From the NCBI GenBank assembly GCA_030262725.1, contig JAJSZS010000013.1:1-58629 (forward strand): 58,629 nt of DNA, read 5' to 3'. The first letter of the stretch is position 1. The number at the start of each line of letters is the position of its first letter. Below, one piece after another: positions 1-58,629 of the stretch. Made by a program: the position numbers and the translations under genes. The notes under the pieces were generated by a model. That model worked only from the letters and a program-made list of their open reading frames with translations. It ran no database searches and had not been told where the DNA came from. The DNA comes from Candidatus Desulfofervidus auxilii (GTDB taxonomy: Bacteria; Desulfobacterota; Desulfofervidia; Desulfofervidales; Desulfofervidaceae).

Positions 1-1
1 C

Positions 2-436
2 TGGGATATGCTTATTAATAATGACATCCCTCCTCCCCATTCTTTAACTCTACTCTTTTTAACCCCATTGCGACTTAAAGAAAAAGGAGACCTGGTTGTC
101 AATCTTAACTTTCCCATATTTATTGCCCGTTTAATAGAACGTATAGATGTTCTTTCTTACTTCTACTGCAATGGTCCTCCACCTGAAGAAAATCAAGCAT
201 TACTTAAAGAAGCTCAAGGTATAAAAGTAAAAGCAAAAAGTCTGCGCTGGTATGATTGGGAACGTTACTCTAGCAGACAGAACACCCGCATGAAACTTGG
301 TGGCCTAATCGGTACCATTACCTTTTCTGGCAATCTCACTCCTTTTATGCCTTATCTATTACTTGGTCAATACATCCATGTTGGTCAGGGCACTACATTT
401 GGCTTGGGAAGGTATGAGATAATTGAGAGGGAATAA
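2..436 (+). CDS. cas6: CRISPR Cas6-family endoribonuclease, C-terminal part (partial)
   Basis: The reading frame is open from the left window edge, so the gene starts outside and only the last 145 or so codons are seen. The end carries the glycine-rich pattern of the Cas6 C-terminal domain: a GGLIGTITF stretch, then a proline-phenylalanine segment, then LGQYIHVGQGTTFGLGRYEI. In the family this fold binds the CRISPR repeat hairpin and cuts pre-crRNA in the cytoplasm. The stop codon lies three bases before cmr1, so it heads or belongs to the effector operon. An internal ATG at 8 is unlikely to be the true start because the usual protein is about 250-300 residues. The catalytic residues cannot be judged from this fragment. 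Confidence 0.75.
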   Translation, partial: WDMLINNDIPPPHSLTLLFLTPLRLKEKGDLVVNLNFPIFIARLIERIDVLSYFYCNGPPPEENQALLKEAQGIKVKAKSLRWYDWERYSSRQNTRMKLGGLIGTITFSGNLTPFMPYLLLGQYIHVGQGTTFGLGRYEIIERE

Positions 437-439
437 ATT

Positions 440-1414
440 ATGGAATTTAAGTTAAAAACCTTAACACCAATATGGACAGGTGGAGTAGAAGGCAAGTGCG
501 ATCGGCTTCATGAAACAGGCATCATTGGTAGCTTAAGGTGGTGGTATGAGGCATTGGTAAGAGGGCTTGGTGGGTATGCTTGTGATCCGACTAGCGATGA
601 GCGATGTCAATTGAATCAAGAGAAATTTTATAAAGCAATTAAAAGAGGAAAAACAGTTCAAGAAGCCCTAGATGAACAAATCTGTCCTGCTTGTCAGTTA
701 TTTGGATGTACAGGGTGGGGGAGGAAGTTTAGATTTAGAATACAAGCTCCCGATGGTAAGCCAATACCAGGTAGATTAGAAAAAGATACAAATTTTAATC
801 TAATTTTCATCGAAAAAAAGAAATTTACTCCATTAGAAAAATTGCTATTAAAAAAGACTATTAAACTTATTGTTGAATATGGTGCTTTAGGTGCAAAAAT
901 AGCCTTAAAACCATCAGAAATTTCAAATAAAAATTTACCAAGTTATTCTAAAAGAAATCATTTAGATTACGGAATTATTACCTATCAAGATGGATATAAA
1001 ATAGATAAAACAGAAGATATTGTTTTAAAAAAGCCTTCTGATAAGGAAAATCAGCTTGATTGGCCTAATTTAAAATACTTCTGGTTTATTCCTGGAGCTT
1101 ATTTAAACCGTTTGCAAATTAATCAGCTAGTTAACAGAGACAATAAAGGATATTATCAAAGACCTTCTAAATTCCAAATATCTCTTGGAGGTTGCATTAA
1201 AGAAGAAAAATGCTGTCCTGAAGGAATAGAAAGGATGAGTAAAAAAATTTTCTCTTTTCATGGTAAAGGTTCTTGTGACCCTCAAAAAACTAAGCGGTGT
1301 TTCGGTTATGTAAGAAGCCAAGAAGAACTTGAAAAAATAAAAAAATTAATTCAGGCTCAATTAGGGGAAAAGATAAAAATTTTAACTTGGGAGAATATCA
1401 AAAATGTTTTGTGA
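440..1414 (+). CDS. cmr1: Type III CRISPR RAMP protein Cmr1
   Basis: 324 residues. The N-terminus reads TLTPIWTGGVEGKCDRLHET followed by IIGSLRWWYEALVRGLGG, the hallmark start of Cmr1. A cysteine-rich segment (CDPT near residue 49, then ICPACQLFGCTGWGRKF near residue 95) is typical for the family. Cmr1 is a Cas7-group RAMP subunit that sits near the 3-prime end of the crRNA and helps dock target RNA. It lies three bases after cas6 and overlaps the next gene by eleven bases, as expected in a translationally coupled effector operon. It looks intact, with no frameshift. Identification is strong; whether it belongs to III-B or III-C rests on the neighbours. Confidence 0.9.
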   Translation: MEFKLKTLTPIWTGGVEGKCDRLHETGIIGSLRWWYEALVRGLGGYACDPTSDERCQLNQEKFYKAIKRGKTVQEALDEQICPACQLFGCTGWGRKFRFRIQAPDGKPIPGRLEKDTNFNLIFIEKKKFTPLEKLLLKKTIKLIVEYGALGAKIALKPSEISNKNLPSYSKRNHLDYGIITYQDGYKIDKTEDIVLKKPSDKENQLDWPNLKYFWFIPGAYLNRLQINQLVNRDNKGYYQRPSKFQISLGGCIKEEKCCPEGIERMSKKIFSFHGKGSCDPQKTKRCFGYVRSQEELEKIKKLIQAQLGEKIKILTWENIKNVL

Positions 1415-2444
1415 ATTTTACTTTCAAATTTTATTGGAAGAGAAACAAAGTATCAAACAGATAGAAGAACTAAAAATAAGATTAGAAGAGATTAAAAAAG
1501 ATAAAAGTGATTCTACTAAAGAAGAAAAGAAGAAAATAGAAAATGAATTAAACCGAATATACGACAACCTTTGCCAAAAACAACCTGCTTTATTCTATCA
1601 ATATATGAAAGTACATGGAAAAGACGCTGAAAGTCTTAAAACTTCATGGATAAAAAATTTAAAGAATCAAAAAGAAAAATTTAAAAAATTAGAAAGAAAT
1701 TTTAAAGAACTTTTTGATAAAATCATTCCAAAAATTGATAAAAATTACATTTCTATTTTACCTAAATATAGTTTTGCTATCCAATTTAAATTCAAGTTGG
1801 CTAAACCATATATTAGTAAAGATGACAGGGAATTTTATATCCTTGATAATCCAATAAAAAAGGAGTGGGTATTTAAGATACCTATGGTCTCTCCTAGTAC
1901 TTGGAAAGGGAATTTGCGCTGGACTATACGTAAGATTAAAGGATTAACAGATGAGCCATTTAAATCAGATGATGAGCAAATAATTCGTCTTTTTGGTAAT
2001 GAAAAAGAAGAAACAGAAGCTTTTAATCAAGGCTATTTAGTATTTTATCCTACTTTTTTCTTTGATATTGATGTAGAAGTAATCAATCCCCACGATAGAA
2101 GAACAAAGGCAGGGAAAAGACCTATTTTTATTGAGGCAGTCCCTAAAAATACAGAAGGGACTTTTACTTTAGTGTATGTATCTTTGGAAAATGATCTAAA
2201 TAAAGCAAAGGATTTTGCTAAAGAAGATTTAGAGATAGTAATTAATGGTATAAAGGAAATGATGTTTAAATATGGATTTTCAGCCAAAAAGAGCAGTGGG
2301 TATGGAATAATTAAAGATGAGTTAAATTCTTGCCAGCTTATTATGAATGGAGTCTCTTTATCTTTTGATGAAATAGAATCTACAAAATTTGAATTCTTTA
2401 AAGAGAGAAAAGACTTGATAGTTAAAGAATTGAAGAAGAATTAA
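1404..2444 (+). CDS. cmr6: Type III CRISPR RAMP protein, Cmr6-like
   Basis: 346 residues. The first 110 or so residues are a highly charged, probably helical or coiled-coil region. The RAMP part follows, with IPMVSPSTWKGNLRWTIRKI near residue 158, then a phenylalanine-rich strand (FYPTFFFDIDVEVINPHDRR) and a C-terminal GFSAKKSSGYGIIKDE glycine-rich loop. The sequence NPH followed later by PIFIEAV and a terminal AKKSSGYG matches the Cmr6 pattern rather than Cmr3 or Cmr4. Cmr6 is a Cas7-group subunit of the effector. It overlaps cmr1 and abuts cas10 (ATG at the base after its stop). The long N-terminal extension is unusual. Confidence 0.7.
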   Translation: MFCEFYFQILLEEKQSIKQIEELKIRLEEIKKDKSDSTKEEKKKIENELNRIYDNLCQKQPALFYQYMKVHGKDAESLKTSWIKNLKNQKEKFKKLERNFKELFDKIIPKIDKNYISILPKYSFAIQFKFKLAKPYISKDDREFYILDNPIKKEWVFKIPMVSPSTWKGNLRWTIRKIKGLTDEPFKSDDEQIIRLFGNEKEETEAFNQGYLVFYPTFFFDIDVEVINPHDRRTKAGKRPIFIEAVPKNTEGTFTLVYVSLENDLNKAKDFAKEDLEIVINGIKEMMFKYGFSAKKSSGYGIIKDELNSCQLIMNGVSLSFDEIESTKFEFFKERKDLIVKELKKN

Positions 2445-5416
2445 TGAATTTTGGAGAAATTGAAAAACATCGCAATTTTATCTTTTTTATGGAATTATTA
2501 GCATTTTTGCATGATATAGGGAAGTATTATGAGGAAGTGAAAGCAATTAATAAGAAAGGACATCAATATAAAACATATTCTCCTAATTATCACATCCCAA
2601 TAGGAGCGTTTATCCTAAATCTTAAAAAATTAAGAAATAAGCAATTAATTCAAAAAGATAGATTATTAAACGCAAAGGGAAAATATGTTGTACTTATAGA
2701 TACTTTGAAGTCATTTCAAATATTTTCAGATGTGTTTAATAAGAAATTTCTTTCACTTTTAAGCATTCCTTTCATATGGCAGAGCCTATTAGACATATCT
2801 ATTGGTGAATTTGCTATGTACCATCATGAAAACAAAAAAATTTATAAATTTCTTGTAGCTGAAAATAATATTGAAAAATTGCTTTCAAAGGCTGATTACT
2901 TGGATTCTGCTGAAGATAGAGAAGGAAGTCAAAAGGTTACAAGATATAGAGCGAAGCTTCACACTCCATTTGGCTTGTTAGAAAACACACAATATGAGCT
3001 TAAAGAACAACAAAATATTCTAAATAAAATAGCCCAATGCATTCAAAATAAAAATTTTGAAAAATGTTTTTATCTTGCTCGTAAACTTAAAGGCATTTGG
3101 TCAAATGCCCCAGCCGATACAAGACCACCTTTTAATGATACTACCCTTTGGAATCATGCCTATATGGTTTCATCCATATTCAAAGCCACAGTAGCATATA
3201 CATTATTGAAAAATAAGCTTATAAAACCAGAAGAAATTGCTGATAATTTAGCTATCCTTTCTGTTCAATCTCCTAATAGGGATTTTTTAACTGCGGTAAA
3301 TCGTCTTCCAGATTATAATGGTCGTTGGGAAGTTTTTAAAGAAATAAGAAATGAAATTCGCAAATTAATTGAATTTAACATACCTCTTGGGAATCTTGTT
3401 TATGAAGATATTAATGGTCAATATTTTTTGATCCCAAGTCTTTCTGATGAAGAAATTGAAAAACTTTTAAACAAAATTACTGAAATTTACCAAGAAAAGA
3501 CTAAAGGTCTTTTGCTCCCACGCATAAAAATAGAAAAATGTAAAATTAAAGGAAAAATACTTCAAATTGGCAAAACAATAATTGAGCTCAAAAAAGAATA
3601 TGAGTCAAATATTGAGGGGATGATAAGTTGTTATCATTTTGATGAGGGATTTATAAAACCTAATTGGATTGAAGAGTGGAAAGAAGAAAAAGAAATCTGT
3701 CAAGTCTGCTTTAAAATGCCTGCTGAAAAAGAACATGTTATTTATCATGATAAGATTTGTAAATGGTGCCAAGAAAGAAGGAAATCAAAAGCTAAAGAAG
3801 ATGAAGTTAAATTTATAGATGAAGTTATGGACGAAAATCAATGTTTTGCCTTATTGGTTGGACAAGTAGGATTATTGGATCAATGGCTAAATGGCGACTA
3901 TATTTATACTACCTTTGTTAATAAAGAAACAAATCTTAAAAAGCCAGCTTCTCCTTCAAGAATGATGCGCATTTATGAAGAGATAGATAATTTTGATAAA
4001 AAAATTATTAAAGAATTAAAAAAAGAAAAGGAATTTAAAATAAAACGCCTAATATTTTGCGTAAAATATTCAGGAATTTCAAAAACAAAAGAAGACCTAA
4101 AATATAAAATTTATCGCCATAGATTTAATAAAAATTTCCTTGAAAATTGCATTAAAGAATATTTTATAAAAGAAAAAGGAAAATTTTCTAACTTAAATAA
4201 AAAAACTCAAAAAATTATCAATATCATCACATATCAAGGAAGACATCCATATTTAGACCTTTTTATAAAAGATGATACAGCAGAAACTGTAGCAGCCTAT
4301 CCTGATATTACTATAGAAATAATAAAATCATATTTAGAAAAATATCATGACCATATTGAATTTGAATGTAAAACAGATGGAGAATCTTTAAAGATAAAAA
4401 TAACTTCTTTAAATAATTTTAATTTCAAAGAAGTCTCTAAAATTAAATCCATATATTCTTTTTCTGGTGAATTTATGTATCTTGTCCCAGGAAACAGAGT
4501 CTTAAAAGTAGCAAATAAATTAAGAAAAGAGTTTAATGAAAGGTATTATAAAGTTCAAGGAAGATTGTGTTTAAATTTAGGGATAGTTTATGCTGACCAT
4601 AAGTATCCACTTTATATGGTCTTAGATGCAGGGAAAAGGATGCTAAAGGAATTTCAAGTAGCAAATAATCTTATAACAGAAAAAGAATTTACTATAACAA
4701 ATGATATAAAAGCCTATGGAATAAGAGCACTGTGTAAGAAAGAAAATAATACAATTGCATTAAGTTTTAAAGAAGATGTCTTTGAAAAAGAAAATCAAAT
4801 TATCTCTATTGATTCTAGACTTCGCAAATTAAAAGTCAGAAAAGATAAGGAAATAGATGACAAATTTTATCCATATTTTTTAAGAAAAGTTAATGGACAG
4901 ATAAAACCTATTCATATTGATGAGCTTCCTTTATGTTGTGAAATCATCTTTGCTCCAGGTATCTTTGATTTTGAATATCTAAATTCTTCAAAAATAAGGA
5001 TAAATTTGACTTTAAAGAAAAAGAATAATAAATGGCAAAAAAGAGGTAGTTTATTCCCACTTATTTATACCAGACCTTATCGAATCCAAAAAATAGAAGA
5101 ATTAATAAGTGCTGCAAAGTCATTTAAAAAAGAAAAACCTACTATAACTGCCTTAGAAAATTTTAGAGAAATTCTAGCAAGTGAAATTTATCGTTTATTT
5201 AAAGATAAAAAAGACTTTCCCACAAATGAAGACAAAGAGCTAATAGAAAAATTAGCACATACTTTAGTCAAAAATATGGAAGGACTAAAAAAGGAGAATA
5301 CTTTAGATACTCTTTTATGTTTTAGTAAAAACCTAGAAATATTCGATTTATTAGAGCTTGAACTCTTTTTAGATGCCTTTAATTTTTTAGAGGAGGAAAA
5401 AGATGATTTCAATTAA
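2444..5416 (+). CDS. cas10: Cas10 large subunit with intact HD motif but lost GGDD cyclase motif
   Basis: 990 residues. An HD nuclease motif is visible at H23-D24 (FLHDIGKYYEE), with further histidines near HHENKK. A four-cysteine zinc site lies at C419, C422, C439 and C442. The palm region that normally ends in GGDD instead reads YSFSGEFMYLVPGNRV, with SGEF at residues 674-677, so both metal-binding aspartates are missing. The family large subunit normally combines target-activated single-strand DNA cutting (HD) with cyclic oligoadenylate synthesis (GGDD). Here the first activity is plausible and the second is not. The stop overlaps cmr4. Loss of the cyclase motif with this gene order is the described mark of subtype III-C. 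Confidence 0.88.
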   Translation: MNFGEIEKHRNFIFFMELLAFLHDIGKYYEEVKAINKKGHQYKTYSPNYHIPIGAFILNLKKLRNKQLIQKDRLLNAKGKYVVLIDTLKSFQIFSDVFNKKFLSLLSIPFIWQSLLDISIGEFAMYHHENKKIYKFLVAENNIEKLLSKADYLDSAEDREGSQKVTRYRAKLHTPFGLLENTQYELKEQQNILNKIAQCIQNKNFEKCFYLARKLKGIWSNAPADTRPPFNDTTLWNHAYMVSSIFKATVAYTLLKNKLIKPEEIADNLAILSVQSPNRDFLTAVNRLPDYNGRWEVFKEIRNEIRKLIEFNIPLGNLVYEDINGQYFLIPSLSDEEIEKLLNKITEIYQEKTKGLLLPRIKIEKCKIKGKILQIGKTIIELKKEYESNIEGMISCYHFDEGFIKPNWIEEWKEEKEICQVCFKMPAEKEHVIYHDKICKWCQERRKSKAKEDEVKFIDEVMDENQCFALLVGQVGLLDQWLNGDYIYTTFVNKETNLKKPASPSRMMRIYEEIDNFDKKIIKELKKEKEFKIKRLIFCVKYSGISKTKEDLKYKIYRHRFNKNFLENCIKEYFIKEKGKFSNLNKKTQKIINIITYQGRHPYLDLFIKDDTAETVAAYPDITIEIIKSYLEKYHDHIEFECKTDGESLKIKITSLNNFNFKEVSKIKSIYSFSGEFMYLVPGNRVLKVANKLRKEFNERYYKVQGRLCLNLGIVYADHKYPLYMVLDAGKRMLKEFQVANNLITEKEFTITNDIKAYGIRALCKKENNTIALSFKEDVFEKENQIISIDSRLRKLKVRKDKEIDDKFYPYFLRKVNGQIKPIHIDELPLCCEIIFAPGIFDFEYLNSSKIRINLTLKKKNNKWQKRGSLFPLIYTRPYRIQKIEELISAAKSFKKEKPTITALENFREILASEIYRLFKDKKDFPTNEDKELIEKLAHTLVKNMEGLKKENTLDTLLCFSKNLEIFDLLELELFLDAFNFLEEEKDDFN

Positions 5417-6338
5417 ATACCTTGCAATAGCCCTTGACCCTATCCATATTGGTACAGGAGGTTATCGTTTAGGAAGGGTCGATAATACTGTTATTAGAGA
5501 CTTTGATAATGTGCCAAAGATTCCAGGGACAGCCCTTACAGGTGCGATACGCTCTTATGCAGCTATGCAGTTTCCCAATAAAAGGGGATGTGCTGGTAAG
5601 GATGAGCCTAAAGATGAAAGACTCAGACAATGTGGGGAACCTAACTGTCCAATCTGTGTCACCTTTGGCTTTAGTAAAGATACTGAGGCAAGGATAAGCA
5701 TGGTTTCCTTTTCTGATGCAAGGATTCTATTTTTCCCTGTCTCTACCATGATAGGACCAGTTTGGGTAACAAGCCCAATAAGATTAAATGAATTTCTTAA
5801 AAAAGAAGAATATACTGATGATGGAAAAATAAGAGCAGTAAATGATCTTAAACTGTCTGATAAAAGGATAAATCTTGGCTGGGTTTTATTTAAAGTTGAT
5901 GAATGTCTAACCCTTTCACATACTAAATTTGATCCCATCCCATCTATTATTAAAAACAATGTTGTTTGTGTCCCAAACAATATATTTCCTTTAATTGTAA
6001 ATGCCAATTTAGAGGTAAGGACATCTGTCTCTATTGACCCATTTACAGGGGCTGCCTTAGAAGGTGCGCTTTTCACTTACGAAGCAATACCTAGAACTAC
6101 TATATTTTGGTTTGAAGCAGTTTATCAGGATTATAATATGTTTAATAACGCCAGCAATTACATCCAAGAAGTTAAAAAGAAATTTTCAGATATTACTGAT
6201 AATGCAATAGAAGCGGCAAAGGCTGTAGTTAAAGCAGGGACAGATTATTTTAAAATTCTAGGCATTGGAGGAATGAATACAAGAGGATTTGGAAGATTAG
6301 AAATTATAGGAGATTTTCAGGAGGAAACTTTATGTTAA
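5403..6338 (+). CDS. cmr4: Type III CRISPR backbone RAMP protein Cmr4
   Basis: 311 residues. Typical Cmr4 features run in order: an N-terminal DPIHIGTGGYRLGRVDNTVI strand-loop, IPGTALTGAIRSYAA near residue 40, CGEPNCPICVTFGF near residue 78, then MVSFSDARILFFPVSTMIGP and VWVTSPIRL. It ends with GIGGMNTRGFGRLEI, the RAMP glycine-rich loop. Cmr4 forms the repeated backbone that cuts target RNA at 6-base steps. D27 lies where the catalytic aspartate of characterised Cmr4 is expected, so cleavage is likely kept. The gene overlaps cas10 by fourteen bases and cmr5 by seven, inside the operon. Confidence 0.9.
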   Translation: MISIKYLAIALDPIHIGTGGYRLGRVDNTVIRDFDNVPKIPGTALTGAIRSYAAMQFPNKRGCAGKDEPKDERLRQCGEPNCPICVTFGFSKDTEARISMVSFSDARILFFPVSTMIGPVWVTSPIRLNEFLKKEEYTDDGKIRAVNDLKLSDKRINLGWVLFKVDECLTLSHTKFDPIPSIIKNNVVCVPNNIFPLIVNANLEVRTSVSIDPFTGAALEGALFTYEAIPRTTIFWFEAVYQDYNMFNNASNYIQEVKKKFSDITDNAIEAAKAVVKAGTDYFKILGIGGMNTRGFGRLEIIGDFQEETLC

Positions 6339-6799
6339 ATTTTAAAAATTTAGAAAGAGATTGTGCAGACTTTGGTTTTTCTTTAACTGATGAAGCAAAA
6401 AATTTAGTAAAAGAATTAAAAAAATCTGATAAAAGCAAAATTGTAAACACCATTACAAAGGCTATAGGTGTTTTAAGTGCAGATGGGCCATTTGCCTATA
6501 TAATCTGGCTTGAATATAAAGGTTCTTTAAAGTCTAAACCCGAAGATCTTGAAGAAAAAGTAGCAAAAATAATCCATCAAAAAAGCTTTGAACTTTTAAA
6601 AAAAGAAGAATTTATTAAAAATTCAGATAATTATAAAGAATTAAGAGAGATTTTTACTGGTAAAAATGAAAATCCTGGTATTTGTCATAATATTTATCAA
6701 ATGTTTCTTGTAAAAGGCATATTAGAAAAGATGCTTACTTACGCCCTTTATAGTGCTAGGGCCTTGGAAGTTAAAGAAACTAAAGAGAAAGAAGAATGA
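6332..6799 (+). CDS. cmr5: Type III CRISPR small subunit Cmr5
   Basis: 155 residues, slightly longer than the usual Cmr5 (about 120-150). It is predicted all-helical and lysine-rich, with the central stretch ITKAIGVLSADGPFAYIIWL that resembles the conserved core of Cmr5. A GGAGG ribosome site lies just upstream. The small subunit (Cas11 group) lines the groove that holds the target. It sits between cmr4 and the last RAMP gene with four-base overlaps on both sides, which supports the call since sequence conservation in this family is low. Confidence 0.8.
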   Translation: MLNFKNLERDCADFGFSLTDEAKNLVKELKKSDKSKIVNTITKAIGVLSADGPFAYIIWLEYKGSLKSKPEDLEEKVAKIIHQKSFELLKKEEFIKNSDNYKELREIFTGKNENPGICHNIYQMFLVKGILEKMLTYALYSARALEVKETKEKEE

Positions 6800-7689
6800 A
6801 TGTTTATCGCATAAGGTATAAAGCAATTTCACCTATTCATATAGGCTTTGGGAAAAGATTAGGTATTATTAATCAGACCCGTTATTTTATTCCAGCTACA
6901 AATATTTGGGGAGCAATTAGTGCAAATCTAGCACAAAGGAATATGGAAATAATAAAGGATTATTCTTTGATAAATTACCAAGAAGCTCAAAAATTTATAG
7001 AAAAAAATTTTTTTATTACAAATTTTTATCCAGTAATTGAGAATCAAGTCTGTTTACCCAAATTTAAAAAAGAAGGTTTTTATTATGGTCAATATCCTAA
7101 ATATGAATTTGAATCCCTTATCTTAGACTCCTATACCTCTACCGCCTTACAGATGAAAACAGCCGAAGAAGGTTCATTGCATGAGATAGAATTCTTAAAA
7201 AACAAGGTCAAAGGTAAAGACCTAGAATTTGAAGGTTATATTGGTATAAAAAATGATAAAATAAAAGAAGAACACGGAAATGTTAAAATTTTATATAATA
7301 AAAATCTATTTTTTCTTAAAGAAATAATCAAAAACATTTCAGTAGGTGGGGAAAGAAAATATGGTTTTGGAAGACTTAGTCTATCTTCTCAATACCCTCA
7401 ACAAGTAGGAGATATTTGGAAATTCCAAATAGAAGAAGATAAAATTATTATTGGTGAAAACAAAACCACTCCTTTTTATATCAATATTATTAATAATTTT
7501 AACAAAAAATTTATAGGGGATATTGAACCTATTGTAGGCAGATTATGGATAGATGATGCCCTTTCTGGTAGAGTAGGAAGTGGTCAAAAGGTTGGTAAAT
7601 ATGGTCTTTGTATCGTTCCTGGTTCGCTAGTTTTAGAAGAGATAAAGATTAAGCTGAACGCATTTGGAATTGGTTTCATAATCGATTAA
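6796..7689 (+). CDS. cmr3: Type III CRISPR Cas5-group RAMP, divergent Cmr3-like
   Basis: 297 residues. It begins with RIRYKAISPIHIGFGKRLGI, a RAMP first strand, and has a glycine-rich loop SVGGERKYGFGRLSL near residue 188. A second glycine-rich segment near the end (SGRVGSGQKVGKYGLCIVPG) fits a Cas5/Cmr3-type protein that caps the crRNA 5-prime handle. By elimination it is the only candidate for that role in the operon. In most III-B operons cmr3 follows cas10 directly; here it is last and shorter than usual, which fits III-C. A Csx10-like assignment is the main alternative. Confidence 0.62.
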   Translation: MNVYRIRYKAISPIHIGFGKRLGIINQTRYFIPATNIWGAISANLAQRNMEIIKDYSLINYQEAQKFIEKNFFITNFYPVIENQVCLPKFKKEGFYYGQYPKYEFESLILDSYTSTALQMKTAEEGSLHEIEFLKNKVKGKDLEFEGYIGIKNDKIKEEHGNVKILYNKNLFFLKEIIKNISVGGERKYGFGRLSLSSQYPQQVGDIWKFQIEEDKIIIGENKTTPFYINIINNFNKKFIGDIEPIVGRLWIDDALSGRVGSGQKVGKYGLCIVPGSLVLEEIKIKLNAFGIGFIID

Positions 7690-7692
7690 TTA

Positions 7693-7903
7693 ATGAGAAA
7701 TAAAAGGTCATTTATTTTAGGAGCAGAAGCCTCAATTGCTCATACTAAAGGTCTATTCCCATCTATTACTGATTTTTTCATTAAGGGGAATAATTCCAAA
7801 AGAACTAATTGAGCTTTATGAATACTTTGAAGATTACTTAGCTAAAAAAGATCTATTTTCCAAATATAATGGCAAGAAAGAAGAAGTGCTAAAAAGGTTT
7901 TAA
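7693..7903 (+). pseudogene. Decayed gene with GAxAS motif, possibly SIR2-like
   Basis: Two short reading frames look like one broken gene. The first (7693-7812) gives RSFILGAEASIAHTKGLFPS followed by ITDFF. The second, in another frame (from about 7787 to the TAA at 7901), gives PKELIELYEYFEDYLAKKDL and more. The opening resembles the GAGAS nucleotide-binding start of SIR2-like and related defence proteins, with the third glycine changed to glutamate. The gene begins three bases after the cmr3-like stop, so it probably once belonged to the CRISPR operon. The family guess rests on one motif. Confidence 0.45.
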
Positions 7904-7998
7904 GTTTATGTTTATTGTCTGTAAATGGCAAAACAGTTAATATTATAACACACTTGCAGTTTCTTGTAGAACAAACAAGAATTTTGGTGGAAAACACC

Positions 7999-8027
7999 TT
8001 GAAATTCTTTTTAAAAAGTGTTAGAAA
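7999..8027 (+). promoter_or_regulatory. Probable promoter of the tRNA-His gene
   Basis: TTGAAA at 7999-8004, a 17-base spacer, then TAGAAA at 8022-8027, ending ten bases before the mature tRNA. The layout matches the other promoters proposed in this window. Between the decayed gene end (7903) and this promoter I see nothing else. Confidence 0.45.
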
Positions 8028-8036
8028 AAAATTGAT

Positions 8037-8112
8037 GGTGGGTGTAGCTCAAGGGTAGAGCACTGGGCTGTGGCCCCAGGCGTTGCGGGTTCGAGCCCCG
8101 TCACCCACCCCA
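8037..8112 (+). tRNA. tRNA-His (GTG)
   Basis: A full cloverleaf can be drawn by hand. The acceptor stem is GTGGGTG with CACCCAC, the D stem GCTC with GAGC, and the anticodon stem CTGGG with CCCAG around the loop CTGTGGC (anticodon GTG). The T stem is GCGGG with CCCGT around TTCGAGC. The extra 5-prime G (G-1 at 8037) faces C73 at 8109, the identity pair of histidine tRNA. The CCA end is encoded at 8110-8112. Confidence 0.97.
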
Positions 8113-8115
8113 TTC

Positions 8116-8144
8116 TTGACAATTTTTAATAAAAGGATTAAAAA
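8116..8144 (+). promoter_or_regulatory. Probable promoter of the tRNA-fMet gene
   Basis: TTGACA at 8116-8121, a 17-base spacer and TAAAAA at 8139-8144. Predicted initiation near 8151 is two bases before the mature tRNA. The same TTGACA-N17-TAAAAA layout occurs in front of hrcA and polA. Confidence 0.55.
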
Positions 8145-8152
8145 TTAATAGG

Positions 8153-8229
<77 letters not shown>

Positions 8230-8238
8230 AAAATAATT

Positions 8239-9000
8239 TTGATTCCTGTTAAATTTAAACGTATTTTTTTAATTTTTCTTTTATGGCCTAATGTTGTATT
8301 ATCTAATGAAGCTTCTTTAAAAGCTGCAGATTTTGTTCGACATATAAAAAAGCTTTATTCTGAATTAGGTTTTTCAGAAAGATTATTATCTCTTAGGGCT
8401 TTTAGATGTTCAATCACTGCTTATTATATTGCCTTAAGTGAAAAGCATATTAAAAAACCATATATCTTGACAATTATTGATTATACAAAACCTTCTACTA
8501 AAGAAAGACTTTTTGTAATTGATCTTAAAAAAAGAAAAATCCTTTTTAAAGAACTTGTAGCACATGGCAAAATGTCTGGTAATAAATATGCTAGATATTT
8601 TTCAAACAAGCCAGGCTCTTTAAAAAGCTCTATTGGATTATACATTACTTTAAACCCATATATAGGAAAACATGGTTATTCGCTGAGATTAAGAGGTTTG
8701 GAAAAAGGATTTAATGATAATGCTGAAAGAAGAAACATTGTTATGCATGGTGCATGGTATGTGAATAGAAAGATGGCAAAATATCTCAATTGGATTGGTA
8801 GAAGTTGGGGATGTCCTGCAGTTTCTTTACAGAGCGCTAAAAAGATTATTGATATAATTAAAGGGGGAACAGCTTTATATATTTATTATCCTTTAAAAAA
8901 TTATTTTCAAAAATCTCAATATTTAAATTTGCAAAAAGCAGCCATAATATTTAACAAAAAATTATTTAAAATAGCAGATTTAAAAAAGTCATCCTATTGA
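8239..9000 (+). CDS. Murein L,D-transpeptidase catalytic domain protein (YkuD_2 type)
   Basis: 253 residues with TTG start. A short N-terminal hydrophobic stretch (KRIFLIFLLWPNVVLS) acts as signal peptide, placing the protein in the periplasm. The catalytic region shows the family order: ELVAHGKMSGNKYARYFSNK with SSIGLY after it, a HGYSLRLRGLEKGFNDNAER block, MHGAWYV, and the active-site GRSWGCPAV with the cysteine near residue 195. Members cross-link peptidoglycan through L,D bonds or attach proteins to it. The start lies only ten bases after tRNA-fMet with no ribosome site, so it is uncertain. The 3-prime end overlaps the convergent reverse gyrase gene by twelve bases. Confidence 0.85.
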   Translation: MIPVKFKRIFLIFLLWPNVVLSNEASLKAADFVRHIKKLYSELGFSERLLSLRAFRCSITAYYIALSEKHIKKPYILTIIDYTKPSTKERLFVIDLKKRKILFKELVAHGKMSGNKYARYFSNKPGSLKSSIGLYITLNPYIGKHGYSLRLRGLEKGFNDNAERRNIVMHGAWYVNRKMAKYLNWIGRSWGCPAVSLQSAKKIIDIIKGGTALYIYYPLKNYFQKSQYLNLQKAAIIFNKKLFKIADLKKSSY

Positions 9001-12000
9001 TTTGATTTCTTCATATAATTCCTGGAGTGCTTGAATATAATCAAATTGTCCTTTTTCAATTGCATCCATTTTTTCCTCAAGTATTTTTGTTCTCTCTTCA
9101 GAAACAAAATTTTGATAACTTGAAAAAAGATAAGAAAATACTTTTGTACCAAGGGATGTTGGAATAATTTTTCCACCTTTTTCAAAGATGTAATTTCTTA
9201 AAAACAATTTATTAAGAATAGTAGCATAAGTTGAAGGTCTCCCAATGCCTTTTTCCTTCATCATATGAATTATATCTGATTGGGCTAAAAGAGAAGCTGA
9301 TGGTATTTTTTTAAGCTCAGCTTTTACTTTAAATTTTCCTATAGGCAATTCTTTTTTGATATAAACAGATTTGTAAAGTTGATAAGCTCTTCCTTCAGCC
9401 TTAATTATTCTTTCATCTTCAATACTTTTTCCATCAAAAATAATTTTGTATTTTTTAATTATCACTTCATATGGTTGACATTCTGATGCCATAAATCTTC
9501 GAAAAATAAGATCATAAAGCATAAAATGTCTCCATTTAAATCCTTCAACTTGTAAAACGCCCTCTTGTATCAATCTGTGTAATGTGTCTCGATCAATGGG
9601 TCTTGTAGGCCTAATACACTCATGAGCTCCTTCCATAAACCATTCCTTTTGGGCAAAATCTTCTTTAAGATACTCTTTTGCTATCTTTAAACCTACATCA
9701 CTGACACGGGTGGAATCAGTTCGATGATAAGTAATCATACCATTCTCAAAAAGATCTTGAGCAATTTGCATTGTTTCTTGCACAGAAAGTTTAAGTATTT
9801 GATTTGCGTCTTTTAATAAAATATCAGTTGTATATGGTGGAAGCGGATTCTTTTTTTCTCTTCTTTCTTCAATAAATAAAATTTCAACTTCAAATTCTTC
9901 TTTATCATATTCAAGCGTAAGATCCATTTCTTTTATTATTGCAACTGTTTTCTTTTTTCTACTTTCTTTAAATCTGTTAATTATCCAACCAAGCACAGGT
10001 GTTTGAGCCCTACCAGCAGAAAGGTTTTTATTATTAAATATTTTCCACAATCTTTGACTTAATCCAAAACCTATCCATCGATCCTCAATTCTCCTAACAA
10101 TTTGAGCTTTTACTAGATTTTCATCAATATCCCTTAAATTATCAAGTGATTCCATAACTGCTCTTCTTGTTACTTCATGAAATTCAGCCCTTTTAACCAC
10201 CCCACATCCAGAAAGAAGATTTTTAATATCCCAAGCAATTTTTTCTCCTTCAGCATCCGGATCAGTACCTATAATTACTCTTTCTGTATCATGGGCAAGT
10301 TTTCTTAATGCAGATATTCTTTTTTTTGAATCATCAATATCCTGACTACCACATTTTGGACAATTTTTTCTTTCTTCTGTAAATTGATATCCACAACTTT
10401 TACATCTTTTTATTGAAGCATATATTGGGATAAATTCATTATTAACTTCAATCCCATAAAAACCTCTATTTGTTATTAAATCAGTTATATGACCAATGCT
10501 TGCACTTATAAGCAAAACAAATTTTTCCATTGGAATTTCATAAACTACAGTACCATTAAGAAGTTTAATGCTTGGTTTTCCGAAAAATCTTGAAATTTGT
10601 TTTGCTTTTGTTGGACTCTCAACAATAAAAAGAGTTGGTCTTATTAACTCAAATTCCTTTCTTCGTTTAAATCTTTTACGGGTTTCATCTAATTCTTTTT
10701 TAATAAAATCAAAATCAATTTCTTCAAGTTTTTTAAACTCAAGTTCATAAAATTTGGCTCTTTCAAGAAAAGCTGATAAAATTTCAGTGTCTTCTTCAAA
10801 GATAAAACTTATTCCTTTTGTAACTCCACCAGAAAATAACCTTGAAGTCCTGCCTGAACCTTGAATATAAGTTCTAATATCAGGAAATATTATCTCTCCC
10901 TTTTTAATAACAACATCTTTACTTGCTTTTTCTCCTTTTTCTATAAGTACTTTTATGGTCTCTCTCAATTGTTCAATAATGTCCTTTTTACCTTCAAGAT
11001 TATTTAAGTATGGCAAATATTTTTCTATTTCTGGGTAATTACGATAAATTAAAGCAAGAATTCTAAGAATATTAGGAGAGGTATTTTCAATATCTTCAAT
11101 TTTAAGTTTTAAAACAGGACAACCGTAAAAAACTGCAAATCTAATTTTTTCAGGTAAATCAAGCCCTCTAATAAGAGCACCGTAGTAATAAGCAGTTCCA
11201 ACAAGATAATCTAATTCACATTTTTCAAATTTTTCAAAATCTTCATTTTTCCCGGCTATTACTATTCCAATTTTAAAGTTATTTTTAAGAAAATTATAAA
11301 TATCTTCCGCTTCTTTTGCACTTTTTGTATATATTATTCCACCACTTCCAAGTTTTTTAAGAATTTGGCTTAGTATAGTTAAATTTTTTTTATTTACTAC
11401 AATATCTTCTATATTTCTAACAGTAAGGTTTGAAGAGCCAATATCAAAATTTAAAAGCTTTCTAAAAAGCTCGGCTTTTTTTCCTTTTTTTGCGGTTGCT
11501 GTAGAAACCATTAAACAACCTTTAGCTTCTCCCTTCCATTTCTTATCCCAATAAAATCCAACAAGATGAAGGATTCTTTCGATATTTTTAGATGCTTTTA
11601 AAATAGCATCAACATCATCAATAAATATAAAATCAAAAATTATGTCTTTAAATACTTCAAAATGTCTTGATAAAAATTGAGTAGTTGTAATTAAAATATT
11701 GTAATTTTGAATATTTTCAAAAAATTTTTCTCTTTCTTCTTTCTTTAAATTACTATGATAATATCCAATAGAAATTCCTTTAATTTTTATCTTTTGAATA
11801 AATTTTTGAATATTTTCAACACTTTGTTTTACTAAAATTGAAGTGGGGAATAAAAGATAACATTTTTTTCCCTTAGAAGAAAGATAAAGTGAGATAACAA
11901 TTCCAAAGGATGTTTTTCCAATCCCTGTTGGAGCTGTAGCAGCAAAACTCTCTCCTCGTAATAATCTTTTTGCCCAGAGTTTTTGAATTGCTCTTGGTTC

Positions 12001-12162
12001 TCCTATACATTTTTTAAAAAAAGAAAGAAAATCCTTCACAACTTTGTCTTCTTTAAATTCACAAAGGGGACTAAAAACATTTTCACAATTTGAACATACA
12101 ATTTCTTCACTTGTTAAGTCCTTACCACAAATAGGACAAAGATTTGCGTAAATAACATTCAT
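8989..12162 (-). CDS. rgy: Reverse gyrase
   Basis: 1057 residues, single polypeptide. The N-terminal zinc finger uses C9, C12, C23 and C26. The helicase-like half has the Walker A site TAPTGIGKTS (K83) and a DDVD box. The topoisomerase IA half has TOPRIM residues DPDAEGEKIAWD and the nicking tyrosine Y812 in GMITYHRTDSTR. A second zinc finger (CKSC and CPKC) precedes the TOPRIM metal site. The enzyme introduces positive supercoils using ATP and is found in organisms growing at high temperature. It reads divergently from the glycosyltransferase gene; a promoter nine bases before the ATG and no Shine-Dalgarno suggest a leaderless message. Confidence 0.97.
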   Translation of the reverse strand: MNVIYANLCPICGKDLTSEEIVCSNCENVFSPLCEFKEDKVVKDFLSFFKKCIGEPRAIQKLWAKRLLRGESFAATAPTGIGKTSFGIVISLYLSSKGKKCYLLFPTSILVKQSVENIQKFIQKIKIKGISIGYYHSNLKKEEREKFFENIQNYNILITTTQFLSRHFEVFKDIIFDFIFIDDVDAILKASKNIERILHLVGFYWDKKWKGEAKGCLMVSTATAKKGKKAELFRKLLNFDIGSSNLTVRNIEDIVVNKKNLTILSQILKKLGSGGIIYTKSAKEAEDIYNFLKNNFKIGIVIAGKNEDFEKFEKCELDYLVGTAYYYGALIRGLDLPEKIRFAVFYGCPVLKLKIEDIENTSPNILRILALIYRNYPEIEKYLPYLNNLEGKKDIIEQLRETIKVLIEKGEKASKDVVIKKGEIIFPDIRTYIQGSGRTSRLFSGGVTKGISFIFEEDTEILSAFLERAKFYELEFKKLEEIDFDFIKKELDETRKRFKRRKEFELIRPTLFIVESPTKAKQISRFFGKPSIKLLNGTVVYEIPMEKFVLLISASIGHITDLITNRGFYGIEVNNEFIPIYASIKRCKSCGYQFTEERKNCPKCGSQDIDDSKKRISALRKLAHDTERVIIGTDPDAEGEKIAWDIKNLLSGCGVVKRAEFHEVTRRAVMESLDNLRDIDENLVKAQIVRRIEDRWIGFGLSQRLWKIFNNKNLSAGRAQTPVLGWIINRFKESRKKKTVAIIKEMDLTLEYDKEEFEVEILFIEERREKKNPLPPYTTDILLKDANQILKLSVQETMQIAQDLFENGMITYHRTDSTRVSDVGLKIAKEYLKEDFAQKEWFMEGAHECIRPTRPIDRDTLHRLIQEGVLQVEGFKWRHFMLYDLIFRRFMASECQPYEVIIKKYKIIFDGKSIEDERIIKAEGRAYQLYKSVYIKKELPIGKFKVKAELKKIPSASLLAQSDIIHMMKEKGIGRPSTYATILNKLFLRNYIFEKGGKIIPTSLGTKVFSYLFSSYQNFVSEERTKILEEKMDAIEKGQFDYIQALQELYEEIKSIG

Positions 12163-12171
12163 TTTAATAAC

Positions 12172-12200
12172 TTTATAATTATAAAATTAAAAAAAGTCAA
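12172..12200 (-). promoter_or_regulatory. Promoter of reverse gyrase gene, leaderless type
   Basis: On the minus strand: TTGACT (12195-12200), 17-base spacer, TATAAA (12172-12177), then nine bases to the ATG at 12162. Initiation would fall within two or three bases of the start codon, and no Shine-Dalgarno is visible. Confidence 0.6.
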
Positions 12201-12213
12201 AAAAATATTTTTC

Positions 12214-12242
12214 TTGATTTCATTTTAACATACCCTTATAAT
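12214..12242 (+). promoter_or_regulatory. Promoter of glycosyltransferase gene, leaderless type
   Basis: TTGATT at 12214-12219, 17-base spacer, perfect TATAAT at 12237-12242, then eight bases to the ATG at 12251. Initiation about seven bases after the -10 box gives essentially no 5-prime leader. Confidence 0.65.
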
Positions 12243-12250
12243 TTCCAAAT

Positions 12251-13474
12251 ATGGAAGAAATTATTGGTACAGAAATCAATCCATATAAAATAAAAAAAGC
12301 TGATATTATTATAAGCATTCCTTCTCTTAATGAAGCTGAGACTATTGCTATTCCTGTAAAACAAGCTGCTGAAGGATTAAAACAATATTTTTCGAACTAT
12401 TCCTCGGTTATTATAAATTGTGATGCCAATTCTACAGATGGCACTAAAGAAGTGTTTTTAAATACACCCACAGGTGATATTCCAAAAATTTATCTTTCCA
12501 CACCTTTGAATGTTACTGGGAAAGGAAATGCCTTGCGAATGCTGTTTTATAAAGCATGTGAAATGGAAGCAAAAGCAATTGTCACTTTAGATGCAAATTT
12601 AACAAGTGTTACACCTAAATGGATCCGAAATCTTTGTCAACCATTATTTGAAAATTTTGGTTTTGTTTCGCCTCTTTATGTACGTCACAAATATGACAAT
12701 ATGATTGCTAATATCATTGCCTATCCCCTTTCACGAGCTCTTTATGGTCGCCGCATACGACAACCTGTAGGTGGTGATTTTGGATTTTCAGGTAGATTGG
12801 CCAAAGTCTATGCTCAGACCGATTATTGGAATGAGATGGTTGGACAATTTGGAATAGATATTTGGATGGTAACTATTGCTGTTAATACAGGCACCACTAT
12901 TTGTCAATCCTTTATGGGACGTCCGAAAATACACCACGTTCAAACTCCACCACGAGATCCAGCTTTAATATTTTCTCAAATAATGATTACTATCTTTGAC
13001 CTTATGGAAATATTTGCTGAAAATTGGAAAAAAGTAAAATGGAGCAAACCTACTGCTATCTTTGGTTTTGGTCTAGGAGAAATAGAACTTCCCCCACCAG
13101 TAAATGTTGATCAAGAAATTCTTTATCAAAGATTTTTAAAAGGATTTGAAGAGTATAACAAAATTTGGGAAAAATTTTTGAATCAGTCTCATTTAAATAA
13201 ATTATGGGAAATCAAAACATTAAATTTTGAATTTTTTGATTTTCCAACAGAACTTTGGGCAAAAATTCTTTATGATTTTGCTGTTGGCTATAAAAAAACA
13301 AGAGATAGAAAAATTCTTATTGAATCTCTTATTCCTTTATATTTTGGGAAAATGCTTTCTTATGTAAAGAAAACACAACGTATGTCTATTCAGGAAGCAG
13401 AAGAATTCACAGAATATGAGTGTGAGATATTTGAGAAAACTAAACAATATCTTTTGGAAAAATGGGATACTTGA
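12251..13474 (+). CDS. GT2-fold glycosyltransferase, similar to glyceryl-glycoside synthases
   Basis: 407 residues. The N-terminal half is a GT-A fold: IIISIPSLNEAETIAIPVKQ nucleotide-sugar start, CDANSTDGTKE, then ALVTLDAN-like AIVTLDANLTSVTPKWI in the place of the metal-binding DxD. A conserved IRQPVGGDFGFSGRL acceptor loop follows near residue 172. This loop and the layout resemble mannosylglycerate or glucosylglycerate synthase families (GT78/GT81), which make compatible solutes in thermophiles. No phosphatase partner lies next to it, so the exact substrate is open. The upstream gene is divergent and the downstream hrcA has its own promoter, so it is transcribed alone. It has no signal peptide or membrane segment and should act in the cytoplasm. 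Confidence 0.7.
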   Translation: MEEIIGTEINPYKIKKADIIISIPSLNEAETIAIPVKQAAEGLKQYFSNYSSVIINCDANSTDGTKEVFLNTPTGDIPKIYLSTPLNVTGKGNALRMLFYKACEMEAKAIVTLDANLTSVTPKWIRNLCQPLFENFGFVSPLYVRHKYDNMIANIIAYPLSRALYGRRIRQPVGGDFGFSGRLAKVYAQTDYWNEMVGQFGIDIWMVTIAVNTGTTICQSFMGRPKIHHVQTPPRDPALIFSQIMITIFDLMEIFAENWKKVKWSKPTAIFGFGLGEIELPPPVNVDQEILYQRFLKGFEEYNKIWEKFLNQSHLNKLWEIKTLNFEFFDFPTELWAKILYDFAVGYKKTRDRKILIESLIPLYFGKMLSYVKKTQRMSIQEAEEFTEYECEIFEKTKQYLLEKWDT

Positions 13475-13499
13475 CAATAATCACTTAGATGGTTAAAAA
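13471..13499 (+). promoter_or_regulatory. Promoter of hrcA-grpE
   Basis: TTGACA at 13471-13476 overlaps the stop codon of the glycosyltransferase gene. After a 17-base spacer comes TAAAAA at 13494-13499. Initiation near 13506 would lie inside the CIRCE element, so repressor binding would block the polymerase. Confidence 0.6.
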
Positions 13500-13502
13500 A
13501 AT

Positions 13503-13529
13503 TTAGCACTCTTCTTAAGAGAGTGCTAA
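13503..13529 (+). promoter_or_regulatory. CIRCE operator (HrcA binding site)
   Basis: A perfect inverted repeat TTAGCACTC - nine bases - GAGTGCTAA, the classical CIRCE consensus. It ends one base before the hrcA ATG, leaving no room for a ribosome site. Autoregulation of hrcA-grpE by heat-shock repressor HrcA follows from known CIRCE function. Confidence 0.97.
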
Positions 13530-13530
13530 A

Positions 13531-14568
13531 ATGGTGAGTTTAATATTATCTGAACGAGCAAAACAGGTTTTAGGCGCAGTAGTAAATATGTATATTCAAA
13601 CAGGTGAACCTGTAGGTTCACGTGTGATTTGGAAACGATATCGTTTGCCTATGAGTCCAGCTACTATTAGAAACATTATGGCTGATTTAGAAGAAATGGG
13701 GTTATTTTATCAGCCATATACCTCTGCTGGTAGAGTACCTACAGAAAAAGGATGGAGATTTTATATTGATACTCTTTTAGAAAAAAGACCACTTTCTCAG
13801 GAATGTAGATTAAAAATCAGACAAAGTTTACAAGAGGCAACCTATGATTTAGAAAAGGTATTAACTGAAAGTTCTCGACTTCTTTCTTCCTATTCTCAAC
13901 AAACAGGGATAGTAGCAGCACCTAAATTTTCTCGCATTATTTTAAAATATATTGAATTTGTAAAATTAAATGAAAATGCTATCCTTGCTATTATTGTTGG
14001 TGCAACAGGGGTGGTCTATCATAGAATCATTTCTGCACCTTCATCTATACGTCAACAAGATTTAGACCGATTTGCTAATTATCTTAACACTTTTTATGCT
14101 GGTTTGACTTTAGGGGAAGCAAGAGCAAAGTTAATTGAAGAAATGAAAAAAGACAAAGAAAAATTTGATGTTATTTGGAAAAGAGTTATTCAATTGAGTC
14201 AAAGAGTTCTTCAGCCAGAAAAGGAAAAGATTTATATTGAAGGAACTGCTAATATACTTAAATATCCTGAATTTACTGATGTAGAAGTTATGAAAACACT
14301 GTTAGCTGCATTTGAAGAAAAAAGTCTTATTGCTCGTTTACTTGAACGTGTTATGCAAGGCGCTAAATTGCAAGTTTTTGTTGGCTCTGAGATTGCAAGC
14401 AAAGAATTAAAAGATTGTAGCATAGTTGCTTCACCTTATTGGAGTGGAGAAACTGTTATGGGAACAGTTGCAGTTATTGGACCTATGCGTATGGATTATA
14501 GTATTGTTATTCCACTTGTTGAATATATGGCTCAAGTTTTAAGTGAAGTATTAGCACAAACTCAATAA
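13531..14568 (+). CDS. hrcA: Heat-inducible transcription repressor HrcA
   Basis: 345 residues, normal length. The N-terminal winged helix contains GSRVIWKRYRLPMSPATIRN and NIMADLEEMGLFYQPYTSAG followed by RVPTEKGWRFYID, the strongest HrcA signature. A GAF-like central domain and a conserved C-terminal VVIGPMRMDYSIVIPLVEY-like segment follow. HrcA represses chaperone genes by binding CIRCE and depends on GroEL for folding. Its own gene is preceded by a perfect CIRCE. It is followed after twelve bases by grpE; dnaK and dnaJ, often next in line, are absent here. No Shine-Dalgarno precedes the ATG; GTG at 13534 is an alternative start. Confidence 0.97.
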   Translation: MVSLILSERAKQVLGAVVNMYIQTGEPVGSRVIWKRYRLPMSPATIRNIMADLEEMGLFYQPYTSAGRVPTEKGWRFYIDTLLEKRPLSQECRLKIRQSLQEATYDLEKVLTESSRLLSSYSQQTGIVAAPKFSRIILKYIEFVKLNENAILAIIVGATGVVYHRIISAPSSIRQQDLDRFANYLNTFYAGLTLGEARAKLIEEMKKDKEKFDVIWKRVIQLSQRVLQPEKEKIYIEGTANILKYPEFTDVEVMKTLLAAFEEKSLIARLLERVMQGAKLQVFVGSEIASKELKDCSIVASPYWSGETVMGTVAVIGPMRMDYSIVIPLVEYMAQVLSEVLAQTQ

Positions 14569-14580
14569 AGAGGGATAACT

Positions 14581-15099
14581 ATGAGTGAGGAAGAAAAAAA
14601 AGAAAAAGAACAGAAAGTAGAAGAAATTGATAAAATAAAAAAAGAATTAGAAGATAAAACAAAAGAAGCTGCTAAATATCGTGAGGAATGGCTTAGGGCA
14701 TTAGCAGAGCTTGATAATTTCCGTAAGCGTGCGGAAAAAGAACGTTCAGATTATTTTAAGTTTGCTAATGAACAATTAATTAAAGAAATATTGCCTATTT
14801 TAGATAACTTGGAAAGAGCTGTAAACCATGGACAGTCTTCTAATGATTTAAAAGGACTTTTAGAAGGAGTAAAGCTTACTTTAAAAATGCTTAATCAATG
14901 TCTCGAAAAATTTGGTGTAAAACCTATAGAAGCAAAAGGGCAAAAATTTGATCCAAACTTTCATGAGGTTATTCGAGTAGAAGAAAAAGAGGATGTAGAA
15001 GAAGGTTCAATTATAGAAGTATATCAAAAAGGTTATCTTTTACATGATAGATTATTGCGCCCAGCGCTAGTAGTGGTAGCTAAAGGCAAAACTCAATGA
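14581..15099 (+). CDS. grpE: Nucleotide exchange factor GrpE
   Basis: 172 residues. A charged N-terminal coiled coil (residues 1-50) leads into DNFRKRAEKERSDYFKFANE and LIKEILPILDNLERAV, the family signature. A beta-rich wing at the end has FDPNFHEVIRVEE and RLLRPALVVVAKG. GrpE is a dimeric cytoplasmic cochaperone that drives ADP release from DnaK. An AGAGGG ribosome site precedes the ATG, and it shares the CIRCE-controlled transcript with hrcA. Its last codons overlap the next gene by four bases, so that periplasmic-binding-type gene may also be heat-regulated. Confidence 0.96.
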   Translation: MSEEEKKEKEQKVEEIDKIKKELEDKTKEAAKYREEWLRALAELDNFRKRAEKERSDYFKFANEQLIKEILPILDNLERAVNHGQSSNDLKGLLEGVKLTLKMLNQCLEKFGVKPIEAKGQKFDPNFHEVIRVEEKEDVEEGSIIEVYQKGYLLHDRLLRPALVVVAKGKTQ

Positions 15100-16226
15100 G
15101 GATTTTCCCTAAAATAATCTTATTTTTCCTTGTTTTCTCATTTGGTTTTGATTTTTTTAATTTTAGAACAAAGTATCATTTAGCCTGTCTTTTACCTTTA
15201 AATGGTGAAAAAAAAATTATTGCTCAGGATACTTTAAAAGGGCTTTTGCTTGGTTTGGAAATATTTAAAAAGGATTCTAATTTTATTTTATCAATTTATG
15301 ATACTGAAGGAAACCCAATGGCAGTTACACAAGCTTTGGAAAAAATAGCAAAAGATGACTATGAAATGGTTATAGCGCTTTTAGGGAAAAAAACAACCCT
15401 ACCAGCAGTTATTAAAGCAAGAACATTGGGAATTCCGCTTATTATACTTTCAAGTGAGGAAAATCTCCCTTTAGGTGATGGTATATATCGTGATTTCATT
15501 ACTCCTAAAATTCAAATAGAAAATCTTTTAAATTTTGTTATGGCTGAACTTGGTCTTTCAACTTTTGTTATATTCTGCCCAAAAGATACCTATGGACAGA
15601 AATTTTCAAGATTATTTAAAGAGGAAGTAGAAAAAAAAGGTGGAGAAATAAAGGCAATAATAACATATTTGCCTGGGACAACCGACTTTGGTCCTCAAAT
15701 AAAAAAATTGATTGGGAAGGAAATAGCTGAAGCAAAACCAGAAACTTTATTAGAAAAACCACCAAAACTTCCCTTTGAAGCGGTTTTTATTCCTGATATT
15801 TATTTAAATTCAGCTTTTATTATTTCACAATTTGCCTATTATAATGTTAGAGATTTAATATTTTTGGGTACTACCCTTTGGGGACATCCAAAATTTGCTC
15901 AAATGATAAAGGGAAATTGTCAAGCTGCTTATTTTCCTACTGGTTTTACCTTACAAGCTAGACAACCATGGGTACAAGAGTTTATCGCTGAATTTAGAAA
16001 AACATATAAAATTTTTCCTAATTATCTCTCTGCTCAAGGCTATGAAGTTGGAAGGATTTTGGTTTATTTAAAAAGTCTTAAAAATTTACATCTTGAAAAC
16101 GCTTATGAAGCAATTCAAAATTTTCCTGGAGTTACAGGTCTAACAAGTTTTCTTTCTAATGGGGAAGTAAAGAAAAAAATTTATATTATGGAGATTAGCA
16201 ATGGCATCGTTAACCTCGTCTATTAA
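15096..16226 (+). CDS. Periplasmic ligand-binding protein (ABC-type, LivJ/LpoA-like fold)
   Basis: 376 residues. A hydrophobic signal segment (IILFFLVFSFGFDFFNF) opens the protein, followed by a type I periplasmic binding fold: HLACLLPLNGEKKIIAQDTL, a repeated two-lobe pattern with VVFIPDIYL-like strand PFEAVFIPDIYLNSAFIISQ, and QGYEVGRILVYL near the end. This pattern occurs in branched-chain amino acid binding proteins and in penicillin-binding-protein activators such as LpoA. No permease or ATPase genes lie nearby, so an activator or sensor role is as likely as transport. It overlaps grpE by four bases and the histone-deacetylase-like gene by 26, which implies cotranscription. Confidence 0.65.
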   Translation: MRIFPKIILFFLVFSFGFDFFNFRTKYHLACLLPLNGEKKIIAQDTLKGLLLGLEIFKKDSNFILSIYDTEGNPMAVTQALEKIAKDDYEMVIALLGKKTTLPAVIKARTLGIPLIILSSEENLPLGDGIYRDFITPKIQIENLLNFVMAELGLSTFVIFCPKDTYGQKFSRLFKEEVEKKGGEIKAIITYLPGTTDFGPQIKKLIGKEIAEAKPETLLEKPPKLPFEAVFIPDIYLNSAFIISQFAYYNVRDLIFLGTTLWGHPKFAQMIKGNCQAAYFPTGFTLQARQPWVQEFIAEFRKTYKIFPNYLSAQGYEVGRILVYLKSLKNLHLENAYEAIQNFPGVTGLTSFLSNGEVKKKIYIMEISNGIVNLVY

Positions 16227-17247
16227 AACAGGTATTGTTAAAGATAAACGTTATTTTGACCATAATCCAGGTATATGGCATCCAGAATCACCTCAAAGAT
16301 TAAAAAGTATTTATACTCATTTAGAGAAAAGCGAAATTAAAAACCTTTTTGAAGAAATTACACCTCGTTTTGCTCTAAAAGAAGAAATTGCTTTAATTCA
16401 TGCTCCAGAATATATAGATTTTATTGCTGGCACTGCTGGAAAAGAAACTACTCTTGATCCAGACACAATAACCTCACCTCAATCTTATGAAATAGCACGT
16501 CTAGCAGTAGGAGGAGGATTGAGCTTAATAGAAGCTATATATGAAGGGAAAATCCATAATGGATTTGCATTAATAAGACCACCTGGACATCATGCAGAAA
16601 GAAGAAGGGCAATGGGATTTTGTCTTTTTAATAATATTGCTATTACTGCTGCTTATGCTTTGAAAAATAATTTAGTACAAAAAATTTTAATTGTAGATTG
16701 GGATGTTCATCATGGAAACGGCACACAACATGCATTTTATGATTCATCAAGTGTACTTTATTTTTCTATCCATCAGTATCCTCATTATCCAATGACAGGT
16801 AGAATAGAAGAAATAGGAGAAGGTGAAGGTAAAGGATTTACAGTAAATGTACCTTTAAGTCCAGGATATGGAGATGAAGATTACATTTATTTATTTATAA
16901 ACTTACTTTATCCTATTGCTCAAAAATATAAACCTCAATTAATTCTTGTTTCTGCTGGTTTTGACCCATATGTGGATGATCCATTAGGAGGTATGAAAGT
17001 ATCAGTAAATGGATTTGCTGCTATGGCACAAATATTAAGAAAAATAGCAGCTGAATTATGCGAAAATCATCTTGTTTTCTTTTTAGAAGGCGGATATCAT
17101 TTAGAAGGTTTGGCAAAATCTGTAGAAGCAGTAATTAAAGTCCTTTTAGGACAGGAAATAAAGTTACCTAATCTCTCTCATTATAAACCTAATCTAGAAA
17201 TTACTCGTATTTTAAATCAACACCGAAGTTGGTGGAAGTTTGAATGA
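16201..17247 (+). CDS. Histone deacetylase-family zinc hydrolase (AcuC/acetylpolyamine amidohydrolase-like)
   Basis: 348 residues. Motifs in order: HPESPQRLKSIYTHL near residue 30, RPPGHHAERRRAMGFCLFNN near residue 128 with the two catalytic histidines, DWDVHHGNGTQHAFY (zinc aspartate and histidine), SAGFDPYVDDPLGG (third zinc ligand) and EGGYHLEGLA. Bacterial members remove acetyl groups from proteins such as acetyl-CoA synthetase or from acetylpolyamines. The substrate cannot be chosen from sequence. The start at 16201 overlaps the upstream gene; no better start is evident because the SIKTGIVKDKRYFDHNPG stretch begins soon after. Confidence 0.9.
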   Translation: MASLTSSIKTGIVKDKRYFDHNPGIWHPESPQRLKSIYTHLEKSEIKNLFEEITPRFALKEEIALIHAPEYIDFIAGTAGKETTLDPDTITSPQSYEIARLAVGGGLSLIEAIYEGKIHNGFALIRPPGHHAERRRAMGFCLFNNIAITAAYALKNNLVQKILIVDWDVHHGNGTQHAFYDSSSVLYFSIHQYPHYPMTGRIEEIGEGEGKGFTVNVPLSPGYGDEDYIYLFINLLYPIAQKYKPQLILVSAGFDPYVDDPLGGMKVSVNGFAAMAQILRKIAAELCENHLVFFLEGGYHLEGLAKSVEAVIKVLLGQEIKLPNLSHYKPNLEITRILNQHRSWWKFE

Positions 17248-17309
17248 ATTCTCTCTTGACAATAAGATAAAATTTAAGTTTCAATAATCAAAATTTTTTG
17301 GAGAAGGTC

Positions 17310-18350
17310 TTGATAGTTAAACCTATTTGGTGGGAAGAAGGGCAAGTATTTATTTTAGACCAGCGACTTTTACCAGAAAAAATAGTTTATTTAAAATGTA
17401 CTACACCTTCCCAAGTAGCAGCAGCTATTCGCAATATGGCTATTCGTGGAGCACCAGCTATTGGTATTGCTGCAGCAATGGGCATTGCCTTGGGAGTATT
17501 TTACTTTAAGTCAAATCGCAAGATTAAAAAAAGATTTTTAACTATTTGTGAAATGATGGCAAAAACAAGACCAACGGCGCGCAATCTCTTTTGGGCAATT
17601 GAACGTATGAAATCTGTATTTAATAAATATCATAAAAGATTAGATTTAACAGCACTTAAAAAAAAGCTAGTAGAGGAAGCTCAAACTATTTTAGAAGAAG
17701 ATATCTCAACTAATAAAAAGATTGGAAAATATGGAAAATCACTAATAAAACCCTATATGAAAGTACTTACTCATTGCAATGCAGGAGCATTAGCTACTGG
17801 AGGTTATGGTACAGCCTTAGGTGTAATAAGGGCAGCTTGGGAAACAGGAATTAAATTTGAAGTATTTGCAGATGAAACCCGCCCTTATTTGCAAGGAGCA
17901 AGACTCACAGCTTGGGAATTAAAGGAAGAAGGTATCCCTGTTACGGTAATTACTGATAATACAGCCGGTTATTTAATGAAGCAGGGCAGAATTGACTTAA
18001 TAATAGTAGGAGCAGATAGAATTGCTGCAAATGGAGATACTGCCAATAAAATTGGTACTTATACTTTAGCTGTCTTGGCTAAACAACATCATATTCCTTT
18101 TTATGTAGCTGCACCATTTTCTACAATTGATTTAGGTATTCCTGATGGAAGTTATATTCCAATAGAAGAACGTAAGGGGAAAGAAGTAACTTATATTGGA
18201 AAAAGGTGTATCTGTCCAAAAGGTGTTAATGCCATCTATTATGCTTTTGATGTTACACCATGGGAATATATTACAGGAATAATTACAGAAAAGGGTATTT
18301 TTACTCCACCTTATGCAGAGAAATTTAAAATGGGAGGTCATGATGGTTGA
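17310..18350 (+). CDS. mtnA: S-methyl-5-thioribose-1-phosphate isomerase
   Basis: 346 residues from TTG 17310. GGAGAAGG at 17300-17307 sits where a ribosome site should be for this codon; a TTG at 17298 would overlap it and is less likely. The family pattern is clear: [49 protein letters not shown] with the catalytic cysteine, [17 protein letters not shown] and [20 protein letters not shown] with the catalytic aspartate. The enzyme isomerises methylthioribose-1-phosphate in methionine salvage. Its 3-prime end overlaps ilvE, whose transaminase can close the salvage pathway, but ribose-phosphate isomerase relatives share the fold. The upstream TTGACA at 17256 may be its -35 box. Confidence 0.9.
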
Positions 18351-19263
18351 GAAGGCAAATTACATCTGGATGGATGGCAAATTAATCCCTTGGGATAAAG
18401 CACAAGTTCATGTTTTGACTCATACTCTCCATTATGGTTTAGGAGTATTTGAAGGTATTCGATGTTATAAGTGTGTGGATGGACGTTCAGCTGTATTTCG
18501 TCTAAAAGACCATATACGCCGTCTATTTGATTCTGCTCATAGTATGATGATTAAAATCCCCTTTACACAAAAAGAAATTTACCAAGCTGTTATAGAAACC
18601 TTAAAGGCTAATGAACAAAATGAAGCTTATATTCGACCAATTGTTTTTATTGGAGAAGGGTCAATGGGATTATATCCAAAAAATAACCCCATTCGAGTAA
18701 GCATTATTACTTGGCAATGGGGTGCTTATTTAGGAAAAGAAGGACTTAAAGAAGGTATCCGTACAAAAGTTTCTTCATTTACTCGCCATCATGTTAATGC
18801 TATGATGACAAAAACAAAAACAGTAGGAAATTATGTTAATTCTATTTTAGCTAAAATGGAAGTAACTCAAGCAGGTTATGATGAAGCTATTATGCTTGAT
18901 ACAGAGGGATATGTATGTGAGGCTACTGGTGAAAATATTTTTATTATTCGAGATGGAATAATAAAAACCCCACCTTTAACTTCTGCACTTTCTGGAATTA
19001 CACGCAATAGCATTATTATTTTAGCTAAAGATTTAGGATATGAAGTAAAAGAAGAACGTTTTACTAGAGATGAACTTTATATTGCAGATGAAGCTTTCTT
19101 TTGTGGTACAGCAGCTGAAATAACTCCTATTAAGGAAGTAGATGATAGACAGATTGGCACAGGAACTCCAGGACCTATAACAAAAAAATTACAATCTCTT
19201 TATTTTGAAGTAGTAAGGGGAAAGGTAGGGAAATATCATTATTGGTTAGATTTTATAGAATAA
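18343..19263 (+). CDS. ilvE: Branched-chain amino acid aminotransferase
   Basis: 306 residues from ATG 18343, chosen because GGGAGG at 18332-18337 is five bases upstream; ATG 18340 and an earlier ATG at 18313 inside mtnA are alternatives. Class IV aminotransferase motifs: [35 protein letters not shown], the PLP-lysine region [33 protein letters not shown] and [14 protein letters not shown]. It transfers amino groups between glutamate and leucine, isoleucine or valine. It overlaps mtnA and converges on nadC with an eleven-base 3-prime overlap. Confidence 0.93.
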
Positions 19264-20107
19264 TTTTTAAACTCATATCTATAGCTTTTACTGAATGAGT
19301 TAAAGCACCACAACTAATAATATCTGGATTATAAATGGCATAATCTAAAATATTTTCAAAATTAATCCCACCAGAAACTTCCAAAATAACTTTTCCCCTC
19401 AATCCTTTTTGTTCTAATTTCTCTATCGTTTTTTTCACTTCTGAAGGTGAAAAATTATCAAGCATTATTATATCTGCTCCTGCCTGTGCAGCAAAAAGGG
19501 CTTCTTCTGGCGTACATACTTCCACTTCAATTTTTTTAGTAAAACTTATTTTTTCTTTCACTTTCTTTATAGCATTAATAAGATTACCAAATAAAATAAG
19601 ATGGTTATCTTTTATCAAGACTAAATCTGACAGATTAAATCGATGTGTATCACCACCTCCTATAGCCACAGCTTTTTTATCAAAATATCCCCATCCAGGA
19701 AGGGTTTTACGAGTAGCCGCAACTTTACTTCTTGAACCAATGTTTTTTATTTTTTCTTGAAGTTTGTAAGTTTGAGTGGCAATAGATGTCATACGCATAA
19801 GAATATTTAATGCTGTCCTTTCTACTATTAATATATCTCTTGCTTTTCCCTTTAAAAAAAGGATTTTTGTATTTTCTTTTATTTTTTCACCATCTTGATA
19901 AGGAGATTCTGTTTTGATACCTAAAGCAGAAAAAAGGATGATTGACTCATATAAACCAGCAAGTATTGCAGGTTCTTTTATAAGAATAAACGCCTCTGTT
20001 TGTTTTTCTGGTGGAATAAGAAGGTCAGTAGTAATATCTCCCCATGCTAAATCTGATTTAAGGAAATCTAATAATTTTTGTTTAAGAAGTGTTTCTGGTA
20101 AATACAT
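19253..20107 (-). CDS. nadC: Nicotinate-nucleotide pyrophosphorylase (quinolinate phosphoribosyltransferase)
   Basis: 284 residues. It shows [20 protein letters not shown], the substrate-binding stretch [20 protein letters not shown] followed by [20 protein letters not shown], and a C-terminal barrel with [20 protein letters not shown] and [17 protein letters not shown]. It converts quinolinate and PRPP to nicotinate mononucleotide, CO2 and pyrophosphate. It is the last gene of a nadX-nadA-nadC operon on the minus strand, its start coinciding with the nadA stop. Intact, standard length. Confidence 0.97.
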
Positions 20108-21018
20108 TAACTGCTTATTTTTACCATCTTTTCTAAAGCTTCTTGCGCTTTTTCAATTATCTCTTTAGACAAAGTTACTACATACCTCTCTTCTTTTAAA
20201 GCAAGATAAACTTTCTCTAAAGTAATAGCTTTCATAGCTGTACAAATGGCTTCTGGATTGGCAGGTATAAATTCCTTTTTAGGATTTTCTTTTTTCAAAC
20301 GATAAATAAGACCTATTTCTGTAGCAACAAGAAATAATTTTGCCTCTGTTTTTTGAGCAAAATGACACATTTGAGAAGTACTTCCCACAAAGTCAGCAAT
20401 TTTAATCACTTCCATAGGGCATTCAGGATGTACCATTAATAAAGCTTGAGGATAATTATTTTTTAATTTTAATATGTCTTCTGCTTCAAATAACACATGT
20501 ACTGGACAATAACCATTTGGAGGTACAGGAATTATCTCTTTTTTTGTCTCTCTAGCAACATAAGCAGCAAGATGACTATCTGGACCAAAAAGTATTTTAG
20601 AAGTTGATAAATTCTTCACTACCTTAACAGCATTAGCAGAAGTACAACAAATATCACAAAGAGCCTTACTTTCTCCTAAAGTATTAACATAAAGTACTAC
20701 TGGCACATTAGGATATTCTTTTTGCCAAATAGCTAAATAATCAGGAGGTAACATTTGAGCCATTGGACAGAGGGCACCTCTTGTTGGAATTACTACTTTC
20801 TTTTCAGGATTGAGGATAACAGCAGATTGAGCCATAAAATCTACACCGCAAAAAACAATCATCCTAGCTTTAGTCTTTTGAGCATGACGACAGAGCTCAA
20901 TACTATCGCCAATAAAATCAGCAATATCTTGAATTTCTGGTCTTTGATAATTATGAGCTAAAATAATAGCATTTTTTTGTCTTTTAAGGGAAAGAATCTC
21001 TTTTTGTAAAGATTTCAT
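20107..21018 (-). CDS. nadA: Quinolinate synthase
   Basis: 303 residues, the compact form of the family. It has AIILAHNYQRPEIQDIADFI near the start, three widely spaced [4Fe-4S] cysteines (in VFCGVDFMAQ, DICCTSANAV and near HPECPMEV), and GPDSHLAAYV. It condenses iminoaspartate with dihydroxyacetone phosphate to quinolinate; the oxygen-sensitive cluster fits an anaerobe. It overlaps nadX upstream by four bases and touches nadC downstream, so the three enzymes are made together. Confidence 0.97.
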   Translation of the reverse strand: MKSLQKEILSLKRQKNAIILAHNYQRPEIQDIADFIGDSIELCRHAQKTKARMIVFCGVDFMAQSAVILNPEKKVVIPTRGALCPMAQMLPPDYLAIWQKEYPNVPVVLYVNTLGESKALCDICCTSANAVKVVKNLSTSKILFGPDSHLAAYVARETKKEIIPVPPNGYCPVHVLFEAEDILKLKNNYPQALLMVHPECPMEVIKIADFVGSTSQMCHFAQKTEAKLFLVATEIGLIYRLKKENPKKEFIPANPEAICTAMKAITLEKVYLALKEERYVVTLSKEIIEKAQEALEKMVKISS

Positions 21019-21836
21019 GTTCCTATTACTATTTCCTCACTAATTTTTTCTAATGTTTTAATAGCTGAAAGAGCAGCTAAATAGCTTGTTTTAGGATTAT
21101 CAGGACAGGGAACGTTATCTGTTAAACATGTCAATTCCCCAAAAATCCCTTTTGCTTTAATTTCATGTTGATTTGTATGTAGATTTGGATCAACAATAAT
21201 TCTTACTTTTGTTTTTATTTTCCCAAGTCCCACCAAACTTACAATTGCTGCTACATTAACATTAGCTGGAAAATATTTTACAGCCTCCTCTGCTGGCCCT
21301 TCATAAATAAGTGTTGGTGTAGAAATATCTTCAAGTTTAATTCCTTTTTCTTTTATATATGGAGCTCCTTTTAAACCTAAAGGTGGTTTTCTTGTAGTAA
21401 GAACTACTTCTTTAAGACCTGCCAAAGCTGCTGCTTTTAAAGCATCAATACCAGCTACTGCCCCTGATGGAAGATAAATATGACGTTTATATCTATAAGC
21501 CACCTTACTCAATTTTTCAAATAAATCGTTTTTTAATAAAGCTCCCACACTCATAATCATTAAATCACGATTTGCTTTTAAGATTTTTTCTGCATAAGCT
21601 ACAACTGCCTCTTGAGAAGCAGCTTCAATAACCAAATCTAAATCTTCTTTCATAAAATTTAAAAAGTCTGAAGCAATAAAAGGTGATATCTTTAGACGTT
21701 TTACCAATACCTTTGCCTTTTCAATAGAAAGATCAAACACAGCTTTTAAAATATATCTTTCTGCCAGGCGTGTTTCTATCGCCTGCGCAATAACTGCCCC
21801 AATTGCTCCACATCCAATCAATCCTACTTTCAACAT
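21015..21836 (-). CDS. nadX: L-aspartate dehydrogenase
   Basis: 273 residues from ATG 21836 (MLKVGLIGCGAIGAVIAQAI); a TTG at 21848 would add four residues. The Rossmann glycine pattern GCGAIG opens the protein. LVIEAASQEAVVAYAEKIL, MSVGALLKNDLF, the conserved YLPSGAVAGIDALKAAALAG and a C-terminal KAKGIFGELTCLTDNVPCPD carry substrate residues. It makes iminoaspartate from aspartate with NAD(P), replacing the FAD/oxygen-linked aspartate oxidase NadB. Genes nadA and nadC follow directly, which settles the role. Confidence 0.93.
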   Translation of the reverse strand: MLKVGLIGCGAIGAVIAQAIETRLAERYILKAVFDLSIEKAKVLVKRLKISPFIASDFLNFMKEDLDLVIEAASQEAVVAYAEKILKANRDLMIMSVGALLKNDLFEKLSKVAYRYKRHIYLPSGAVAGIDALKAAALAGLKEVVLTTRKPPLGLKGAPYIKEKGIKLEDISTPTLIYEGPAEEAVKYFPANVNVAAIVSLVGLGKIKTKVRIIVDPNLHTNQHEIKAKGIFGELTCLTDNVPCPDNPKTSYLAALSAIKTLEKISEEIVIGT

Positions 21837-21854
21837 AATTTCAACCAAAAAGTG

Positions 21855-21884
21855 TTGCCATTTTAGACCTTTTCACATTATAAT
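21855..21884 (+). promoter_or_regulatory. Promoter of the gene at 21891, leaderless type
   Basis: TTGCCA at 21855-21860, 18-base spacer and perfect TATAAT at 21879-21884. The GTG start at 21891 falls at the predicted first transcribed base; no Shine-Dalgarno is present. Confidence 0.55.
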
Positions 21885-21890
21885 GCAAGC

Positions 21891-22910
21891 GTGAAACTTA
21901 TCTTTTGGCCTACCTATCCAGACTTAGATCTTTCTTATTTTGAGAAACTCATACAAAAAAATGCTCAAGAATTAATTCTTGCTCGTAAACTAGCAGAAGA
22001 AGTAAGTATGTTTAGTGGACGTCCAGTCCTTACTTTACACAATGCTACTTTAGGTGCTCCTTCTGGCTGGGGTATTCCTGATTTTAATTTTCAATTAAAG
22101 GAAATTTATCCTTTATGGCAAAATAAGGTATGGTATTTTTTAAAACAATTTAAAGAAAAACTTAAAAAAAACACAGAAATTCTTACTCAAATTTGGCTCA
22201 AAAGAATGGTTGAAGATAAAAAATGGAATTTTTATTTAAAAAATCGGTATTTACAGGAAAAATATCGTCTTTTAAATTATTTTCCGCTATTAATAGCTAT
22301 TTTAAAGACAAATAAAATTTTTCTTAAAAAAGGCAAATTAGGGCTTGTAGTACCTTTTATTGATAAATTTATTCGTTCTAGCTTAGGTGCAAAAGATATT
22401 GAGTATTTTAAATTATTTTTAAAATTCATTTTCTCTGAAGTACCTGAAACTATTGTTCTTTTCTTTGATGAAACTACCCATCCAAATGGGCCAACTCTAA
22501 AATTAGCTATAACAACCCTTAAAAAAGATATTCGATGGATAAAGGGGTTAGGGGTTTATGGGAAAGGAGAAACTGTAAACTCAGAAACTATTGTTAAATT
22601 AATCCCAAAATATCGAGTTTTTTTCATATCTTTACTTTCAGATAAAGATCGACCTTATAGTTGGTGGGAGATCAGACTTTATTATCCAAAAGGCTATCAT
22701 CCTGCCTGGCGGGATGGTCTATTTCAACTTTTTAGTGGTACACAAGTTTCTTTTTTAACTCAGTCAGAAAAAAGAGAAGAAATAATAACAGATAAAGGGC
22801 CAATGTTACTTGGTATATATTTTAGATTTAGATTAAAACAACTAAGTTATACACCAATTTCTTCTGATCCATTTTGGTGTTTTTATGAAGCATTAGCTAA
22901 TTTGACTTAA
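21891..22910 (+). CDS. Protein of unknown function
   Basis: 339 residues, GTG start. I do not recognise the family. It begins MKLIFWPTYPDLDLSYFEKL and later has FSGRPVLTLHNATLGAPSGW, a VLFFDETTHPNGPTLKLAIT strand-turn segment near residue 185 and SWWEIRLYYPKGYHPAWRDG near residue 258. It has no signal peptide or clear membrane segment, and is rich in lysine, leucine and aromatic residues. It is the first gene of a two-gene unit with a YdjM-like membrane protein one base downstream. A preceding TATAAT box seven bases away suggests leaderless translation. Function unknown. Confidence 0.75.
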   Translation: MKLIFWPTYPDLDLSYFEKLIQKNAQELILARKLAEEVSMFSGRPVLTLHNATLGAPSGWGIPDFNFQLKEIYPLWQNKVWYFLKQFKEKLKKNTEILTQIWLKRMVEDKKWNFYLKNRYLQEKYRLLNYFPLLIAILKTNKIFLKKGKLGLVVPFIDKFIRSSLGAKDIEYFKLFLKFIFSEVPETIVLFFDETTHPNGPTLKLAITTLKKDIRWIKGLGVYGKGETVNSETIVKLIPKYRVFFISLLSDKDRPYSWWEIRLYYPKGYHPAWRDGLFQLFSGTQVSFLTQSEKREEIITDKGPMLLGIYFRFRLKQLSYTPISSDPFWCFYEALANLT

Positions 22911-22911
22911 A

Positions 22912-23802
22912 ATGGAACCCATAACACATCTTCTTACTGGCTATCATTTATCAAGATTTTTAAAATTTAAAATAAAATATCCTACTATAGCTGTGCTTAT
23001 TGGTGCCATTTTCCCAGATATTGATCATATTGTGATTCTTTTTAAAAAAGTTTATTATTTACAATATCATCGTACTTTTACTCATTCCCTTATAACTACT
23101 CCTTTCTTTGCATTTTTGCTTGCTATAATTATAAAATTTTGGGATAAAAAAGGTAAATTTTTTACTTATTTTTCCCTTATATCAATTGGAATTTTCAGTC
23201 ATCTTCTTCTTGATTTGATAGTGCCTTATGGAATCAAATTATTTTATCCTTTTGGGAGATGGTATGCTTTTAATTGGGTCTGTGTAATTGATATTCCATT
23301 GCTTATTATTCTTCTTATTTCATTTTTTATTGAAAAGTTAAATCTTTTCTCTGAAAAGAAGATTTCATTAATTGTATTACTTTTTATGATAAATTTTTTT
23401 CTTTTTCGTAGTTATCTCAATTATAAAGTAGCTAATCATTTTCACTCTATTTATCCTAAAAATATCAAAATAATGGCTTTACCTACACCTTTTAATCCAT
23501 TTGAATGGAAGGTAATTGTGGAATTAGAAAAAGAATACAAATATTTCTATTTTAATTTTTTAAAAAATAAACTTTATTTTAAAAAACATTTTTTAAAAAC
23601 CTCAGAAGAAATTGCTTTTTTAAAAAATTTACCACTCTCCAAGTTATTTTTAGAGTGGGCTATTTTCCCTATTGTGGATAGTTCAGAAAAAATTTTTTAT
23701 TTAAAAGATCTTCGTTTTTTTCATCCAAAATATCACATCCTTACTGTTCGCATTATTTTTGATAAGAAAACAAAAGAAACATTTTTATTTAAAGCTCAAT
23801 GA
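22912..23802 (+). CDS. YdjM-family membrane-bound metal-dependent hydrolase (predicted)
   Basis: 296 residues. The start MEPITHLLTGYHLSRFL and the following GAIFPDIDHIVIL and YHRTFTHSLITTPFFAFLL carry the spaced histidine and aspartate residues of the YdjM (DUF457) family, presumed metal ligands. About four hydrophobic membrane segments lie between residues 55 and 170. The last 100 residues are soluble. E. coli YdjM is an SOS-regulated inner membrane protein of uncertain activity, so function is not assigned. It starts one base after the preceding stop and converges on the PAC2 gene with a seven-base overlap. Confidence 0.8.
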   Translation: MEPITHLLTGYHLSRFLKFKIKYPTIAVLIGAIFPDIDHIVILFKKVYYLQYHRTFTHSLITTPFFAFLLAIIIKFWDKKGKFFTYFSLISIGIFSHLLLDLIVPYGIKLFYPFGRWYAFNWVCVIDIPLLIILLISFFIEKLNLFSEKKISLIVLLFMINFFLFRSYLNYKVANHFHSIYPKNIKIMALPTPFNPFEWKVIVELEKEYKYFYFNFLKNKLYFKKHFLKTSEEIAFLKNLPLSKLFLEWAIFPIVDSSEKIFYLKDLRFFHPKYHILTVRIIFDKKTKETFLFKAQ

Positions 23803-24563
23803 AGTGTTTCTGGCCCTTTAGGTGGAATTACAGATTGCCCTTTTTCTTGAGCAATTTTTAAATATTCATCTACTTCCTTCTCCATATAACGACCTAATTC
23901 ATCCAATTCAGTTGTTTCTACAAATATACCTGTTAATACAGCAAAAACTTCAATCACAGCCTTTGTTGCTTTTGGATTTTCTATTTGCACAGTATAAAAA
24001 GGAATTTCACCTAAAAGACAGATAGCTTTAAATCCCCTTTCTCGAGCAACACCTAAAAGCGAACCATTCATACCACTAATAGAACCTCTTTGCATTAATC
24101 TAATTTCTTGTTTTGTGAGTCTTTGAATTATCTTTTCATCAGATCCTACTGCCCATACTCCAGGAACATCTTTATGACTCATTTCTACAGGCATAGCTGC
24201 TGCAGTAAAAACTTGTTTAACACCATGCGATTGAGCAAAATCAAGTACAGTATTAGCTAAAAGATATTCTTTACCAGGTACTGGTTGTGATTCACTGATA
24301 AAAATAAGTAAAGATTTATCTCCTGATTGCCAAAAATAAAATTCATTTTTTGGAATAAAAACAGGTTCAATCAATCCTCCTTTAATAGAAATACCAGGAA
24401 GCTGAAAAAGCTCATCTGGTGGAATGAAAGCTACCTTTTCTGCAGAAAGATGTGTTTTAAGATATTTAGCCACACTCAATGCTACATATCCCATCCCTGG
24501 CCAACAGGCAAGAAGGATAGGAGTTTGAAAATCATTCCTTAAAATTTCTATTGTTAGTCTCAT
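23796..24563 (-). CDS. PAC2-family (proteasome assembly chaperone-like) protein
   Basis: 255 residues. The pattern PILLACWPGMGYVALSVAKY, then IPPDELFQLPGISIKGGLIE, LLIFISESQPVPGKEYLLAN and SISGMNGSLLGVARERGFKA defines the PAC2 family. Bacterial members are uncharacterised in most cases; the fold resembles nucleoside phosphorylases and eukaryotic proteasome assembly factors. It is the last gene of a minus-strand operon, overlapping the methyltransferase by four bases. The last residues (PPKGPETLH) overlap the convergent YdjM-like gene. Confidence 0.85.
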   Translation of the reverse strand: MRLTIEILRNDFQTPILLACWPGMGYVALSVAKYLKTHLSAEKVAFIPPDELFQLPGISIKGGLIEPVFIPKNEFYFWQSGDKSLLIFISESQPVPGKEYLLANTVLDFAQSHGVKQVFTAAAMPVEMSHKDVPGVWAVGSDEKIIQRLTKQEIRLMQRGSISGMNGSLLGVARERGFKAICLLGEIPFYTVQIENPKATKAVIEVFAVLTGIFVETTELDELGRYMEKEVDEYLKIAQEKGQSVIPPKGPETLH

Positions 24564-25297
24564 TTTCCCTCCTTTTTATAATATTCGGCTACTTCAGGTG
24601 TATACTTTCCATGTCTTTCATAAATAATCAAGGGAAATTTAACTTTTAATCCTTCTTTCCCCCCTTTCATAGCCTCAACCATTACAAAATTTGCCTCTTC
24701 ACTTACATAAGGATGAACAAAACGCAAACATTTTGGCTCCAAACCGTGGCTTCGCAGGGTAATAAATAAATGTTGACACCTGGAAGCCGGATAAATAAGA
24801 TATATTTTCCCTTTTTCTTTTAACACAAATTGCCCTATTTTTACAATATCTTCTAATGAAGCTTTTATCTCATGACGAGCGATAGCCTTTTCTATTTCAG
24901 GACTTATACGACCTTTTTTTAATGAATAATATGGAGGATTGCTAACTACCACATCACAGCTTGCAGCTGGAAAAATTTGAGGTAATTTTTTCATATCTAT
25001 TTCCATAACTTCAATTAAATTATCAAATCTATTTAAACTTACATTTTTTCGAGCTAATAGAGCAAGAGAAGGTTGTATTTCTATAGCAATAATTTTTTTT
25101 ACTTCTGGATATTTTAAAGCTAAAAGTAAAGCAATAATCCCGCATCCTGTACCTAACTCAACCACAATTTGTCCTTTTTTCAATTGGACAAAATTTGCTA
25201 TAATAAATGCATCAATAGCAAAACGATACCCTTTTTTCTTTTGATAGACTTTTAATTTTCCATTAAAAAATATATCTAAAGTATAATCTTCTTTCAT
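24560..25297 (-). CDS. SAM-dependent methyltransferase, TrmN6/YfiC-like
   Basis: 245 residues. A class I methyltransferase fold follows an N-terminal KGYRFAIDAFIIANFVQLKK segment typical for tRNA1(Val) adenine-37 N6 methyltransferases. The SAM loop is VVELGTGCGIIALLLALKYP, the acidic ribose site AIEIQ, and the catalytic VVSNPPYYSLKKGRISPE contains the NPPY box of N6-adenine enzymes. tRNA m6A37 is the likely product but other N6-adenine targets are possible. It is the middle gene of an operon with DUF1015 upstream (adjacent by one base) and PAC2 downstream. Confidence 0.85.
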   Translation of the reverse strand: MKEDYTLDIFFNGKLKVYQKKKGYRFAIDAFIIANFVQLKKGQIVVELGTGCGIIALLLALKYPEVKKIIAIEIQPSLALLARKNVSLNRFDNLIEVMEIDMKKLPQIFPAASCDVVVSNPPYYSLKKGRISPEIEKAIARHEIKASLEDIVKIGQFVLKEKGKIYLIYPASRCQHLFITLRSHGLEPKCLRFVHPYVSEEANFVMVEAMKGGKEGLKVKFPLIIYERHGKYTPEVAEYYKKEGK

Positions 25298-26563
25298 TTA
25301 AATTCTTAAACTATTTATTACTAAGCCCGTAAGAATTTTAGGATAAAAATATGTAGATTTTCGAGGCAATAGACAAGAAGCAAGTACTACGTCCTTTAGA
25401 TTCTCAGGTGATAGGGGATTTAATAAGAAAGCCATTTTATATTTTCCTTCTCTTACAAGAGAAATGGCCATTTGGTCATCGCTAATATAATAAATAAAAT
25501 CTTCTTGATTTAATTGAGTTTCTGAAAATTTAAACATTTTTTTCAAAATTAATTGATTTAATACTATTGTATCTATTTTTTTTAACGTCTCTGATAAACT
25601 TCTTGTCCAATCTTGTTTTTTTAATTTAAGAAGAAAAAAATTATCAGGTATATCTTGAATATACAAACCAATAACTGTTTTAATCTTATTTTCTCTTAAT
25701 TTTTTCCAAAAAATTTTTTCTTTCTTATACACTTTCAACTCAAAATATTGCTCTAATTTTTTAAAAAAGTTTTTTAAAGAAAAATCAAGTAAAACCTCTG
25801 TAGGAATCAATCGATGAATAGGCAAAATAGTTATTTGACGAAAACTGCTTAAATACATACAGACATAATTAAAAGGAGCATCTATATCAGGAAATTTTTT
25901 TTGCATTTCTTCTTTATAAGCTAAAGCAGTGCGATAACGATGATGTCCATCAGCAATAACAATCTTTTTTTCATACATTAAGTCCTGCAATATTTTAAAA
26001 ACATTTTTATCTGTAACTCTAAAAAGGCAATGAGTGACATTATCAAATTTGATTTTGATGAAAGGAGATATATCTTGTACTACTTTAGATAAAATTGAAA
26101 TGATTTTATCTTCTTTATCATCATAAATACCATATATTTGGCTTAGATTAGCCTTAGTAGCTTTTAATAGACGTAAACGTTCAGCAACTACTTTTGTAAA
26201 TGTCTTTTCGTGAGGTAAAATTATTTTTTTTTCAAAAGGTTCAATCTTTACCCTTGCTATAAAACCCTGTTGAGTTCTTTTTTCTCCTTTTAAATCATAT
26301 TCCATTGTATAAAAATAAATAGCCTCATCTAACTCTAAAACAAAAATTTCTTCTTTTAACCATTGTTCAAAACGTTTACCTGCTTCTTCAGGCCAATTTT
26401 TTCCTTTTCCTAAAATCAAATGTACTATATTGTAAGGGCTACGTTTAGCTAATTGCTGTCTTTCTTCTTCAGAAATAACATCATAAGGTGGACTTACTAC
26501 CTTTTCTAATTTTACACGTTTTTGATTATAAATAATACCTTTAAAAGGCTTAATCTCAACCAT
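25298..26563 (-). CDS. DUF1015 family protein
   Basis: 421 residues from ATG 26563 (MVEIKPFKGIIYN), the usual family start; TTG 26575 and ATG 26569 are alternatives. It contains KVVSPPYDVISEEERQQLAK, SPYNIVHLILGKG, the central IADGHHRYRTALAYKEEM and a C-terminal NPLSPENLKDVVLASCLLPR. The histidine-rich DGHHRYRTA motif is the family hallmark and suggests a metal or phosphate site; no biochemical role is established. It heads the DUF1015-methyltransferase-PAC2 operon. A TTGCAC-N17-TAATTA promoter may lie at about 26591-26619 on the minus strand. Confidence 0.88.
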   Translation of the reverse strand: MVEIKPFKGIIYNQKRVKLEKVVSPPYDVISEEERQQLAKRSPYNIVHLILGKGKNWPEEAGKRFEQWLKEEIFVLELDEAIYFYTMEYDLKGEKRTQQGFIARVKIEPFEKKIILPHEKTFTKVVAERLRLLKATKANLSQIYGIYDDKEDKIISILSKVVQDISPFIKIKFDNVTHCLFRVTDKNVFKILQDLMYEKKIVIADGHHRYRTALAYKEEMQKKFPDIDAPFNYVCMYLSSFRQITILPIHRLIPTEVLLDFSLKNFFKKLEQYFELKVYKKEKIFWKKLRENKIKTVIGLYIQDIPDNFFLLKLKKQDWTRSLSETLKKIDTIVLNQLILKKMFKFSETQLNQEDFIYYISDDQMAISLVREGKYKMAFLLNPLSPENLKDVVLASCLLPRKSTYFYPKILTGLVINSLRI

Positions 26564-26620
26564 ACTCATTTCCAAAACGAGGGCTAATTATCATATTGTT
26601 TTTGTCTGTGCAAGAGAATA

Positions 26621-26649
26621 TTGGCTTATTTAGAAAAAAGTTTTAAATT
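26621..26649 (+). promoter_or_regulatory. Promoter of M48 peptidase gene, leaderless type
   Basis: TTGGCT at 26621-26626, 17-base spacer and TAAATT at 26644-26649; the ATG at 26657 follows after seven bases. No Shine-Dalgarno is seen. This argues against translation from the earlier TTG at 26621, which would be inside the promoter. Confidence 0.5.
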
Positions 26650-26656
26650 AAAGAAT

Positions 26657-27667
26657 ATGAAAAAAATCATTCTGTTTTTTATCTGTTTTGTTTTTGCCTG
26701 TACAACAGTCAAAATACCTGTAACTTCAGAGGAAAAATTTGAAGCAGAAGTAGAAATTGCTGTTGAAGAATGGAAAGGTTGGTATAATGATTTAAGACGA
26801 GTATCAAATATTTTTTATAAAATTTTAAAAAGTATATCTGCTGAAGAATCACTAAAAGGAAAAATAATATTTCCTTCAAAAAAGCCATTCTGGGATGATG
26901 GCATAAGACACATTGAATTAAAAAAATTAAATAAGGTTGACCATAAAGCATTAGAAGTAATTACAGGTAAAATGCTGCCAAAAGATGGTTATATACTCCT
27001 TCCATTACCTTCTATGCCAGCAGAAGTACTTATAAAACCATGGAGTTTTGCAAAAAAATTCAATTTTGATAAAGAAAAACATACTTTTACTTATTTAGTA
27101 AATGGCAAAGAAATAAAAATAAAAGCTATAGCATTTCCTATATGGATACATTTTTTTGTTTCTATGTCAAAAGAAATAAATGCTTATGCCTCTAAGGGAA
27201 AAAATGGATATTTCATTGTGATTCATCGAGGTATTTGTCATTTCTTGCCTGATGATAACCAACTTGCATTTGTTATAAGTCATGAGATAGCTCATATTTT
27301 AAGAGGTCATTTAAAGAAAAGGGTAGGAGTAAATTTAATTACTGGAATTTTGGCTACTGGAATTGCCATAGCTACTGGGATTTCAGATTTAGCAAATATT
27401 GTATATGCTGGTGTTATGGCAAAATATAGTAGAGATCAGGAAAGGGAAGCAGATTTTTTTGGTCTTTATTTCACATATTTAAGTGGCTATGACATTGAAT
27501 TGGCAAGCAAAGCATTTATTACATTAGGTAGTTCTGCTCCTAGATCTCTACTTGAAAATTTCTTTGCTACTCATCCATATGATGCCGAAAGAAGAGCTTA
27601 CCTTAAAAAAGTAGTTAATTGGATAAAGGAAGGAAAAACTTGGCAGCAAATTATTAGAGAACACTGA
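26657..27667 (+). CDS. M48-family zinc metalloprotease lipoprotein
   Basis: 336 residues from ATG 26657. It starts MKKIILFFICFVFACTTVK, a lipoprotein signal with the lipobox FVFAC, so the mature protein is anchored by its cysteine. The catalytic helix is FVISHEIAHILRGHLKKR (HExxH), and the third zinc ligand lies in READFFGLYFTYLSGYD. This resembles BepA/YcaL/LoiP periplasmic proteases that survey outer membrane protein assembly. An extra helix-rich region (residues 30-130) precedes the protease domain. The gene stands alone between a divergent DUF1015 operon and an FMN enzyme gene. Confidence 0.9.
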   Translation: MKKIILFFICFVFACTTVKIPVTSEEKFEAEVEIAVEEWKGWYNDLRRVSNIFYKILKSISAEESLKGKIIFPSKKPFWDDGIRHIELKKLNKVDHKALEVITGKMLPKDGYILLPLPSMPAEVLIKPWSFAKKFNFDKEKHTFTYLVNGKEIKIKAIAFPIWIHFFVSMSKEINAYASKGKNGYFIVIHRGICHFLPDDNQLAFVISHEIAHILRGHLKKRVGVNLITGILATGIAIATGISDLANIVYAGVMAKYSRDQEREADFFGLYFTYLSGYDIELASKAFITLGSSAPRSLLENFFATHPYDAERRAYLKKVVNWIKEGKTWQQIIREH

Positions 27668-27714
27668 CTTGATTTAACTTTGATTTTTGCTAAAATGGCG
27701 GGTTGGTTTAAAAG

Positions 27715-28794
27715 ATGCTTATCCCAAAATTAAAAATTGGTGTTCATGAAGCAGAAATTCCCATTATACAAGGAGGAATGGGAGTAGGCATTTCCCTTCA
27801 TTCTTTAGCAGCTGCTGTTGCAAATAATGGTGGTATAGGAGTAATTGCTGCTGCATGTATTGGATTTCGTGAATCCAATTTTAAAAAAGCACCTCAAATG
27901 GCTAATCAGATTGCCTTAAAGAAGGAAATTCTTTTAGCTAAAAAATTGGCTCCTGGTGGTATAATTGGTGTAAATATTATGGTAGCGCTTACTGATTATG
28001 AAGATTTAGTAATAACAGCCTTAGAAAATGGTGCAGATATTATTTTTTCTGGAGCTGGACTACCTCTTTCTCTCCCTCGTTTAAAACAAAGATATCCATA
28101 TAGCAAAACAGCCTTAGTGCCTATCATTTCTTCTGCAAGGGCTGCTGTTTTACTTTGTAAAAAATGGCTAAAAAGTTATAATTATTTGCCTGATGCTTTT
28201 GTTTTAGAAGGGCCAAAAGCTGGTGGTCATCTTGGTTTTTCTTTAGAAGATTTAATAAAAAATAAATTTCGACTTGAACAATTGTTAAAGGAAACATTAG
28301 AAGCTATAGATCCTTATGTAAAATTAGCAGGAAGACCTATTCCTATAATTGTAGCTGGAGGAGTCTATACTAGTGAAGACATTGCCAGATTTCTCTACCT
28401 TGGGGCAAGTGGAGTGCAAATGGCTACTCGCTTTGTGGTTACAGAAGAATGTGATGCATCAGAAGCATTTAAAAAAGAATATTTGCGAGCAAAAAAAGAG
28501 GATATTATTTTTATTAAAAGCCCAGTTGGACTACCTGGACGGGCAATAAAAAACAAGTTTTTAGAAGCAGTTGAAAAAGGAGAAAAAATTCCTTTTAAAT
28601 GTGCTTATCATTGCATTAAAACATGTGTACCTAAAAAAGCTCCTTATTGTATCTCTATTGCTCTTATAAATGCTCAAAAAGGTAATTTAGAAGAAGGCTT
28701 TGCATTTGCTGGAAGTAATGCATATCGTTCAAAAAAGATAACCAAAGTAAAAACATTGATTAAAGAACTTCTGGAAGACTTGAAAAAAGCTTAG
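27715..28794 (+). CDS. NAD(P)H-dependent flavin oxidoreductase (nitronate monooxygenase family)
   Basis: 359 residues. TIM-barrel FMN protein: IPIIQGGMGVGISLHSLAAA, VANNGGIGVIAAACIGFRES, NIMVALTDYEDLVITALENG, LEGPKAGGHLGFS and the phosphate loop PIIVAGGVYTSEDIARFLYL. Relatives include nitronate monooxygenase and enoyl-ACP reductase FabK. The C-terminal third adds a cysteine-rich tail with C-x3-C-x3-C and one more cysteine (CAYHCIKTCVPKKAPYC) that could bind a metal or cluster. It is followed nine bases later by metE with a strong ribosome site, so the two may be cotranscribed. The natural substrate is unknown; in an anaerobe a reductase role is likelier than oxygen use. Confidence 0.8.
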   Translation: MLIPKLKIGVHEAEIPIIQGGMGVGISLHSLAAAVANNGGIGVIAAACIGFRESNFKKAPQMANQIALKKEILLAKKLAPGGIIGVNIMVALTDYEDLVITALENGADIIFSGAGLPLSLPRLKQRYPYSKTALVPIISSARAAVLLCKKWLKSYNYLPDAFVLEGPKAGGHLGFSLEDLIKNKFRLEQLLKETLEAIDPYVKLAGRPIPIIVAGGVYTSEDIARFLYLGASGVQMATRFVVTEECDASEAFKKEYLRAKKEDIIFIKSPVGLPGRAIKNKFLEAVEKGEKIPFKCAYHCIKTCVPKKAPYCISIALINAQKGNLEEGFAFAGSNAYRSKKITKVKTLIKELLEDLKKA

Positions 28795-28803
28795 GAGGAA
28801 AAA

Positions 28804-31035
28804 GTGGAGATTTTTAGCAGTAATCTAGGTTATCCTCGCATAGGACCAAAACGAGAATTAAAAAAAGCCTTAGAAGATTTTTGGCAAAAAAAGATAGATA
28901 AAGAATCTTTACTTAAAACCGCTATACAGATTCAATTGCAAAATTGGCAGATACAAAAAGAGGCAGGTATTGATTTTATCCCTGTAGGAGATTTTTCTCT
29001 TTATGACCATATGTTAGATATGACTGTAATGCTTGGTCTTATTCCGAAGAGATTTCGTAAAAATGGGATAAAAAATGATTTAGATATGTATTTTAGCATG
29101 GCTAGGGGAGAAAAAGATATTCCTCCTTTAGAAATGACAAAATGGTTTGATACAAATTATCATTATCTTGTGCCAGAGATAGATACAGAACCAAAACTTT
29201 TAGAAAATTATTTTTTATCCCTTTGTAAAAAAGCACAATCAATTGGTATTGAAGCAAAACCTGTATTGGTTGGCCCATATACTTTTTTAAGATTAAGTAA
29301 AGGTAAAAATAAATTTTCAATTTTATCTAAATTAATTGAAGTTTATAAAGAAATTTTAAAACAATTGAATGAATTAAAAATAAAATGGGTACAAATTGAT
29401 GAACCTGCTTTAGTATTGAATATCTCAAAAGAAGAAATTCAAATGGTTAAAGATATTTATAATCAATTTAAAGATATTGAAATAAATATAATGCTTCAAA
29501 CTTATTTTGAAGGTATAAGCGCTTATGAAGAACTAGTTAATTTGCCTGTTAAAGGGATTGGTTTAGATTTTGTTCGTTCAGATGATAATTTAAATAATTT
29601 AAAAAAATATGGCTTCCCAAAAGACAAAGTTTTAGGATTAGGTATTATTAATGGCAGAAATGTCTGGCGTACAAATTTGGAAAAAGCATTTTATTTAGCC
29701 AATGAAATTATAGAAAAAGCAAAACCAAGTGCAATTTTTGTTCAACCAAGTTGCAGTTTGCTTCATCTGCCTGTTTCTATTGAATTAGAAACACAACTTG
29801 CACCTGAAATAAAAAATATTTTAGCCTTTGCCAAAGAAAGATTACAAGAAGTAGCGATTTTAAAAAAGGCTTTAAAAGAAGGAAAATTGCCTGAAGGCAC
29901 TTATACTGGTAGTCCAGAAGTACATCCTTTAAAGGAAGTAAAAGAAAGGATTGCTAATTTAAAAGAAGAAGATTTTAAACGTTCTTTACCTTATAAAGAA
30001 AGAAGAAAATATCAAAAAAAGATATTAAATCTACCTTTATTCCCCACTACTACTATTGGCAGTTTTCCTCAAACAAAAGATATAAGAAAGATGCGAGCAA
30101 TGTTTAATCGAGGGGAAATTAATGAAAATGAATATAAACAATTTATTAAAGAAAAAATAGCCTTTTGCATTGGTGTGCAAGAAGGGCTTGGATTAGATGT
30201 ACTTGTACATGGAGAATTTGAAAGGAGTGATATGGTAGAATATTTTGCTCAAAAGATGACAGGTTTTATCGTAACAAAACATGGTTGGGTGCAATCATAT
30301 GGCTCAAGATGTGTTAGACCCCCTATTATTTATGCAGATATAAGTAGACCTAAAGCAATGACAGTAGATGAAATTGCTTATGCTCAAAGTTTAACGAAAA
30401 AACCAGTAAAGGGAATGTTAACAGGCCCAGTGACAATTTTAAATTGGTCATATGTAAGAGAGGACATACCTAGAGAGGAAGTAGCTTACCAAATTGCATT
30501 AGCCTTAAGGGATGAAGTATTAGATTTAGAGAAAGCAGGCATTAAAATTATTCAAATTGATGAGCCTGCATTTAGAGAAGGTTTACCACTAAAGGAAGAA
30601 AAAAGAAAAGCATATTTAGAATGGGCAGTAAAGGCATTTCGTTTGACAAATGCACCAGTCAAACCAGAAACACAAATTCATACTCATATGTGTTATTCAG
30701 AATTCCAGGACATTATTTTTGCTATAGATGATATGGATGCAGATGTTATCTCCATTGAATGTAGTCGAAGTAAAGGTGATATTATTAGTACATTTGAAGA
30801 TTATCATTATGAAAAAGGTATTGGTCTTGGCGTATATGATATTCATAGTCCTCGTATTCCAAAAAAAGAAGAAATTAGAGAAATTTTAAAAAGATGTTTA
30901 AAGGTATTAAGACCAGAACAGCTTTGGATAAATCCTGATTGTGGTTTAAAAACAAGACAATGGGAAGAAGTTATACCTTCATTAAAAAATATGATTGAAG
31001 TAGCAAATGAATTTAGGAAAGAATTTCAAATTTAA
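28804..31035 (+). CDS. metE: Cobalamin-independent methionine synthase
   Basis: 743 residues, full length, GTG start supported by AGGAGG ten bases upstream. Two homologous barrels are visible: the N-terminal one with NLGYPRIGPKRELKKALEDF and the catalytic C-terminal one with TTTIGSFPQTKDIRKMRAMF, GMLTGPVTILNWSYVREDIP, IIQIDEPAFREGLPL and the zinc ligands in HTHMCYSEF and WINPDCGLKTRQWEE. It transfers a methyl group from methyltetrahydrofolate polyglutamate to homocysteine. The gene ends four bases into the convergent polX gene. Confidence 0.97.
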   Translation: MEIFSSNLGYPRIGPKRELKKALEDFWQKKIDKESLLKTAIQIQLQNWQIQKEAGIDFIPVGDFSLYDHMLDMTVMLGLIPKRFRKNGIKNDLDMYFSMARGEKDIPPLEMTKWFDTNYHYLVPEIDTEPKLLENYFLSLCKKAQSIGIEAKPVLVGPYTFLRLSKGKNKFSILSKLIEVYKEILKQLNELKIKWVQIDEPALVLNISKEEIQMVKDIYNQFKDIEINIMLQTYFEGISAYEELVNLPVKGIGLDFVRSDDNLNNLKKYGFPKDKVLGLGIINGRNVWRTNLEKAFYLANEIIEKAKPSAIFVQPSCSLLHLPVSIELETQLAPEIKNILAFAKERLQEVAILKKALKEGKLPEGTYTGSPEVHPLKEVKERIANLKEEDFKRSLPYKERRKYQKKILNLPLFPTTTIGSFPQTKDIRKMRAMFNRGEINENEYKQFIKEKIAFCIGVQEGLGLDVLVHGEFERSDMVEYFAQKMTGFIVTKHGWVQSYGSRCVRPPIIYADISRPKAMTVDEIAYAQSLTKKPVKGMLTGPVTILNWSYVREDIPREEVAYQIALALRDEVLDLEKAGIKIIQIDEPAFREGLPLKEEKRKAYLEWAVKAFRLTNAPVKPETQIHTHMCYSEFQDIIFAIDDMDADVISIECSRSKGDIISTFEDYHYEKGIGLGVYDIHSPRIPKKEEIREILKRCLKVLRPEQLWINPDCGLKTRQWEEVIPSLKNMIEVANEFRKEFQI

Positions 31036-32741
31036 TTTTTATTTCTCTTTAAAAATTTTATTAATTCTTTATAAGTTAATGTATTCAATATATCTTTCTT
31101 TTCTAACCAACCTCTGCGCGCAACAAAAACACCTAAACGCAAAAATTCTATTTGGTCTAAAAGATGGGCATCTGTGCCAATAGTAACCTTTATTCCCTTA
31201 TTTTTAGCAGCATGAGAAAGCACATCATTTAAATCTAATCTTTTATAATAAGCGTTGATTTCCAAACAAGTGCCTGTAGCAACAGCTTTTTCAAAAACTT
31301 TTTCTATATCAAGGGGATAAGGATCCCTTTCTCCTATTACCCTTCCTGTAGGATGAGCAATACTATGTACATAAGGATTTTCCATTGCTTTAATGATCCT
31401 CTTAGTCAAAGTTGCTTTATCTTGTTTAAAACCTGTATGAATAGCTGCCACAACAAAATCCATCTCTTTTAAGATTTCATTTGGATAATCTAAGGAACCA
31501 TCATTTAAAATATCCACTTCTGTACCACATAAAAGCTTTACATCACTTTTTCTATTAAATTCATCTATCTCTTTTCTCTTTCTTCTCAAATCTTCTATAG
31601 AAACACCTTTAGCCACTTTTAAACTCTGAGAATGATCACAGATGGCTATCCATTCAAGTCCCATTTTTCTTGCTTTTTCAGCAATCTCTCCCAATGTAGC
31701 TGTTCCATCACTATATTTAGAATGCACATGAAGATCTCCTTTTATTTCTTCCATCTCCACCAATTTTGGTAACTTACCTTCCATTGCTGCTTCTATTTCT
31801 CCTCTATCTTCTCTTAATTCAGGTGGAATATAAGGTAAATCTACTGCCCTAAATACCTCCTCTTCTTCCTTCCCACCAATTCTTTTTTCTCCCTCAAAAA
31901 TTCCATATTCGTTAATTTTTAATCCCTTTTTTATAGCTAACTCCCGAATCCGAATATTATGTTCTTTTGAACCAGTAAAATAACAAAGAGCTGCTCCATA
32001 ACATTCCTTTTCCACTACCCTCAAATCTATTTGCAAACCATCTTGAGTACGAATGCTTGATTTTGTTATTCCATGTGCAATTATTTCTGAAGCAAAAGGA
32101 AGATTTACAAATTCTTCCATCACCTGCCAGGGATTTGAAGAACAAACAAGTATATCAATATCTTTTACTGTCTCTTTTCTCCTCCTAACACTACCAGCAA
32201 CATCAATCCTATCTATTGGACAGCGCTTTTTTAAAATTTCTATAATCTCTTCAGCTAAAGGCAAAATTAAACCAAGCGGTCTTCTCTCCCTTCCTTTTCT
32301 CACTAATTGAATACCTTTTAAAATGTTCTCTTCTGTTTTTACTCGTACACCAGGTAAACTTTGAATTTTATGCTCTAGACATAACCTTTCTAACTCATCT
32401 AAAGAAGTTACCTTAAAATGATCATAAATCAATTTAGCTGTTCTTGGCCCAACACCAGGAATAGCTAGAAGCTCTAAAAGGCTTGGTGGAATTTCTTTTT
32501 TTAATTCTTCATATGTCTTACAAGTACCTTTTTTAAGAATTTCTTTAATTTTTTGCATTAAGTCTTGACCAATTCCAGGAATTTTTTTTCTATCTTTAAT
32601 AACTTTCTCAATATCTTCTGCCAAATTTTCAATATTTTGAGCAGCCCTACGATAAGCCCTTACTCGAAATGGATTTTCTCCTTTTATTTCATACATATCG
32701 GCAATTTCATAAAAAATCTTAGCTATATCTTGATTTCGCAT
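31032..32741 (-). CDS. polX: DNA polymerase/3'-5' exonuclease PolX
   Basis: 569 residues. The N-terminal part is a family X polymerase: helix-hairpin-helix segments (IPGIGQDLMQKI, IPGVGPRTAKLIYDHF) and the palm IDVAGSVRRRKETVKDIDIL with its two metal aspartates. The C-terminal PHP domain has GDLHVHSKYSDGTATLGEIA, ICDHSQSLKVAKG, GTEVDIL, AIHTGF and GTDAHLLDQI metal-binding histidines, giving 3-prime to 5-prime exonuclease and AP endonuclease activity in characterised members. It works in base excision repair. It abuts the upstream sugar-isomerase-fold gene (shared base 32741), so the two form an operon. Confidence 0.96.
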   Translation of the reverse strand: MRNQDIAKIFYEIADMYEIKGENPFRVRAYRRAAQNIENLAEDIEKVIKDRKKIPGIGQDLMQKIKEILKKGTCKTYEELKKEIPPSLLELLAIPGVGPRTAKLIYDHFKVTSLDELERLCLEHKIQSLPGVRVKTEENILKGIQLVRKGRERRPLGLILPLAEEIIEILKKRCPIDRIDVAGSVRRRKETVKDIDILVCSSNPWQVMEEFVNLPFASEIIAHGITKSSIRTQDGLQIDLRVVEKECYGAALCYFTGSKEHNIRIRELAIKKGLKINEYGIFEGEKRIGGKEEEEVFRAVDLPYIPPELREDRGEIEAAMEGKLPKLVEMEEIKGDLHVHSKYSDGTATLGEIAEKARKMGLEWIAICDHSQSLKVAKGVSIEDLRRKRKEIDEFNRKSDVKLLCGTEVDILNDGSLDYPNEILKEMDFVVAAIHTGFKQDKATLTKRIIKAMENPYVHSIAHPTGRVIGERDPYPLDIEKVFEKAVATGTCLEINAYYKRLDLNDVLSHAAKNKGIKVTIGTDAHLLDQIEFLRLGVFVARRGWLEKKDILNTLTYKELIKFLKRNKN

Positions 32742-33640
32742 TATAATCCCTTTTCTTTTAAATAATCAAAGCCTGCAATAATTTCTTCAGCTGTGGACTT
32801 TGGTTGGACTTCAAAAATTTTTATGGGAGCATTTTTTAAATAGGGAATTATTTTATCAAAGTCTATTGTGCCTTTATTAGGGGCAAAATGGTCTTCTAAT
32901 TGATCATTTACATCATGGATATGAGTGCCTATTAAATATTTATTATAACTTGAAAGCCATTTTTCATGTGGACAAACTTTTAAACGAGATAAGACCTCAG
33001 CATGACCTACATCATGCCAGTATCCAATAGGGGCACCTTCAAATGTCTTTAAAATAACTCCAACTTCTTCATAACTTGGAATTTCATGAAAATAATAACG
33101 ATTTTCAATCCCCAATTTTACTCCTAACTTTTCAGCTCTAGGCAATAATTTATCTAAACTTAAAAGGGCGGCATCTAAATATTTTTTTGCTTTTTTTTCA
33201 CGTTCTTTTTTCCTCTCTTCAACAAAATTTTCGTCAAGCTGACCTGAGATAAAAAGTTCTTTCCACTTATCAAACTCATTCTCCATCTCTATTTTACCTA
33301 AATGAATTACTACTGCCTGAGCTTCTAAATCACTAGCAATTTCTATGCTTTTAATAGTAGCTTTTATAGCTAAAAGTCTTTCTTCTTTGTCTAGATGTGT
33401 AAGTAAAAACATATCCCCTGAAGCTTTTGATAGAGGAATAGAGTCAGGTCTTGGAAAATAATTATGAATACTTAAGACTTGCCAGTTCTTTTTAAGCTGC
33501 TTTTTTATCTCTTTAAAAGCACTTTCTGAAATACGAAAATCAAGCTCAAGAGCAGAAAATGGTAATGATGATAATGCCTTTAAAAGCTCTTTGCCATTTT
33601 CAATAATTTTTGATCGCCATACTGTTGATATACCAATCAT
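32741..33640 (-). CDS. Xylose isomerase-like TIM barrel (sugar phosphate isomerase/epimerase family)
   Basis: 299 residues. The fold is suggested by LSIHNYFPRPDSIPLS, AQAVVIHLGKIEMENEFDKW, KLGIENRYYFHEIPSYEEVG, IGYWHDVGHAEVL and GTHIHDVNDQLEDHFAPNKG. These contain the metal-binding glutamate, aspartate and histidine residues of the AP_endonuc_2 superfamily. The family includes endonuclease IV and sugar epimerases. Cotranscription with polX makes a DNA repair role conceivable, but endonuclease IV signatures are not obvious, so I keep the broad name. A promoter six bases before the ATG suggests leaderless translation. Confidence 0.8.
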   Translation of the reverse strand: MIGISTVWRSKIIENGKELLKALSSLPFSALELDFRISESAFKEIKKQLKKNWQVLSIHNYFPRPDSIPLSKASGDMFLLTHLDKEERLLAIKATIKSIEIASDLEAQAVVIHLGKIEMENEFDKWKELFISGQLDENFVEERKKEREKKAKKYLDAALLSLDKLLPRAEKLGVKLGIENRYYFHEIPSYEEVGVILKTFEGAPIGYWHDVGHAEVLSRLKVCPHEKWLSSYNKYLIGTHIHDVNDQLEDHFAPNKGTIDFDKIIPYLKNAPIKIFEVQPKSTAEEIIAGFDYLKEKGL

Positions 33641-33646
33641 AACAAA

Positions 33647-33674
33647 ATTCTATAATCACTTTTTAGCTTGTCAA
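33647..33674 (-). promoter_or_regulatory. Promoter of TIM-barrel gene and polX, leaderless type
   Basis: Minus strand TTGACA at 33669-33674, 16-base spacer, TAGAAT at 33647-33652, six bases, then the ATG at 33640. The -35 box overlaps that of the divergent ftsB promoter (CTTGTCAAG palindrome). Confidence 0.6.
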
Positions 33675-33696
33675 GTAATAAAAAATTACATAATAC
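33668..33696 (+). promoter_or_regulatory. Probable promoter of ftsB-like gene
   Basis: TTGTCA at 33668-33673, 17-base spacer and TAATAC at 33691-33696 on the plus strand. It leaves a leader of about 30 bases that contains an AGGA ribosome site before the ATG at 33733. Confidence 0.45.
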
Positions 33697-33732
33697 TTCC
33701 AATTCAACTGAATTTATGTTATAGGAAAAAAA

Positions 33733-34005
33733 ATGAAAAAAGAAATTTTAGTATTAATTATTATTTTTATTATCTCTTTAATATGGCTCATTTTTGGTAA
33801 AAATGGTTACCTTGACTTTTATCGTTTAAAACAAACTCAAAAAGAAATCTATCAAAAAAACCAACAGTTAATAAAGGAGAATGAAATTTTAAAAAAACGA
33901 ATTGATCGTCTTAAAAATGATCCTGTTTATTTAAAGGCAGTAATTAGAGAAGTAATGGGACTTACAGAAGAAGATGAAATTATGCTTTTTATAAAAAATC
34001 CTTAA
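33733..34005 (+). CDS. ftsB: Septum formation initiator family protein (FtsB/DivIC-like)
   Basis: 90 residues. One N-terminal membrane helix (ILVLIIIFIISLIWLIF) is followed by a long heptad coiled coil (residues 28-62) and the short conserved tail DPVYLKAVIREVMGLTEEDE. This size and layout match FtsB/DivIC, which pairs with FtsL and FtsQ in the divisome and signals septal wall synthesis. Here it stands alone rather than beside eno or ispD. The 3-prime end overlaps polA by four bases (convergent). ATAGGA is the only ribosome-like site. Confidence 0.85.
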   Translation: MKKEILVLIIIFIISLIWLIFGKNGYLDFYRLKQTQKEIYQKNQQLIKENEILKKRIDRLKNDPVYLKAVIREVMGLTEEDEIMLFIKNP

Positions 34006-36653
34006 CTTACATCTGCCCAATTTTTTCCTATTTTTATATTGACTTTTAAAGGTACTTTCAAATTGACAACACCTTCCATAGTTTCTTTTAATAAAGAAGA
34101 AAATTGTTCTACTTCCTCTGGTGGTATCTCAAAAATTAATTCATCATGAACTTGCATAATCATTTTTGTTTTTAATTTTTTTTCTTTTATAAGTCTCCAA
34201 ATTTTAATCATAGCCAATTTAATAATCTCAGCAGCAGTGCCTTGAATAGGAGTATTAATAGCTATTCTTTCTCCTGCCTTACGCATTGTGCTATTTCGAC
34301 TATTTATTTCTGGAATAAATCTTTTACGTTTAAATAATGTTTCTACATAGCCTTTTTTTCTTGTTTGTTCTAATGTATGTTCAATGTATCTTTGAACTCC
34401 TGAATAACGTTTAAAGTATTCTTCTATATATACCTTCGCCAAACCTACATCTATTCCCAATTCTCTTGAAAGTCCATAAGGACTCATACCATAAATAATT
34501 CCAAAATTAATCACCTTTGCCTGTCTTCGCATATCTTCTGTAACTGCCTCAGGAGCTACTTTAAAAATTTCAACCGCAGTATGAGTATGAATGTCCTTAT
34601 CATGATAAAAAGCATCAAGTAATGCTTTATCTTCAGATAAATGAGCAAGTATGCGCAGTTCAATTTGTGAATAATCTGCTGCTAAATAAAACCAGCCTGA
34701 TTCAGGAATAAATGCCTTCCTTATACTTTTTCCTTCTTCTCCTCTAGTTGGAATATTTTGTAAATTTGGTTCACTACTACTTAAACGCCCTGTCACTGTT
34801 ACTGCTTGATTATAAGAAGTATGAATACGACCTGTCTTAGGATCAATTAAGTGAGGCAAAGCATCTACATAACTTGATTTAAGTTTCATTATAGTTCTAT
34901 AATTAAGAATTTCTTTAGGTAAAGGATGAATAAAGGCAAGTTCACTTAATACTTCAGCATCAGTAGAATAAGCGGTTTTACCTCTTGTTTTCTTTATTCT
35001 TGGTAATTTAAGTTTTTCAAAAAGAATATGTCTTAATTGGGTAGGTGAATTAATATTAAATTCCTCTCCAGCTAATTCAAAAATATGCCTTTCTATATTC
35101 CGCAATTTATCAGTAAAAATGCGAGAAAGATGATTTAAATAAGTTACATCTATTTTTACTCCCCACCATTCCATATCAGCAAGTACAGATAAAAGAGGCA
35201 TTTCAATCTGCTTAAAAAGCTCTTCTTGATTAGATTCTTTTAATTTTTTTTCTAAAATAGGTTTTAACCTCAAAATTACATCTGCTTCTTCACATGCATA
35301 ATCACTTGCAACATCAATCTTTACTTGAGAAAAAGGAATTTCTTTACGACCCTCTCGAATAATTTCTTTAAAATCTTTTTTTCTTATTTTAAGGTAAATT
35401 TGGGCAAGTTCCTCTAAATTATAATTACTCTGTCCAGGATTAAGTACATAGGCTGCTATCATGGTATCAAAAGAGATGCCTTTAAGTTTAATGCCATGTT
35501 GACGTAAAACTAAAATACTATATTTTATATCTTGTCCGATTTTTAATATTTTTTCATTTTCTAATACTGGTTTTATTTTCTCTAGCACATATTCTAAAGA
35601 CAACTGTTTGGGAACAAGCAAATAAAAATGTCCCACAGGAATATACCAAGCTTCTCCTAGTTGATAAGAAAAAGAAAAACCAACAATACTTTTATTTGTT
35701 GTTTTTAGATTAAAAATGATTTCTTTTGCTTTTTTTAGTTTCTCAACTAACTCTTCTAAATCTTCTTTTTTAAGGATATAATTATAATTTACCTTAGAAA
35801 GAGGTTGATAGAGTTCTTTCAAAAATTTACGAAATTCAAGTTCTTCAAATAATTTTTTTAAAGTTTCAAAATCTTTAGGACCTGGACGTAAATCCTCAAG
35901 TTTCACTTCTAGCGGCACAGATGCATCTAAACTAACAAGTTTTAAATTTTTTAAAATCTGTTCTTTGTGTGATTTAAGGTTTTCACGCAAACGTTGAGGT
36001 TTAACTTTATCAAGATTATTTAAAAGATTTTCTAATGAACCAAAATCTTGAAGTAATTTAATTGCTGTTTTTTCTCCTACACCAGGTACTCCAGGGATAT
36101 TATCAATTTTATCACCAGTAATAGCCATTATTTCTTTAAGGCGGGCAGGAGGTAATTTATATTGGGCAAGAATATCTCTTTTTTCCAAAACCTTGTCCTG
36201 CATAGAATCCCAGAGTCTTACTTTATCAGAGAGAAGTTGTCTTAAATCTTTATCTCCAGAGACAAGAATAATCTCTATATTTTTATTGGAAAATCGCTGG
36301 CAGAGAGTAGCCATTAAATCATCTGCCTCATAACCTTCTTTTTCTAAGGAAGGAATACCAAAGGCTTTAATAATCTTTTTAATATAAGGAATCTGTTGAG
36401 TTAAATCATCTGGCATTGGTGGACGATTGGCTTTATAAGTAGGACTTTCTTTATGCCTAAAAGTCGGGCCTTTGGCATCAAATACTACTGCAATATAATC
36501 TGGCTCTTTTTCTCGCATTATCTTTAAAAGCATATTTGTAACACCATAAATGGCATGTGTAGGAAAACCTTTTGAAGTAGAAAGAGGGGTAATTGCATGA
36601 TAAGCACGATAAATATAGGAACTACCATCTATAAGGAAAAGCCGTTTTAACAC
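34002..36653 (-). CDS. polA: DNA polymerase I with inactive proofreading domain
   Basis: 883 residues from GTG 36653. A promoter ends at 36660, so an earlier TTG at 36659 would precede the predicted first transcribed base. The 5-prime nuclease region starts LKRLFLIDGSSYIYRAYHA. In the central exonuclease domain the usual FDTET reads FNLKTT near residue 313, and a later aspartate is serine (GQDIKYSILVL), so the metal-binding carboxylates are lost. The polymerase keeps motifs A (LAADYSQIELRIL), B (RRQAKVINFGIIYG) and C (MQVHDELIFEI). It should fill gaps and remove primers without proofreading, as in Thermus Taq polymerase. Confidence 0.95.
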   Translation of the reverse strand: MLKRLFLIDGSSYIYRAYHAITPLSTSKGFPTHAIYGVTNMLLKIMREKEPDYIAVVFDAKGPTFRHKESPTYKANRPPMPDDLTQQIPYIKKIIKAFGIPSLEKEGYEADDLMATLCQRFSNKNIEIILVSGDKDLRQLLSDKVRLWDSMQDKVLEKRDILAQYKLPPARLKEIMAITGDKIDNIPGVPGVGEKTAIKLLQDFGSLENLLNNLDKVKPQRLRENLKSHKEQILKNLKLVSLDASVPLEVKLEDLRPGPKDFETLKKLFEELEFRKFLKELYQPLSKVNYNYILKKEDLEELVEKLKKAKEIIFNLKTTNKSIVGFSFSYQLGEAWYIPVGHFYLLVPKQLSLEYVLEKIKPVLENEKILKIGQDIKYSILVLRQHGIKLKGISFDTMIAAYVLNPGQSNYNLEELAQIYLKIRKKDFKEIIREGRKEIPFSQVKIDVASDYACEEADVILRLKPILEKKLKESNQEELFKQIEMPLLSVLADMEWWGVKIDVTYLNHLSRIFTDKLRNIERHIFELAGEEFNINSPTQLRHILFEKLKLPRIKKTRGKTAYSTDAEVLSELAFIHPLPKEILNYRTIMKLKSSYVDALPHLIDPKTGRIHTSYNQAVTVTGRLSSSEPNLQNIPTRGEEGKSIRKAFIPESGWFYLAADYSQIELRILAHLSEDKALLDAFYHDKDIHTHTAVEIFKVAPEAVTEDMRRQAKVINFGIIYGMSPYGLSRELGIDVGLAKVYIEEYFKRYSGVQRYIEHTLEQTRKKGYVETLFKRKRFIPEINSRNSTMRKAGERIAINTPIQGTAAEIIKLAMIKIWRLIKEKKLKTKMIMQVHDELIFEIPPEEVEQFSSLLKETMEGVVNLKVPLKVNIKIGKNWADVS

Positions 36654-36659
36654 AGCCAA

Positions 36660-36688
36660 TTTTTAAGGAATGTATTGTTGATTGTCAA
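36660..36688 (-). promoter_or_regulatory. Promoter of polA, leaderless type
   Basis: Minus strand TTGACA (36683-36688), 17-base spacer, TAAAAA (36660-36665). The seventh base after the -10 box is the G of GTG at 36653. No Shine-Dalgarno is present. Confidence 0.6.
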
Positions 36689-36709
36689 GATTGTAAATTT
36701 TATACAATC
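36689..36709. repeat. Inverted repeat between polA and the small gene at 36768
   Basis: GATTGTA - seven bases - TACAATC, directly upstream of the polA -35 box. It could be an operator for either divergent gene; no regulator is known to me with this site. Confidence 0.4.
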
Positions 36710-36767
36710 GGACAAATTTTTAAATAATTCCGAAATTTATAATAGAATAACTTTAAGGAGGCTAAAA

Positions 36768-37106
36768 ATGCTAATTGCAGAAAATGACCGATGGCGTATT
36801 AGATGTAGGACAGATAGAGGGGATGAAGACTATGCTCTAACAATGGCTGAAGGGCGATTTACTTTTTATTTACACGGTAAAGCTGAAAAAATCACTTTTG
36901 TAAGAGCTTTACAAAAGATTAAAAAAGATGCTCAAGAAAACGGAACAAATTTATTTTTTATTGCATTTGGTGGCTATTTTGGTATCTGGTTAACTCTTGA
37001 AGATATTGATTTTATGTTAGCTAGTTTACCTATGACTGAGGCTGAAAAACAAGTATCAATCTCACAAGAATATGACATTTCATCTGCTGCAGTTACAAAG
37101 CACTAA
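36768..37106 (+). CDS. Small conserved-looking protein of unknown function
   Basis: 112 residues from ATG 36768, chosen because AAGGAGG is seven bases upstream; an upstream in-frame ATG at 36675 lies within the polA promoter region and is unlikely. The product begins MLIAENDRWRIRCRTDRGDE, continues with TMAEGRFTFYLHGKAEKITF and FFIAFGGYFGIWLTLEDIDF, and ends in a flexible SISQEYDISSAAVTKH tail. No signal peptide, no cysteines except one. I do not recognise a family. It stands alone between polA and an FAD oxidoreductase gene. Confidence 0.75.
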   Translation: MLIAENDRWRIRCRTDRGDEDYALTMAEGRFTFYLHGKAEKITFVRALQKIKKDAQENGTNLFFIAFGGYFGIWLTLEDIDFMLASLPMTEAEKQVSISQEYDISSAAVTKH

Positions 37107-37176
37107 TGAGACAAAAAATATCTTATCCTATCTTACACCCCTCTTCACTAAATTAATAAATGTCTTGACATTTAAC

Positions 37177-37205
37177 TTGACTCTATGATAAAAACTTAAT
37201 ATTAA
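37177..37205 (+). promoter_or_regulatory. Possible promoter of the FAD oxidoreductase gene
   Basis: TTGACT at 37177-37182, 17-base spacer and TATTAA at 37200-37205; an alternative -35 (TTGACA at 37165) lies just upstream. The gene at 37227 has an AGGAG ribosome site, so this is a leadered promoter. Confidence 0.4.
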
Positions 37206-37226
37206 AATTTTATTAAAGGAGAAATA

Positions 37227-38429
37227 ATGTCTATTGCAGTTATAGGTGGGGGAATTGCAGGTCTATCTTGTGCTTACTTCCTTAAAAAACAAGGTTTGGA
37301 TGTTGTTGTATATGAAAGAAAAAAAGAAGTAGGAGGTAGATTTTCTACTTTAAAAATTGATGGAGTTTACATTAATCGGGCAGCTTTAATGTTTTCTAAA
37401 AAACTCAATCCATGTTTTACTTCCCTAATTCATGAATTGGGGGTTCCTTATAGAGAAATGGAAAAATCTAAGTTTGTTGTGCAAATTGGTGATAAAATTA
37501 TTCGTTTAAATAAAGAAGGATTGCTGGAAAGTGGATTGTTTAGTTTAGAAGAAATCAAATTATGGGGGGAATTACAGCAATTAGTACAAACACTTAACTT
37601 TGATTATACTGCCCCTGATGAACGCCTTCTTAAATGGCATGATATGTCTCTTTATGATTTTTGTAAAAAAATGAAATTTACTGATAAAATGATAAATTAT
37701 CTTGCCCAACTTTATGCCAGCTTTCAATACGTTGAACCCCATGAGCTAGCAGCAGATAAAGGATTATTTTCTATTGCCTATTCTATTACCCCTACCTTTA
37801 CACCAATAAAAGGCATGGGTGAGGTAGCCATGCAATTAAAGAAAAGATTAGGAGATAGTGTACAAGTAAATACGCATATAACTGAAGTGCGTTATGAGCA
37901 AGGAAAAGGTTTTATGGTAAAAGTAAAAAGAAAAGAAAAGAAAGTAGCTGAATTTGAAGGTTATTATGAGTATTGTGTCTTTGCTACAGGCCAAAGAACA
38001 GTAAAAAACATTATGCCAGAGATAGATTTTAAAGTCCCGGCCGCTAAGACAGTAGGATATATTATAGAAGCTGTTTGTCCACAATATCGTTCATATGAAT
38101 TAATTATCTTTCCTAAAGTAGACAATAAGCATGGTATTCATGGTGGTGAAATGCAGCATTTGCCAGATGGTCGTTCTATTTGTGCTGTTCTTCTTTACCG
38201 CCGTGATGCAGATCTAAGTGCAGTGTTTAAGGAATATAAAATTATTGAACGTCTTGGTTGGTCACCTGCCATTGGAGTCATGCCACCAGGAGGAAAAATT
38301 GTAGATGTGGTCACCAATGTAAAAAATGCCTTTGTTATAGGAGACTTTTATCGTTTCCCAAATCTTGAATCCTGTGTTTATACTGCAAAAAAAGTAGCAA
38401 ATATCATTGCTAAAGAGAAAGCAAGTTAA
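37227..38429 (+). CDS. FAD-dependent oxidoreductase (protoporphyrinogen oxidase/phytoene desaturase-like fold)
   Basis: 400 residues. The dinucleotide site IAVIGGGIAGLSCAYFLKKQ leads into VVYERKKEVGGRFSTL, the pattern of the amine oxidase and phytoene desaturase superfamily. FTPIKGMGEVAMQLKKRLGD near residue 190 and the C-terminal FAD segment NAFVIGDFYRFPNLESCVYT fit the fold. No membrane anchor is visible. The substrate is not predictable. The next gene, a flavin iron-sulfur protein, begins eleven bases later, so the pair may act together in a reduction or desaturation. A link to the polyketide cluster 2.5 kb downstream is possible but not shown. Confidence 0.8.
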   Translation: MSIAVIGGGIAGLSCAYFLKKQGLDVVVYERKKEVGGRFSTLKIDGVYINRAALMFSKKLNPCFTSLIHELGVPYREMEKSKFVVQIGDKIIRLNKEGLLESGLFSLEEIKLWGELQQLVQTLNFDYTAPDERLLKWHDMSLYDFCKKMKFTDKMINYLAQLYASFQYVEPHELAADKGLFSIAYSITPTFTPIKGMGEVAMQLKKRLGDSVQVNTHITEVRYEQGKGFMVKVKRKEKKVAEFEGYYEYCVFATGQRTVKNIMPEIDFKVPAAKTVGYIIEAVCPQYRSYELIIFPKVDNKHGIHGGEMQHLPDGRSICAVLLYRRDADLSAVFKEYKIIERLGWSPAIGVMPPGGKIVDVVTNVKNAFVIGDFYRFPNLESCVYTAKKVANIIAKEKAS

Positions 38430-38440
38430 GGAAATTAGAA

Positions 38441-39166
38441 ATGAAAATATTAGGAATATGTGGAACAAACAAGAGAGGGAATATAAAATCAGCAAGTGAG
38501 TGGTTTTTAAAAAGGGCACTTGAAGCCGCTGAAGAATTAGGGGCAGAAACAGAATTAATTAGGCTTATAAATTATCGCATAAAACCATGCTTAGCATGTA
38601 ATTTCTGCATTTGTGGCAAATTATGTCCTTTGCTTGAAGATCCAAAAGACGATGCAAAAGAAATCTTTGCTAAGATAGATGAAGCAGAGGGCATAATCTT
38701 TTCTTATCCTGTTTATGCATATCAAACACCTGCCATTATTATTAATCTACTTCAAAGAACAAGACCTTTCCATGAACTTGAAAGGGCAAAGGCAACAGGT
38801 TTAAAAATCAAAGCTGCAAAGAACAATCCCTTTTCAGGGAAGGCAATAGGAAATTTAACTGTCGCAGCTGCTATTGGATTGGAAGGAGCCTTATTTGGTC
38901 CACTTCATATTTTAAAAGCCTTAGGAGCAACACCAGTTGCCTGTGCAGGTATTTCCCTTTTAGACCCAGAGATAAAAAATATCTATAGTATAGATGGTAA
39001 ATTTTCTGTCCCAAATGAAAAAATAAAGGCTTTTTTTGATAGGGATTTTCCTAGTTATGAGGAAAATGAATGCGCTATTGACATGGCTCGTGCAGTAGGA
39101 AAATGGGTTTATAGAGCCTGTAAGTCTGAAGTATTCCAGCGCATAAAATACCGGACAAAACTTTAA
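38441..39166 (+). CDS. Flavodoxin-fold NAD(P)H-dependent FMN reductase with cysteine motif
   Basis: 241 residues. It begins KILGICGTNKRGNIKSASEW, the FMN-binding loop of the NADPH-dependent FMN reductase family. CLACNFCICGKLCPL near residue 50 holds five closely spaced cysteines as in iron-sulfur flavoproteins (Isf) of anaerobes. SYPVYAYQTPAIIINLLQRT contacts the flavin ring. Isf proteins pass electrons from ferredoxin to small acceptors. It follows the FAD oxidoreductase by eleven bases and is probably cotranscribed with it. The C-terminus (MARAVGKWVYRACKSE) is helical. Confidence 0.82.
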   Translation: MKILGICGTNKRGNIKSASEWFLKRALEAAEELGAETELIRLINYRIKPCLACNFCICGKLCPLLEDPKDDAKEIFAKIDEAEGIIFSYPVYAYQTPAIIINLLQRTRPFHELERAKATGLKIKAAKNNPFSGKAIGNLTVAAAIGLEGALFGPLHILKALGATPVACAGISLLDPEIKNIYSIDGKFSVPNEKIKAFFDRDFPSYEENECAIDMARAVGKWVYRACKSEVFQRIKYRTKL

Positions 39167-39178
39167 ATTAATTTATAA

Positions 39179-39631
39179 CTATTTTAAAGGAAATTTGGGA
39201 GCCCAGGAATTGAATCTTTCTTTTATTTCTTTTTCTTTTAACATAAAAAATGGCAAAGTTACTAAGGGAAGTGACCCTTTCCAATCAGGATTAAATAAAG
39301 AAAAAAGTCTAAAATCAATAAGAATTTGCATAATGCCAGGAGTAACAACTCTTAAAGAATCAATTGGATATATAAGAGAAGTTTGTGGTTGTCGATAACA
39401 AGGAGGTTCTGCTGTTTTTTTTATAAGAAAAAGAATATCTGTTAATAAATCTGATTCAGCATAAGGAAGAACAAGATATCTTTTTTTTATTTCCAAAAGC
39501 CTTACTTTACCACGAGAAATTGTTTCTTCCATGTATTTTAAAGAAAAAAGTCCACTCTCATAATTATATAATGCCCAACCTTTTTCTTCCATCATTTCAG
39601 GAAATTTTTTTGAAAATTCAAACCACATCAT
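39179..39631 (-). CDS. Hypothetical protein
   Basis: 150 residues on the minus strand with a GAGG site nine bases before the ATG. The sequence begins MMWFEFSKKFPEMMEEKGWA and has a proline- and aromatic-rich C-terminal half (VTLPFFMLKEKEIKERFNSW). No domain, signal peptide or cysteine pattern is recognised. It stands alone, convergent to the flavoprotein gene. It is long enough and free of a competing frame of quality, so it is probably real. Confidence 0.6.
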   Translation of the reverse strand: MMWFEFSKKFPEMMEEKGWALYNYESGLFSLKYMEETISRGKVRLLEIKKRYLVLPYAESDLLTDILFLIKKTAEPPCYRQPQTSLIYPIDSLRVVTPGIMQILIDFRLFSLFNPDWKGSLPLVTLPFFMLKEKEIKERFNSWAPKFPLK

Positions 39632-39887
39632 CTTAATTTACCTCTATATTTATTCTTTAATAATAAAAGAATGCAAGAATTTAGTCAAATTATTAAAAAA
39701 TAATTAATTTAGTTAATCAATATTTTGGAGTAATGCCTTATTTTTTAACGCTTTTTTACAAATTTTTATGTGAGACATAAAGGATGTGGTATGAAAATTA
39801 AAAACCACCAAAAACTTCAAATTTTACAGAATACATAACAAATTTAATTTAATATCTTGATTTAATGGGAAATTTATATTATTTTGT

Positions 39888-39905
39888 TAACAAACTTGTT
39901 ATAAT
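39888..39905 (+). promoter_or_regulatory. Operator dyad overlapping -10 box of antitoxin gene
   Basis: TAACAA-AC-TTGTTA (39888-39901) is a perfect dyad that overlaps a TATAAT box at 39900-39905. Such dyads are common autoregulatory sites of toxin-antitoxin operons. The 289 bases between the hypothetical gene and the antitoxin gene hold nothing else I can support except a weak GTGGT/ACCAC pair at 39786-39808. Confidence 0.5.
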
Positions 39906-39920
39906 TAAAAGGAGTAAATT

Positions 39921-40211
39921 GTGCGTAATTCCCATTTTGTTGCTATAAAAGATAAAGATAATAAAGCTAGGTTAATACCATTAAAAGAGTACGCAAGAAG
40001 AAAAGGTTTTCCTATGGGTACAACCCATCAGCTAAGAAACTGGTTAAGAAAAAAAGGTTATTTGTATTTAGAAAGACCAGGGGAGATAATTCTAATAGAG
40101 CCGTTTGTTCCTACAGAAAAAGCAGAAAGGAAGCTTGGTATCTTAAAAAATAAAGGGAAATGTATTATTAAGTCAGATTTTGATATATCTGATGAAGAAC
40201 TGATTTCATGA
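39921..40211 (+). CDS. Antitoxin-like protein, partner of a broken PIN toxin
   Basis: 96 residues, GTG start with AAGGAG upstream. The N-terminal half (LIPLKEYARRKGFPMGTTHQ and LRNWLRKKGYLYLE) looks like a helix-turn-helix, and the last residues (KGKCIIKSDFDISDEELIS) match the toxin-wrapping tails of antitoxins paired with PIN-domain toxins. Its stop codon overlaps the ATG of a vapC-like gene (ATGA), the classical arrangement. Since that toxin is destroyed, this gene is an orphan antitoxin and may persist by chance or for regulation. Confidence 0.65.
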   Translation: MRNSHFVAIKDKDNKARLIPLKEYARRKGFPMGTTHQLRNWLRKKGYLYLERPGEIILIEPFVPTEKAERKLGILKNKGKCIIKSDFDISDEELIS

Positions 40212-40463
40212 AATATCTTCTTGATACACACACTGTTTTATGGTCTCTTTTTAACCCGGAAAGATTATCTGAAAAAATATACAACTTATTGATAACACGC
40301 TCCTAGAGAAGCCTCCTCTTTCCATAAACTTCCACGATTACATAAAGATCCATTTGATAGAATGCTGATATGGCAAGCTATTCTTCGGAAAATGACACTA
40401 GTTTCAGGTGATAAAGAGTTTAAAAAATATGTAAAATTTGGATTAAATCTTCTCAATCCTTAA
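40208..40463 (+). pseudogene. vapC: Broken VapC-type PIN-domain toxin gene
   Basis: The first frame gives MKYLLDTHTVLWSLFNPERL and stops at 40307 after about 32 codons. In a different frame, 40325-40463 gives HKLPRLHKDPFDRMLIWQAI, then LRKMTLVSGDKEFKKY, ending at TAA 40461. These are the N-terminal and C-terminal thirds of a PIN toxin (metal aspartates in LLDTH, DPFDR and SGDKEF); the middle is deleted. The toxin therefore cannot be made. The start overlaps the antitoxin stop. Confidence 0.85.
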
Positions 40464-40605
40464 ATGATACAAAGTGGGTAATACGGATGATAAAAAAGAA
40501 GCTTTAGCTGCATTGAATTTGAGGAAAATTCATCAAACTTATTCTCAGTATGTTCTTTTTATAGCACCAAAAATAGCATCCCAATTGTGGGTAAGGTTGT
40601 GGTGC

Positions 40606-40760
40606 TTATAGTTGACTCCTAACTCTTTTGATAATTTTTTCATAATCATTATGAGAACCTATCCAAAATTAAAAATCTTTCGTAGTTCTTGATATCATAA
40701 TTTATCTAAGTCCAAAATTTCTGTTTTTCCTTCTTCATACGCTTTCAAAGCCTATGTAGC
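40606..40760 (-). pseudogene. Remnant of a second toxin-antitoxin module (RelE/HigB-like)
   Basis: On the minus strand, 40751-40695 encodes an antitoxin tail ALKAYEEGKTEILDLDKL with a stop; an in-frame stop precedes it. Overlapping this, ATG 40698 starts MISRTTKDF, an in-frame TAA, then FWIGSHNDYEKIIKRVRSQL ending at 40606. The latter resembles the last strand of RelE/HigB toxins. Both genes are truncated and the toxin has an internal stop. From 40464 to 40605 and 40761 to 40838 I see nothing supportable. Confidence 0.6.
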
Positions 40761-40838
40761 AAAGAGAAATGTACTTTAGTGTAAAAAAATAAATAAGGAT
40801 CCTGTTAATAAACATTTTGTCTCCTCATAAAATTTCTC

Positions 40839-40867
40839 TTGACAATTTAGAAAAAATTTACTATTTA
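40839..40867 (+). promoter_or_regulatory. Promoter of the polyketide gene cluster
   Basis: TTGACA at 40839-40844, 17-base spacer and TATTTA at 40862-40867. A 40-base leader with GGAGG (40904-40908) precedes the ATG at 40914. No other convincing promoter is seen until 56 kb, so the whole cluster may be one transcript. Confidence 0.6.
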
Positions 40868-40878
40868 AACTTTATTAG

Positions 40879-40903
40879 TAAATTTTTATTAATAAATTTT
40901 TAT
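40879..40903 (+). repeat. Direct repeat in the leader of the polyketide cluster
   Basis: TAAATTTTTAT occurs twice, at 40879-40889 and 40893-40903, fourteen bases apart start to start, between promoter and ribosome site. In AT-rich DNA this may be chance, but the position suits an operator or mRNA element. Confidence 0.35.
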
Positions 40904-40913
40904 GGAGGCATGA

Positions 40914-42380
40914 ATGAGGATATTATTTGTGATGCCACGTGTAGGTGCTTGGGCTTCTCATGGGATACATAAGGCGCCAAATCAGCTTTATGCTCAGCTT
41001 GGTGCATATTTAAGAGAAAAAAATATTGGTGAAATAAAAGTATTAGATGCACGTGCTTTAGATATGAGTACTGAAGAAATGCTTAAAGAGGTAAAGAAAA
41101 ATAAACCTGATATTGTGATTCTAGGAGATATGGTGCATTCCTATGGTGGATTTGCGGTGATGTGGTATTTCAATGAAACTGCACGCTTGATAAAGGAAAC
41201 TTGTCCAAAGACAAAGATTGTTGTTGGTGGTCTTTGGTATTCTGGATATTTTAAAGAAACCCTTGAACAGAATCCATGGATAGATTTTGTATATGTAGGT
41301 GAGGCAGAGCTTACTGTAGAAGAATTGCTCCTTGCCTTAGATAGTGGACGTAAGGATTTAGAAAATATCCCTGGTCTTGCTTTTAGAAAAGATGGAAAGA
41401 TAGTGCTTGGGCCTCATCGTGAATTGATTAAAGATTTAGATACACTGCCTCTTCCTGCCTATGATCTCTTCCCCATGGATAAATATGTGGGGCATACCTA
41501 TTGGAAACCCTTTGTAGAAATCATCACCTCCCGTGGTTGCCCTAATGCCTGCTCTTTTTGTTATGAATGGAGCCAATTTGATCCACGCACACCAAAGGAC
41601 TTTGTTACTTGGCGGGCTAAGTCTGCCAAAAAGGTAGTAGATGAATTAGAAGTGTTAGAAAAACAATATGGCGTAAAGGTAGTAGTTATTCAGGATGATA
41701 CCTATAATGTGGATTTAAATAGACTAAAAGAGACATGCGATGAGATTTTAAAAAGAAACCTTTCCATAAAATGGGTAATGCTTGGCATAGCAAGAGATTG
41801 GGTAAGGCAAAAGGAGCTTATCCCTTTGATGAAAGAAGCAGGTCTTTTTATGGGTTTGGTAGGAATAGAAGTGGCAAGTGATGAAGAACTGAAGAAAATT
41901 GGTAAAAAAATAACCACTTCTCAGGTAAAAGAAACCATTGATATTTTAAGGGAAAATGACATTGCTACTGTAGGCACATTACTTGTTGGGTTTGAAGATG
42001 ATAATGAAGAGGTAATTAAAAGGAGATGTGCCTTTGCTGATGAAATTGACCCAGACATTATCTGGATAGGTTTTGTTACACCACCTCCTGGCTCACCTAT
42101 CTGGAAAAGCGCTGTTAAAAGAGGATGGATTGACCCCAATCATATAGATTTAAAACTATGGGATTTTCAGCATCCTGTTATGCCTACAAAGTATTTATCT
42201 ATAGAAGATATAGGACGTTTAGCTGCCTGGGGAATAAAGCAGTTTTTTAGCAATCCTAAAAGGATTAAGCGGATTATGGAGAGTAATTATGATCCTTTAG
42301 CTAAACTGTGTTTTAAGGATCAGATAGATAATCTTAGGCGTTTTGAAGGGGCTGCTACAAAAGGAGAAATATTGGTTTAG
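40914..42380 (+). CDS. B12-binding-type radical SAM enzyme, first gene of polyketide cluster
   Basis: 488 residues. The N-terminal 140 residues form a Rossmann-like cobalamin-binding-type domain (LFVMPRVGAW, VLDARALDM, DIVILGDMVHSYGG, IVVGGLWYSGYF), without the DxHxxG base-off motif. The linker ends in DTLPLPAYDLFPMDKY. The radical SAM cluster cysteines are C209, C213 and C216 in RGCPNACSFCYEW. A C-terminal domain of about 90 residues follows the barrel. Such enzymes methylate unactivated carbons or close rings. GGAGG lies five bases before the ATG. The last cluster gene (54712) is its paralogue. Substrate unknown. Confidence 0.88.
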   Translation: MRILFVMPRVGAWASHGIHKAPNQLYAQLGAYLREKNIGEIKVLDARALDMSTEEMLKEVKKNKPDIVILGDMVHSYGGFAVMWYFNETARLIKETCPKTKIVVGGLWYSGYFKETLEQNPWIDFVYVGEAELTVEELLLALDSGRKDLENIPGLAFRKDGKIVLGPHRELIKDLDTLPLPAYDLFPMDKYVGHTYWKPFVEIITSRGCPNACSFCYEWSQFDPRTPKDFVTWRAKSAKKVVDELEVLEKQYGVKVVVIQDDTYNVDLNRLKETCDEILKRNLSIKWVMLGIARDWVRQKELIPLMKEAGLFMGLVGIEVASDEELKKIGKKITTSQVKETIDILRENDIATVGTLLVGFEDDNEEVIKRRCAFADEIDPDIIWIGFVTPPPGSPIWKSAVKRGWIDPNHIDLKLWDFQHPVMPTKYLSIEDIGRLAAWGIKQFFSNPKRIKRIMESNYDPLAKLCFKDQIDNLRRFEGAATKGEILV

Positions 42381-42389
42381 GAGAAAAAA

Positions 42390-44222
42390 ATGTTACCACA
42401 AAGGATTGCCTATTTGAATTTAGATAGATTAGATACCGAGATTGTAGAAATCCCTTTAGAAATAACCAAAAAGTTTTTGGGTGGACGTGGAATAAACATT
42501 TATTTGCTTTATAATCAGGTTACACCTGAAATAAATCCCTTTTCACCAAAAAATCCCCTTATCATTGGTTTAGGACTTTTAACTGGATTAAAGGGCATAG
42601 GTGCTTCTAGATGCAATATTTCTGGAAAATCACCTGAGACAGGTCTTTTAGGAGATGCAAACATAGGAGGCAATTTTGGTGCCTTTATGAAAAAGACAGG
42701 AATTGATTATTTGTTCATTATAGGTGCAGCTAAAGAACCTGTATATATTTATTTGGATGACAAAGGCATTGAAGTAAAGGATGCCAAAGATTTATGGGGA
42801 AAAGACACTATAGAAACTAATACCATTTTAAAAAAACGCTATGGCCCTTCAAGCCAATCTATTTCTATTGGTATTGCTGGTGAAAATTTGGTGCGCTTTG
42901 CCTGCATCATTAATAGGAAAAAAAATGCTGCTGGAAGGACAGGACTTGGCTGTCTTATGGGAGCAAAAAAGATAAAGGCAATTGTGGTAAATGGTAAAAA
43001 ATCAATAAAGCCAAAGGATGAGAATGGATTTAATGATTTATTAAAATTTCTTCAAAAAAGGCTAAAAGAAGAGCCTTTAGTCAATGTACTCAGTGAATTT
43101 GGCACTGCCCATCTTTTTAAACTGATTAATCAAAAGATTGGTATGGGAAGAGTCCATAATGGGCTTTCTATGAAATTTGATAATAAAGATATCTCACCTG
43201 AGGTATTAAAAGAAAAATATTACAAAGGGAAGGCAGGCTGTTTTTCCTGTCCAGTAACCTGTCAGCATAGATACAAAACAGAAAAAATAAGCAATGAAGG
43301 GCCAGAATATACTATCTTAGCAAGTTTTGGTCCGGTTTTGGGCATAAAAAGATTAGAAACAATCCTTTATATAAATAATTTAATAAATCGCTATGGTCTA
43401 GATGCCAGTTCAACATCAAATCTTATTGCCTGGTCTATTGAATTATTTAAAAAGGGTGTCATTGATGAAAAATTAACAAATGGGCTAAAGCTTGATTGGG
43501 GAAATGAAGAAGCTATTATAGAGTTAATCCATCAGATTGCCCATAGAGATGGATTTGGCAATCTTTTAGCAGATGGTGCAAAGGAAGCTATAAAAAAATT
43601 AGGTGAAGGAACAGCTAAATATCTTATCTGGACAAAATATTTACCTCAATCAGACCCTGTAGATTTAAGATATCTTCCTGCCTATGCCCTAGGAAATGCT
43701 GTTGCTTCAAGGGGCTCTGACCATTTAAGAAGTCGCCCTACTTGGGAGGCCTATGGTCTTTCTGAAGAACAATTAAAAGCCATTTATGGTGGGTATGTCT
43801 CTGCTAATCCACATAGTTATGAAGGGAAGGGTAGGGTTATTTGGTGGTGGGAAACATATCTTTCTTTATTTGATGCTTTAGGACTCTGTAAACTTATTGC
43901 CTTTCATTGTCGTCCTGGTCTGTTTAATTTTGAATTTTTCTCAAAACTTATTCACTATGCTACTGGTCTTGATTTAACACCTGAAGAAATCTTTGAAATA
44001 GGAGAAAGAATTGTCACCTTAGAAAGGATGTTTATTGTGCGCGAGGGAATAAGAAGAAAAGATGATTTTCCACCACAAAGGTATTTTGAACCCTTAAATG
44101 GATTAAGGCTAGATAAAGAAAAATTTGAGCAAATGCTAGATGAATATTATCAGCTCCGTGGCTTTGATAAAGAAGGTAAGCCTTTAGAAGAGACAATAAA
44201 ACGTTTGGGTTTAAGTCAATGA
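42390..44222 (+). CDS. Aldehyde:ferredoxin oxidoreductase-family tungstoenzyme
   Basis: 610 residues, standard size. It has KKFLGGRGINIYLLYNQV, GIGASRCNISGKSPETGLLG and DANIGGNFGAFMKKTGID at the cofactor-binding end. The [4Fe-4S] cysteines are at C284, C287, C291 and C500 (GCFSCPVTCQHR and LGLCKLIAF). RYLPAYALGNAVASRGSDHL is the second pterin motif. The family interconverts aldehydes and carboxylic acids with ferredoxin; the BamB relatives reduce aromatic rings. Within this polyketide operon it could reduce a released acid or handle an aryl aldehyde. GAGAA precedes the start, ten bases after the radical SAM gene. Confidence 0.88.
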   Translation: MLPQRIAYLNLDRLDTEIVEIPLEITKKFLGGRGINIYLLYNQVTPEINPFSPKNPLIIGLGLLTGLKGIGASRCNISGKSPETGLLGDANIGGNFGAFMKKTGIDYLFIIGAAKEPVYIYLDDKGIEVKDAKDLWGKDTIETNTILKKRYGPSSQSISIGIAGENLVRFACIINRKKNAAGRTGLGCLMGAKKIKAIVVNGKKSIKPKDENGFNDLLKFLQKRLKEEPLVNVLSEFGTAHLFKLINQKIGMGRVHNGLSMKFDNKDISPEVLKEKYYKGKAGCFSCPVTCQHRYKTEKISNEGPEYTILASFGPVLGIKRLETILYINNLINRYGLDASSTSNLIAWSIELFKKGVIDEKLTNGLKLDWGNEEAIIELIHQIAHRDGFGNLLADGAKEAIKKLGEGTAKYLIWTKYLPQSDPVDLRYLPAYALGNAVASRGSDHLRSRPTWEAYGLSEEQLKAIYGGYVSANPHSYEGKGRVIWWWETYLSLFDALGLCKLIAFHCRPGLFNFEFFSKLIHYATGLDLTPEEIFEIGERIVTLERMFIVREGIRRKDDFPPQRYFEPLNGLRLDKEKFEQMLDEYYQLRGFDKEGKPLEETIKRLGLSQ

Positions 44223-45205
44223 AAATAGCTATTATTGGTGCAGGGGCAATAGGCGGTTTAGTCGCTGGTTATCTTAGTAAAGAAGGGATTGATATTACCT
44301 TAATTGGTAAGAAAAAGGATGTTTTAGCGATTAAAGAAAATGGGCTTTTTATAGAAGGGGTAAGAGGAAAATTGGTTATTCCAATTAATGTTGAAGATAA
44401 ATTAAAAAATAATGCAGACTTTATTATTTTGGCTATTAAAACACAAGATATCCCTTCAGTCTTAAACGATATCCCAAAAAATATCCCCATCCTTACAGTA
44501 CAAAATGGTGTAAGGGCAGAAGAAATTCTTTCAAACTATATCCCAAAAGAAAAGATTATCGGAAGTGTTGTTATGTTTGGGGCAACATATCTTTCTCCAG
44601 GAAAGATTTTACATAACTTTGAAGGAGATTGGATTATTGGTAAGGCATTTTCTAAAAATGATGAAGAAGTGGAAAAATTAGCAAATCTTTTAAATAAGGC
44701 ATTTTCTATCCATATTACAGAAGAAATAAAAGAAATGAAATGGTTAAAACTCTTTTTAAACCTAAATAATTGTCTTCCTGCCTTAATCGGAAAGAGCATG
44801 CAAGAGACATTTTCTGACTTAGAGATTTGTAAATTAAGTATTCGTCTTTTAAAAGAAGCATTAACAGTAATTGATAAGGCAGGAATCAAATTAAAATCTC
44901 TACCAGATTTCCCTTTAGAAAGGCTTTATGCATTGACAAATATGCCATTAGAAGAATCAGCAAGAATATTCTCAAACATTATGAAAAATTTAAGTAAAGA
45001 ACCACTTTATGGCTCAATCCTTCAAAGCATAAAGAGAAAAAGACCTTCAGAGATTGATTATATCAATGGAGAGATAGCCTCTTTGAGTGAAAAGATAGGG
45101 ATAGACGCACCTTTAAATAAAAAAGTAGTAGAGATGGTGCATGCAGTAGAAAAAAGAGGTGAATTTTTTAAGTCAGAAGAAATTTTAAATGAATTTAGGA
45201 GGTAA
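44219..45205 (+). CDS. 2-dehydropantoate 2-reductase-like ketoacid reductase
   Basis: 328 residues. The NADPH site is KIAIIGAGAIGGLVAGYLSK; NADFIILAIKTQDIPSVLND and TVQNGVRAEEILSNYI follow. The catalytic lysine lies in EMKWLKLFLNLNNCLPAL. The C-terminal RKRPSEIDYINGEIASLSEK and IGIDAPLNKKVVEMV complete the PanE/ApbA pattern. The classical enzyme makes pantoate for coenzyme A. Placement in the polyketide operon (four-base overlap with the oxidoreductase, two bases before the TIGR04076-like gene) suggests reduction of a pathway ketoacid, or pantetheine supply for the carrier protein. The former is my preference. Confidence 0.82.
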   Translation: MKIAIIGAGAIGGLVAGYLSKEGIDITLIGKKKDVLAIKENGLFIEGVRGKLVIPINVEDKLKNNADFIILAIKTQDIPSVLNDIPKNIPILTVQNGVRAEEILSNYIPKEKIIGSVVMFGATYLSPGKILHNFEGDWIIGKAFSKNDEEVEKLANLLNKAFSIHITEEIKEMKWLKLFLNLNNCLPALIGKSMQETFSDLEICKLSIRLLKEALTVIDKAGIKLKSLPDFPLERLYALTNMPLEESARIFSNIMKNLSKEPLYGSILQSIKRKRPSEIDYINGEIASLSEKIGIDAPLNKKVVEMVHAVEKRGEFFKSEEILNEFRR

Positions 45206-45207
45206 AG

Positions 45208-45780
45208 ATGGAATTAAAGTTTCCGCAATTTTTAGTGACAGTAACAAAGGTAAGGGGAGAATGTTATCGGGGTTATAAAGTAGGAGATAAATTTATCTTT
45301 GAAGATTTTACTAAAACTCCTGAAGGTTTTTGTCAAGGTGCAGCAACAGTCATATTCCCCTGTCTTTATGCATTAACCTTTGGGGCAGAATTTCCATTTG
45401 AAGAAAATCCTCGTTCTATCCATACAAGTTGTCCTGATGGAGGAAGGGTAGAGTTTTTTACTCAGGTGCTGACTGAAACAGGCGAAATAGAAATAAGGGA
45501 AAAAAAAGAACAATCTGGACCAAAACCAAAGAAGATGATTATTAGCATAGAAGAAGTAAGGGGAAAGTGTTTTTATGGTTATAAAGTAGGGGATGAAATC
45601 GAAGTCATTGGACTTAGAACACCAAAGGATTTTTGTGGAGGGGCTTATAATGCCCTTTTCCCTGTGCTTTTTGCCTTAAATTTTGGGGCAAAATTCCCAT
45701 TTGAAGATGAAAATGCCAATGCCAGGGTAACCTGTCCAGATAATGCAAATATTAGGTTCAAGGTAAGGAGGGTGGAATAA
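45208..45780 (+). CDS. Tandem TIGR04076-like protein, unknown function
   Basis: 190 residues made of two homologous halves. Both share VRGxCyxGYKVGD, then an FC-x-GA segment, a (P-x-LyAL)xFGAxFPFE stretch and a final CPD near the end (residues 6-93 and 109-188). This corresponds to the small TIGR04076 domain, usually present once. Each half keeps three cysteines at matching places (in RGxC, FCxGA and CPD), suggesting a metal or disulfide role. No function is known for the family. It starts two bases after the reductase stop with a GGAGG site, clearly part of the operon. Confidence 0.7.
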   Translation: MELKFPQFLVTVTKVRGECYRGYKVGDKFIFEDFTKTPEGFCQGAATVIFPCLYALTFGAEFPFEENPRSIHTSCPDGGRVEFFTQVLTETGEIEIREKKEQSGPKPKKMIISIEEVRGKCFYGYKVGDEIEVIGLRTPKDFCGGAYNALFPVLFALNFGAKFPFEDENANARVTCPDNANIRFKVRRVE

Positions 45781-45782
45781 TT

Positions 45783-47045
45783 ATGAAAAAACGAGTGGTT
45801 GTTACAGGGATAGGTGTTCTTTCCCCCAATGGTATTGGTAAAGAGGCATTCTTTGAAGGTATGGTCTATGGCAAATCAGCAATAAGAAAGGTAACTGATT
45901 TTGATGTCTCTCAATTTCATTCCCAGATTGCGGCTCAGATAAAAGATTTTGACCCATTTTACTTTGGGCTTACCAAAGAAGAAGTAGAAAGGATGGATCG
46001 CTATGTGCAATTTGCTGTAGCTTGTGTAGAGATGGCTATAGAAGATGCAAAGCTGCTTTTAAATAAAGAGGAAAAAGAAAGGATTGGAGTTTGTTTAGCC
46101 AATGCTATCTGTGGCACAAGATATATGGAAGAAGAATTTTTAAGGGTAACAAATTTTGGAAAGGAACCTATTGATCCAAGGAAAGCAAGACCATTCCTTT
46201 ATGATGCCTCTATGTTTAATACTCCCTCAAGCGAAATAGCATCACGTTACAAGTTAAAGGGTATTTGCACAACAGTTTCTACTGGATGTACAGCAGGCAC
46301 AGATGCTGTAGGTTTTGCTTATGAAGCCATTCAAAATGGAGAGGCAGATATTATGATTACAGGGGCAGCAGAAGCACCACTTTGCCCTATTACCTTTGCT
46401 GCTTTTGATGTTTTAAATGTCATTTCTTCTAGAAATGATGAACCTGAGAAGGCTTCAAGACCATTTGATAAGGAAAGGGATGGATTTGTGCTCTCAGAAG
46501 GATGCGGCATTTTAATATTAGAGGAGTTAAATCATGCCTTAAAGCGAGGTGCACATATCTATTGTGAAATCACTGGTTTTGGCACCTGTTGTAATGCCTA
46601 TCATATGACAGATTTACCAGAAGATGGTGATGCTATGGCTGCTTGTATAAATTTTACTTTAAAAGACGCAAAATTACCTCCTGAATCAATTGATTATATA
46701 AATGCCCATGGAAGTTCTACTAAACAAAATGATGTCTTTGAAACAAATGCCTATAAAAAGGTCTTTGGTAAAAATGCTTATAAAATTCCTATAAGTTCTC
46801 TTAAATCTATGATTGGTCATCCTTTAGCTGCTGCCAATAGTATAGAGCTTGTCGCCTGTGCCTTGGTCTTTGAAAGAGACATTTTACCACCTACGATAAA
46901 TCAAGAAGTGCCTGATCCAGTATGTGATTTGGATTATATTGCAAATAAAGCAAGAGAAAAAAGGGTCAATCATATTCTTAAAACTAGTAGTGGTTTCTCT
47001 GGCATTCATTCTTCTATGATATTGAGCAGATGGAACTCAAGATGA
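45783..47045 (+). CDS. Beta-ketoacyl synthase, active KS-alpha of a type II polyketide synthase
   Basis: 420 residues. The thiolase fold opens KKRVVVTGIGVLSPNGIGKE. The catalytic triad is intact: C169 (VSTGCTAGTDAVGFAYEAI), H309 (NAHGSSTKQND) and H346 (SMIGHPLAAANS), with K341 before the last. RPFDKERDGFVLSEGCGILI is also typical. FabF is its nearest common relative, but the paired, catalytically dead partner gene downstream, sharing an ATGA junction, makes it a KS-alpha. It would extend a malonyl chain on the carrier protein. No acyltransferase is in the operon, so malonyl loading likely uses FabD from fatty acid synthesis. Confidence 0.9.
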   Translation: MKKRVVVTGIGVLSPNGIGKEAFFEGMVYGKSAIRKVTDFDVSQFHSQIAAQIKDFDPFYFGLTKEEVERMDRYVQFAVACVEMAIEDAKLLLNKEEKERIGVCLANAICGTRYMEEEFLRVTNFGKEPIDPRKARPFLYDASMFNTPSSEIASRYKLKGICTTVSTGCTAGTDAVGFAYEAIQNGEADIMITGAAEAPLCPITFAAFDVLNVISSRNDEPEKASRPFDKERDGFVLSEGCGILILEELNHALKRGAHIYCEITGFGTCCNAYHMTDLPEDGDAMAACINFTLKDAKLPPESIDYINAHGSSTKQNDVFETNAYKKVFGKNAYKIPISSLKSMIGHPLAAANSIELVACALVFERDILPPTINQEVPDPVCDLDYIANKAREKRVNHILKTSSGFSGIHSSMILSRWNSR

Positions 47046-48241
47046 AAGTAGCGATTACAGGAATAGGCATTGTTGCTCCTCCTGGTGTTTGTAAAGAAGA
47101 TTTTTGGCAAAATGTTAAAGCAGGAAAATCCTTTATTTCTCCTATTACAAGGTTTGATGCCTCAAAATATCCCTCACAGGTAGCAGGTCAGATTGAGAAT
47201 TTAAATACAAATCCTATCCCTCGTCGTCTTTTAAAAAAGATAGATAAGTTTTCTATCTTTGCCTTAATTGCTACAGAGCAAGCAATAAAAGATGCATCTT
47301 TAAATTTAGCCAAAGAAGATCCTTATAATATAGGTATCTTTATAGGGAATGCCTTAGGAGGATGGCTTTATGCTGAGACAGAATTACGTGACCTCTATGT
47401 AGAAGGAAGGGATGGTGTAAGTCCATATCTAGCTAGTGCCTGGTTTCCAGCTGCCCCTCAAGGTCAGATCTCTATTTTTTATGGGATAAAAGGATATAGC
47501 AAAACAGTAGTTGCAGATAGGGCAAGTGCCTTAATGGCTATTGGTTATGCAGCAAAGGTTATTGAGAATAAAAAATTAAATATTGCCTTTGCTGGTGGCA
47601 CAGAGGCACCAGTTACTCCTTATGCTTTACTTTGTTGTAGCACAGAAGGTTCACTTTCAAAAGGTCTTTATCGTCCATTTGATAAAGAGAGGGATGGTTT
47701 TGTTGTAGGTGAGGGGGCAGGAATTTTGGTCTTAGAAGATGTAGAACATGCCTTAAAAAGAGGAGCAAATATCTATGGATTTATTACAGGTTATGGAAGT
47801 TTTTGTGATGGTGTTGACCGTATCATGCCAGATCCAAATGGCAAAGGGCTTATAAAGGCAATAAAGGCTGCTTTAGATATGGCAGGTTATAAGCCTACAG
47901 ACATTGATTATATCTGTGCTGATGGAGTGGGAACAAAGTTAGGGGATATAAGTGAAACAAGGGCAATAAAAGAGGTTTTTGGAAAAAAGATACCTGTTAG
48001 TGCGCCAAAGACTATGTTTGGTTATCTGCTTGGGGCTGCTGGTGCTGTTGATGTAATTATTGCCCTTTTGGCTATGCAAGAGGGTATTATCCCTCCAACC
48101 ATAAATTATCAAACAAAAGATCCAGAATGTGATTTGGATTATGTGCCTAATAAAAGTCGCCCTAAAGAGGTTAAAAGGGCACTTATTATCTCAAGGGGTA
48201 GAGGAGGTATAAATGCTGTTTTAACTATAGAAAGGGGGTGA
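47042..48241 (+). CDS. Ketosynthase-like chain-length factor (KS-beta), catalytic residues lost
   Basis: 399 residues from ATG 47042, which overlaps the KS-alpha stop as ATGA; ATG 47030 is an alternative. It aligns along its whole length with the upstream ketosynthase (KVAITGIGIVAPPGVCKEDF and RPFDKERDGFVVGEGAGILV). But the nucleophile is R160 (VVADRASALMAIGYA), the first histidine is D294 (CADGVGTKLGD) and the second is Y328 (TMFGYLLGAAGAV). Loss of all three residues is what a chain-length factor shows; actinobacterial ones usually carry glutamine at the first site, here arginine. It should dimerise with KS-alpha and set chain length. Confidence 0.88.
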   Translation: MKVAITGIGIVAPPGVCKEDFWQNVKAGKSFISPITRFDASKYPSQVAGQIENLNTNPIPRRLLKKIDKFSIFALIATEQAIKDASLNLAKEDPYNIGIFIGNALGGWLYAETELRDLYVEGRDGVSPYLASAWFPAAPQGQISIFYGIKGYSKTVVADRASALMAIGYAAKVIENKKLNIAFAGGTEAPVTPYALLCCSTEGSLSKGLYRPFDKERDGFVVGEGAGILVLEDVEHALKRGANIYGFITGYGSFCDGVDRIMPDPNGKGLIKAIKAALDMAGYKPTDIDYICADGVGTKLGDISETRAIKEVFGKKIPVSAPKTMFGYLLGAAGAVDVIIALLAMQEGIIPPTINYQTKDPECDLDYVPNKSRPKEVKRALIISRGRGGINAVLTIERG

Positions 48242-48245
48242 AATT

Positions 48246-48482
48246 ATGGGAAATATCGAAGAAAGGGTAAAGAAATTGTTTGTTAAATTGTTTGACATGA
48301 AACCAGAAGAGGTTAATTTAGAAGCAAATCTAAATGATGATCTTGGGATGGATTCTACAGAAATAGTAGAGCTTACTGTAGCATTAGAGAAGGAGTTTAA
48401 GATTAATATTGAAGATGGTGAGATTAAAAAAAGACATTGTGTAAGTGATGTTGTAAATATTGTGAAGAATAGAATCAAATGA
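48246..48482 (+). CDS. Acyl carrier protein of the polyketide synthase
   Basis: 78 residues. Four-helix carrier with phosphopantetheine serine S37 in NDDLGMDSTEIVELTVALEK, and acidic helix II, as in ACPs. It begins four bases after the chain-length factor gene stops, with an AGGGGG ribosome site. It completes the minimal type II polyketide synthase (KS-alpha, KS-beta, ACP). No dedicated phosphopantetheinyl transferase is in the window. It is unlikely to be the housekeeping AcpP because DSxE context and neighbours differ from fatty acid operons. Confidence 0.93.
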   Translation: MGNIEERVKKLFVKLFDMKPEEVNLEANLNDDLGMDSTEIVELTVALEKEFKINIEDGEIKKRHCVSDVVNIVKNRIK

Positions 48483-49285
48483 AGATTATAGATTTAAGTC
48501 TCCCTATAGATGATAGTGTTTTTGAGCCTCTTAAAGTAGAGATAAAGAGATGGGGGCATAAAAGGGGTGGGGATCGATTTGGTTTGAGATGGGCTCTTTC
48601 CAAAGGAATAAAGGGCATTTTAAATTATATTTTAGGTAAAGAAAGGATTACACATTCTTCTTTTAAAGATGGTGCTTTTTTAGCTTTAGAACAAGTAAAG
48701 GCAACAGTGCATACAGGGACTCATCTTGATGCCCCATATCATTTTGGCCCTAAAACTCAAGGAAAGAGGGCAAAAAGGATAGAGGAAATTCCCTTAGAAT
48801 GGTGTTATGGTAATGGTGTTGTTTTAGACCTTTCTCATAAAAGACCAGGAGAATTTATTACAAAAGAAGATATAAAAGAGGCAATTAAAAAAATAGGATA
48901 TGAAATAAAACCCTTTGACATTGTGTTAATTCGTACAGGGGCAGATAGATTTTTTGGGACAAAAAAATATTTTTCCCATTTTCCAGGAATGAGTAAAGAA
49001 GCAGTCGCTTATATTTTAGGATTTAATGTAAAGGTTATTGGGATTGATGCCTTTAGTTTTGACCGTCCTTTTCATGTGATGATAAGAGATTTTTTAAAAA
49101 CAAAGGATAACAGTTATCTTTGGCCTGCCCATTTTTATGGAAGGGAAAAAGAATATTGTCATATAGAGAGATTGGCTAATTTAGATAAGATTCCAAAACC
49201 TTATGGTTTTAAAGTAGTTTGTTTTCCTATAAAGATAAAAAATGCAAGTGCAGCCTGGGTAAGGGCTGTAGCGATTATTGAATAA
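48479..49285 (+). CDS. Putative polyketide cyclase / kynurenine formamidase-fold protein
   Basis: 268 residues. PF04199-type fold: it begins KIIDLSLPIDDSVFEPLKVE and carries the metal motif HTGTHLDAPYHFGPKTQG near residue 79. PFDIVLIRTGADRFFG and VIGIDAFSFDRPFHVMIRDF are typical C-terminal segments. The family holds formamidases and proteins described as cyclases of aromatic polyketide pathways. Position directly after the ACP (four-base overlap) supports a cyclase or thioester-handling role. A metal-dependent hydrolase that releases the chain is the alternative. Confidence 0.78.
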   Translation: MKIIDLSLPIDDSVFEPLKVEIKRWGHKRGGDRFGLRWALSKGIKGILNYILGKERITHSSFKDGAFLALEQVKATVHTGTHLDAPYHFGPKTQGKRAKRIEEIPLEWCYGNGVVLDLSHKRPGEFITKEDIKEAIKKIGYEIKPFDIVLIRTGADRFFGTKKYFSHFPGMSKEAVAYILGFNVKVIGIDAFSFDRPFHVMIRDFLKTKDNSYLWPAHFYGREKEYCHIERLANLDKIPKPYGFKVVCFPIKIKNASAAWVRAVAIIE

Positions 49286-49298
49286 AAAGGAGGAAAAA

Positions 49299-49739
49299 AT
49301 GGGACACACAGTAAATTCTATTTTAATTAAAGCACCTTATGATTTGGTATTTGATATTTCAAATGACATTGAAAGGTGGACAGAATTATTTGGTGGTGAA
49401 TACAAGGAGGCAAAGATATTAAAAAGGGAAGGGAATAAAATTACATTTCAATTAACTGATAATAGAGGAAATTCCTGGCAATCCTTTCGCCTCTTATTTA
49501 AAGATTATTACTTTACTTATGCCCAGAGAGTAGAGCCTCTATTTCCTTTTAAATACATGAAGATTATTTGGCTTTATACCCCTATGCCTGAAGGGATACT
49601 TATGACTTGGATTCAAGACTTTTCTATGGAAGAGGGGGCAAAATTTAATGATAAACAGGTTGAAGAATTTATTAATAAACATTCAAGGGAAAATTTAAAG
49701 ATATTTAAAGAAGTGATAGAGAAAGAGGCAAAGAAATGA
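49299..49739 (+). CDS. SRPBCC-fold aromatase/cyclase-like protein
   Basis: 146 residues from ATG 49299, supported by AAGGAGG at 49287-49293; an in-frame TTG at 49278 would overlap the previous gene. It starts GHTVNSILIKAPYDLVFDIS and NDIERWTELFGGEYKEAKIL, the common opening of START-like polyketide cyclases (TcmN/WhiE type). The strand pattern WQSFRLLFKDYYFTYAQRVE, MKIIWLYTPMPEG and a final helix fit. These fold and aromatise polyketide chains without cofactor. It shares a four-base overlap with the reductase gene downstream. Confidence 0.82.
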   Translation: MGHTVNSILIKAPYDLVFDISNDIERWTELFGGEYKEAKILKREGNKITFQLTDNRGNSWQSFRLLFKDYYFTYAQRVEPLFPFKYMKIIWLYTPMPEGILMTWIQDFSMEEGAKFNDKQVEEFINKHSRENLKIFKEVIEKEAKK

Positions 49740-50509
49740 ATGGATTAAAGGGGAAAACAGTTATTATCATAGGGGCAACTGGTGGGATTGGTAAGGCGAT
49801 TGCAGAAACATTGGCAAAAGAGGGGATGAATTTAGTGATTGCTGCCCGTAATAAAGAAATGCTTGAAAAAATAGCAAATGAATTTTCTAAAAAATATAAG
49901 ATAAAGACATTGCCTGTACCCTGTGATATTACAAAACAAGCTGATTTAGAAAATCTGGTAAATGTGGCGATTAAAGAATTTAAAAAGATAGATGCATTAA
50001 TCAATAGTGCTGGTATTAGCAGTCAATATCCATTTCAAGAACAACCATTAGAAGACATCCCAAGGCTTATATATACGAATTATTTTGGTCCAGTAATGCT
50101 TACACGTTTAATTATTAATCATTTTATAAAAAATAAAGCTGGAGCTATTATAAACATTGTCTCTGGCTCCACCTTAGTAGACCCCCCACCAAGAAACTTT
50201 ATTGTCTATACCTCGCTTAAACAGGCATTAAGGGCTTTTGGAAAGGGACTTTTTTGGGAATTAAGGGATTTTAATATAAAAGTGACATCAATTTTACCTG
50301 GTGTAACAGATACAGCTTTAACCCAAGGATTAAAGGACATTTCTGTGGATAAATCTCGTCTTATGGGCACAAAAGCAATAGAGGATGCAGTGAAGTTTGC
50401 GCTTTCTGTACCGGCAAATGTCTGTCCTTTGGAGATTTCAGTGATTAATCAGCGTACACCTTGGACAAAACCTGTCATTCCATATAAGCAGGAGCATCCA
50501 AAAAAATGA
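49736..50509 (+). CDS. Short-chain dehydrogenase/reductase (polyketide ketoreductase candidate)
   Basis: 257 residues. NAD(P) site KTVIIIGATGGIGKAIAETL, the NAG segment DALINSAGISSQYPFQ, the catalytic serine in NIVSGSTLVDPPPRNF and Y158-K162 in YTSLKQALRAFGKGL. It therefore has a complete catalytic set. In type II pathways such a reductase sets one carbonyl to an alcohol before cyclisation. Its position between the SRPBCC cyclase and the amidohydrolase (four-base overlaps on both sides) supports a role on the nascent chain. Family name alone does not fix the substrate. Confidence 0.86.
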   Translation: MNGLKGKTVIIIGATGGIGKAIAETLAKEGMNLVIAARNKEMLEKIANEFSKKYKIKTLPVPCDITKQADLENLVNVAIKEFKKIDALINSAGISSQYPFQEQPLEDIPRLIYTNYFGPVMLTRLIINHFIKNKAGAIINIVSGSTLVDPPPRNFIVYTSLKQALRAFGKGLFWELRDFNIKVTSILPGVTDTALTQGLKDISVDKSRLMGTKAIEDAVKFALSVPANVCPLEISVINQRTPWTKPVIPYKQEHPKK

Positions 50510-51405
50510 TATTTGACGCCCACACCCACTGGCTACCAAAAAAAATTATTGAAAATGCCCATTTTTTCTCAAATATTTGGGGAGATATTGAAAAACAAAT
50601 AGAAGTAATGGATAAATTCAAGATTGATAAAGCACTTCTTATTTATCCTACTACTGATGCCTATAAAAAGTTGGGTTTTAAAGAAGTAGCTAGAGTTTAT
50701 AATGATGCTATCGCTGAAATAATAAATAAATACCCTGAAAGATTTATTGGGGCAGCTATTCTGCCTATAGATAAAAAAGAAATGATTGAAGAATTTGAAC
50801 GTATTAAAAAATTAGGATTTAAAGCTATTTCTTTAGCAACAAGCTTTGATGGCATATATTTAGATGATGAGAGGTTTTATCCTCTTTATGAAAGATTAGA
50901 GGCATTAAACATGCCTATTTTTGTTCATCCCCAGATTATAAATCCCATAGGTTATGAAAGAATAAAAGACCCTTTACTTACCCCTGTCATTGAATTTGTG
51001 TTTGATACTACAATGTGCATTGGAAAGTTGATAGTAGCAGGCATATTTAAAAAGTTTAAAGATTTAAAATTTATCTTTGCCCATTTAGGAGGGGTAATGC
51101 CCTTTATCAAAGAGAGGTTTGATATCATATATAAAATGCTTAGAAAGAGAAATATAGTTAAAGACATCTTTGCTATGCCTAGTGAATATTTAAAAAAACT
51201 CATTGTAGATACAAGTGGGACTACATCTCATTCTGCCCTTATGTGCACGATTGAGATGGTAGGGACAGATCATATTTTATGGGGGAGCGATTACCCAGGT
51301 AATCCTGATATATCCAATTCAATCAAGGCTATAAAAAGATTAAATATTTCTGAAGAAGAAAAGAAAAAGATATTAGGAGAGAATATAAAAAGATTGTTAA
51401 AATGA
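50506..51405 (+). CDS. Amidohydrolase-2 family (ACMSD-like) hydrolase or decarboxylase
   Basis: 299 residues. The metal-binding DAHTHW (H6, H8) sits at the N-terminus; FKAISLATSFDGIYLDDERF, MPIFVHPQIINP, FIFAHLGGVMPF and the metal aspartate in HILWGSDYPGNPDISNSIKA follow in the family order. The subgroup includes aminocarboxymuconate semialdehyde decarboxylase and resorcylate decarboxylases that remove an aryl carboxyl group without oxygen. In an aromatic polyketide operon decarboxylation of the terminal carboxylate is plausible. It overlaps both neighbours by four bases. Confidence 0.82.
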   Translation: MIFDAHTHWLPKKIIENAHFFSNIWGDIEKQIEVMDKFKIDKALLIYPTTDAYKKLGFKEVARVYNDAIAEIINKYPERFIGAAILPIDKKEMIEEFERIKKLGFKAISLATSFDGIYLDDERFYPLYERLEALNMPIFVHPQIINPIGYERIKDPLLTPVIEFVFDTTMCIGKLIVAGIFKKFKDLKFIFAHLGGVMPFIKERFDIIYKMLRKRNIVKDIFAMPSEYLKKLIVDTSGTTSHSALMCTIEMVGTDHILWGSDYPGNPDISNSIKAIKRLNISEEEKKKILGENIKRLLK

Positions 51406-52304
51406 AAGGATTGATTTTCAACATTCAACGTTATTCTATCCAAGATGGTCCAGGTATTAGAACAACTGTGTTTATGAAAGGATGTCCTTTAAAGTGTATA
51501 TGGTGTGCTAATCCAGAAGGGCAAAAACCTGTGCCTGAGATTCTTTATGATAAAAATAAATGTAATAAATGCTATAAATGTGTGGATGCCTGTTTAAATG
51601 GTGCTATTAGTATTTTTCAAGATGGATTTATTGACATTAATCGGCGTATGTGTAAAAGATGTAAAAATTATTCTTGTATAGATGCATGTGAAGAAGAAGC
51701 AATTAAATTAGTGGGAAGATTTGTTACTATAGAAGAATTAATGCAAGAAGTAGAAAAAGATAGTTTATTTTATCGCAATTCTAATGGTGGGGTAACTTTA
51801 TCTGGGGGAGAGCCAACAAAACAGTTTGAATTTATTTTAGAGTTTTTTAAAAATTGTAAAGAAAAAGGCATCCACACCACATTAGATACATGTGGTTATA
51901 CATCATGGGATTTTTTAAAAAGGATTTTAGAATATACCGACTTGGTTCTATATGACATTAAACATATTGATCCTGAAAAACATAAAAAATTAACAGGTGT
52001 TTCTAATGAGATTATTTTAAATAATGCAAAAAATTTATTAAGTGCCAAAGTGCCAACTATTTTTAGAATACCTATTATCCCAGGATATAACGATGAAAAA
52101 GAAAATATTGAAGCCACAGCAAGATTTTTAAAAGAAATTGGAGGGAAAGAGGTAAATCTCCTTCCTTATCATAGATTAGGTATAAGAAAATATGAAAGAC
52201 TTGGGATAAATTATCCTTTAAAGATTAAATCACCTAATAAAAAATCCCTTGAGGAGATAAAAACAATTTTTGAAGAAAAAGGATTAAAATGCATAATAAT
52301 ATAA
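51402..52304 (+). CDS. Glycyl radical enzyme activase (radical SAM)
   Basis: 300 residues. It begins GLIFNIQRYSIQDGPGIRTT with the SAM cluster cysteines C28, C32 and C35 in KGCPLKCIWC. A ferredoxin-like insert follows (CNKCYKCVDACLNGAI and CKRCKNYSCIDACEEEAI) with sites for two further [4Fe-4S] clusters. VTLSGGEPTKQFEFILEF and RIPIIPGYND are typical. It abstracts hydrogen from the glycine of its partner enzyme, whose gene overlaps by sixteen bases. The two-cluster insert is usual in activases of the non-PFL type glycyl radical enzymes. Confidence 0.95.
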   Translation: MKGLIFNIQRYSIQDGPGIRTTVFMKGCPLKCIWCANPEGQKPVPEILYDKNKCNKCYKCVDACLNGAISIFQDGFIDINRRMCKRCKNYSCIDACEEEAIKLVGRFVTIEELMQEVEKDSLFYRNSNGGVTLSGGEPTKQFEFILEFFKNCKEKGIHTTLDTCGYTSWDFLKRILEYTDLVLYDIKHIDPEKHKKLTGVSNEIILNNAKNLLSAKVPTIFRIPIIPGYNDEKENIEATARFLKEIGGKEVNLLPYHRLGIRKYERLGINYPLKIKSPNKKSLEEIKTIFEEKGLKCIII

Positions 52305-54700
52305 GGCTTCCTTACATAAAGCATATTGTTCCCATAGAGGCTATTTTAACAGAAAGGATAAAAAGGATAAAAGAAAAAATCAGAAAAACACCTGTTCATG
52401 GGGATTGGGAAAGGGATCATATTTTTACTGAATATTGGCGGCAATCTGATGGTGAGCAGATTTATATAAGGCGAGCAAAGGCATTTTATAAGGTATTAAA
52501 AGAAAAAAGCATAAGGATTTTTGATGATGAACTCATTGTAGGAGCACCGACAAAGTATCTTTCTGGAGGTGCATTTTATCCAGAATATAGCTGTGATTGG
52601 ATAGAGGAAGAATGGGATAAATTTGCTTCAAGAGAAGGTAAGTTTGTTCCAGTTGGAGATAAAGAGACTGTATTGAAAGATATTGAATTTTGGAAAGGGA
52701 AAACTTTATTTGATAGGCAATTAACTTTTTTCTCTGAGAAATGGAATCTTTTGCAAAATCTTTTTATCTCAAGGATCACTGCAGGTGACAGACCCTCTGC
52801 ACATGGACGTCAAATAGTAGATTTTAAAAAAGTATTAAATAAGGGATTAAAGGGTATTATTTCAGAAATAAAGCAAATGAAAGAAAAAACACCTTTAAAT
52901 ACCACAGAGGATTTAAATAAGCATTATTTCTGGGATGCCTGTATCATTGCTTGTGAAGCAGTGATTAATTTTGCCAAAAGACATGCTGAATTAGCGAGAG
53001 AAATGGTGAAAAATGAAAAAAATAAAGAAAGAAAAAAAGAATTGGAGAAGATTGCAGAGATTTGTTCAAAAGTGCCTGAAAATCCAGCCAATTCATTTTA
53101 TGAAGCCTTGCAATCACTATGGTTTATCCACTTATGTGTAGAGATAGAAAATAACTCATTTGGTTATTCTTTAGGTAGGATGGATCAATATTTATATCCT
53201 TTTTATAAAAAAAGCATAGATGAAGGAGAAATTACAAGGGAAAAGGCAGCCGAATTATTGGCTTGTTTATGGCTTAAATTTAATACCATCCATTGGATAA
53301 CAAAGTATTCCATAGCAGCCATTACCCAAACAAGCAATTTCCAAAATGTCACTATAGGAGGAAGAGATAATAAAGGTAGGGATGCAAGTAATGAATTATC
53401 TCATCTTATCGTAGAGGTTGATACAGCCTTAAAATTACCACAACCAACACTTTCTCTTAGGTATCATGACTGCATAAATGAAGTGTTTTTATTTAAATGC
53501 GCTGAAGATATTGCTACAGGTGGAGGAAAGCCTGCTATTTTTTGTGAGAATTATGCATATTCTGTTTTGCCTTTATATGGGGTGCCATTAGAAGATGTAA
53601 TTGAGTTTGCCCCTATTGGATGTGTAGAGATGGGTATACCTGGAAAAACATCCCTATTTGCTGGCTGTTTTATTAGTCTTCCCCATTGCCTTGAATTGGT
53701 CTTTACAAATGGCATTCATAGAAAGACTGGAAAAAAGATAGGTATAGAAACAGGAGATGTTGAAACATTTTTAAGCTTTAATGATTTTATAAATGCATTT
53801 TTTAAACAATTTGAATTTATCCATCATATTATTGTAAGTTATTTTAAAATTAGTCAGGTAGCTATAAGACCATACTTTGTCCCTTGTCTATTTAACTCAA
53901 GTTTGATTTCTGATTGTATTATTAAAGGAAAGGATCTTCATAGTGGTGGGGCAAGATATAATCAATTTTTTGCTACATATCCCGTAGGAATGGTAACAAC
54001 AGTAAATTCACTTTATGCTGTGAAAAAGTTAGTATATGAAGAAAAAAAGATTAGCATGAAGGAACTTAAAGAGGCATTAGAGAAAAATTTTGAAGGAGAA
54101 TACCGTAAAATAAGAAAAATTTGTTTAGAAGTGCCTAAGTATGGGAATGATATTGATGAAGTGGATGATATGCTTGGGGATTTATTTAAAGAAATTAGCA
54201 AGATTGTAATGAAAGAAAAAAATGCCTTTAATCATCCTATAGCCCCTGCTTATCTTGGTGTGACTGCCCATTATTTTCATGGAATAGGCTGTGGGGCTAC
54301 ACCTGATGGGCGTTTAGCCTATACTCCTTTTGCAGATGGTTCTTTATCTGCCTACCCTGGTACAGATAAAAATGGACCAACAGCACTTATAAAATCAGCA
54401 ACAAAGGCAAATACTTCTCCTGCAGTAGCTACGCTTTTTAATATAAAATTGAATCCTTCTATTTTTAAATCAGCAGAGGGAATGAGAAAATTTTTAAGTC
54501 TTGTTAAGACCTATTCTGATTTAGGTGGTTATCATATCCAGTTTAATGTCATTGATAAAGAAACATTATTAAAGGCAAAAAAGTATCCTGAAAGGTATAG
54601 AGATTTATTAATCAGAGTGGCAGGATTTAGTGCCTATTTTGTAGATTTATCACCTACTGTTCAGGATGAGATTATTGCAAGAACAGAACATAATTTTTAA
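52289..54700 (+). CDS. Glycyl radical enzyme of the dehydratase/decarboxylase/lyase branch
   Basis: 803 residues. The radical glycine is G779 in LLIRVAGFSAYFVDLSPTVQ. The thiyl cysteine is C445 in FAPIGCVEMGIPGKTS, followed two residues later by glutamate E447. Pyruvate formate-lyase has paired cysteines here, whereas C-x-E is seen in glycerol and diol dehydratases, choline lyase and arylacetate decarboxylases. So this enzyme removes, eliminates or decarboxylates something, not formate. The neighbouring activase and PKS genes indicate a substrate from the polyketide pathway; carboxylate loss from an arylacetate is one option. It overlaps the activase by sixteen bases. Confidence 0.93.
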   Translation: MHNNIRLPYIKHIVPIEAILTERIKRIKEKIRKTPVHGDWERDHIFTEYWRQSDGEQIYIRRAKAFYKVLKEKSIRIFDDELIVGAPTKYLSGGAFYPEYSCDWIEEEWDKFASREGKFVPVGDKETVLKDIEFWKGKTLFDRQLTFFSEKWNLLQNLFISRITAGDRPSAHGRQIVDFKKVLNKGLKGIISEIKQMKEKTPLNTTEDLNKHYFWDACIIACEAVINFAKRHAELAREMVKNEKNKERKKELEKIAEICSKVPENPANSFYEALQSLWFIHLCVEIENNSFGYSLGRMDQYLYPFYKKSIDEGEITREKAAELLACLWLKFNTIHWITKYSIAAITQTSNFQNVTIGGRDNKGRDASNELSHLIVEVDTALKLPQPTLSLRYHDCINEVFLFKCAEDIATGGGKPAIFCENYAYSVLPLYGVPLEDVIEFAPIGCVEMGIPGKTSLFAGCFISLPHCLELVFTNGIHRKTGKKIGIETGDVETFLSFNDFINAFFKQFEFIHHIIVSYFKISQVAIRPYFVPCLFNSSLISDCIIKGKDLHSGGARYNQFFATYPVGMVTTVNSLYAVKKLVYEEKKISMKELKEALEKNFEGEYRKIRKICLEVPKYGNDIDEVDDMLGDLFKEISKIVMKEKNAFNHPIAPAYLGVTAHYFHGIGCGATPDGRLAYTPFADGSLSAYPGTDKNGPTALIKSATKANTSPAVATLFNIKLNPSIFKSAEGMRKFLSLVKTYSDLGGYHIQFNVIDKETLLKAKKYPERYRDLLIRVAGFSAYFVDLSPTVQDEIIARTEHNF

Positions 54701-54711
54701 GGGGTGAAAAA

Positions 54712-56151
54712 ATGAGAGTCTTATTTTTACAACCTCCTCTTGGGAGTTGGGTTTGTTGGGGAAAGCATGTTGCTATTAATGTAAATCATGCACAGTTGGC
54801 AGCAAATCTTAGAGAATGGTATCCAGAGATAGAGATAAAGGTATTGGATTGCAAGGCATTAGATATGGATGAAAGAAAGATGCTTGATGTGATTAAAGAA
54901 ATAGAGCCTGACTTGGTCTATATGGGAGATGCCTTACAGACAAATGGTGTGGCAGCTACTCATCCCCGTTATAAAAGGACAGCTAGTTTGATTAAAAAAT
55001 TAAATAAAAATATAAAGATATGTGTAGGTGGATTCTTTTATGGAGCAAATGCTCCCCAAATATTAAAAGAAACAAAAGAATTTGATTTTATTATTTATGG
55101 AGAAACAGAAGTCACTATGCCTGAATTAGCTAAAGAATTGAGTAAGAAAGAGCCAGATATCCCTTCGATAAAAGGGCTTGCTTATTGGGATAAAGATGAA
55201 GTAAAAGTTACCCCTTATCGCCCTTTATATGAAAATTTAGATGACTTACCACTTCCAGCATATGATTTATTCCCAATGGAAAGGTATAAATATATGGAGA
55301 CTTATCATTCTAGAGGTTGTCCAAATGGATGTCGTTTTTGTGTAGGTTGGACAAATTATGATCCAAGAGGGAATAAAGATTGGATGCATTATCGCATAAG
55401 ATCTGCTAAAAGGGTGGCAGATGAATTAGAGTTTTTAGAAAAAAGATTTGGTGTGAAATATATAGTAATGATGGATGAGGATTTTAATGTTTATCGTTCA
55501 AGGATTGAGGGATTAATAGAAGAGATATTTAAGCGAGGACTTAAGGTAAAATATTTCTTTATGGGAAGAGCGCCTTATTTTTTAAGAGATAAGGATTTAC
55601 TTAAAGATTTAAAAAAATCGGGGTTTATTCAATGTCTATTTGGTCTTGAGGTAACAGATGAAAAGACATTAAAAAAGATTGGGAAAGGGATTACGGTGGA
55701 AGAAGTAGAAGAAGTAGTAGCAAAATGTAGGGAAAATCATATTGGGACTTTAATTTCTTGGATGGTAGGGTTTCCAGATGATGATGAAGAGACTATTAAA
55801 AAGAGATTTGAAAGGTTAGATAAAATTGACCCAGATATCTCTTCTCTTCAAATGTTAACACCATTACCAGGTATCCCTATGTATTCTGAGATTGAACCTT
55901 ATATTGAAGAAAGGGATTTAAGCAAATGGGACTTTTTTCATCCTGTGATAAGGACAAAATATTTAACAAGAGAAGAATTGGGGAAATTAGCTGCTTGGTG
56001 TAATTATAAATTCTTTAGTAATCCGGAAAGGAGAAAAAGAATATTGTTTAATAAAAATTTGGATCCATTTTGTAGAATTTCTTTTAGAGTCTATATAAAA
56101 ACAATAAATGATTATACAAGAGCAGCTATTAAAGGAGAAGTTTTTATTTAA
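54712..56151 (+). CDS. B12-binding-type radical SAM enzyme, last gene of polyketide cluster
   Basis: 479 residues, paralogue of the first gene of the cluster. It shares the order LQPPLGSWVCWGKH start, VLDCKALDMDERKML, DLVYMGDALQTNG, DDLPLPAYDLFPMERY, then C203, C207 and C210 in RGCPNGCRFCVGWTNYD and a similar C-terminal TRAAIKGEVFI ending. Two family members at opposite ends of one operon suggest duplication followed by specialisation, for example for two methylations or two ring steps. It starts eleven bases after the glycyl radical enzyme with a GGGGTG site. Substrate unknown. Confidence 0.87.
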   Translation: MRVLFLQPPLGSWVCWGKHVAINVNHAQLAANLREWYPEIEIKVLDCKALDMDERKMLDVIKEIEPDLVYMGDALQTNGVAATHPRYKRTASLIKKLNKNIKICVGGFFYGANAPQILKETKEFDFIIYGETEVTMPELAKELSKKEPDIPSIKGLAYWDKDEVKVTPYRPLYENLDDLPLPAYDLFPMERYKYMETYHSRGCPNGCRFCVGWTNYDPRGNKDWMHYRIRSAKRVADELEFLEKRFGVKYIVMMDEDFNVYRSRIEGLIEEIFKRGLKVKYFFMGRAPYFLRDKDLLKDLKKSGFIQCLFGLEVTDEKTLKKIGKGITVEEVEEVVAKCRENHIGTLISWMVGFPDDDEETIKKRFERLDKIDPDISSLQMLTPLPGIPMYSEIEPYIEERDLSKWDFFHPVIRTKYLTREELGKLAAWCNYKFFSNPERRKRILFNKNLDPFCRISFRVYIKTINDYTRAAIKGEVFI

Positions 56152-56986
56152 CCTTACTCTTTTGATTTTCACCTTTATATGGAACAGGTATATATTGAAC
56201 AGAAGGTCGTCTTTGTACAGGTTGAGGATAAAGGCTCATAAGTTGATAGATTTCTACTGGCATATTTGTAGAGACAGGCAGACCTAATTCCTTTGCTTCT
56301 TCATAAGTAATAGGATAATCATGTGTCCATTCTCCTCTTGAAAGTAAATCCGCAATCTCTTCTGCCTTTTTCTCTGGCATCTTTCCCATCAAGATATTTT
56401 TTATACATTTTTTTACCTGTTTAATTGCCTTATTTGAAATATCAGCCAAAATTAATGTTTCATCATCAATATCATTTAAATTTTTTTGTTCTAAAACTTT
56501 AAGAATAGAAGCTGCTGGATATTGTCCTAATTGAGGATCAACCGGACCTAATACTGCATAAGGGTCCATAATAATTTCATCAGCTGCCAAAGCAATAAGT
56601 GTACCTCCTGACATGGCATAATGAGGTATAAACACAGTAACTTTAGCCTTATGTGCTTTTAAAGCAAATGCTATTTGTTCAGCAGCTAATACTAATCCAC
56701 CTGGAGTATGAAGGATGAGATCAATCGGAATATTGGCGTCTGTCATCCGGATGGCTCTTAAGATTTCTTCTGAATCTTGGATATCAATATATTTAACAAT
56801 TGGAAAACCAAGCAGACTCATAGTTTCTTGTCTGTGAATCATAGCAATTACACGACTGCTTCTTTTCTTCTCAAGCTGACGGAGCAATTTTAAACGAGCG
56901 GCTTCAAGCATTTTTCTTTGAATGATAGGAGTAATAGCAGAAACCATAAAAAATATCCAAAGTAAATCAAAAAAACCAAAACCCAT
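56144..56986 (-). CDS. Membrane-anchored SDH_sah (ClpP-fold) serine protease
   Basis: 280 residues. One N-terminal membrane segment (GFFDLLWIFFMVSAITPII) anchors a crotonase/ClpP-like domain. HTPGGLVLAAEQIAFALKAH, FIPHYAMSGGTLIALAADEI with the likely nucleophilic serine, and MDPYAVLGPVDPQLGQ mark the PF01972 family, related to SppA signal peptide peptidases and the NfeD-associated proteases. The tail is proline-rich and charged. It follows a rhomboid protease gene by nine bases with an AGGAG site, so two membrane proteases are produced together. The end overlaps the radical SAM gene (convergent) by eight bases. Confidence 0.85.
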   Translation of the reverse strand: MGFGFFDLLWIFFMVSAITPIIQRKMLEAARLKLLRQLEKKRSSRVIAMIHRQETMSLLGFPIVKYIDIQDSEEILRAIRMTDANIPIDLILHTPGGLVLAAEQIAFALKAHKAKVTVFIPHYAMSGGTLIALAADEIIMDPYAVLGPVDPQLGQYPAASILKVLEQKNLNDIDDETLILADISNKAIKQVKKCIKNILMGKMPEKKAEEIADLLSRGEWTHDYPITYEEAKELGLPVSTNMPVEIYQLMSLYPQPVQRRPSVQYIPVPYKGENQKSKVK

Positions 56987-56995
56987 TTTTGTCTC

Positions 56996-57697
56996 CTACC
57001 ATGGTTTGAATTCGTCAGGAAACCAGCGACGACGTTTTTTTCTAAAGAAAAATACTAAAATAATCCCACAAATAAAACCACCAATATGTGCCCACCAAGC
57101 TACTCCTTCATAAAAAATACCTGGAGTAAGAATAGCAAAAGTACCTTTAAAAAATTGAATCATAAACCAGAAAAATAAGAAAAATACTGCTGGTATCTCT
57201 ATTAATGTAAGGAAAAGGAAAACAGGAACAAGGGTAATTATTCGAGAATATGGAAAAAGCACATAATAAGCTCCCATTACACCAGAAACTGCTCCACTTG
57301 CACCAATAGTAGGAATAGTAGAATGAGGATGGGTATAAATATGACATAAAGCAGCACCAATTCCACAAAGTATATAAAATATCAAAAAGCGTTTATGTCC
57401 TACTGCATCTTCTACATTATCACCAAAAATCCATAAATACCACATATTACCAATTAAATGAAACCAACCACCATGCAGAAACATAGAGGTAAAAAGAGGT
57501 ATATATTTATCAAAAAAGTAATTTAAACTAGAATAGAGAAAATATCTTTTTGGGACTACACCATAAATAAAAACAAATTTTTCTACATAAGGTCCAAGTG
57601 AAATTTGATAAAAAAACACTAAAACATTAAAAATAATAAGAGAGATTGTTACCCATGGAAAAGTGCGAGAAGGAATTGTGTCCTTTAAAGGAAACAT
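56996..57697 (-). CDS. Rhomboid-family intramembrane serine protease
   Basis: 233 residues. Typical start FPLKDTIPSRTFPWVTISLI, then HGGWFHLIGNMWYLWIFGDN with the conserved HxxxN, the catalytic serine in IPTIGASGAVSGVMGAYYVL and the catalytic histidine in WAHIGGFICGIILVFF. About six membrane helices. It cleaves within membrane segments; substrates unknown. It heads an operon with the SDH_sah protease. A minus-strand promoter ends eight bases before the ATG, so it is probably leaderless. Confidence 0.93.
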   Translation of the reverse strand: MFPLKDTIPSRTFPWVTISLIIFNVLVFFYQISLGPYVEKFVFIYGVVPKRYFLYSSLNYFFDKYIPLFTSMFLHGGWFHLIGNMWYLWIFGDNVEDAVGHKRFLIFYILCGIGAALCHIYTHPHSTIPTIGASGAVSGVMGAYYVLFPYSRIITLVPVFLFLTLIEIPAVFFLFFWFMIQFFKGTFAILTPGIFYEGVAWWAHIGGFICGIILVFFFRKKRRRWFPDEFKPW

Positions 57698-57705
57698 ACA
57701 AACAC

Positions 57706-57734
57706 AATATAATAATAAATAATTTTGGAGTCAA
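57706..57734 (-). promoter_or_regulatory. Promoter of rhomboid protease operon, leaderless type
   Basis: Minus strand TTGACT (57729-57734), 17-base spacer, TATATT (57706-57711), eight bases, ATG at 57697. No Shine-Dalgarno. Confidence 0.6.
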
Positions 57735-57802
57735 TAAATAATTAAATTGAACTTTTCTCAAAATCGTAAATTTATTTTATCAAAATAGTAAAAAATTTAG
57801 TG

Positions 57803-57834
57803 GCGCCGTTTTATGGCATTTGCTTGTATGGTTC
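57803..57834 (+). repeat. Imperfect repeat, copy 1
   Basis: GCGCCGTTTTATGGCATTTG and the next twelve bases match 24 of about 32 positions of a second copy at 58156-58186. The copies bracket the decayed vapBC module. The stop codon of the vapC remnant begins at the edge of this copy. Confidence 0.4.
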
Positions 57835-58092
57835 TATTCATTAAAACTCAGTCCCATTTCTTGAGATATTCTTTTAAGCCTTTTAATCAAACGTCCATAT
57901 TAGAATTCCTATTAGTGCTGCTGATGCAAGGAGGTTTATTCTCTATAAATTGCAATACTTCTTCATGATCCGCTTGAATTGCCATAGGTAGGGTTTCTAA
58001 ACCAAGTTTAACTAACTTAGTTTTTTCTTTGATGCCCGTCAATTTTGATCCTTATCAGTCAACTTATCGTCTATGTTTAATGTTGTTCTCAT
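57834..58092 (-). pseudogene. Decayed vapBC toxin-antitoxin module
   Basis: On the minus strand, ATG 58092 begins MRTTLNIDDKLTDKDQN, the ribbon-helix start of a VapB antitoxin. After a frameshift TGIKEKTKLVKLGLETL gives its second half. This runs straight into LPMAIQADHEEVLQFIENK, which belongs to the middle of a VapC PIN toxin. IKRLKRISQEMGLSFNE in another frame, ending at 57834, is the VapC C-terminus. Deletion and frameshifts have fused the remains. No active toxin can be made. Confidence 0.75.
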
Positions 58093-58155
58093 AGTTTATC
58101 ACCTATAATACTGCATCTTGTCAACTACCTTTTTATTTTTGTGGATAAAAACTAA

Positions 58156-58186
58156 GCGCCGTTTACGGCGTCTGCTGAAGTGGTTC
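58156..58186 (+). repeat. Imperfect repeat, copy 2
   Basis: GCGCCGTTTACGGCGTCTGC and eleven more bases; the start can form a hairpin CGCCG-TTTA-CGGCG. It is the better-preserved copy of the pair described at 57803. The stretch 58187-58295 holds only a weak possible promoter (TTGAAG 58233, TAATCT 58256). Confidence 0.4.
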
Positions 58187-58295
58187 GTTAGAATTCTGCT
58201 TTTAATTTATTTTTTAAATCGCTGTCTGTATCTTGAAGACATTAAGTAAGTAGTGTAATCTGAATAAAAATAGATTATAAATAAGGACAATAATA

Positions 58296-58629
58296 GTGGA
58301 TAATCCTGTTTTAAAGGCTATTTATAGTAGAAGAAGTGTTAGGGAGTATACGGATCAATCTGTTTCAAGGGAAATTATATTAGAGATTATTAAAGCTGGC
58401 ACCTGGGCACCTTCAGGTTTAAATAATCAGCCTTGGCGGTTTGCTATTGTTTGGGATAAAGAAGTCAAAGAACAAATTGCTGTCCAAACTAAATATGGAG
58501 GCATTGTTAAACAAGCGCCAGTAATTATCGCTGTTTTTGTAGACAAAAATGCCATGTATCATGAAGTTAAAGATCATCAAGCCATGGGAGCTTGTATTCA
58601 AAATATGCTTTTGGCCATTCATGCCTTAG
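58296..58629 (+). CDS. Nitroreductase-family FMN enzyme (partial, runs off the window)
   Basis: 111 codons are visible with a GTG start and AAGGA upstream. The start DNPVLKAIYSRRSVREYTDQ and the FMN loop KAGTWAPSGLNNQPWRFAIV are the family signature; MGACIQNMLLAIHAL matches the conserved dimer helix. No stop occurs before the window end. Members reduce nitro compounds, flavins or ring systems with NAD(P)H. The true substrate cannot be assigned. Full length would be about 170-200 residues. Confidence 0.9.
   Translation, partial: MDNPVLKAIYSRRSVREYTDQSVSREIILEIIKAGTWAPSGLNNQPWRFAIVWDKEVKEQIAVQTKYGGIVKQAPVIIAVFVDKNAMYHEVKDHQAMGACIQNMLLAIHAL

Follow-up and report, generated by a model that had tools for sequence, protein, structure and literature searches.

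The window, the whole 58,629-nucleotide stretch of Candidatus Desulfofervidus auxilii DNA analysed here, carries an operon of 14 consecutive plus-strand genes, with intergenic distances of −16 to +11 bp, in which the first and the last gene each encode a B12-binding/radical SAM protein (rSAM1 and rSAM2, respectively; Table 1). Both are real open reading frames, with the limits that an earlier note on this DNA had given them. The twelve genes inside this bracket encode an aldehyde:ferredoxin oxidoreductase (AFOR), an ApbA/PanE-like reductase, a TIGR04076 double-repeat protein, KS-alpha, KS-beta, an acyl carrier protein (ACP), a PF04199 cyclase, an SRPBCC aromatase, an SDR protein, an amidohydrolase, a glycyl-radical activase and a glycyl radical enzyme (GRE). 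The functional cluster probably starts further upstream, at position 37,227, since amine-oxidase-like and FMN-reductase-like genes lie directly 5′ of rSAM1 in a close relative from a sister genus (G038).

Table 1 Genes and sequence features of the operon and its 5′ flank, with positions in the window.
Feature	Position	Strand	Basis or remark
FAD amine-oxidase/desaturase-like, probable cluster member	37227..38429	+	Pfam; adjoins FMN reductase and rSAM1 in G038
NADPH-dependent FMN reductase/flavodoxin-like, probable cluster member, possible electron donor	38441..39166	+	Pfam; beside rSAM1 in G038 and at locus L042
rSAM1, B12-binding/radical SAM, 488 aa, BchE-like, first operon gene	40914..42380	+	PF02310 and PF04055
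rSAM1 His75 codon, loop after beta-strand 3	41136..41138	+	Candidate residue on the lower side of cobalamin
rSAM1 CPNACSFC, [4Fe-4S] motif, residues 209-216	41538..41561	+	Cys invariant in 84/84
Aldehyde:ferredoxin oxidoreductase	42390..44222	+	AFOR_N and AFOR_C
Ketopantoate-reductase-like (ApbA/PanE)	44219..45205	+	Kept in Omnitrophota PKS loci
TIGR04076 protein, two repeats	45208..45780	+	Kept in PKS loci
KS-alpha, active Cys169/His309	45783..47045	+	PDB matches and invariant residues
KS-beta / chain length factor (Cys to Arg, His to Asp)	47030..48241	+	Homologues and alignment with KS-alpha
Acyl carrier protein, 78 aa, GMDSTE	48246..48482	+	Homologue at locus L024, 59%
PF04199 putative cyclase	48479..49285	+	Pfam domain
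SRPBCC aromatase/cyclase, WhiE ORFVI/TcmN type	49278..49739	+	3tvr/3tl1/2rer, E 1e-26 to 2.5e-27
SDR ketoreductase-like	49736..50509	+	
Amidohydro_2, aryl-acid decarboxylase-like (5-carboxyvanillate decarboxylase/ACMSD type)	50506..51405	+	4icm, E 2.3e-29
Glycyl-radical enzyme activase (radical SAM)	51402..52304	+	TIGR02494, 373.6 bits, cut-off 174
Glycyl radical enzyme, Gly motif RVAGFSA 776, GCVE 444	52289..54700	+	
rSAM2, B12-binding/radical SAM, 479 aa, last operon gene	54712..56151	+	
rSAM2 Gln76 codon, counterpart of rSAM1 His75	54937..54939	+	Alignment
rSAM2 CPNGCRFC, residues 203-210	55318..55341	+	Follows a 6-7 residue deletion relative to rSAM1 and rSAM3

At 39921-40456, in the interval that separates rSAM1 from the FMN-reductase gene, a 96-aa open reading frame precedes the beginning of a PIN/VapC-like toxin frame (MKYLLDTHTVLWSLF...) that is soon broken, which looks like a decayed toxin-antitoxin pair; the genes flanking this spot are ~50 bp apart in G038. 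No SAM or cobalamin riboswitch was found 5′ of the operon, the only Rfam matches in the window being two tRNAs, and scans for promoters and terminators returned promoter-like sites more rarely than in shuffled sequence.

Among solved structures, KS-alpha is closest to 6smo (399 bits), AntD of the Photorhabdus anthraquinone pathway, followed by the actinorhodin KS (394 bits), both from type II polyketide synthases (PKSs), and then by FabF (367 bits). Its Cys169 and His309 are invariant in all 55 homologues, whereas the homologues of KS-beta carry Arg or Lys at the Cys position and Asp at the His position (60/60 in both cases), a loss that at the sequence level is the mark of a chain length factor (CLF). 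The operon has the composition of a type II PKS, with a KS-alpha that retains Cys and His, an adjacent CLF without the Cys and a discrete ACP and aromatase/cyclase; judged by homology, the set is complete, comprising KS, CLF, ACP, a TcmN/WhiE-type aromatase and KR. With WhiE/TcmN-type aromatase/cyclases as the matches of the SRPBCC protein, and aryl-acid decarboxylases (5-carboxyvanillate decarboxylase among them) as those of the amidohydrolase, the product would be expected to be an aromatic, decarboxylated polyketide. No gene of the operon matched an O2-dependent oxygenase family in Pfam.

The KS/CLF pair of Ca. Desulfofervidus auxilii, DauA/B, has been tried in E. coli and is not among the pairs reported as soluble (PMC6638757). 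A catalogue of type II PKSs includes Omnitrophica and deltaproteobacterial CLFs, and its main text makes no mention of radical SAM proteins (PMC10132072). Compared with the AntD, actinorhodin and DauA/B systems, as described in the sources consulted, the window adds a putative set of anaerobic tailoring enzymes, made up of AFOR, a GRE and the two B12-type radical SAM proteins. The nearest solved relatives of this GRE are a PFL-like enzyme and glycerol/diol dehydratases; the Asp aligned with Asp447 of glycerol dehydratase is not kept.

A scan of 84,980 GTDB species genomes yielded 300 relatives of rSAM1, of which the best 80 were analysed. Nearly all of these 80 are from Omnitrophota, with 55-64% identity, and at least 62 of them lie in a PKS locus with the same partner set, often between the CLF and the ACP. 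By gene neighbourhood, the rSAM1 family is linked with this PKS locus throughout these Omnitrophota loci and in part of the Desulfobacterota. Across 145 Omnitrophota genomes, rSAM1 and the CLF were found together in 35, rSAM1 only in four, the CLF only in two and neither in 104 (Fisher p 1e-26, relatedness of the genomes being ignored). Three of the four genomes with rSAM1 only are explained, two by members of the rSAM3 operon described below and one (G422) by an apparently truncated PKS contig (L112). Similarly, where an rSAM1-like gene stands apart from a PKS in Omnitrophota, eight of nine genomes carry a 58-64% identical CLF elsewhere, the exception being Velamenicoccus. Nothing built into this co-occurrence test favoured such an outcome, and no other finding speaks as strongly for action of rSAM1 on the polyketide.

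Non-PKS rSAM1-like genes at three Omnitrophota loci (L044, L045 and L087), including that of Velamenicoccus, have a common neighbourhood, which at L044 contains complex-I/Mrp-antiporter/hydrogenase-like genes. One Omnitrophota PKS cluster (L048) holds a further, distant B12-type radical SAM gene (13125-14576, 25% to rSAM1), and at another locus (L037, G011 C111:31001-51000) ~10 different B12-type radical SAM genes are clustered, with 23-33% identity to rSAM1. In viral contigs, relatives were found at 26-29% only.

As the earlier note had read from the sequence, rSAM1 and rSAM2 have a common domain order, PF02310 (42.6 and 32.4 bits against a cut-off of 32.1, rSAM2 being marginal) followed by PF04055 (73.7 and 80.6 bits, cut-off 29.5), and they align over their full length with 42% identity and 62% positives (E 9e-128). 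A literal search also bore out the absence of DxHxxG from both; rSAM1 has a displaced DxxHxxG (D72-H75-G78), rSAM2 has none, and CxxxCxxC is present in both. With these domains in this order, the CxxxCxxC motif, and a Rossmann domain joined to a radical SAM barrel, both have the make-up of class 1 cobalamin-dependent radical SAM enzymes. Foldseek searches with AF2 models (pLDDT 93.5 for rSAM1 and 90.6 for rSAM2) retrieved AprD4, MgmA, OxsB, TsrM, CysS and TokK (E 1e-18 to 1e-27, 15-19% identity), which have the two-domain fold in common with the window proteins and differ from them in gene context. The top structural match of rSAM1 was AprD4, a diol dehydratase that to our knowledge works without cobalamin.

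In the rSAM1 model, strand 3 spans residues 67-72 and His75, a His in all 84 family members, lies in the following loop. Class 1 enzymes place a residue below the cobalt from the loop after strand 3 (OxsB Asn186, TsrM Arg69) (PMC13331322), making His75 a candidate equivalent by topology in the model. The position of rSAM2 Gln76 is Gln in 13 and His in 5 of the 18 members of its clade. Since His75 is exchanged for Gln76, and rSAM2 has the 6-7 residue deletion, the cobalt environment and the substrate pocket of the two enzymes probably differ.

BchE (TIGR02026) is the best NCBIfam for rSAM1, rSAM2, their third paralogue rSAM3 (on contig C2 of the window genome) and a second-bracket enzyme of another genome. 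Membership of BchE is nevertheless ruled out for rSAM1 and rSAM2, which score 244.2 and 203.5 bits against a curated cut-off of 481.35 and which lie, in the tree, outside a monophyletic BchE (100/100). BchE and the window proteins have in common the B12-binding plus radical SAM layout, the top curated family and, as predicted for the window proteins, O2-free operation; they differ in that BchE has a bacteriochlorophyll neighbourhood while the window proteins and their relatives sit in polyketide loci, and in the GDxxH/Q loop that follows strand 3, which is absent from BchE in the alignment. Under anoxia, BchE converts a carbon beside the macrocycle to a ketone with a water oxygen and closes a ring (PMC13142503). 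Other B12 radical SAM families of the superfamily, which have lipid substrates, were likewise rejected: HpnJ (TIGR03471; 173.3 bits for rSAM1 and 119.1 for rSAM2, cut-off 577.6) and HpnR (TIGR04367; 122.8 and 92.4 bits, cut-off 650) in agreement with the trees, where they fall outside the window clades, and the ladderane family (TIGR04072; 94.0 and 101.3 bits, cut-off 360) by the cut-off alone.

The earlier note had taken rSAM1 and rSAM2 for duplicated enzymes. They do belong to one BchE-like superfamily, but rSAM2 is 70% identical to rSAM3 and only 42% to rSAM1, and in-situ tandem duplication is ruled out by this identity pattern, by the tree and by an AU test (p 8e-88 against). When grouped with BchE and related families, the two proteins fall into separate, well-supported clades of that superfamily, one (100/100) with rSAM1 and its kin, the other (95/97) with rSAM2, rSAM3 and the second enzymes of Omnitrophota. 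Both clades were recovered again after most of the long-branch outgroups of the first tree had been dropped; the new tree does not settle the places of HpnR, HpnJ and the L037 proteins relative to BchE. Within its clade, rSAM2 lies in the rSAM3 group of its order (99/99 for the group; 100/99 with the rSAM3 of G136). An rSAM3-like gene was present in all six examined genomes of the order, the CLF in the window genome and G038 only; rSAM2 is, by this phylogenetic placement, derived from the rSAM3 family, which is core to the order.

The layout with one enzyme first and one last recurs. In three Omnitrophota genomes (G421, G298 and, on two contigs, G437), the PKS locus opens with rSAM1 and closes, after the amidohydrolase, with a second enzyme. 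These second enzymes are ~50% identical to rSAM1 and group with rSAM3-operon proteins (90/75), not with the rSAM2 of the window. A single origin of the second-bracket enzymes is ruled out (p 1e-5 without and 1e-44 with the enzyme of G004, values that are indicative, as the groups were picked after viewing the tree), which on the phylogenetic evidence means that the bracket has evolved at least twice. The bracketing layout in which the earlier note saw meaning is indeed meaningful, as the three Omnitrophota genomes share it with an independently recruited second enzyme. Its suggestion that both enzymes act on one pathway also gains support, from this recurrence and not from duplication as had been argued: that an rSAM3-type enzyme was recruited twice to the same end of the cluster supports action of both enzymes on one product.

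Besides rSAM3 itself, the rSAM3 operon has genes for an MMPL transporter, a nucleoside phosphorylase, a two-frame MtnA-like isomerase, a class II aldolase that carries an SCP2 domain, an aldehyde dehydrogenase, an acyl-CoA ligase, and LolA-like and DUF1302 proteins; its layout also occurs in Omnitrophota. It is conserved in Desulfofervidales and Omnitrophota without a PKS (L023 7712-19711, L159, L160, L162 and L163), and its product is perhaps an exported lipid. At L023, the isomerase is split into 301- and 152-aa open reading frames, and at L023 (13558-14526) and L025 (14546-15532) the aldolase is fused to a C-terminal SCP2 sterol-transfer domain.

Such genes resemble those for disposal of 5′-deoxyadenosine, which is known to inhibit radical SAM enzymes (PMC8102628) and is salvaged through a phosphorylase or a nucleosidase/kinase, an isomerase and an aldolase to DHAP and acetaldehyde (PMC10986504, PMC6079011). 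Among the best 80 of the 300 rSAM1 relatives, putative salvage genes accompany rSAM1 at 45 of 62 PKS loci and at none of 17 non-PKS loci, an 18th (L057) that ends at a contig edge being left out of the count. As in the DHAP shunt (MtnP-MtnA-Ald2, DrdKIA), a phosphorylase, an MtnA-like isomerase and a class II aldolase are found beside rSAM1 or rSAM3 in many genomes. Here, however, the isomerase is in two open reading frames, the aldolase is an SCP2 fusion and, while the phosphorylase, isomerase and aldolase domains are present, the salvage proteins tested scored below the curated NCBIfam cut-offs.

Taken together, we tentatively favour, with somewhat less than even confidence, a model in which rSAM1 is an anaerobic aromatic polyketide oxidase and rSAM2 a separately recruited second radical step. 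By homology, KS, CLF and ACP would make a poly-beta-ketone, which KR, the WhiE/TcmN-type aromatase and the PF04199 cyclase would turn into a polycyclic phenol, and the amidohydrolase would remove the ring carboxylate. Aerobic type II pathways often leave the corresponding step, oxidation of an anthrone-like carbon, to an oxygenase that uses O2. In the operon, rSAM1 would instead generate a 5′-deoxyadenosyl radical from SAM and, with cobalamin, oxidise the aromatic polyketide without O2, most likely in BchE-like fashion by placing a water oxygen at a benzylic or ring position, and so replace the O2-dependent oxygenases. The 5′-deoxyadenosine would be disposed of by the phosphorylase, MtnA-like isomerase, class II aldolase and aldehyde dehydrogenase, supplied in the window genome by the rSAM3 operon. 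rSAM2, of the rSAM3 family and recruited together with the GRE and its activase, would carry out the second radical step on the same product.

We prefer O2-independent oxidation because BchE is the best NCBIfam and inserts a water oxygen (PMC13142503), because no oxygenase was matched in the operon and because of the linkage to salvage genes. Several observations count against it: rSAM1 is below the BchE cut-off and outside the BchE clade, the B12 radical SAM enzymes characterised so far are mostly methylases, and among the nearest folds are both methylases (MgmA, TsrM, CysS and TokK) and non-methylases (AprD4 and OxsB). Moreover, methylases release 5′-deoxyadenosine too, and the salvage genes are therefore no specific sign of oxidation.

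Rather doubtful, in our assessment, is that rSAM1, and rSAM2 with it, are class-B C-methyltransferases that move the methyl group of methylcobalamin to an unactivated polyketide carbon, two enzymes accounting for two methylations, one of the options raised in the earlier note. The methylases among the fold neighbours fit such a role, as does the cobalt-facing residue, which differs between rSAM1 and rSAM2 as it does among known members (PMC13331322). However, the non-methylating BchE is the top family by a wide margin for every member tested, HpnJ, the second-best family of rSAM1, is also named as a non-methylase (PMC13142503), and we noticed no SAH-recycling gene at the loci, only salvage of the 5′-deoxyadenosine type. 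We therefore rank oxidation by rSAM1 first and methylation next, as a preference, there being no sequence feature that separates them.

For rSAM2, the comparison with G038 is the main difficulty. There the PKS operon, otherwise syntenic, stops after the amidohydrolase and lacks both the GRE and rSAM2, which would allow rSAM2 a place in some other pathway. The three genes for rSAM2, activase and GRE (71% to that of the window) lie together in G004, on a separate short contig and in a different order, and G023, from another family, has a GRE-rSAM2 fragment in a genome where rSAM1 and a close CLF were not detected. These arrangements would suit a separate module that merely lies 3′ of the PKS operon, leaving a polyketide role to rSAM1 only, but we consider this unlikely: the genes overlap by 4 and 16 bp or lie 11 bp apart, which binds them into the operon, both genomes with a full-length close GRE (the window genome and G004) carry the PKS, and the bracket recurs independently in Omnitrophota. 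Membership of rSAM2 in the polyketide pathway is likely. The G023 fragment, a 3.35-kb contig (L009, C27), encodes a GRE 98% and an rSAM2 93% identical to those of the window, and is either a recent transfer or a mis-binned contig.

Formation of C-C bonds by rSAM1 and rSAM2, through ring closure or biaryl/dimer phenol coupling, appears improbable. BchE closes ring E, PbsB cross-links two aromatic residues (tyrosine) (PMC13142503) and the predicted substrates are polyphenols, yet ring-closing cyclases are already present (PF04199, SRPBCC) and we see no sequence feature specific to coupling.

Equally improbable is that both enzymes are cobalamin-free with a relic N-terminal domain, for which the rank of AprD4 and the marginal PF02310 score of rSAM2 would speak, given the clear PF02310 score and invariant His75 of rSAM1 and the finding that all seven PF02310 domains above cut-off in the window genome lie at radical SAM open reading frames, even though the related HotSeep-1, a partner of thermophilic methane-oxidising archaea from a lineage thought to need little B12, has kept cobamide salvage genes (PMC10553843). 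With seven of seven such domains at radical SAM open reading frames, these enzymes may be the main users of B12 there.

Already known are the superfamily, the salvage pathway and type II PKSs in these phyla, with the KS/CLF of Omnitrophica and of a near relative catalogued. A literature search, with most subscription journals outside its reach, found no report of the conserved union of the rSAM1 family with an anaerobic type II PKS, of the link to deoxyadenosine salvage or of the repeated recruitment of a second enzyme. A broader proposal, possible if still doubtful, is that rSAM1 founds a group of B12 radical SAM ‘anaerobic polyketide oxygenases’ that place water oxygen into aromatic polyketides, replacing O2-dependent oxygenases, in about one in four Omnitrophota species and in bacteria that partner thermophilic methane-oxidising archaea, with 5′-deoxyadenosine disposal in many of the clusters.

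Aerobes are the best-known source of type II polyketides, and in them O2-using oxygenases set much of the final chemistry. The operon in the window is a widely conserved version made from anaerobic parts, with two B12-type radical SAM enzymes, AFOR and a GRE, and it offers a direct test of aromatic polyketide oxidation without O2. It would provide a second physiological setting for BchE-like chemistry, in which the role of cobalamin is poorly understood, and would give the Desulfofervidus lineage, thought to be low in B12 need, a clear use for its cobamide salvage genes.
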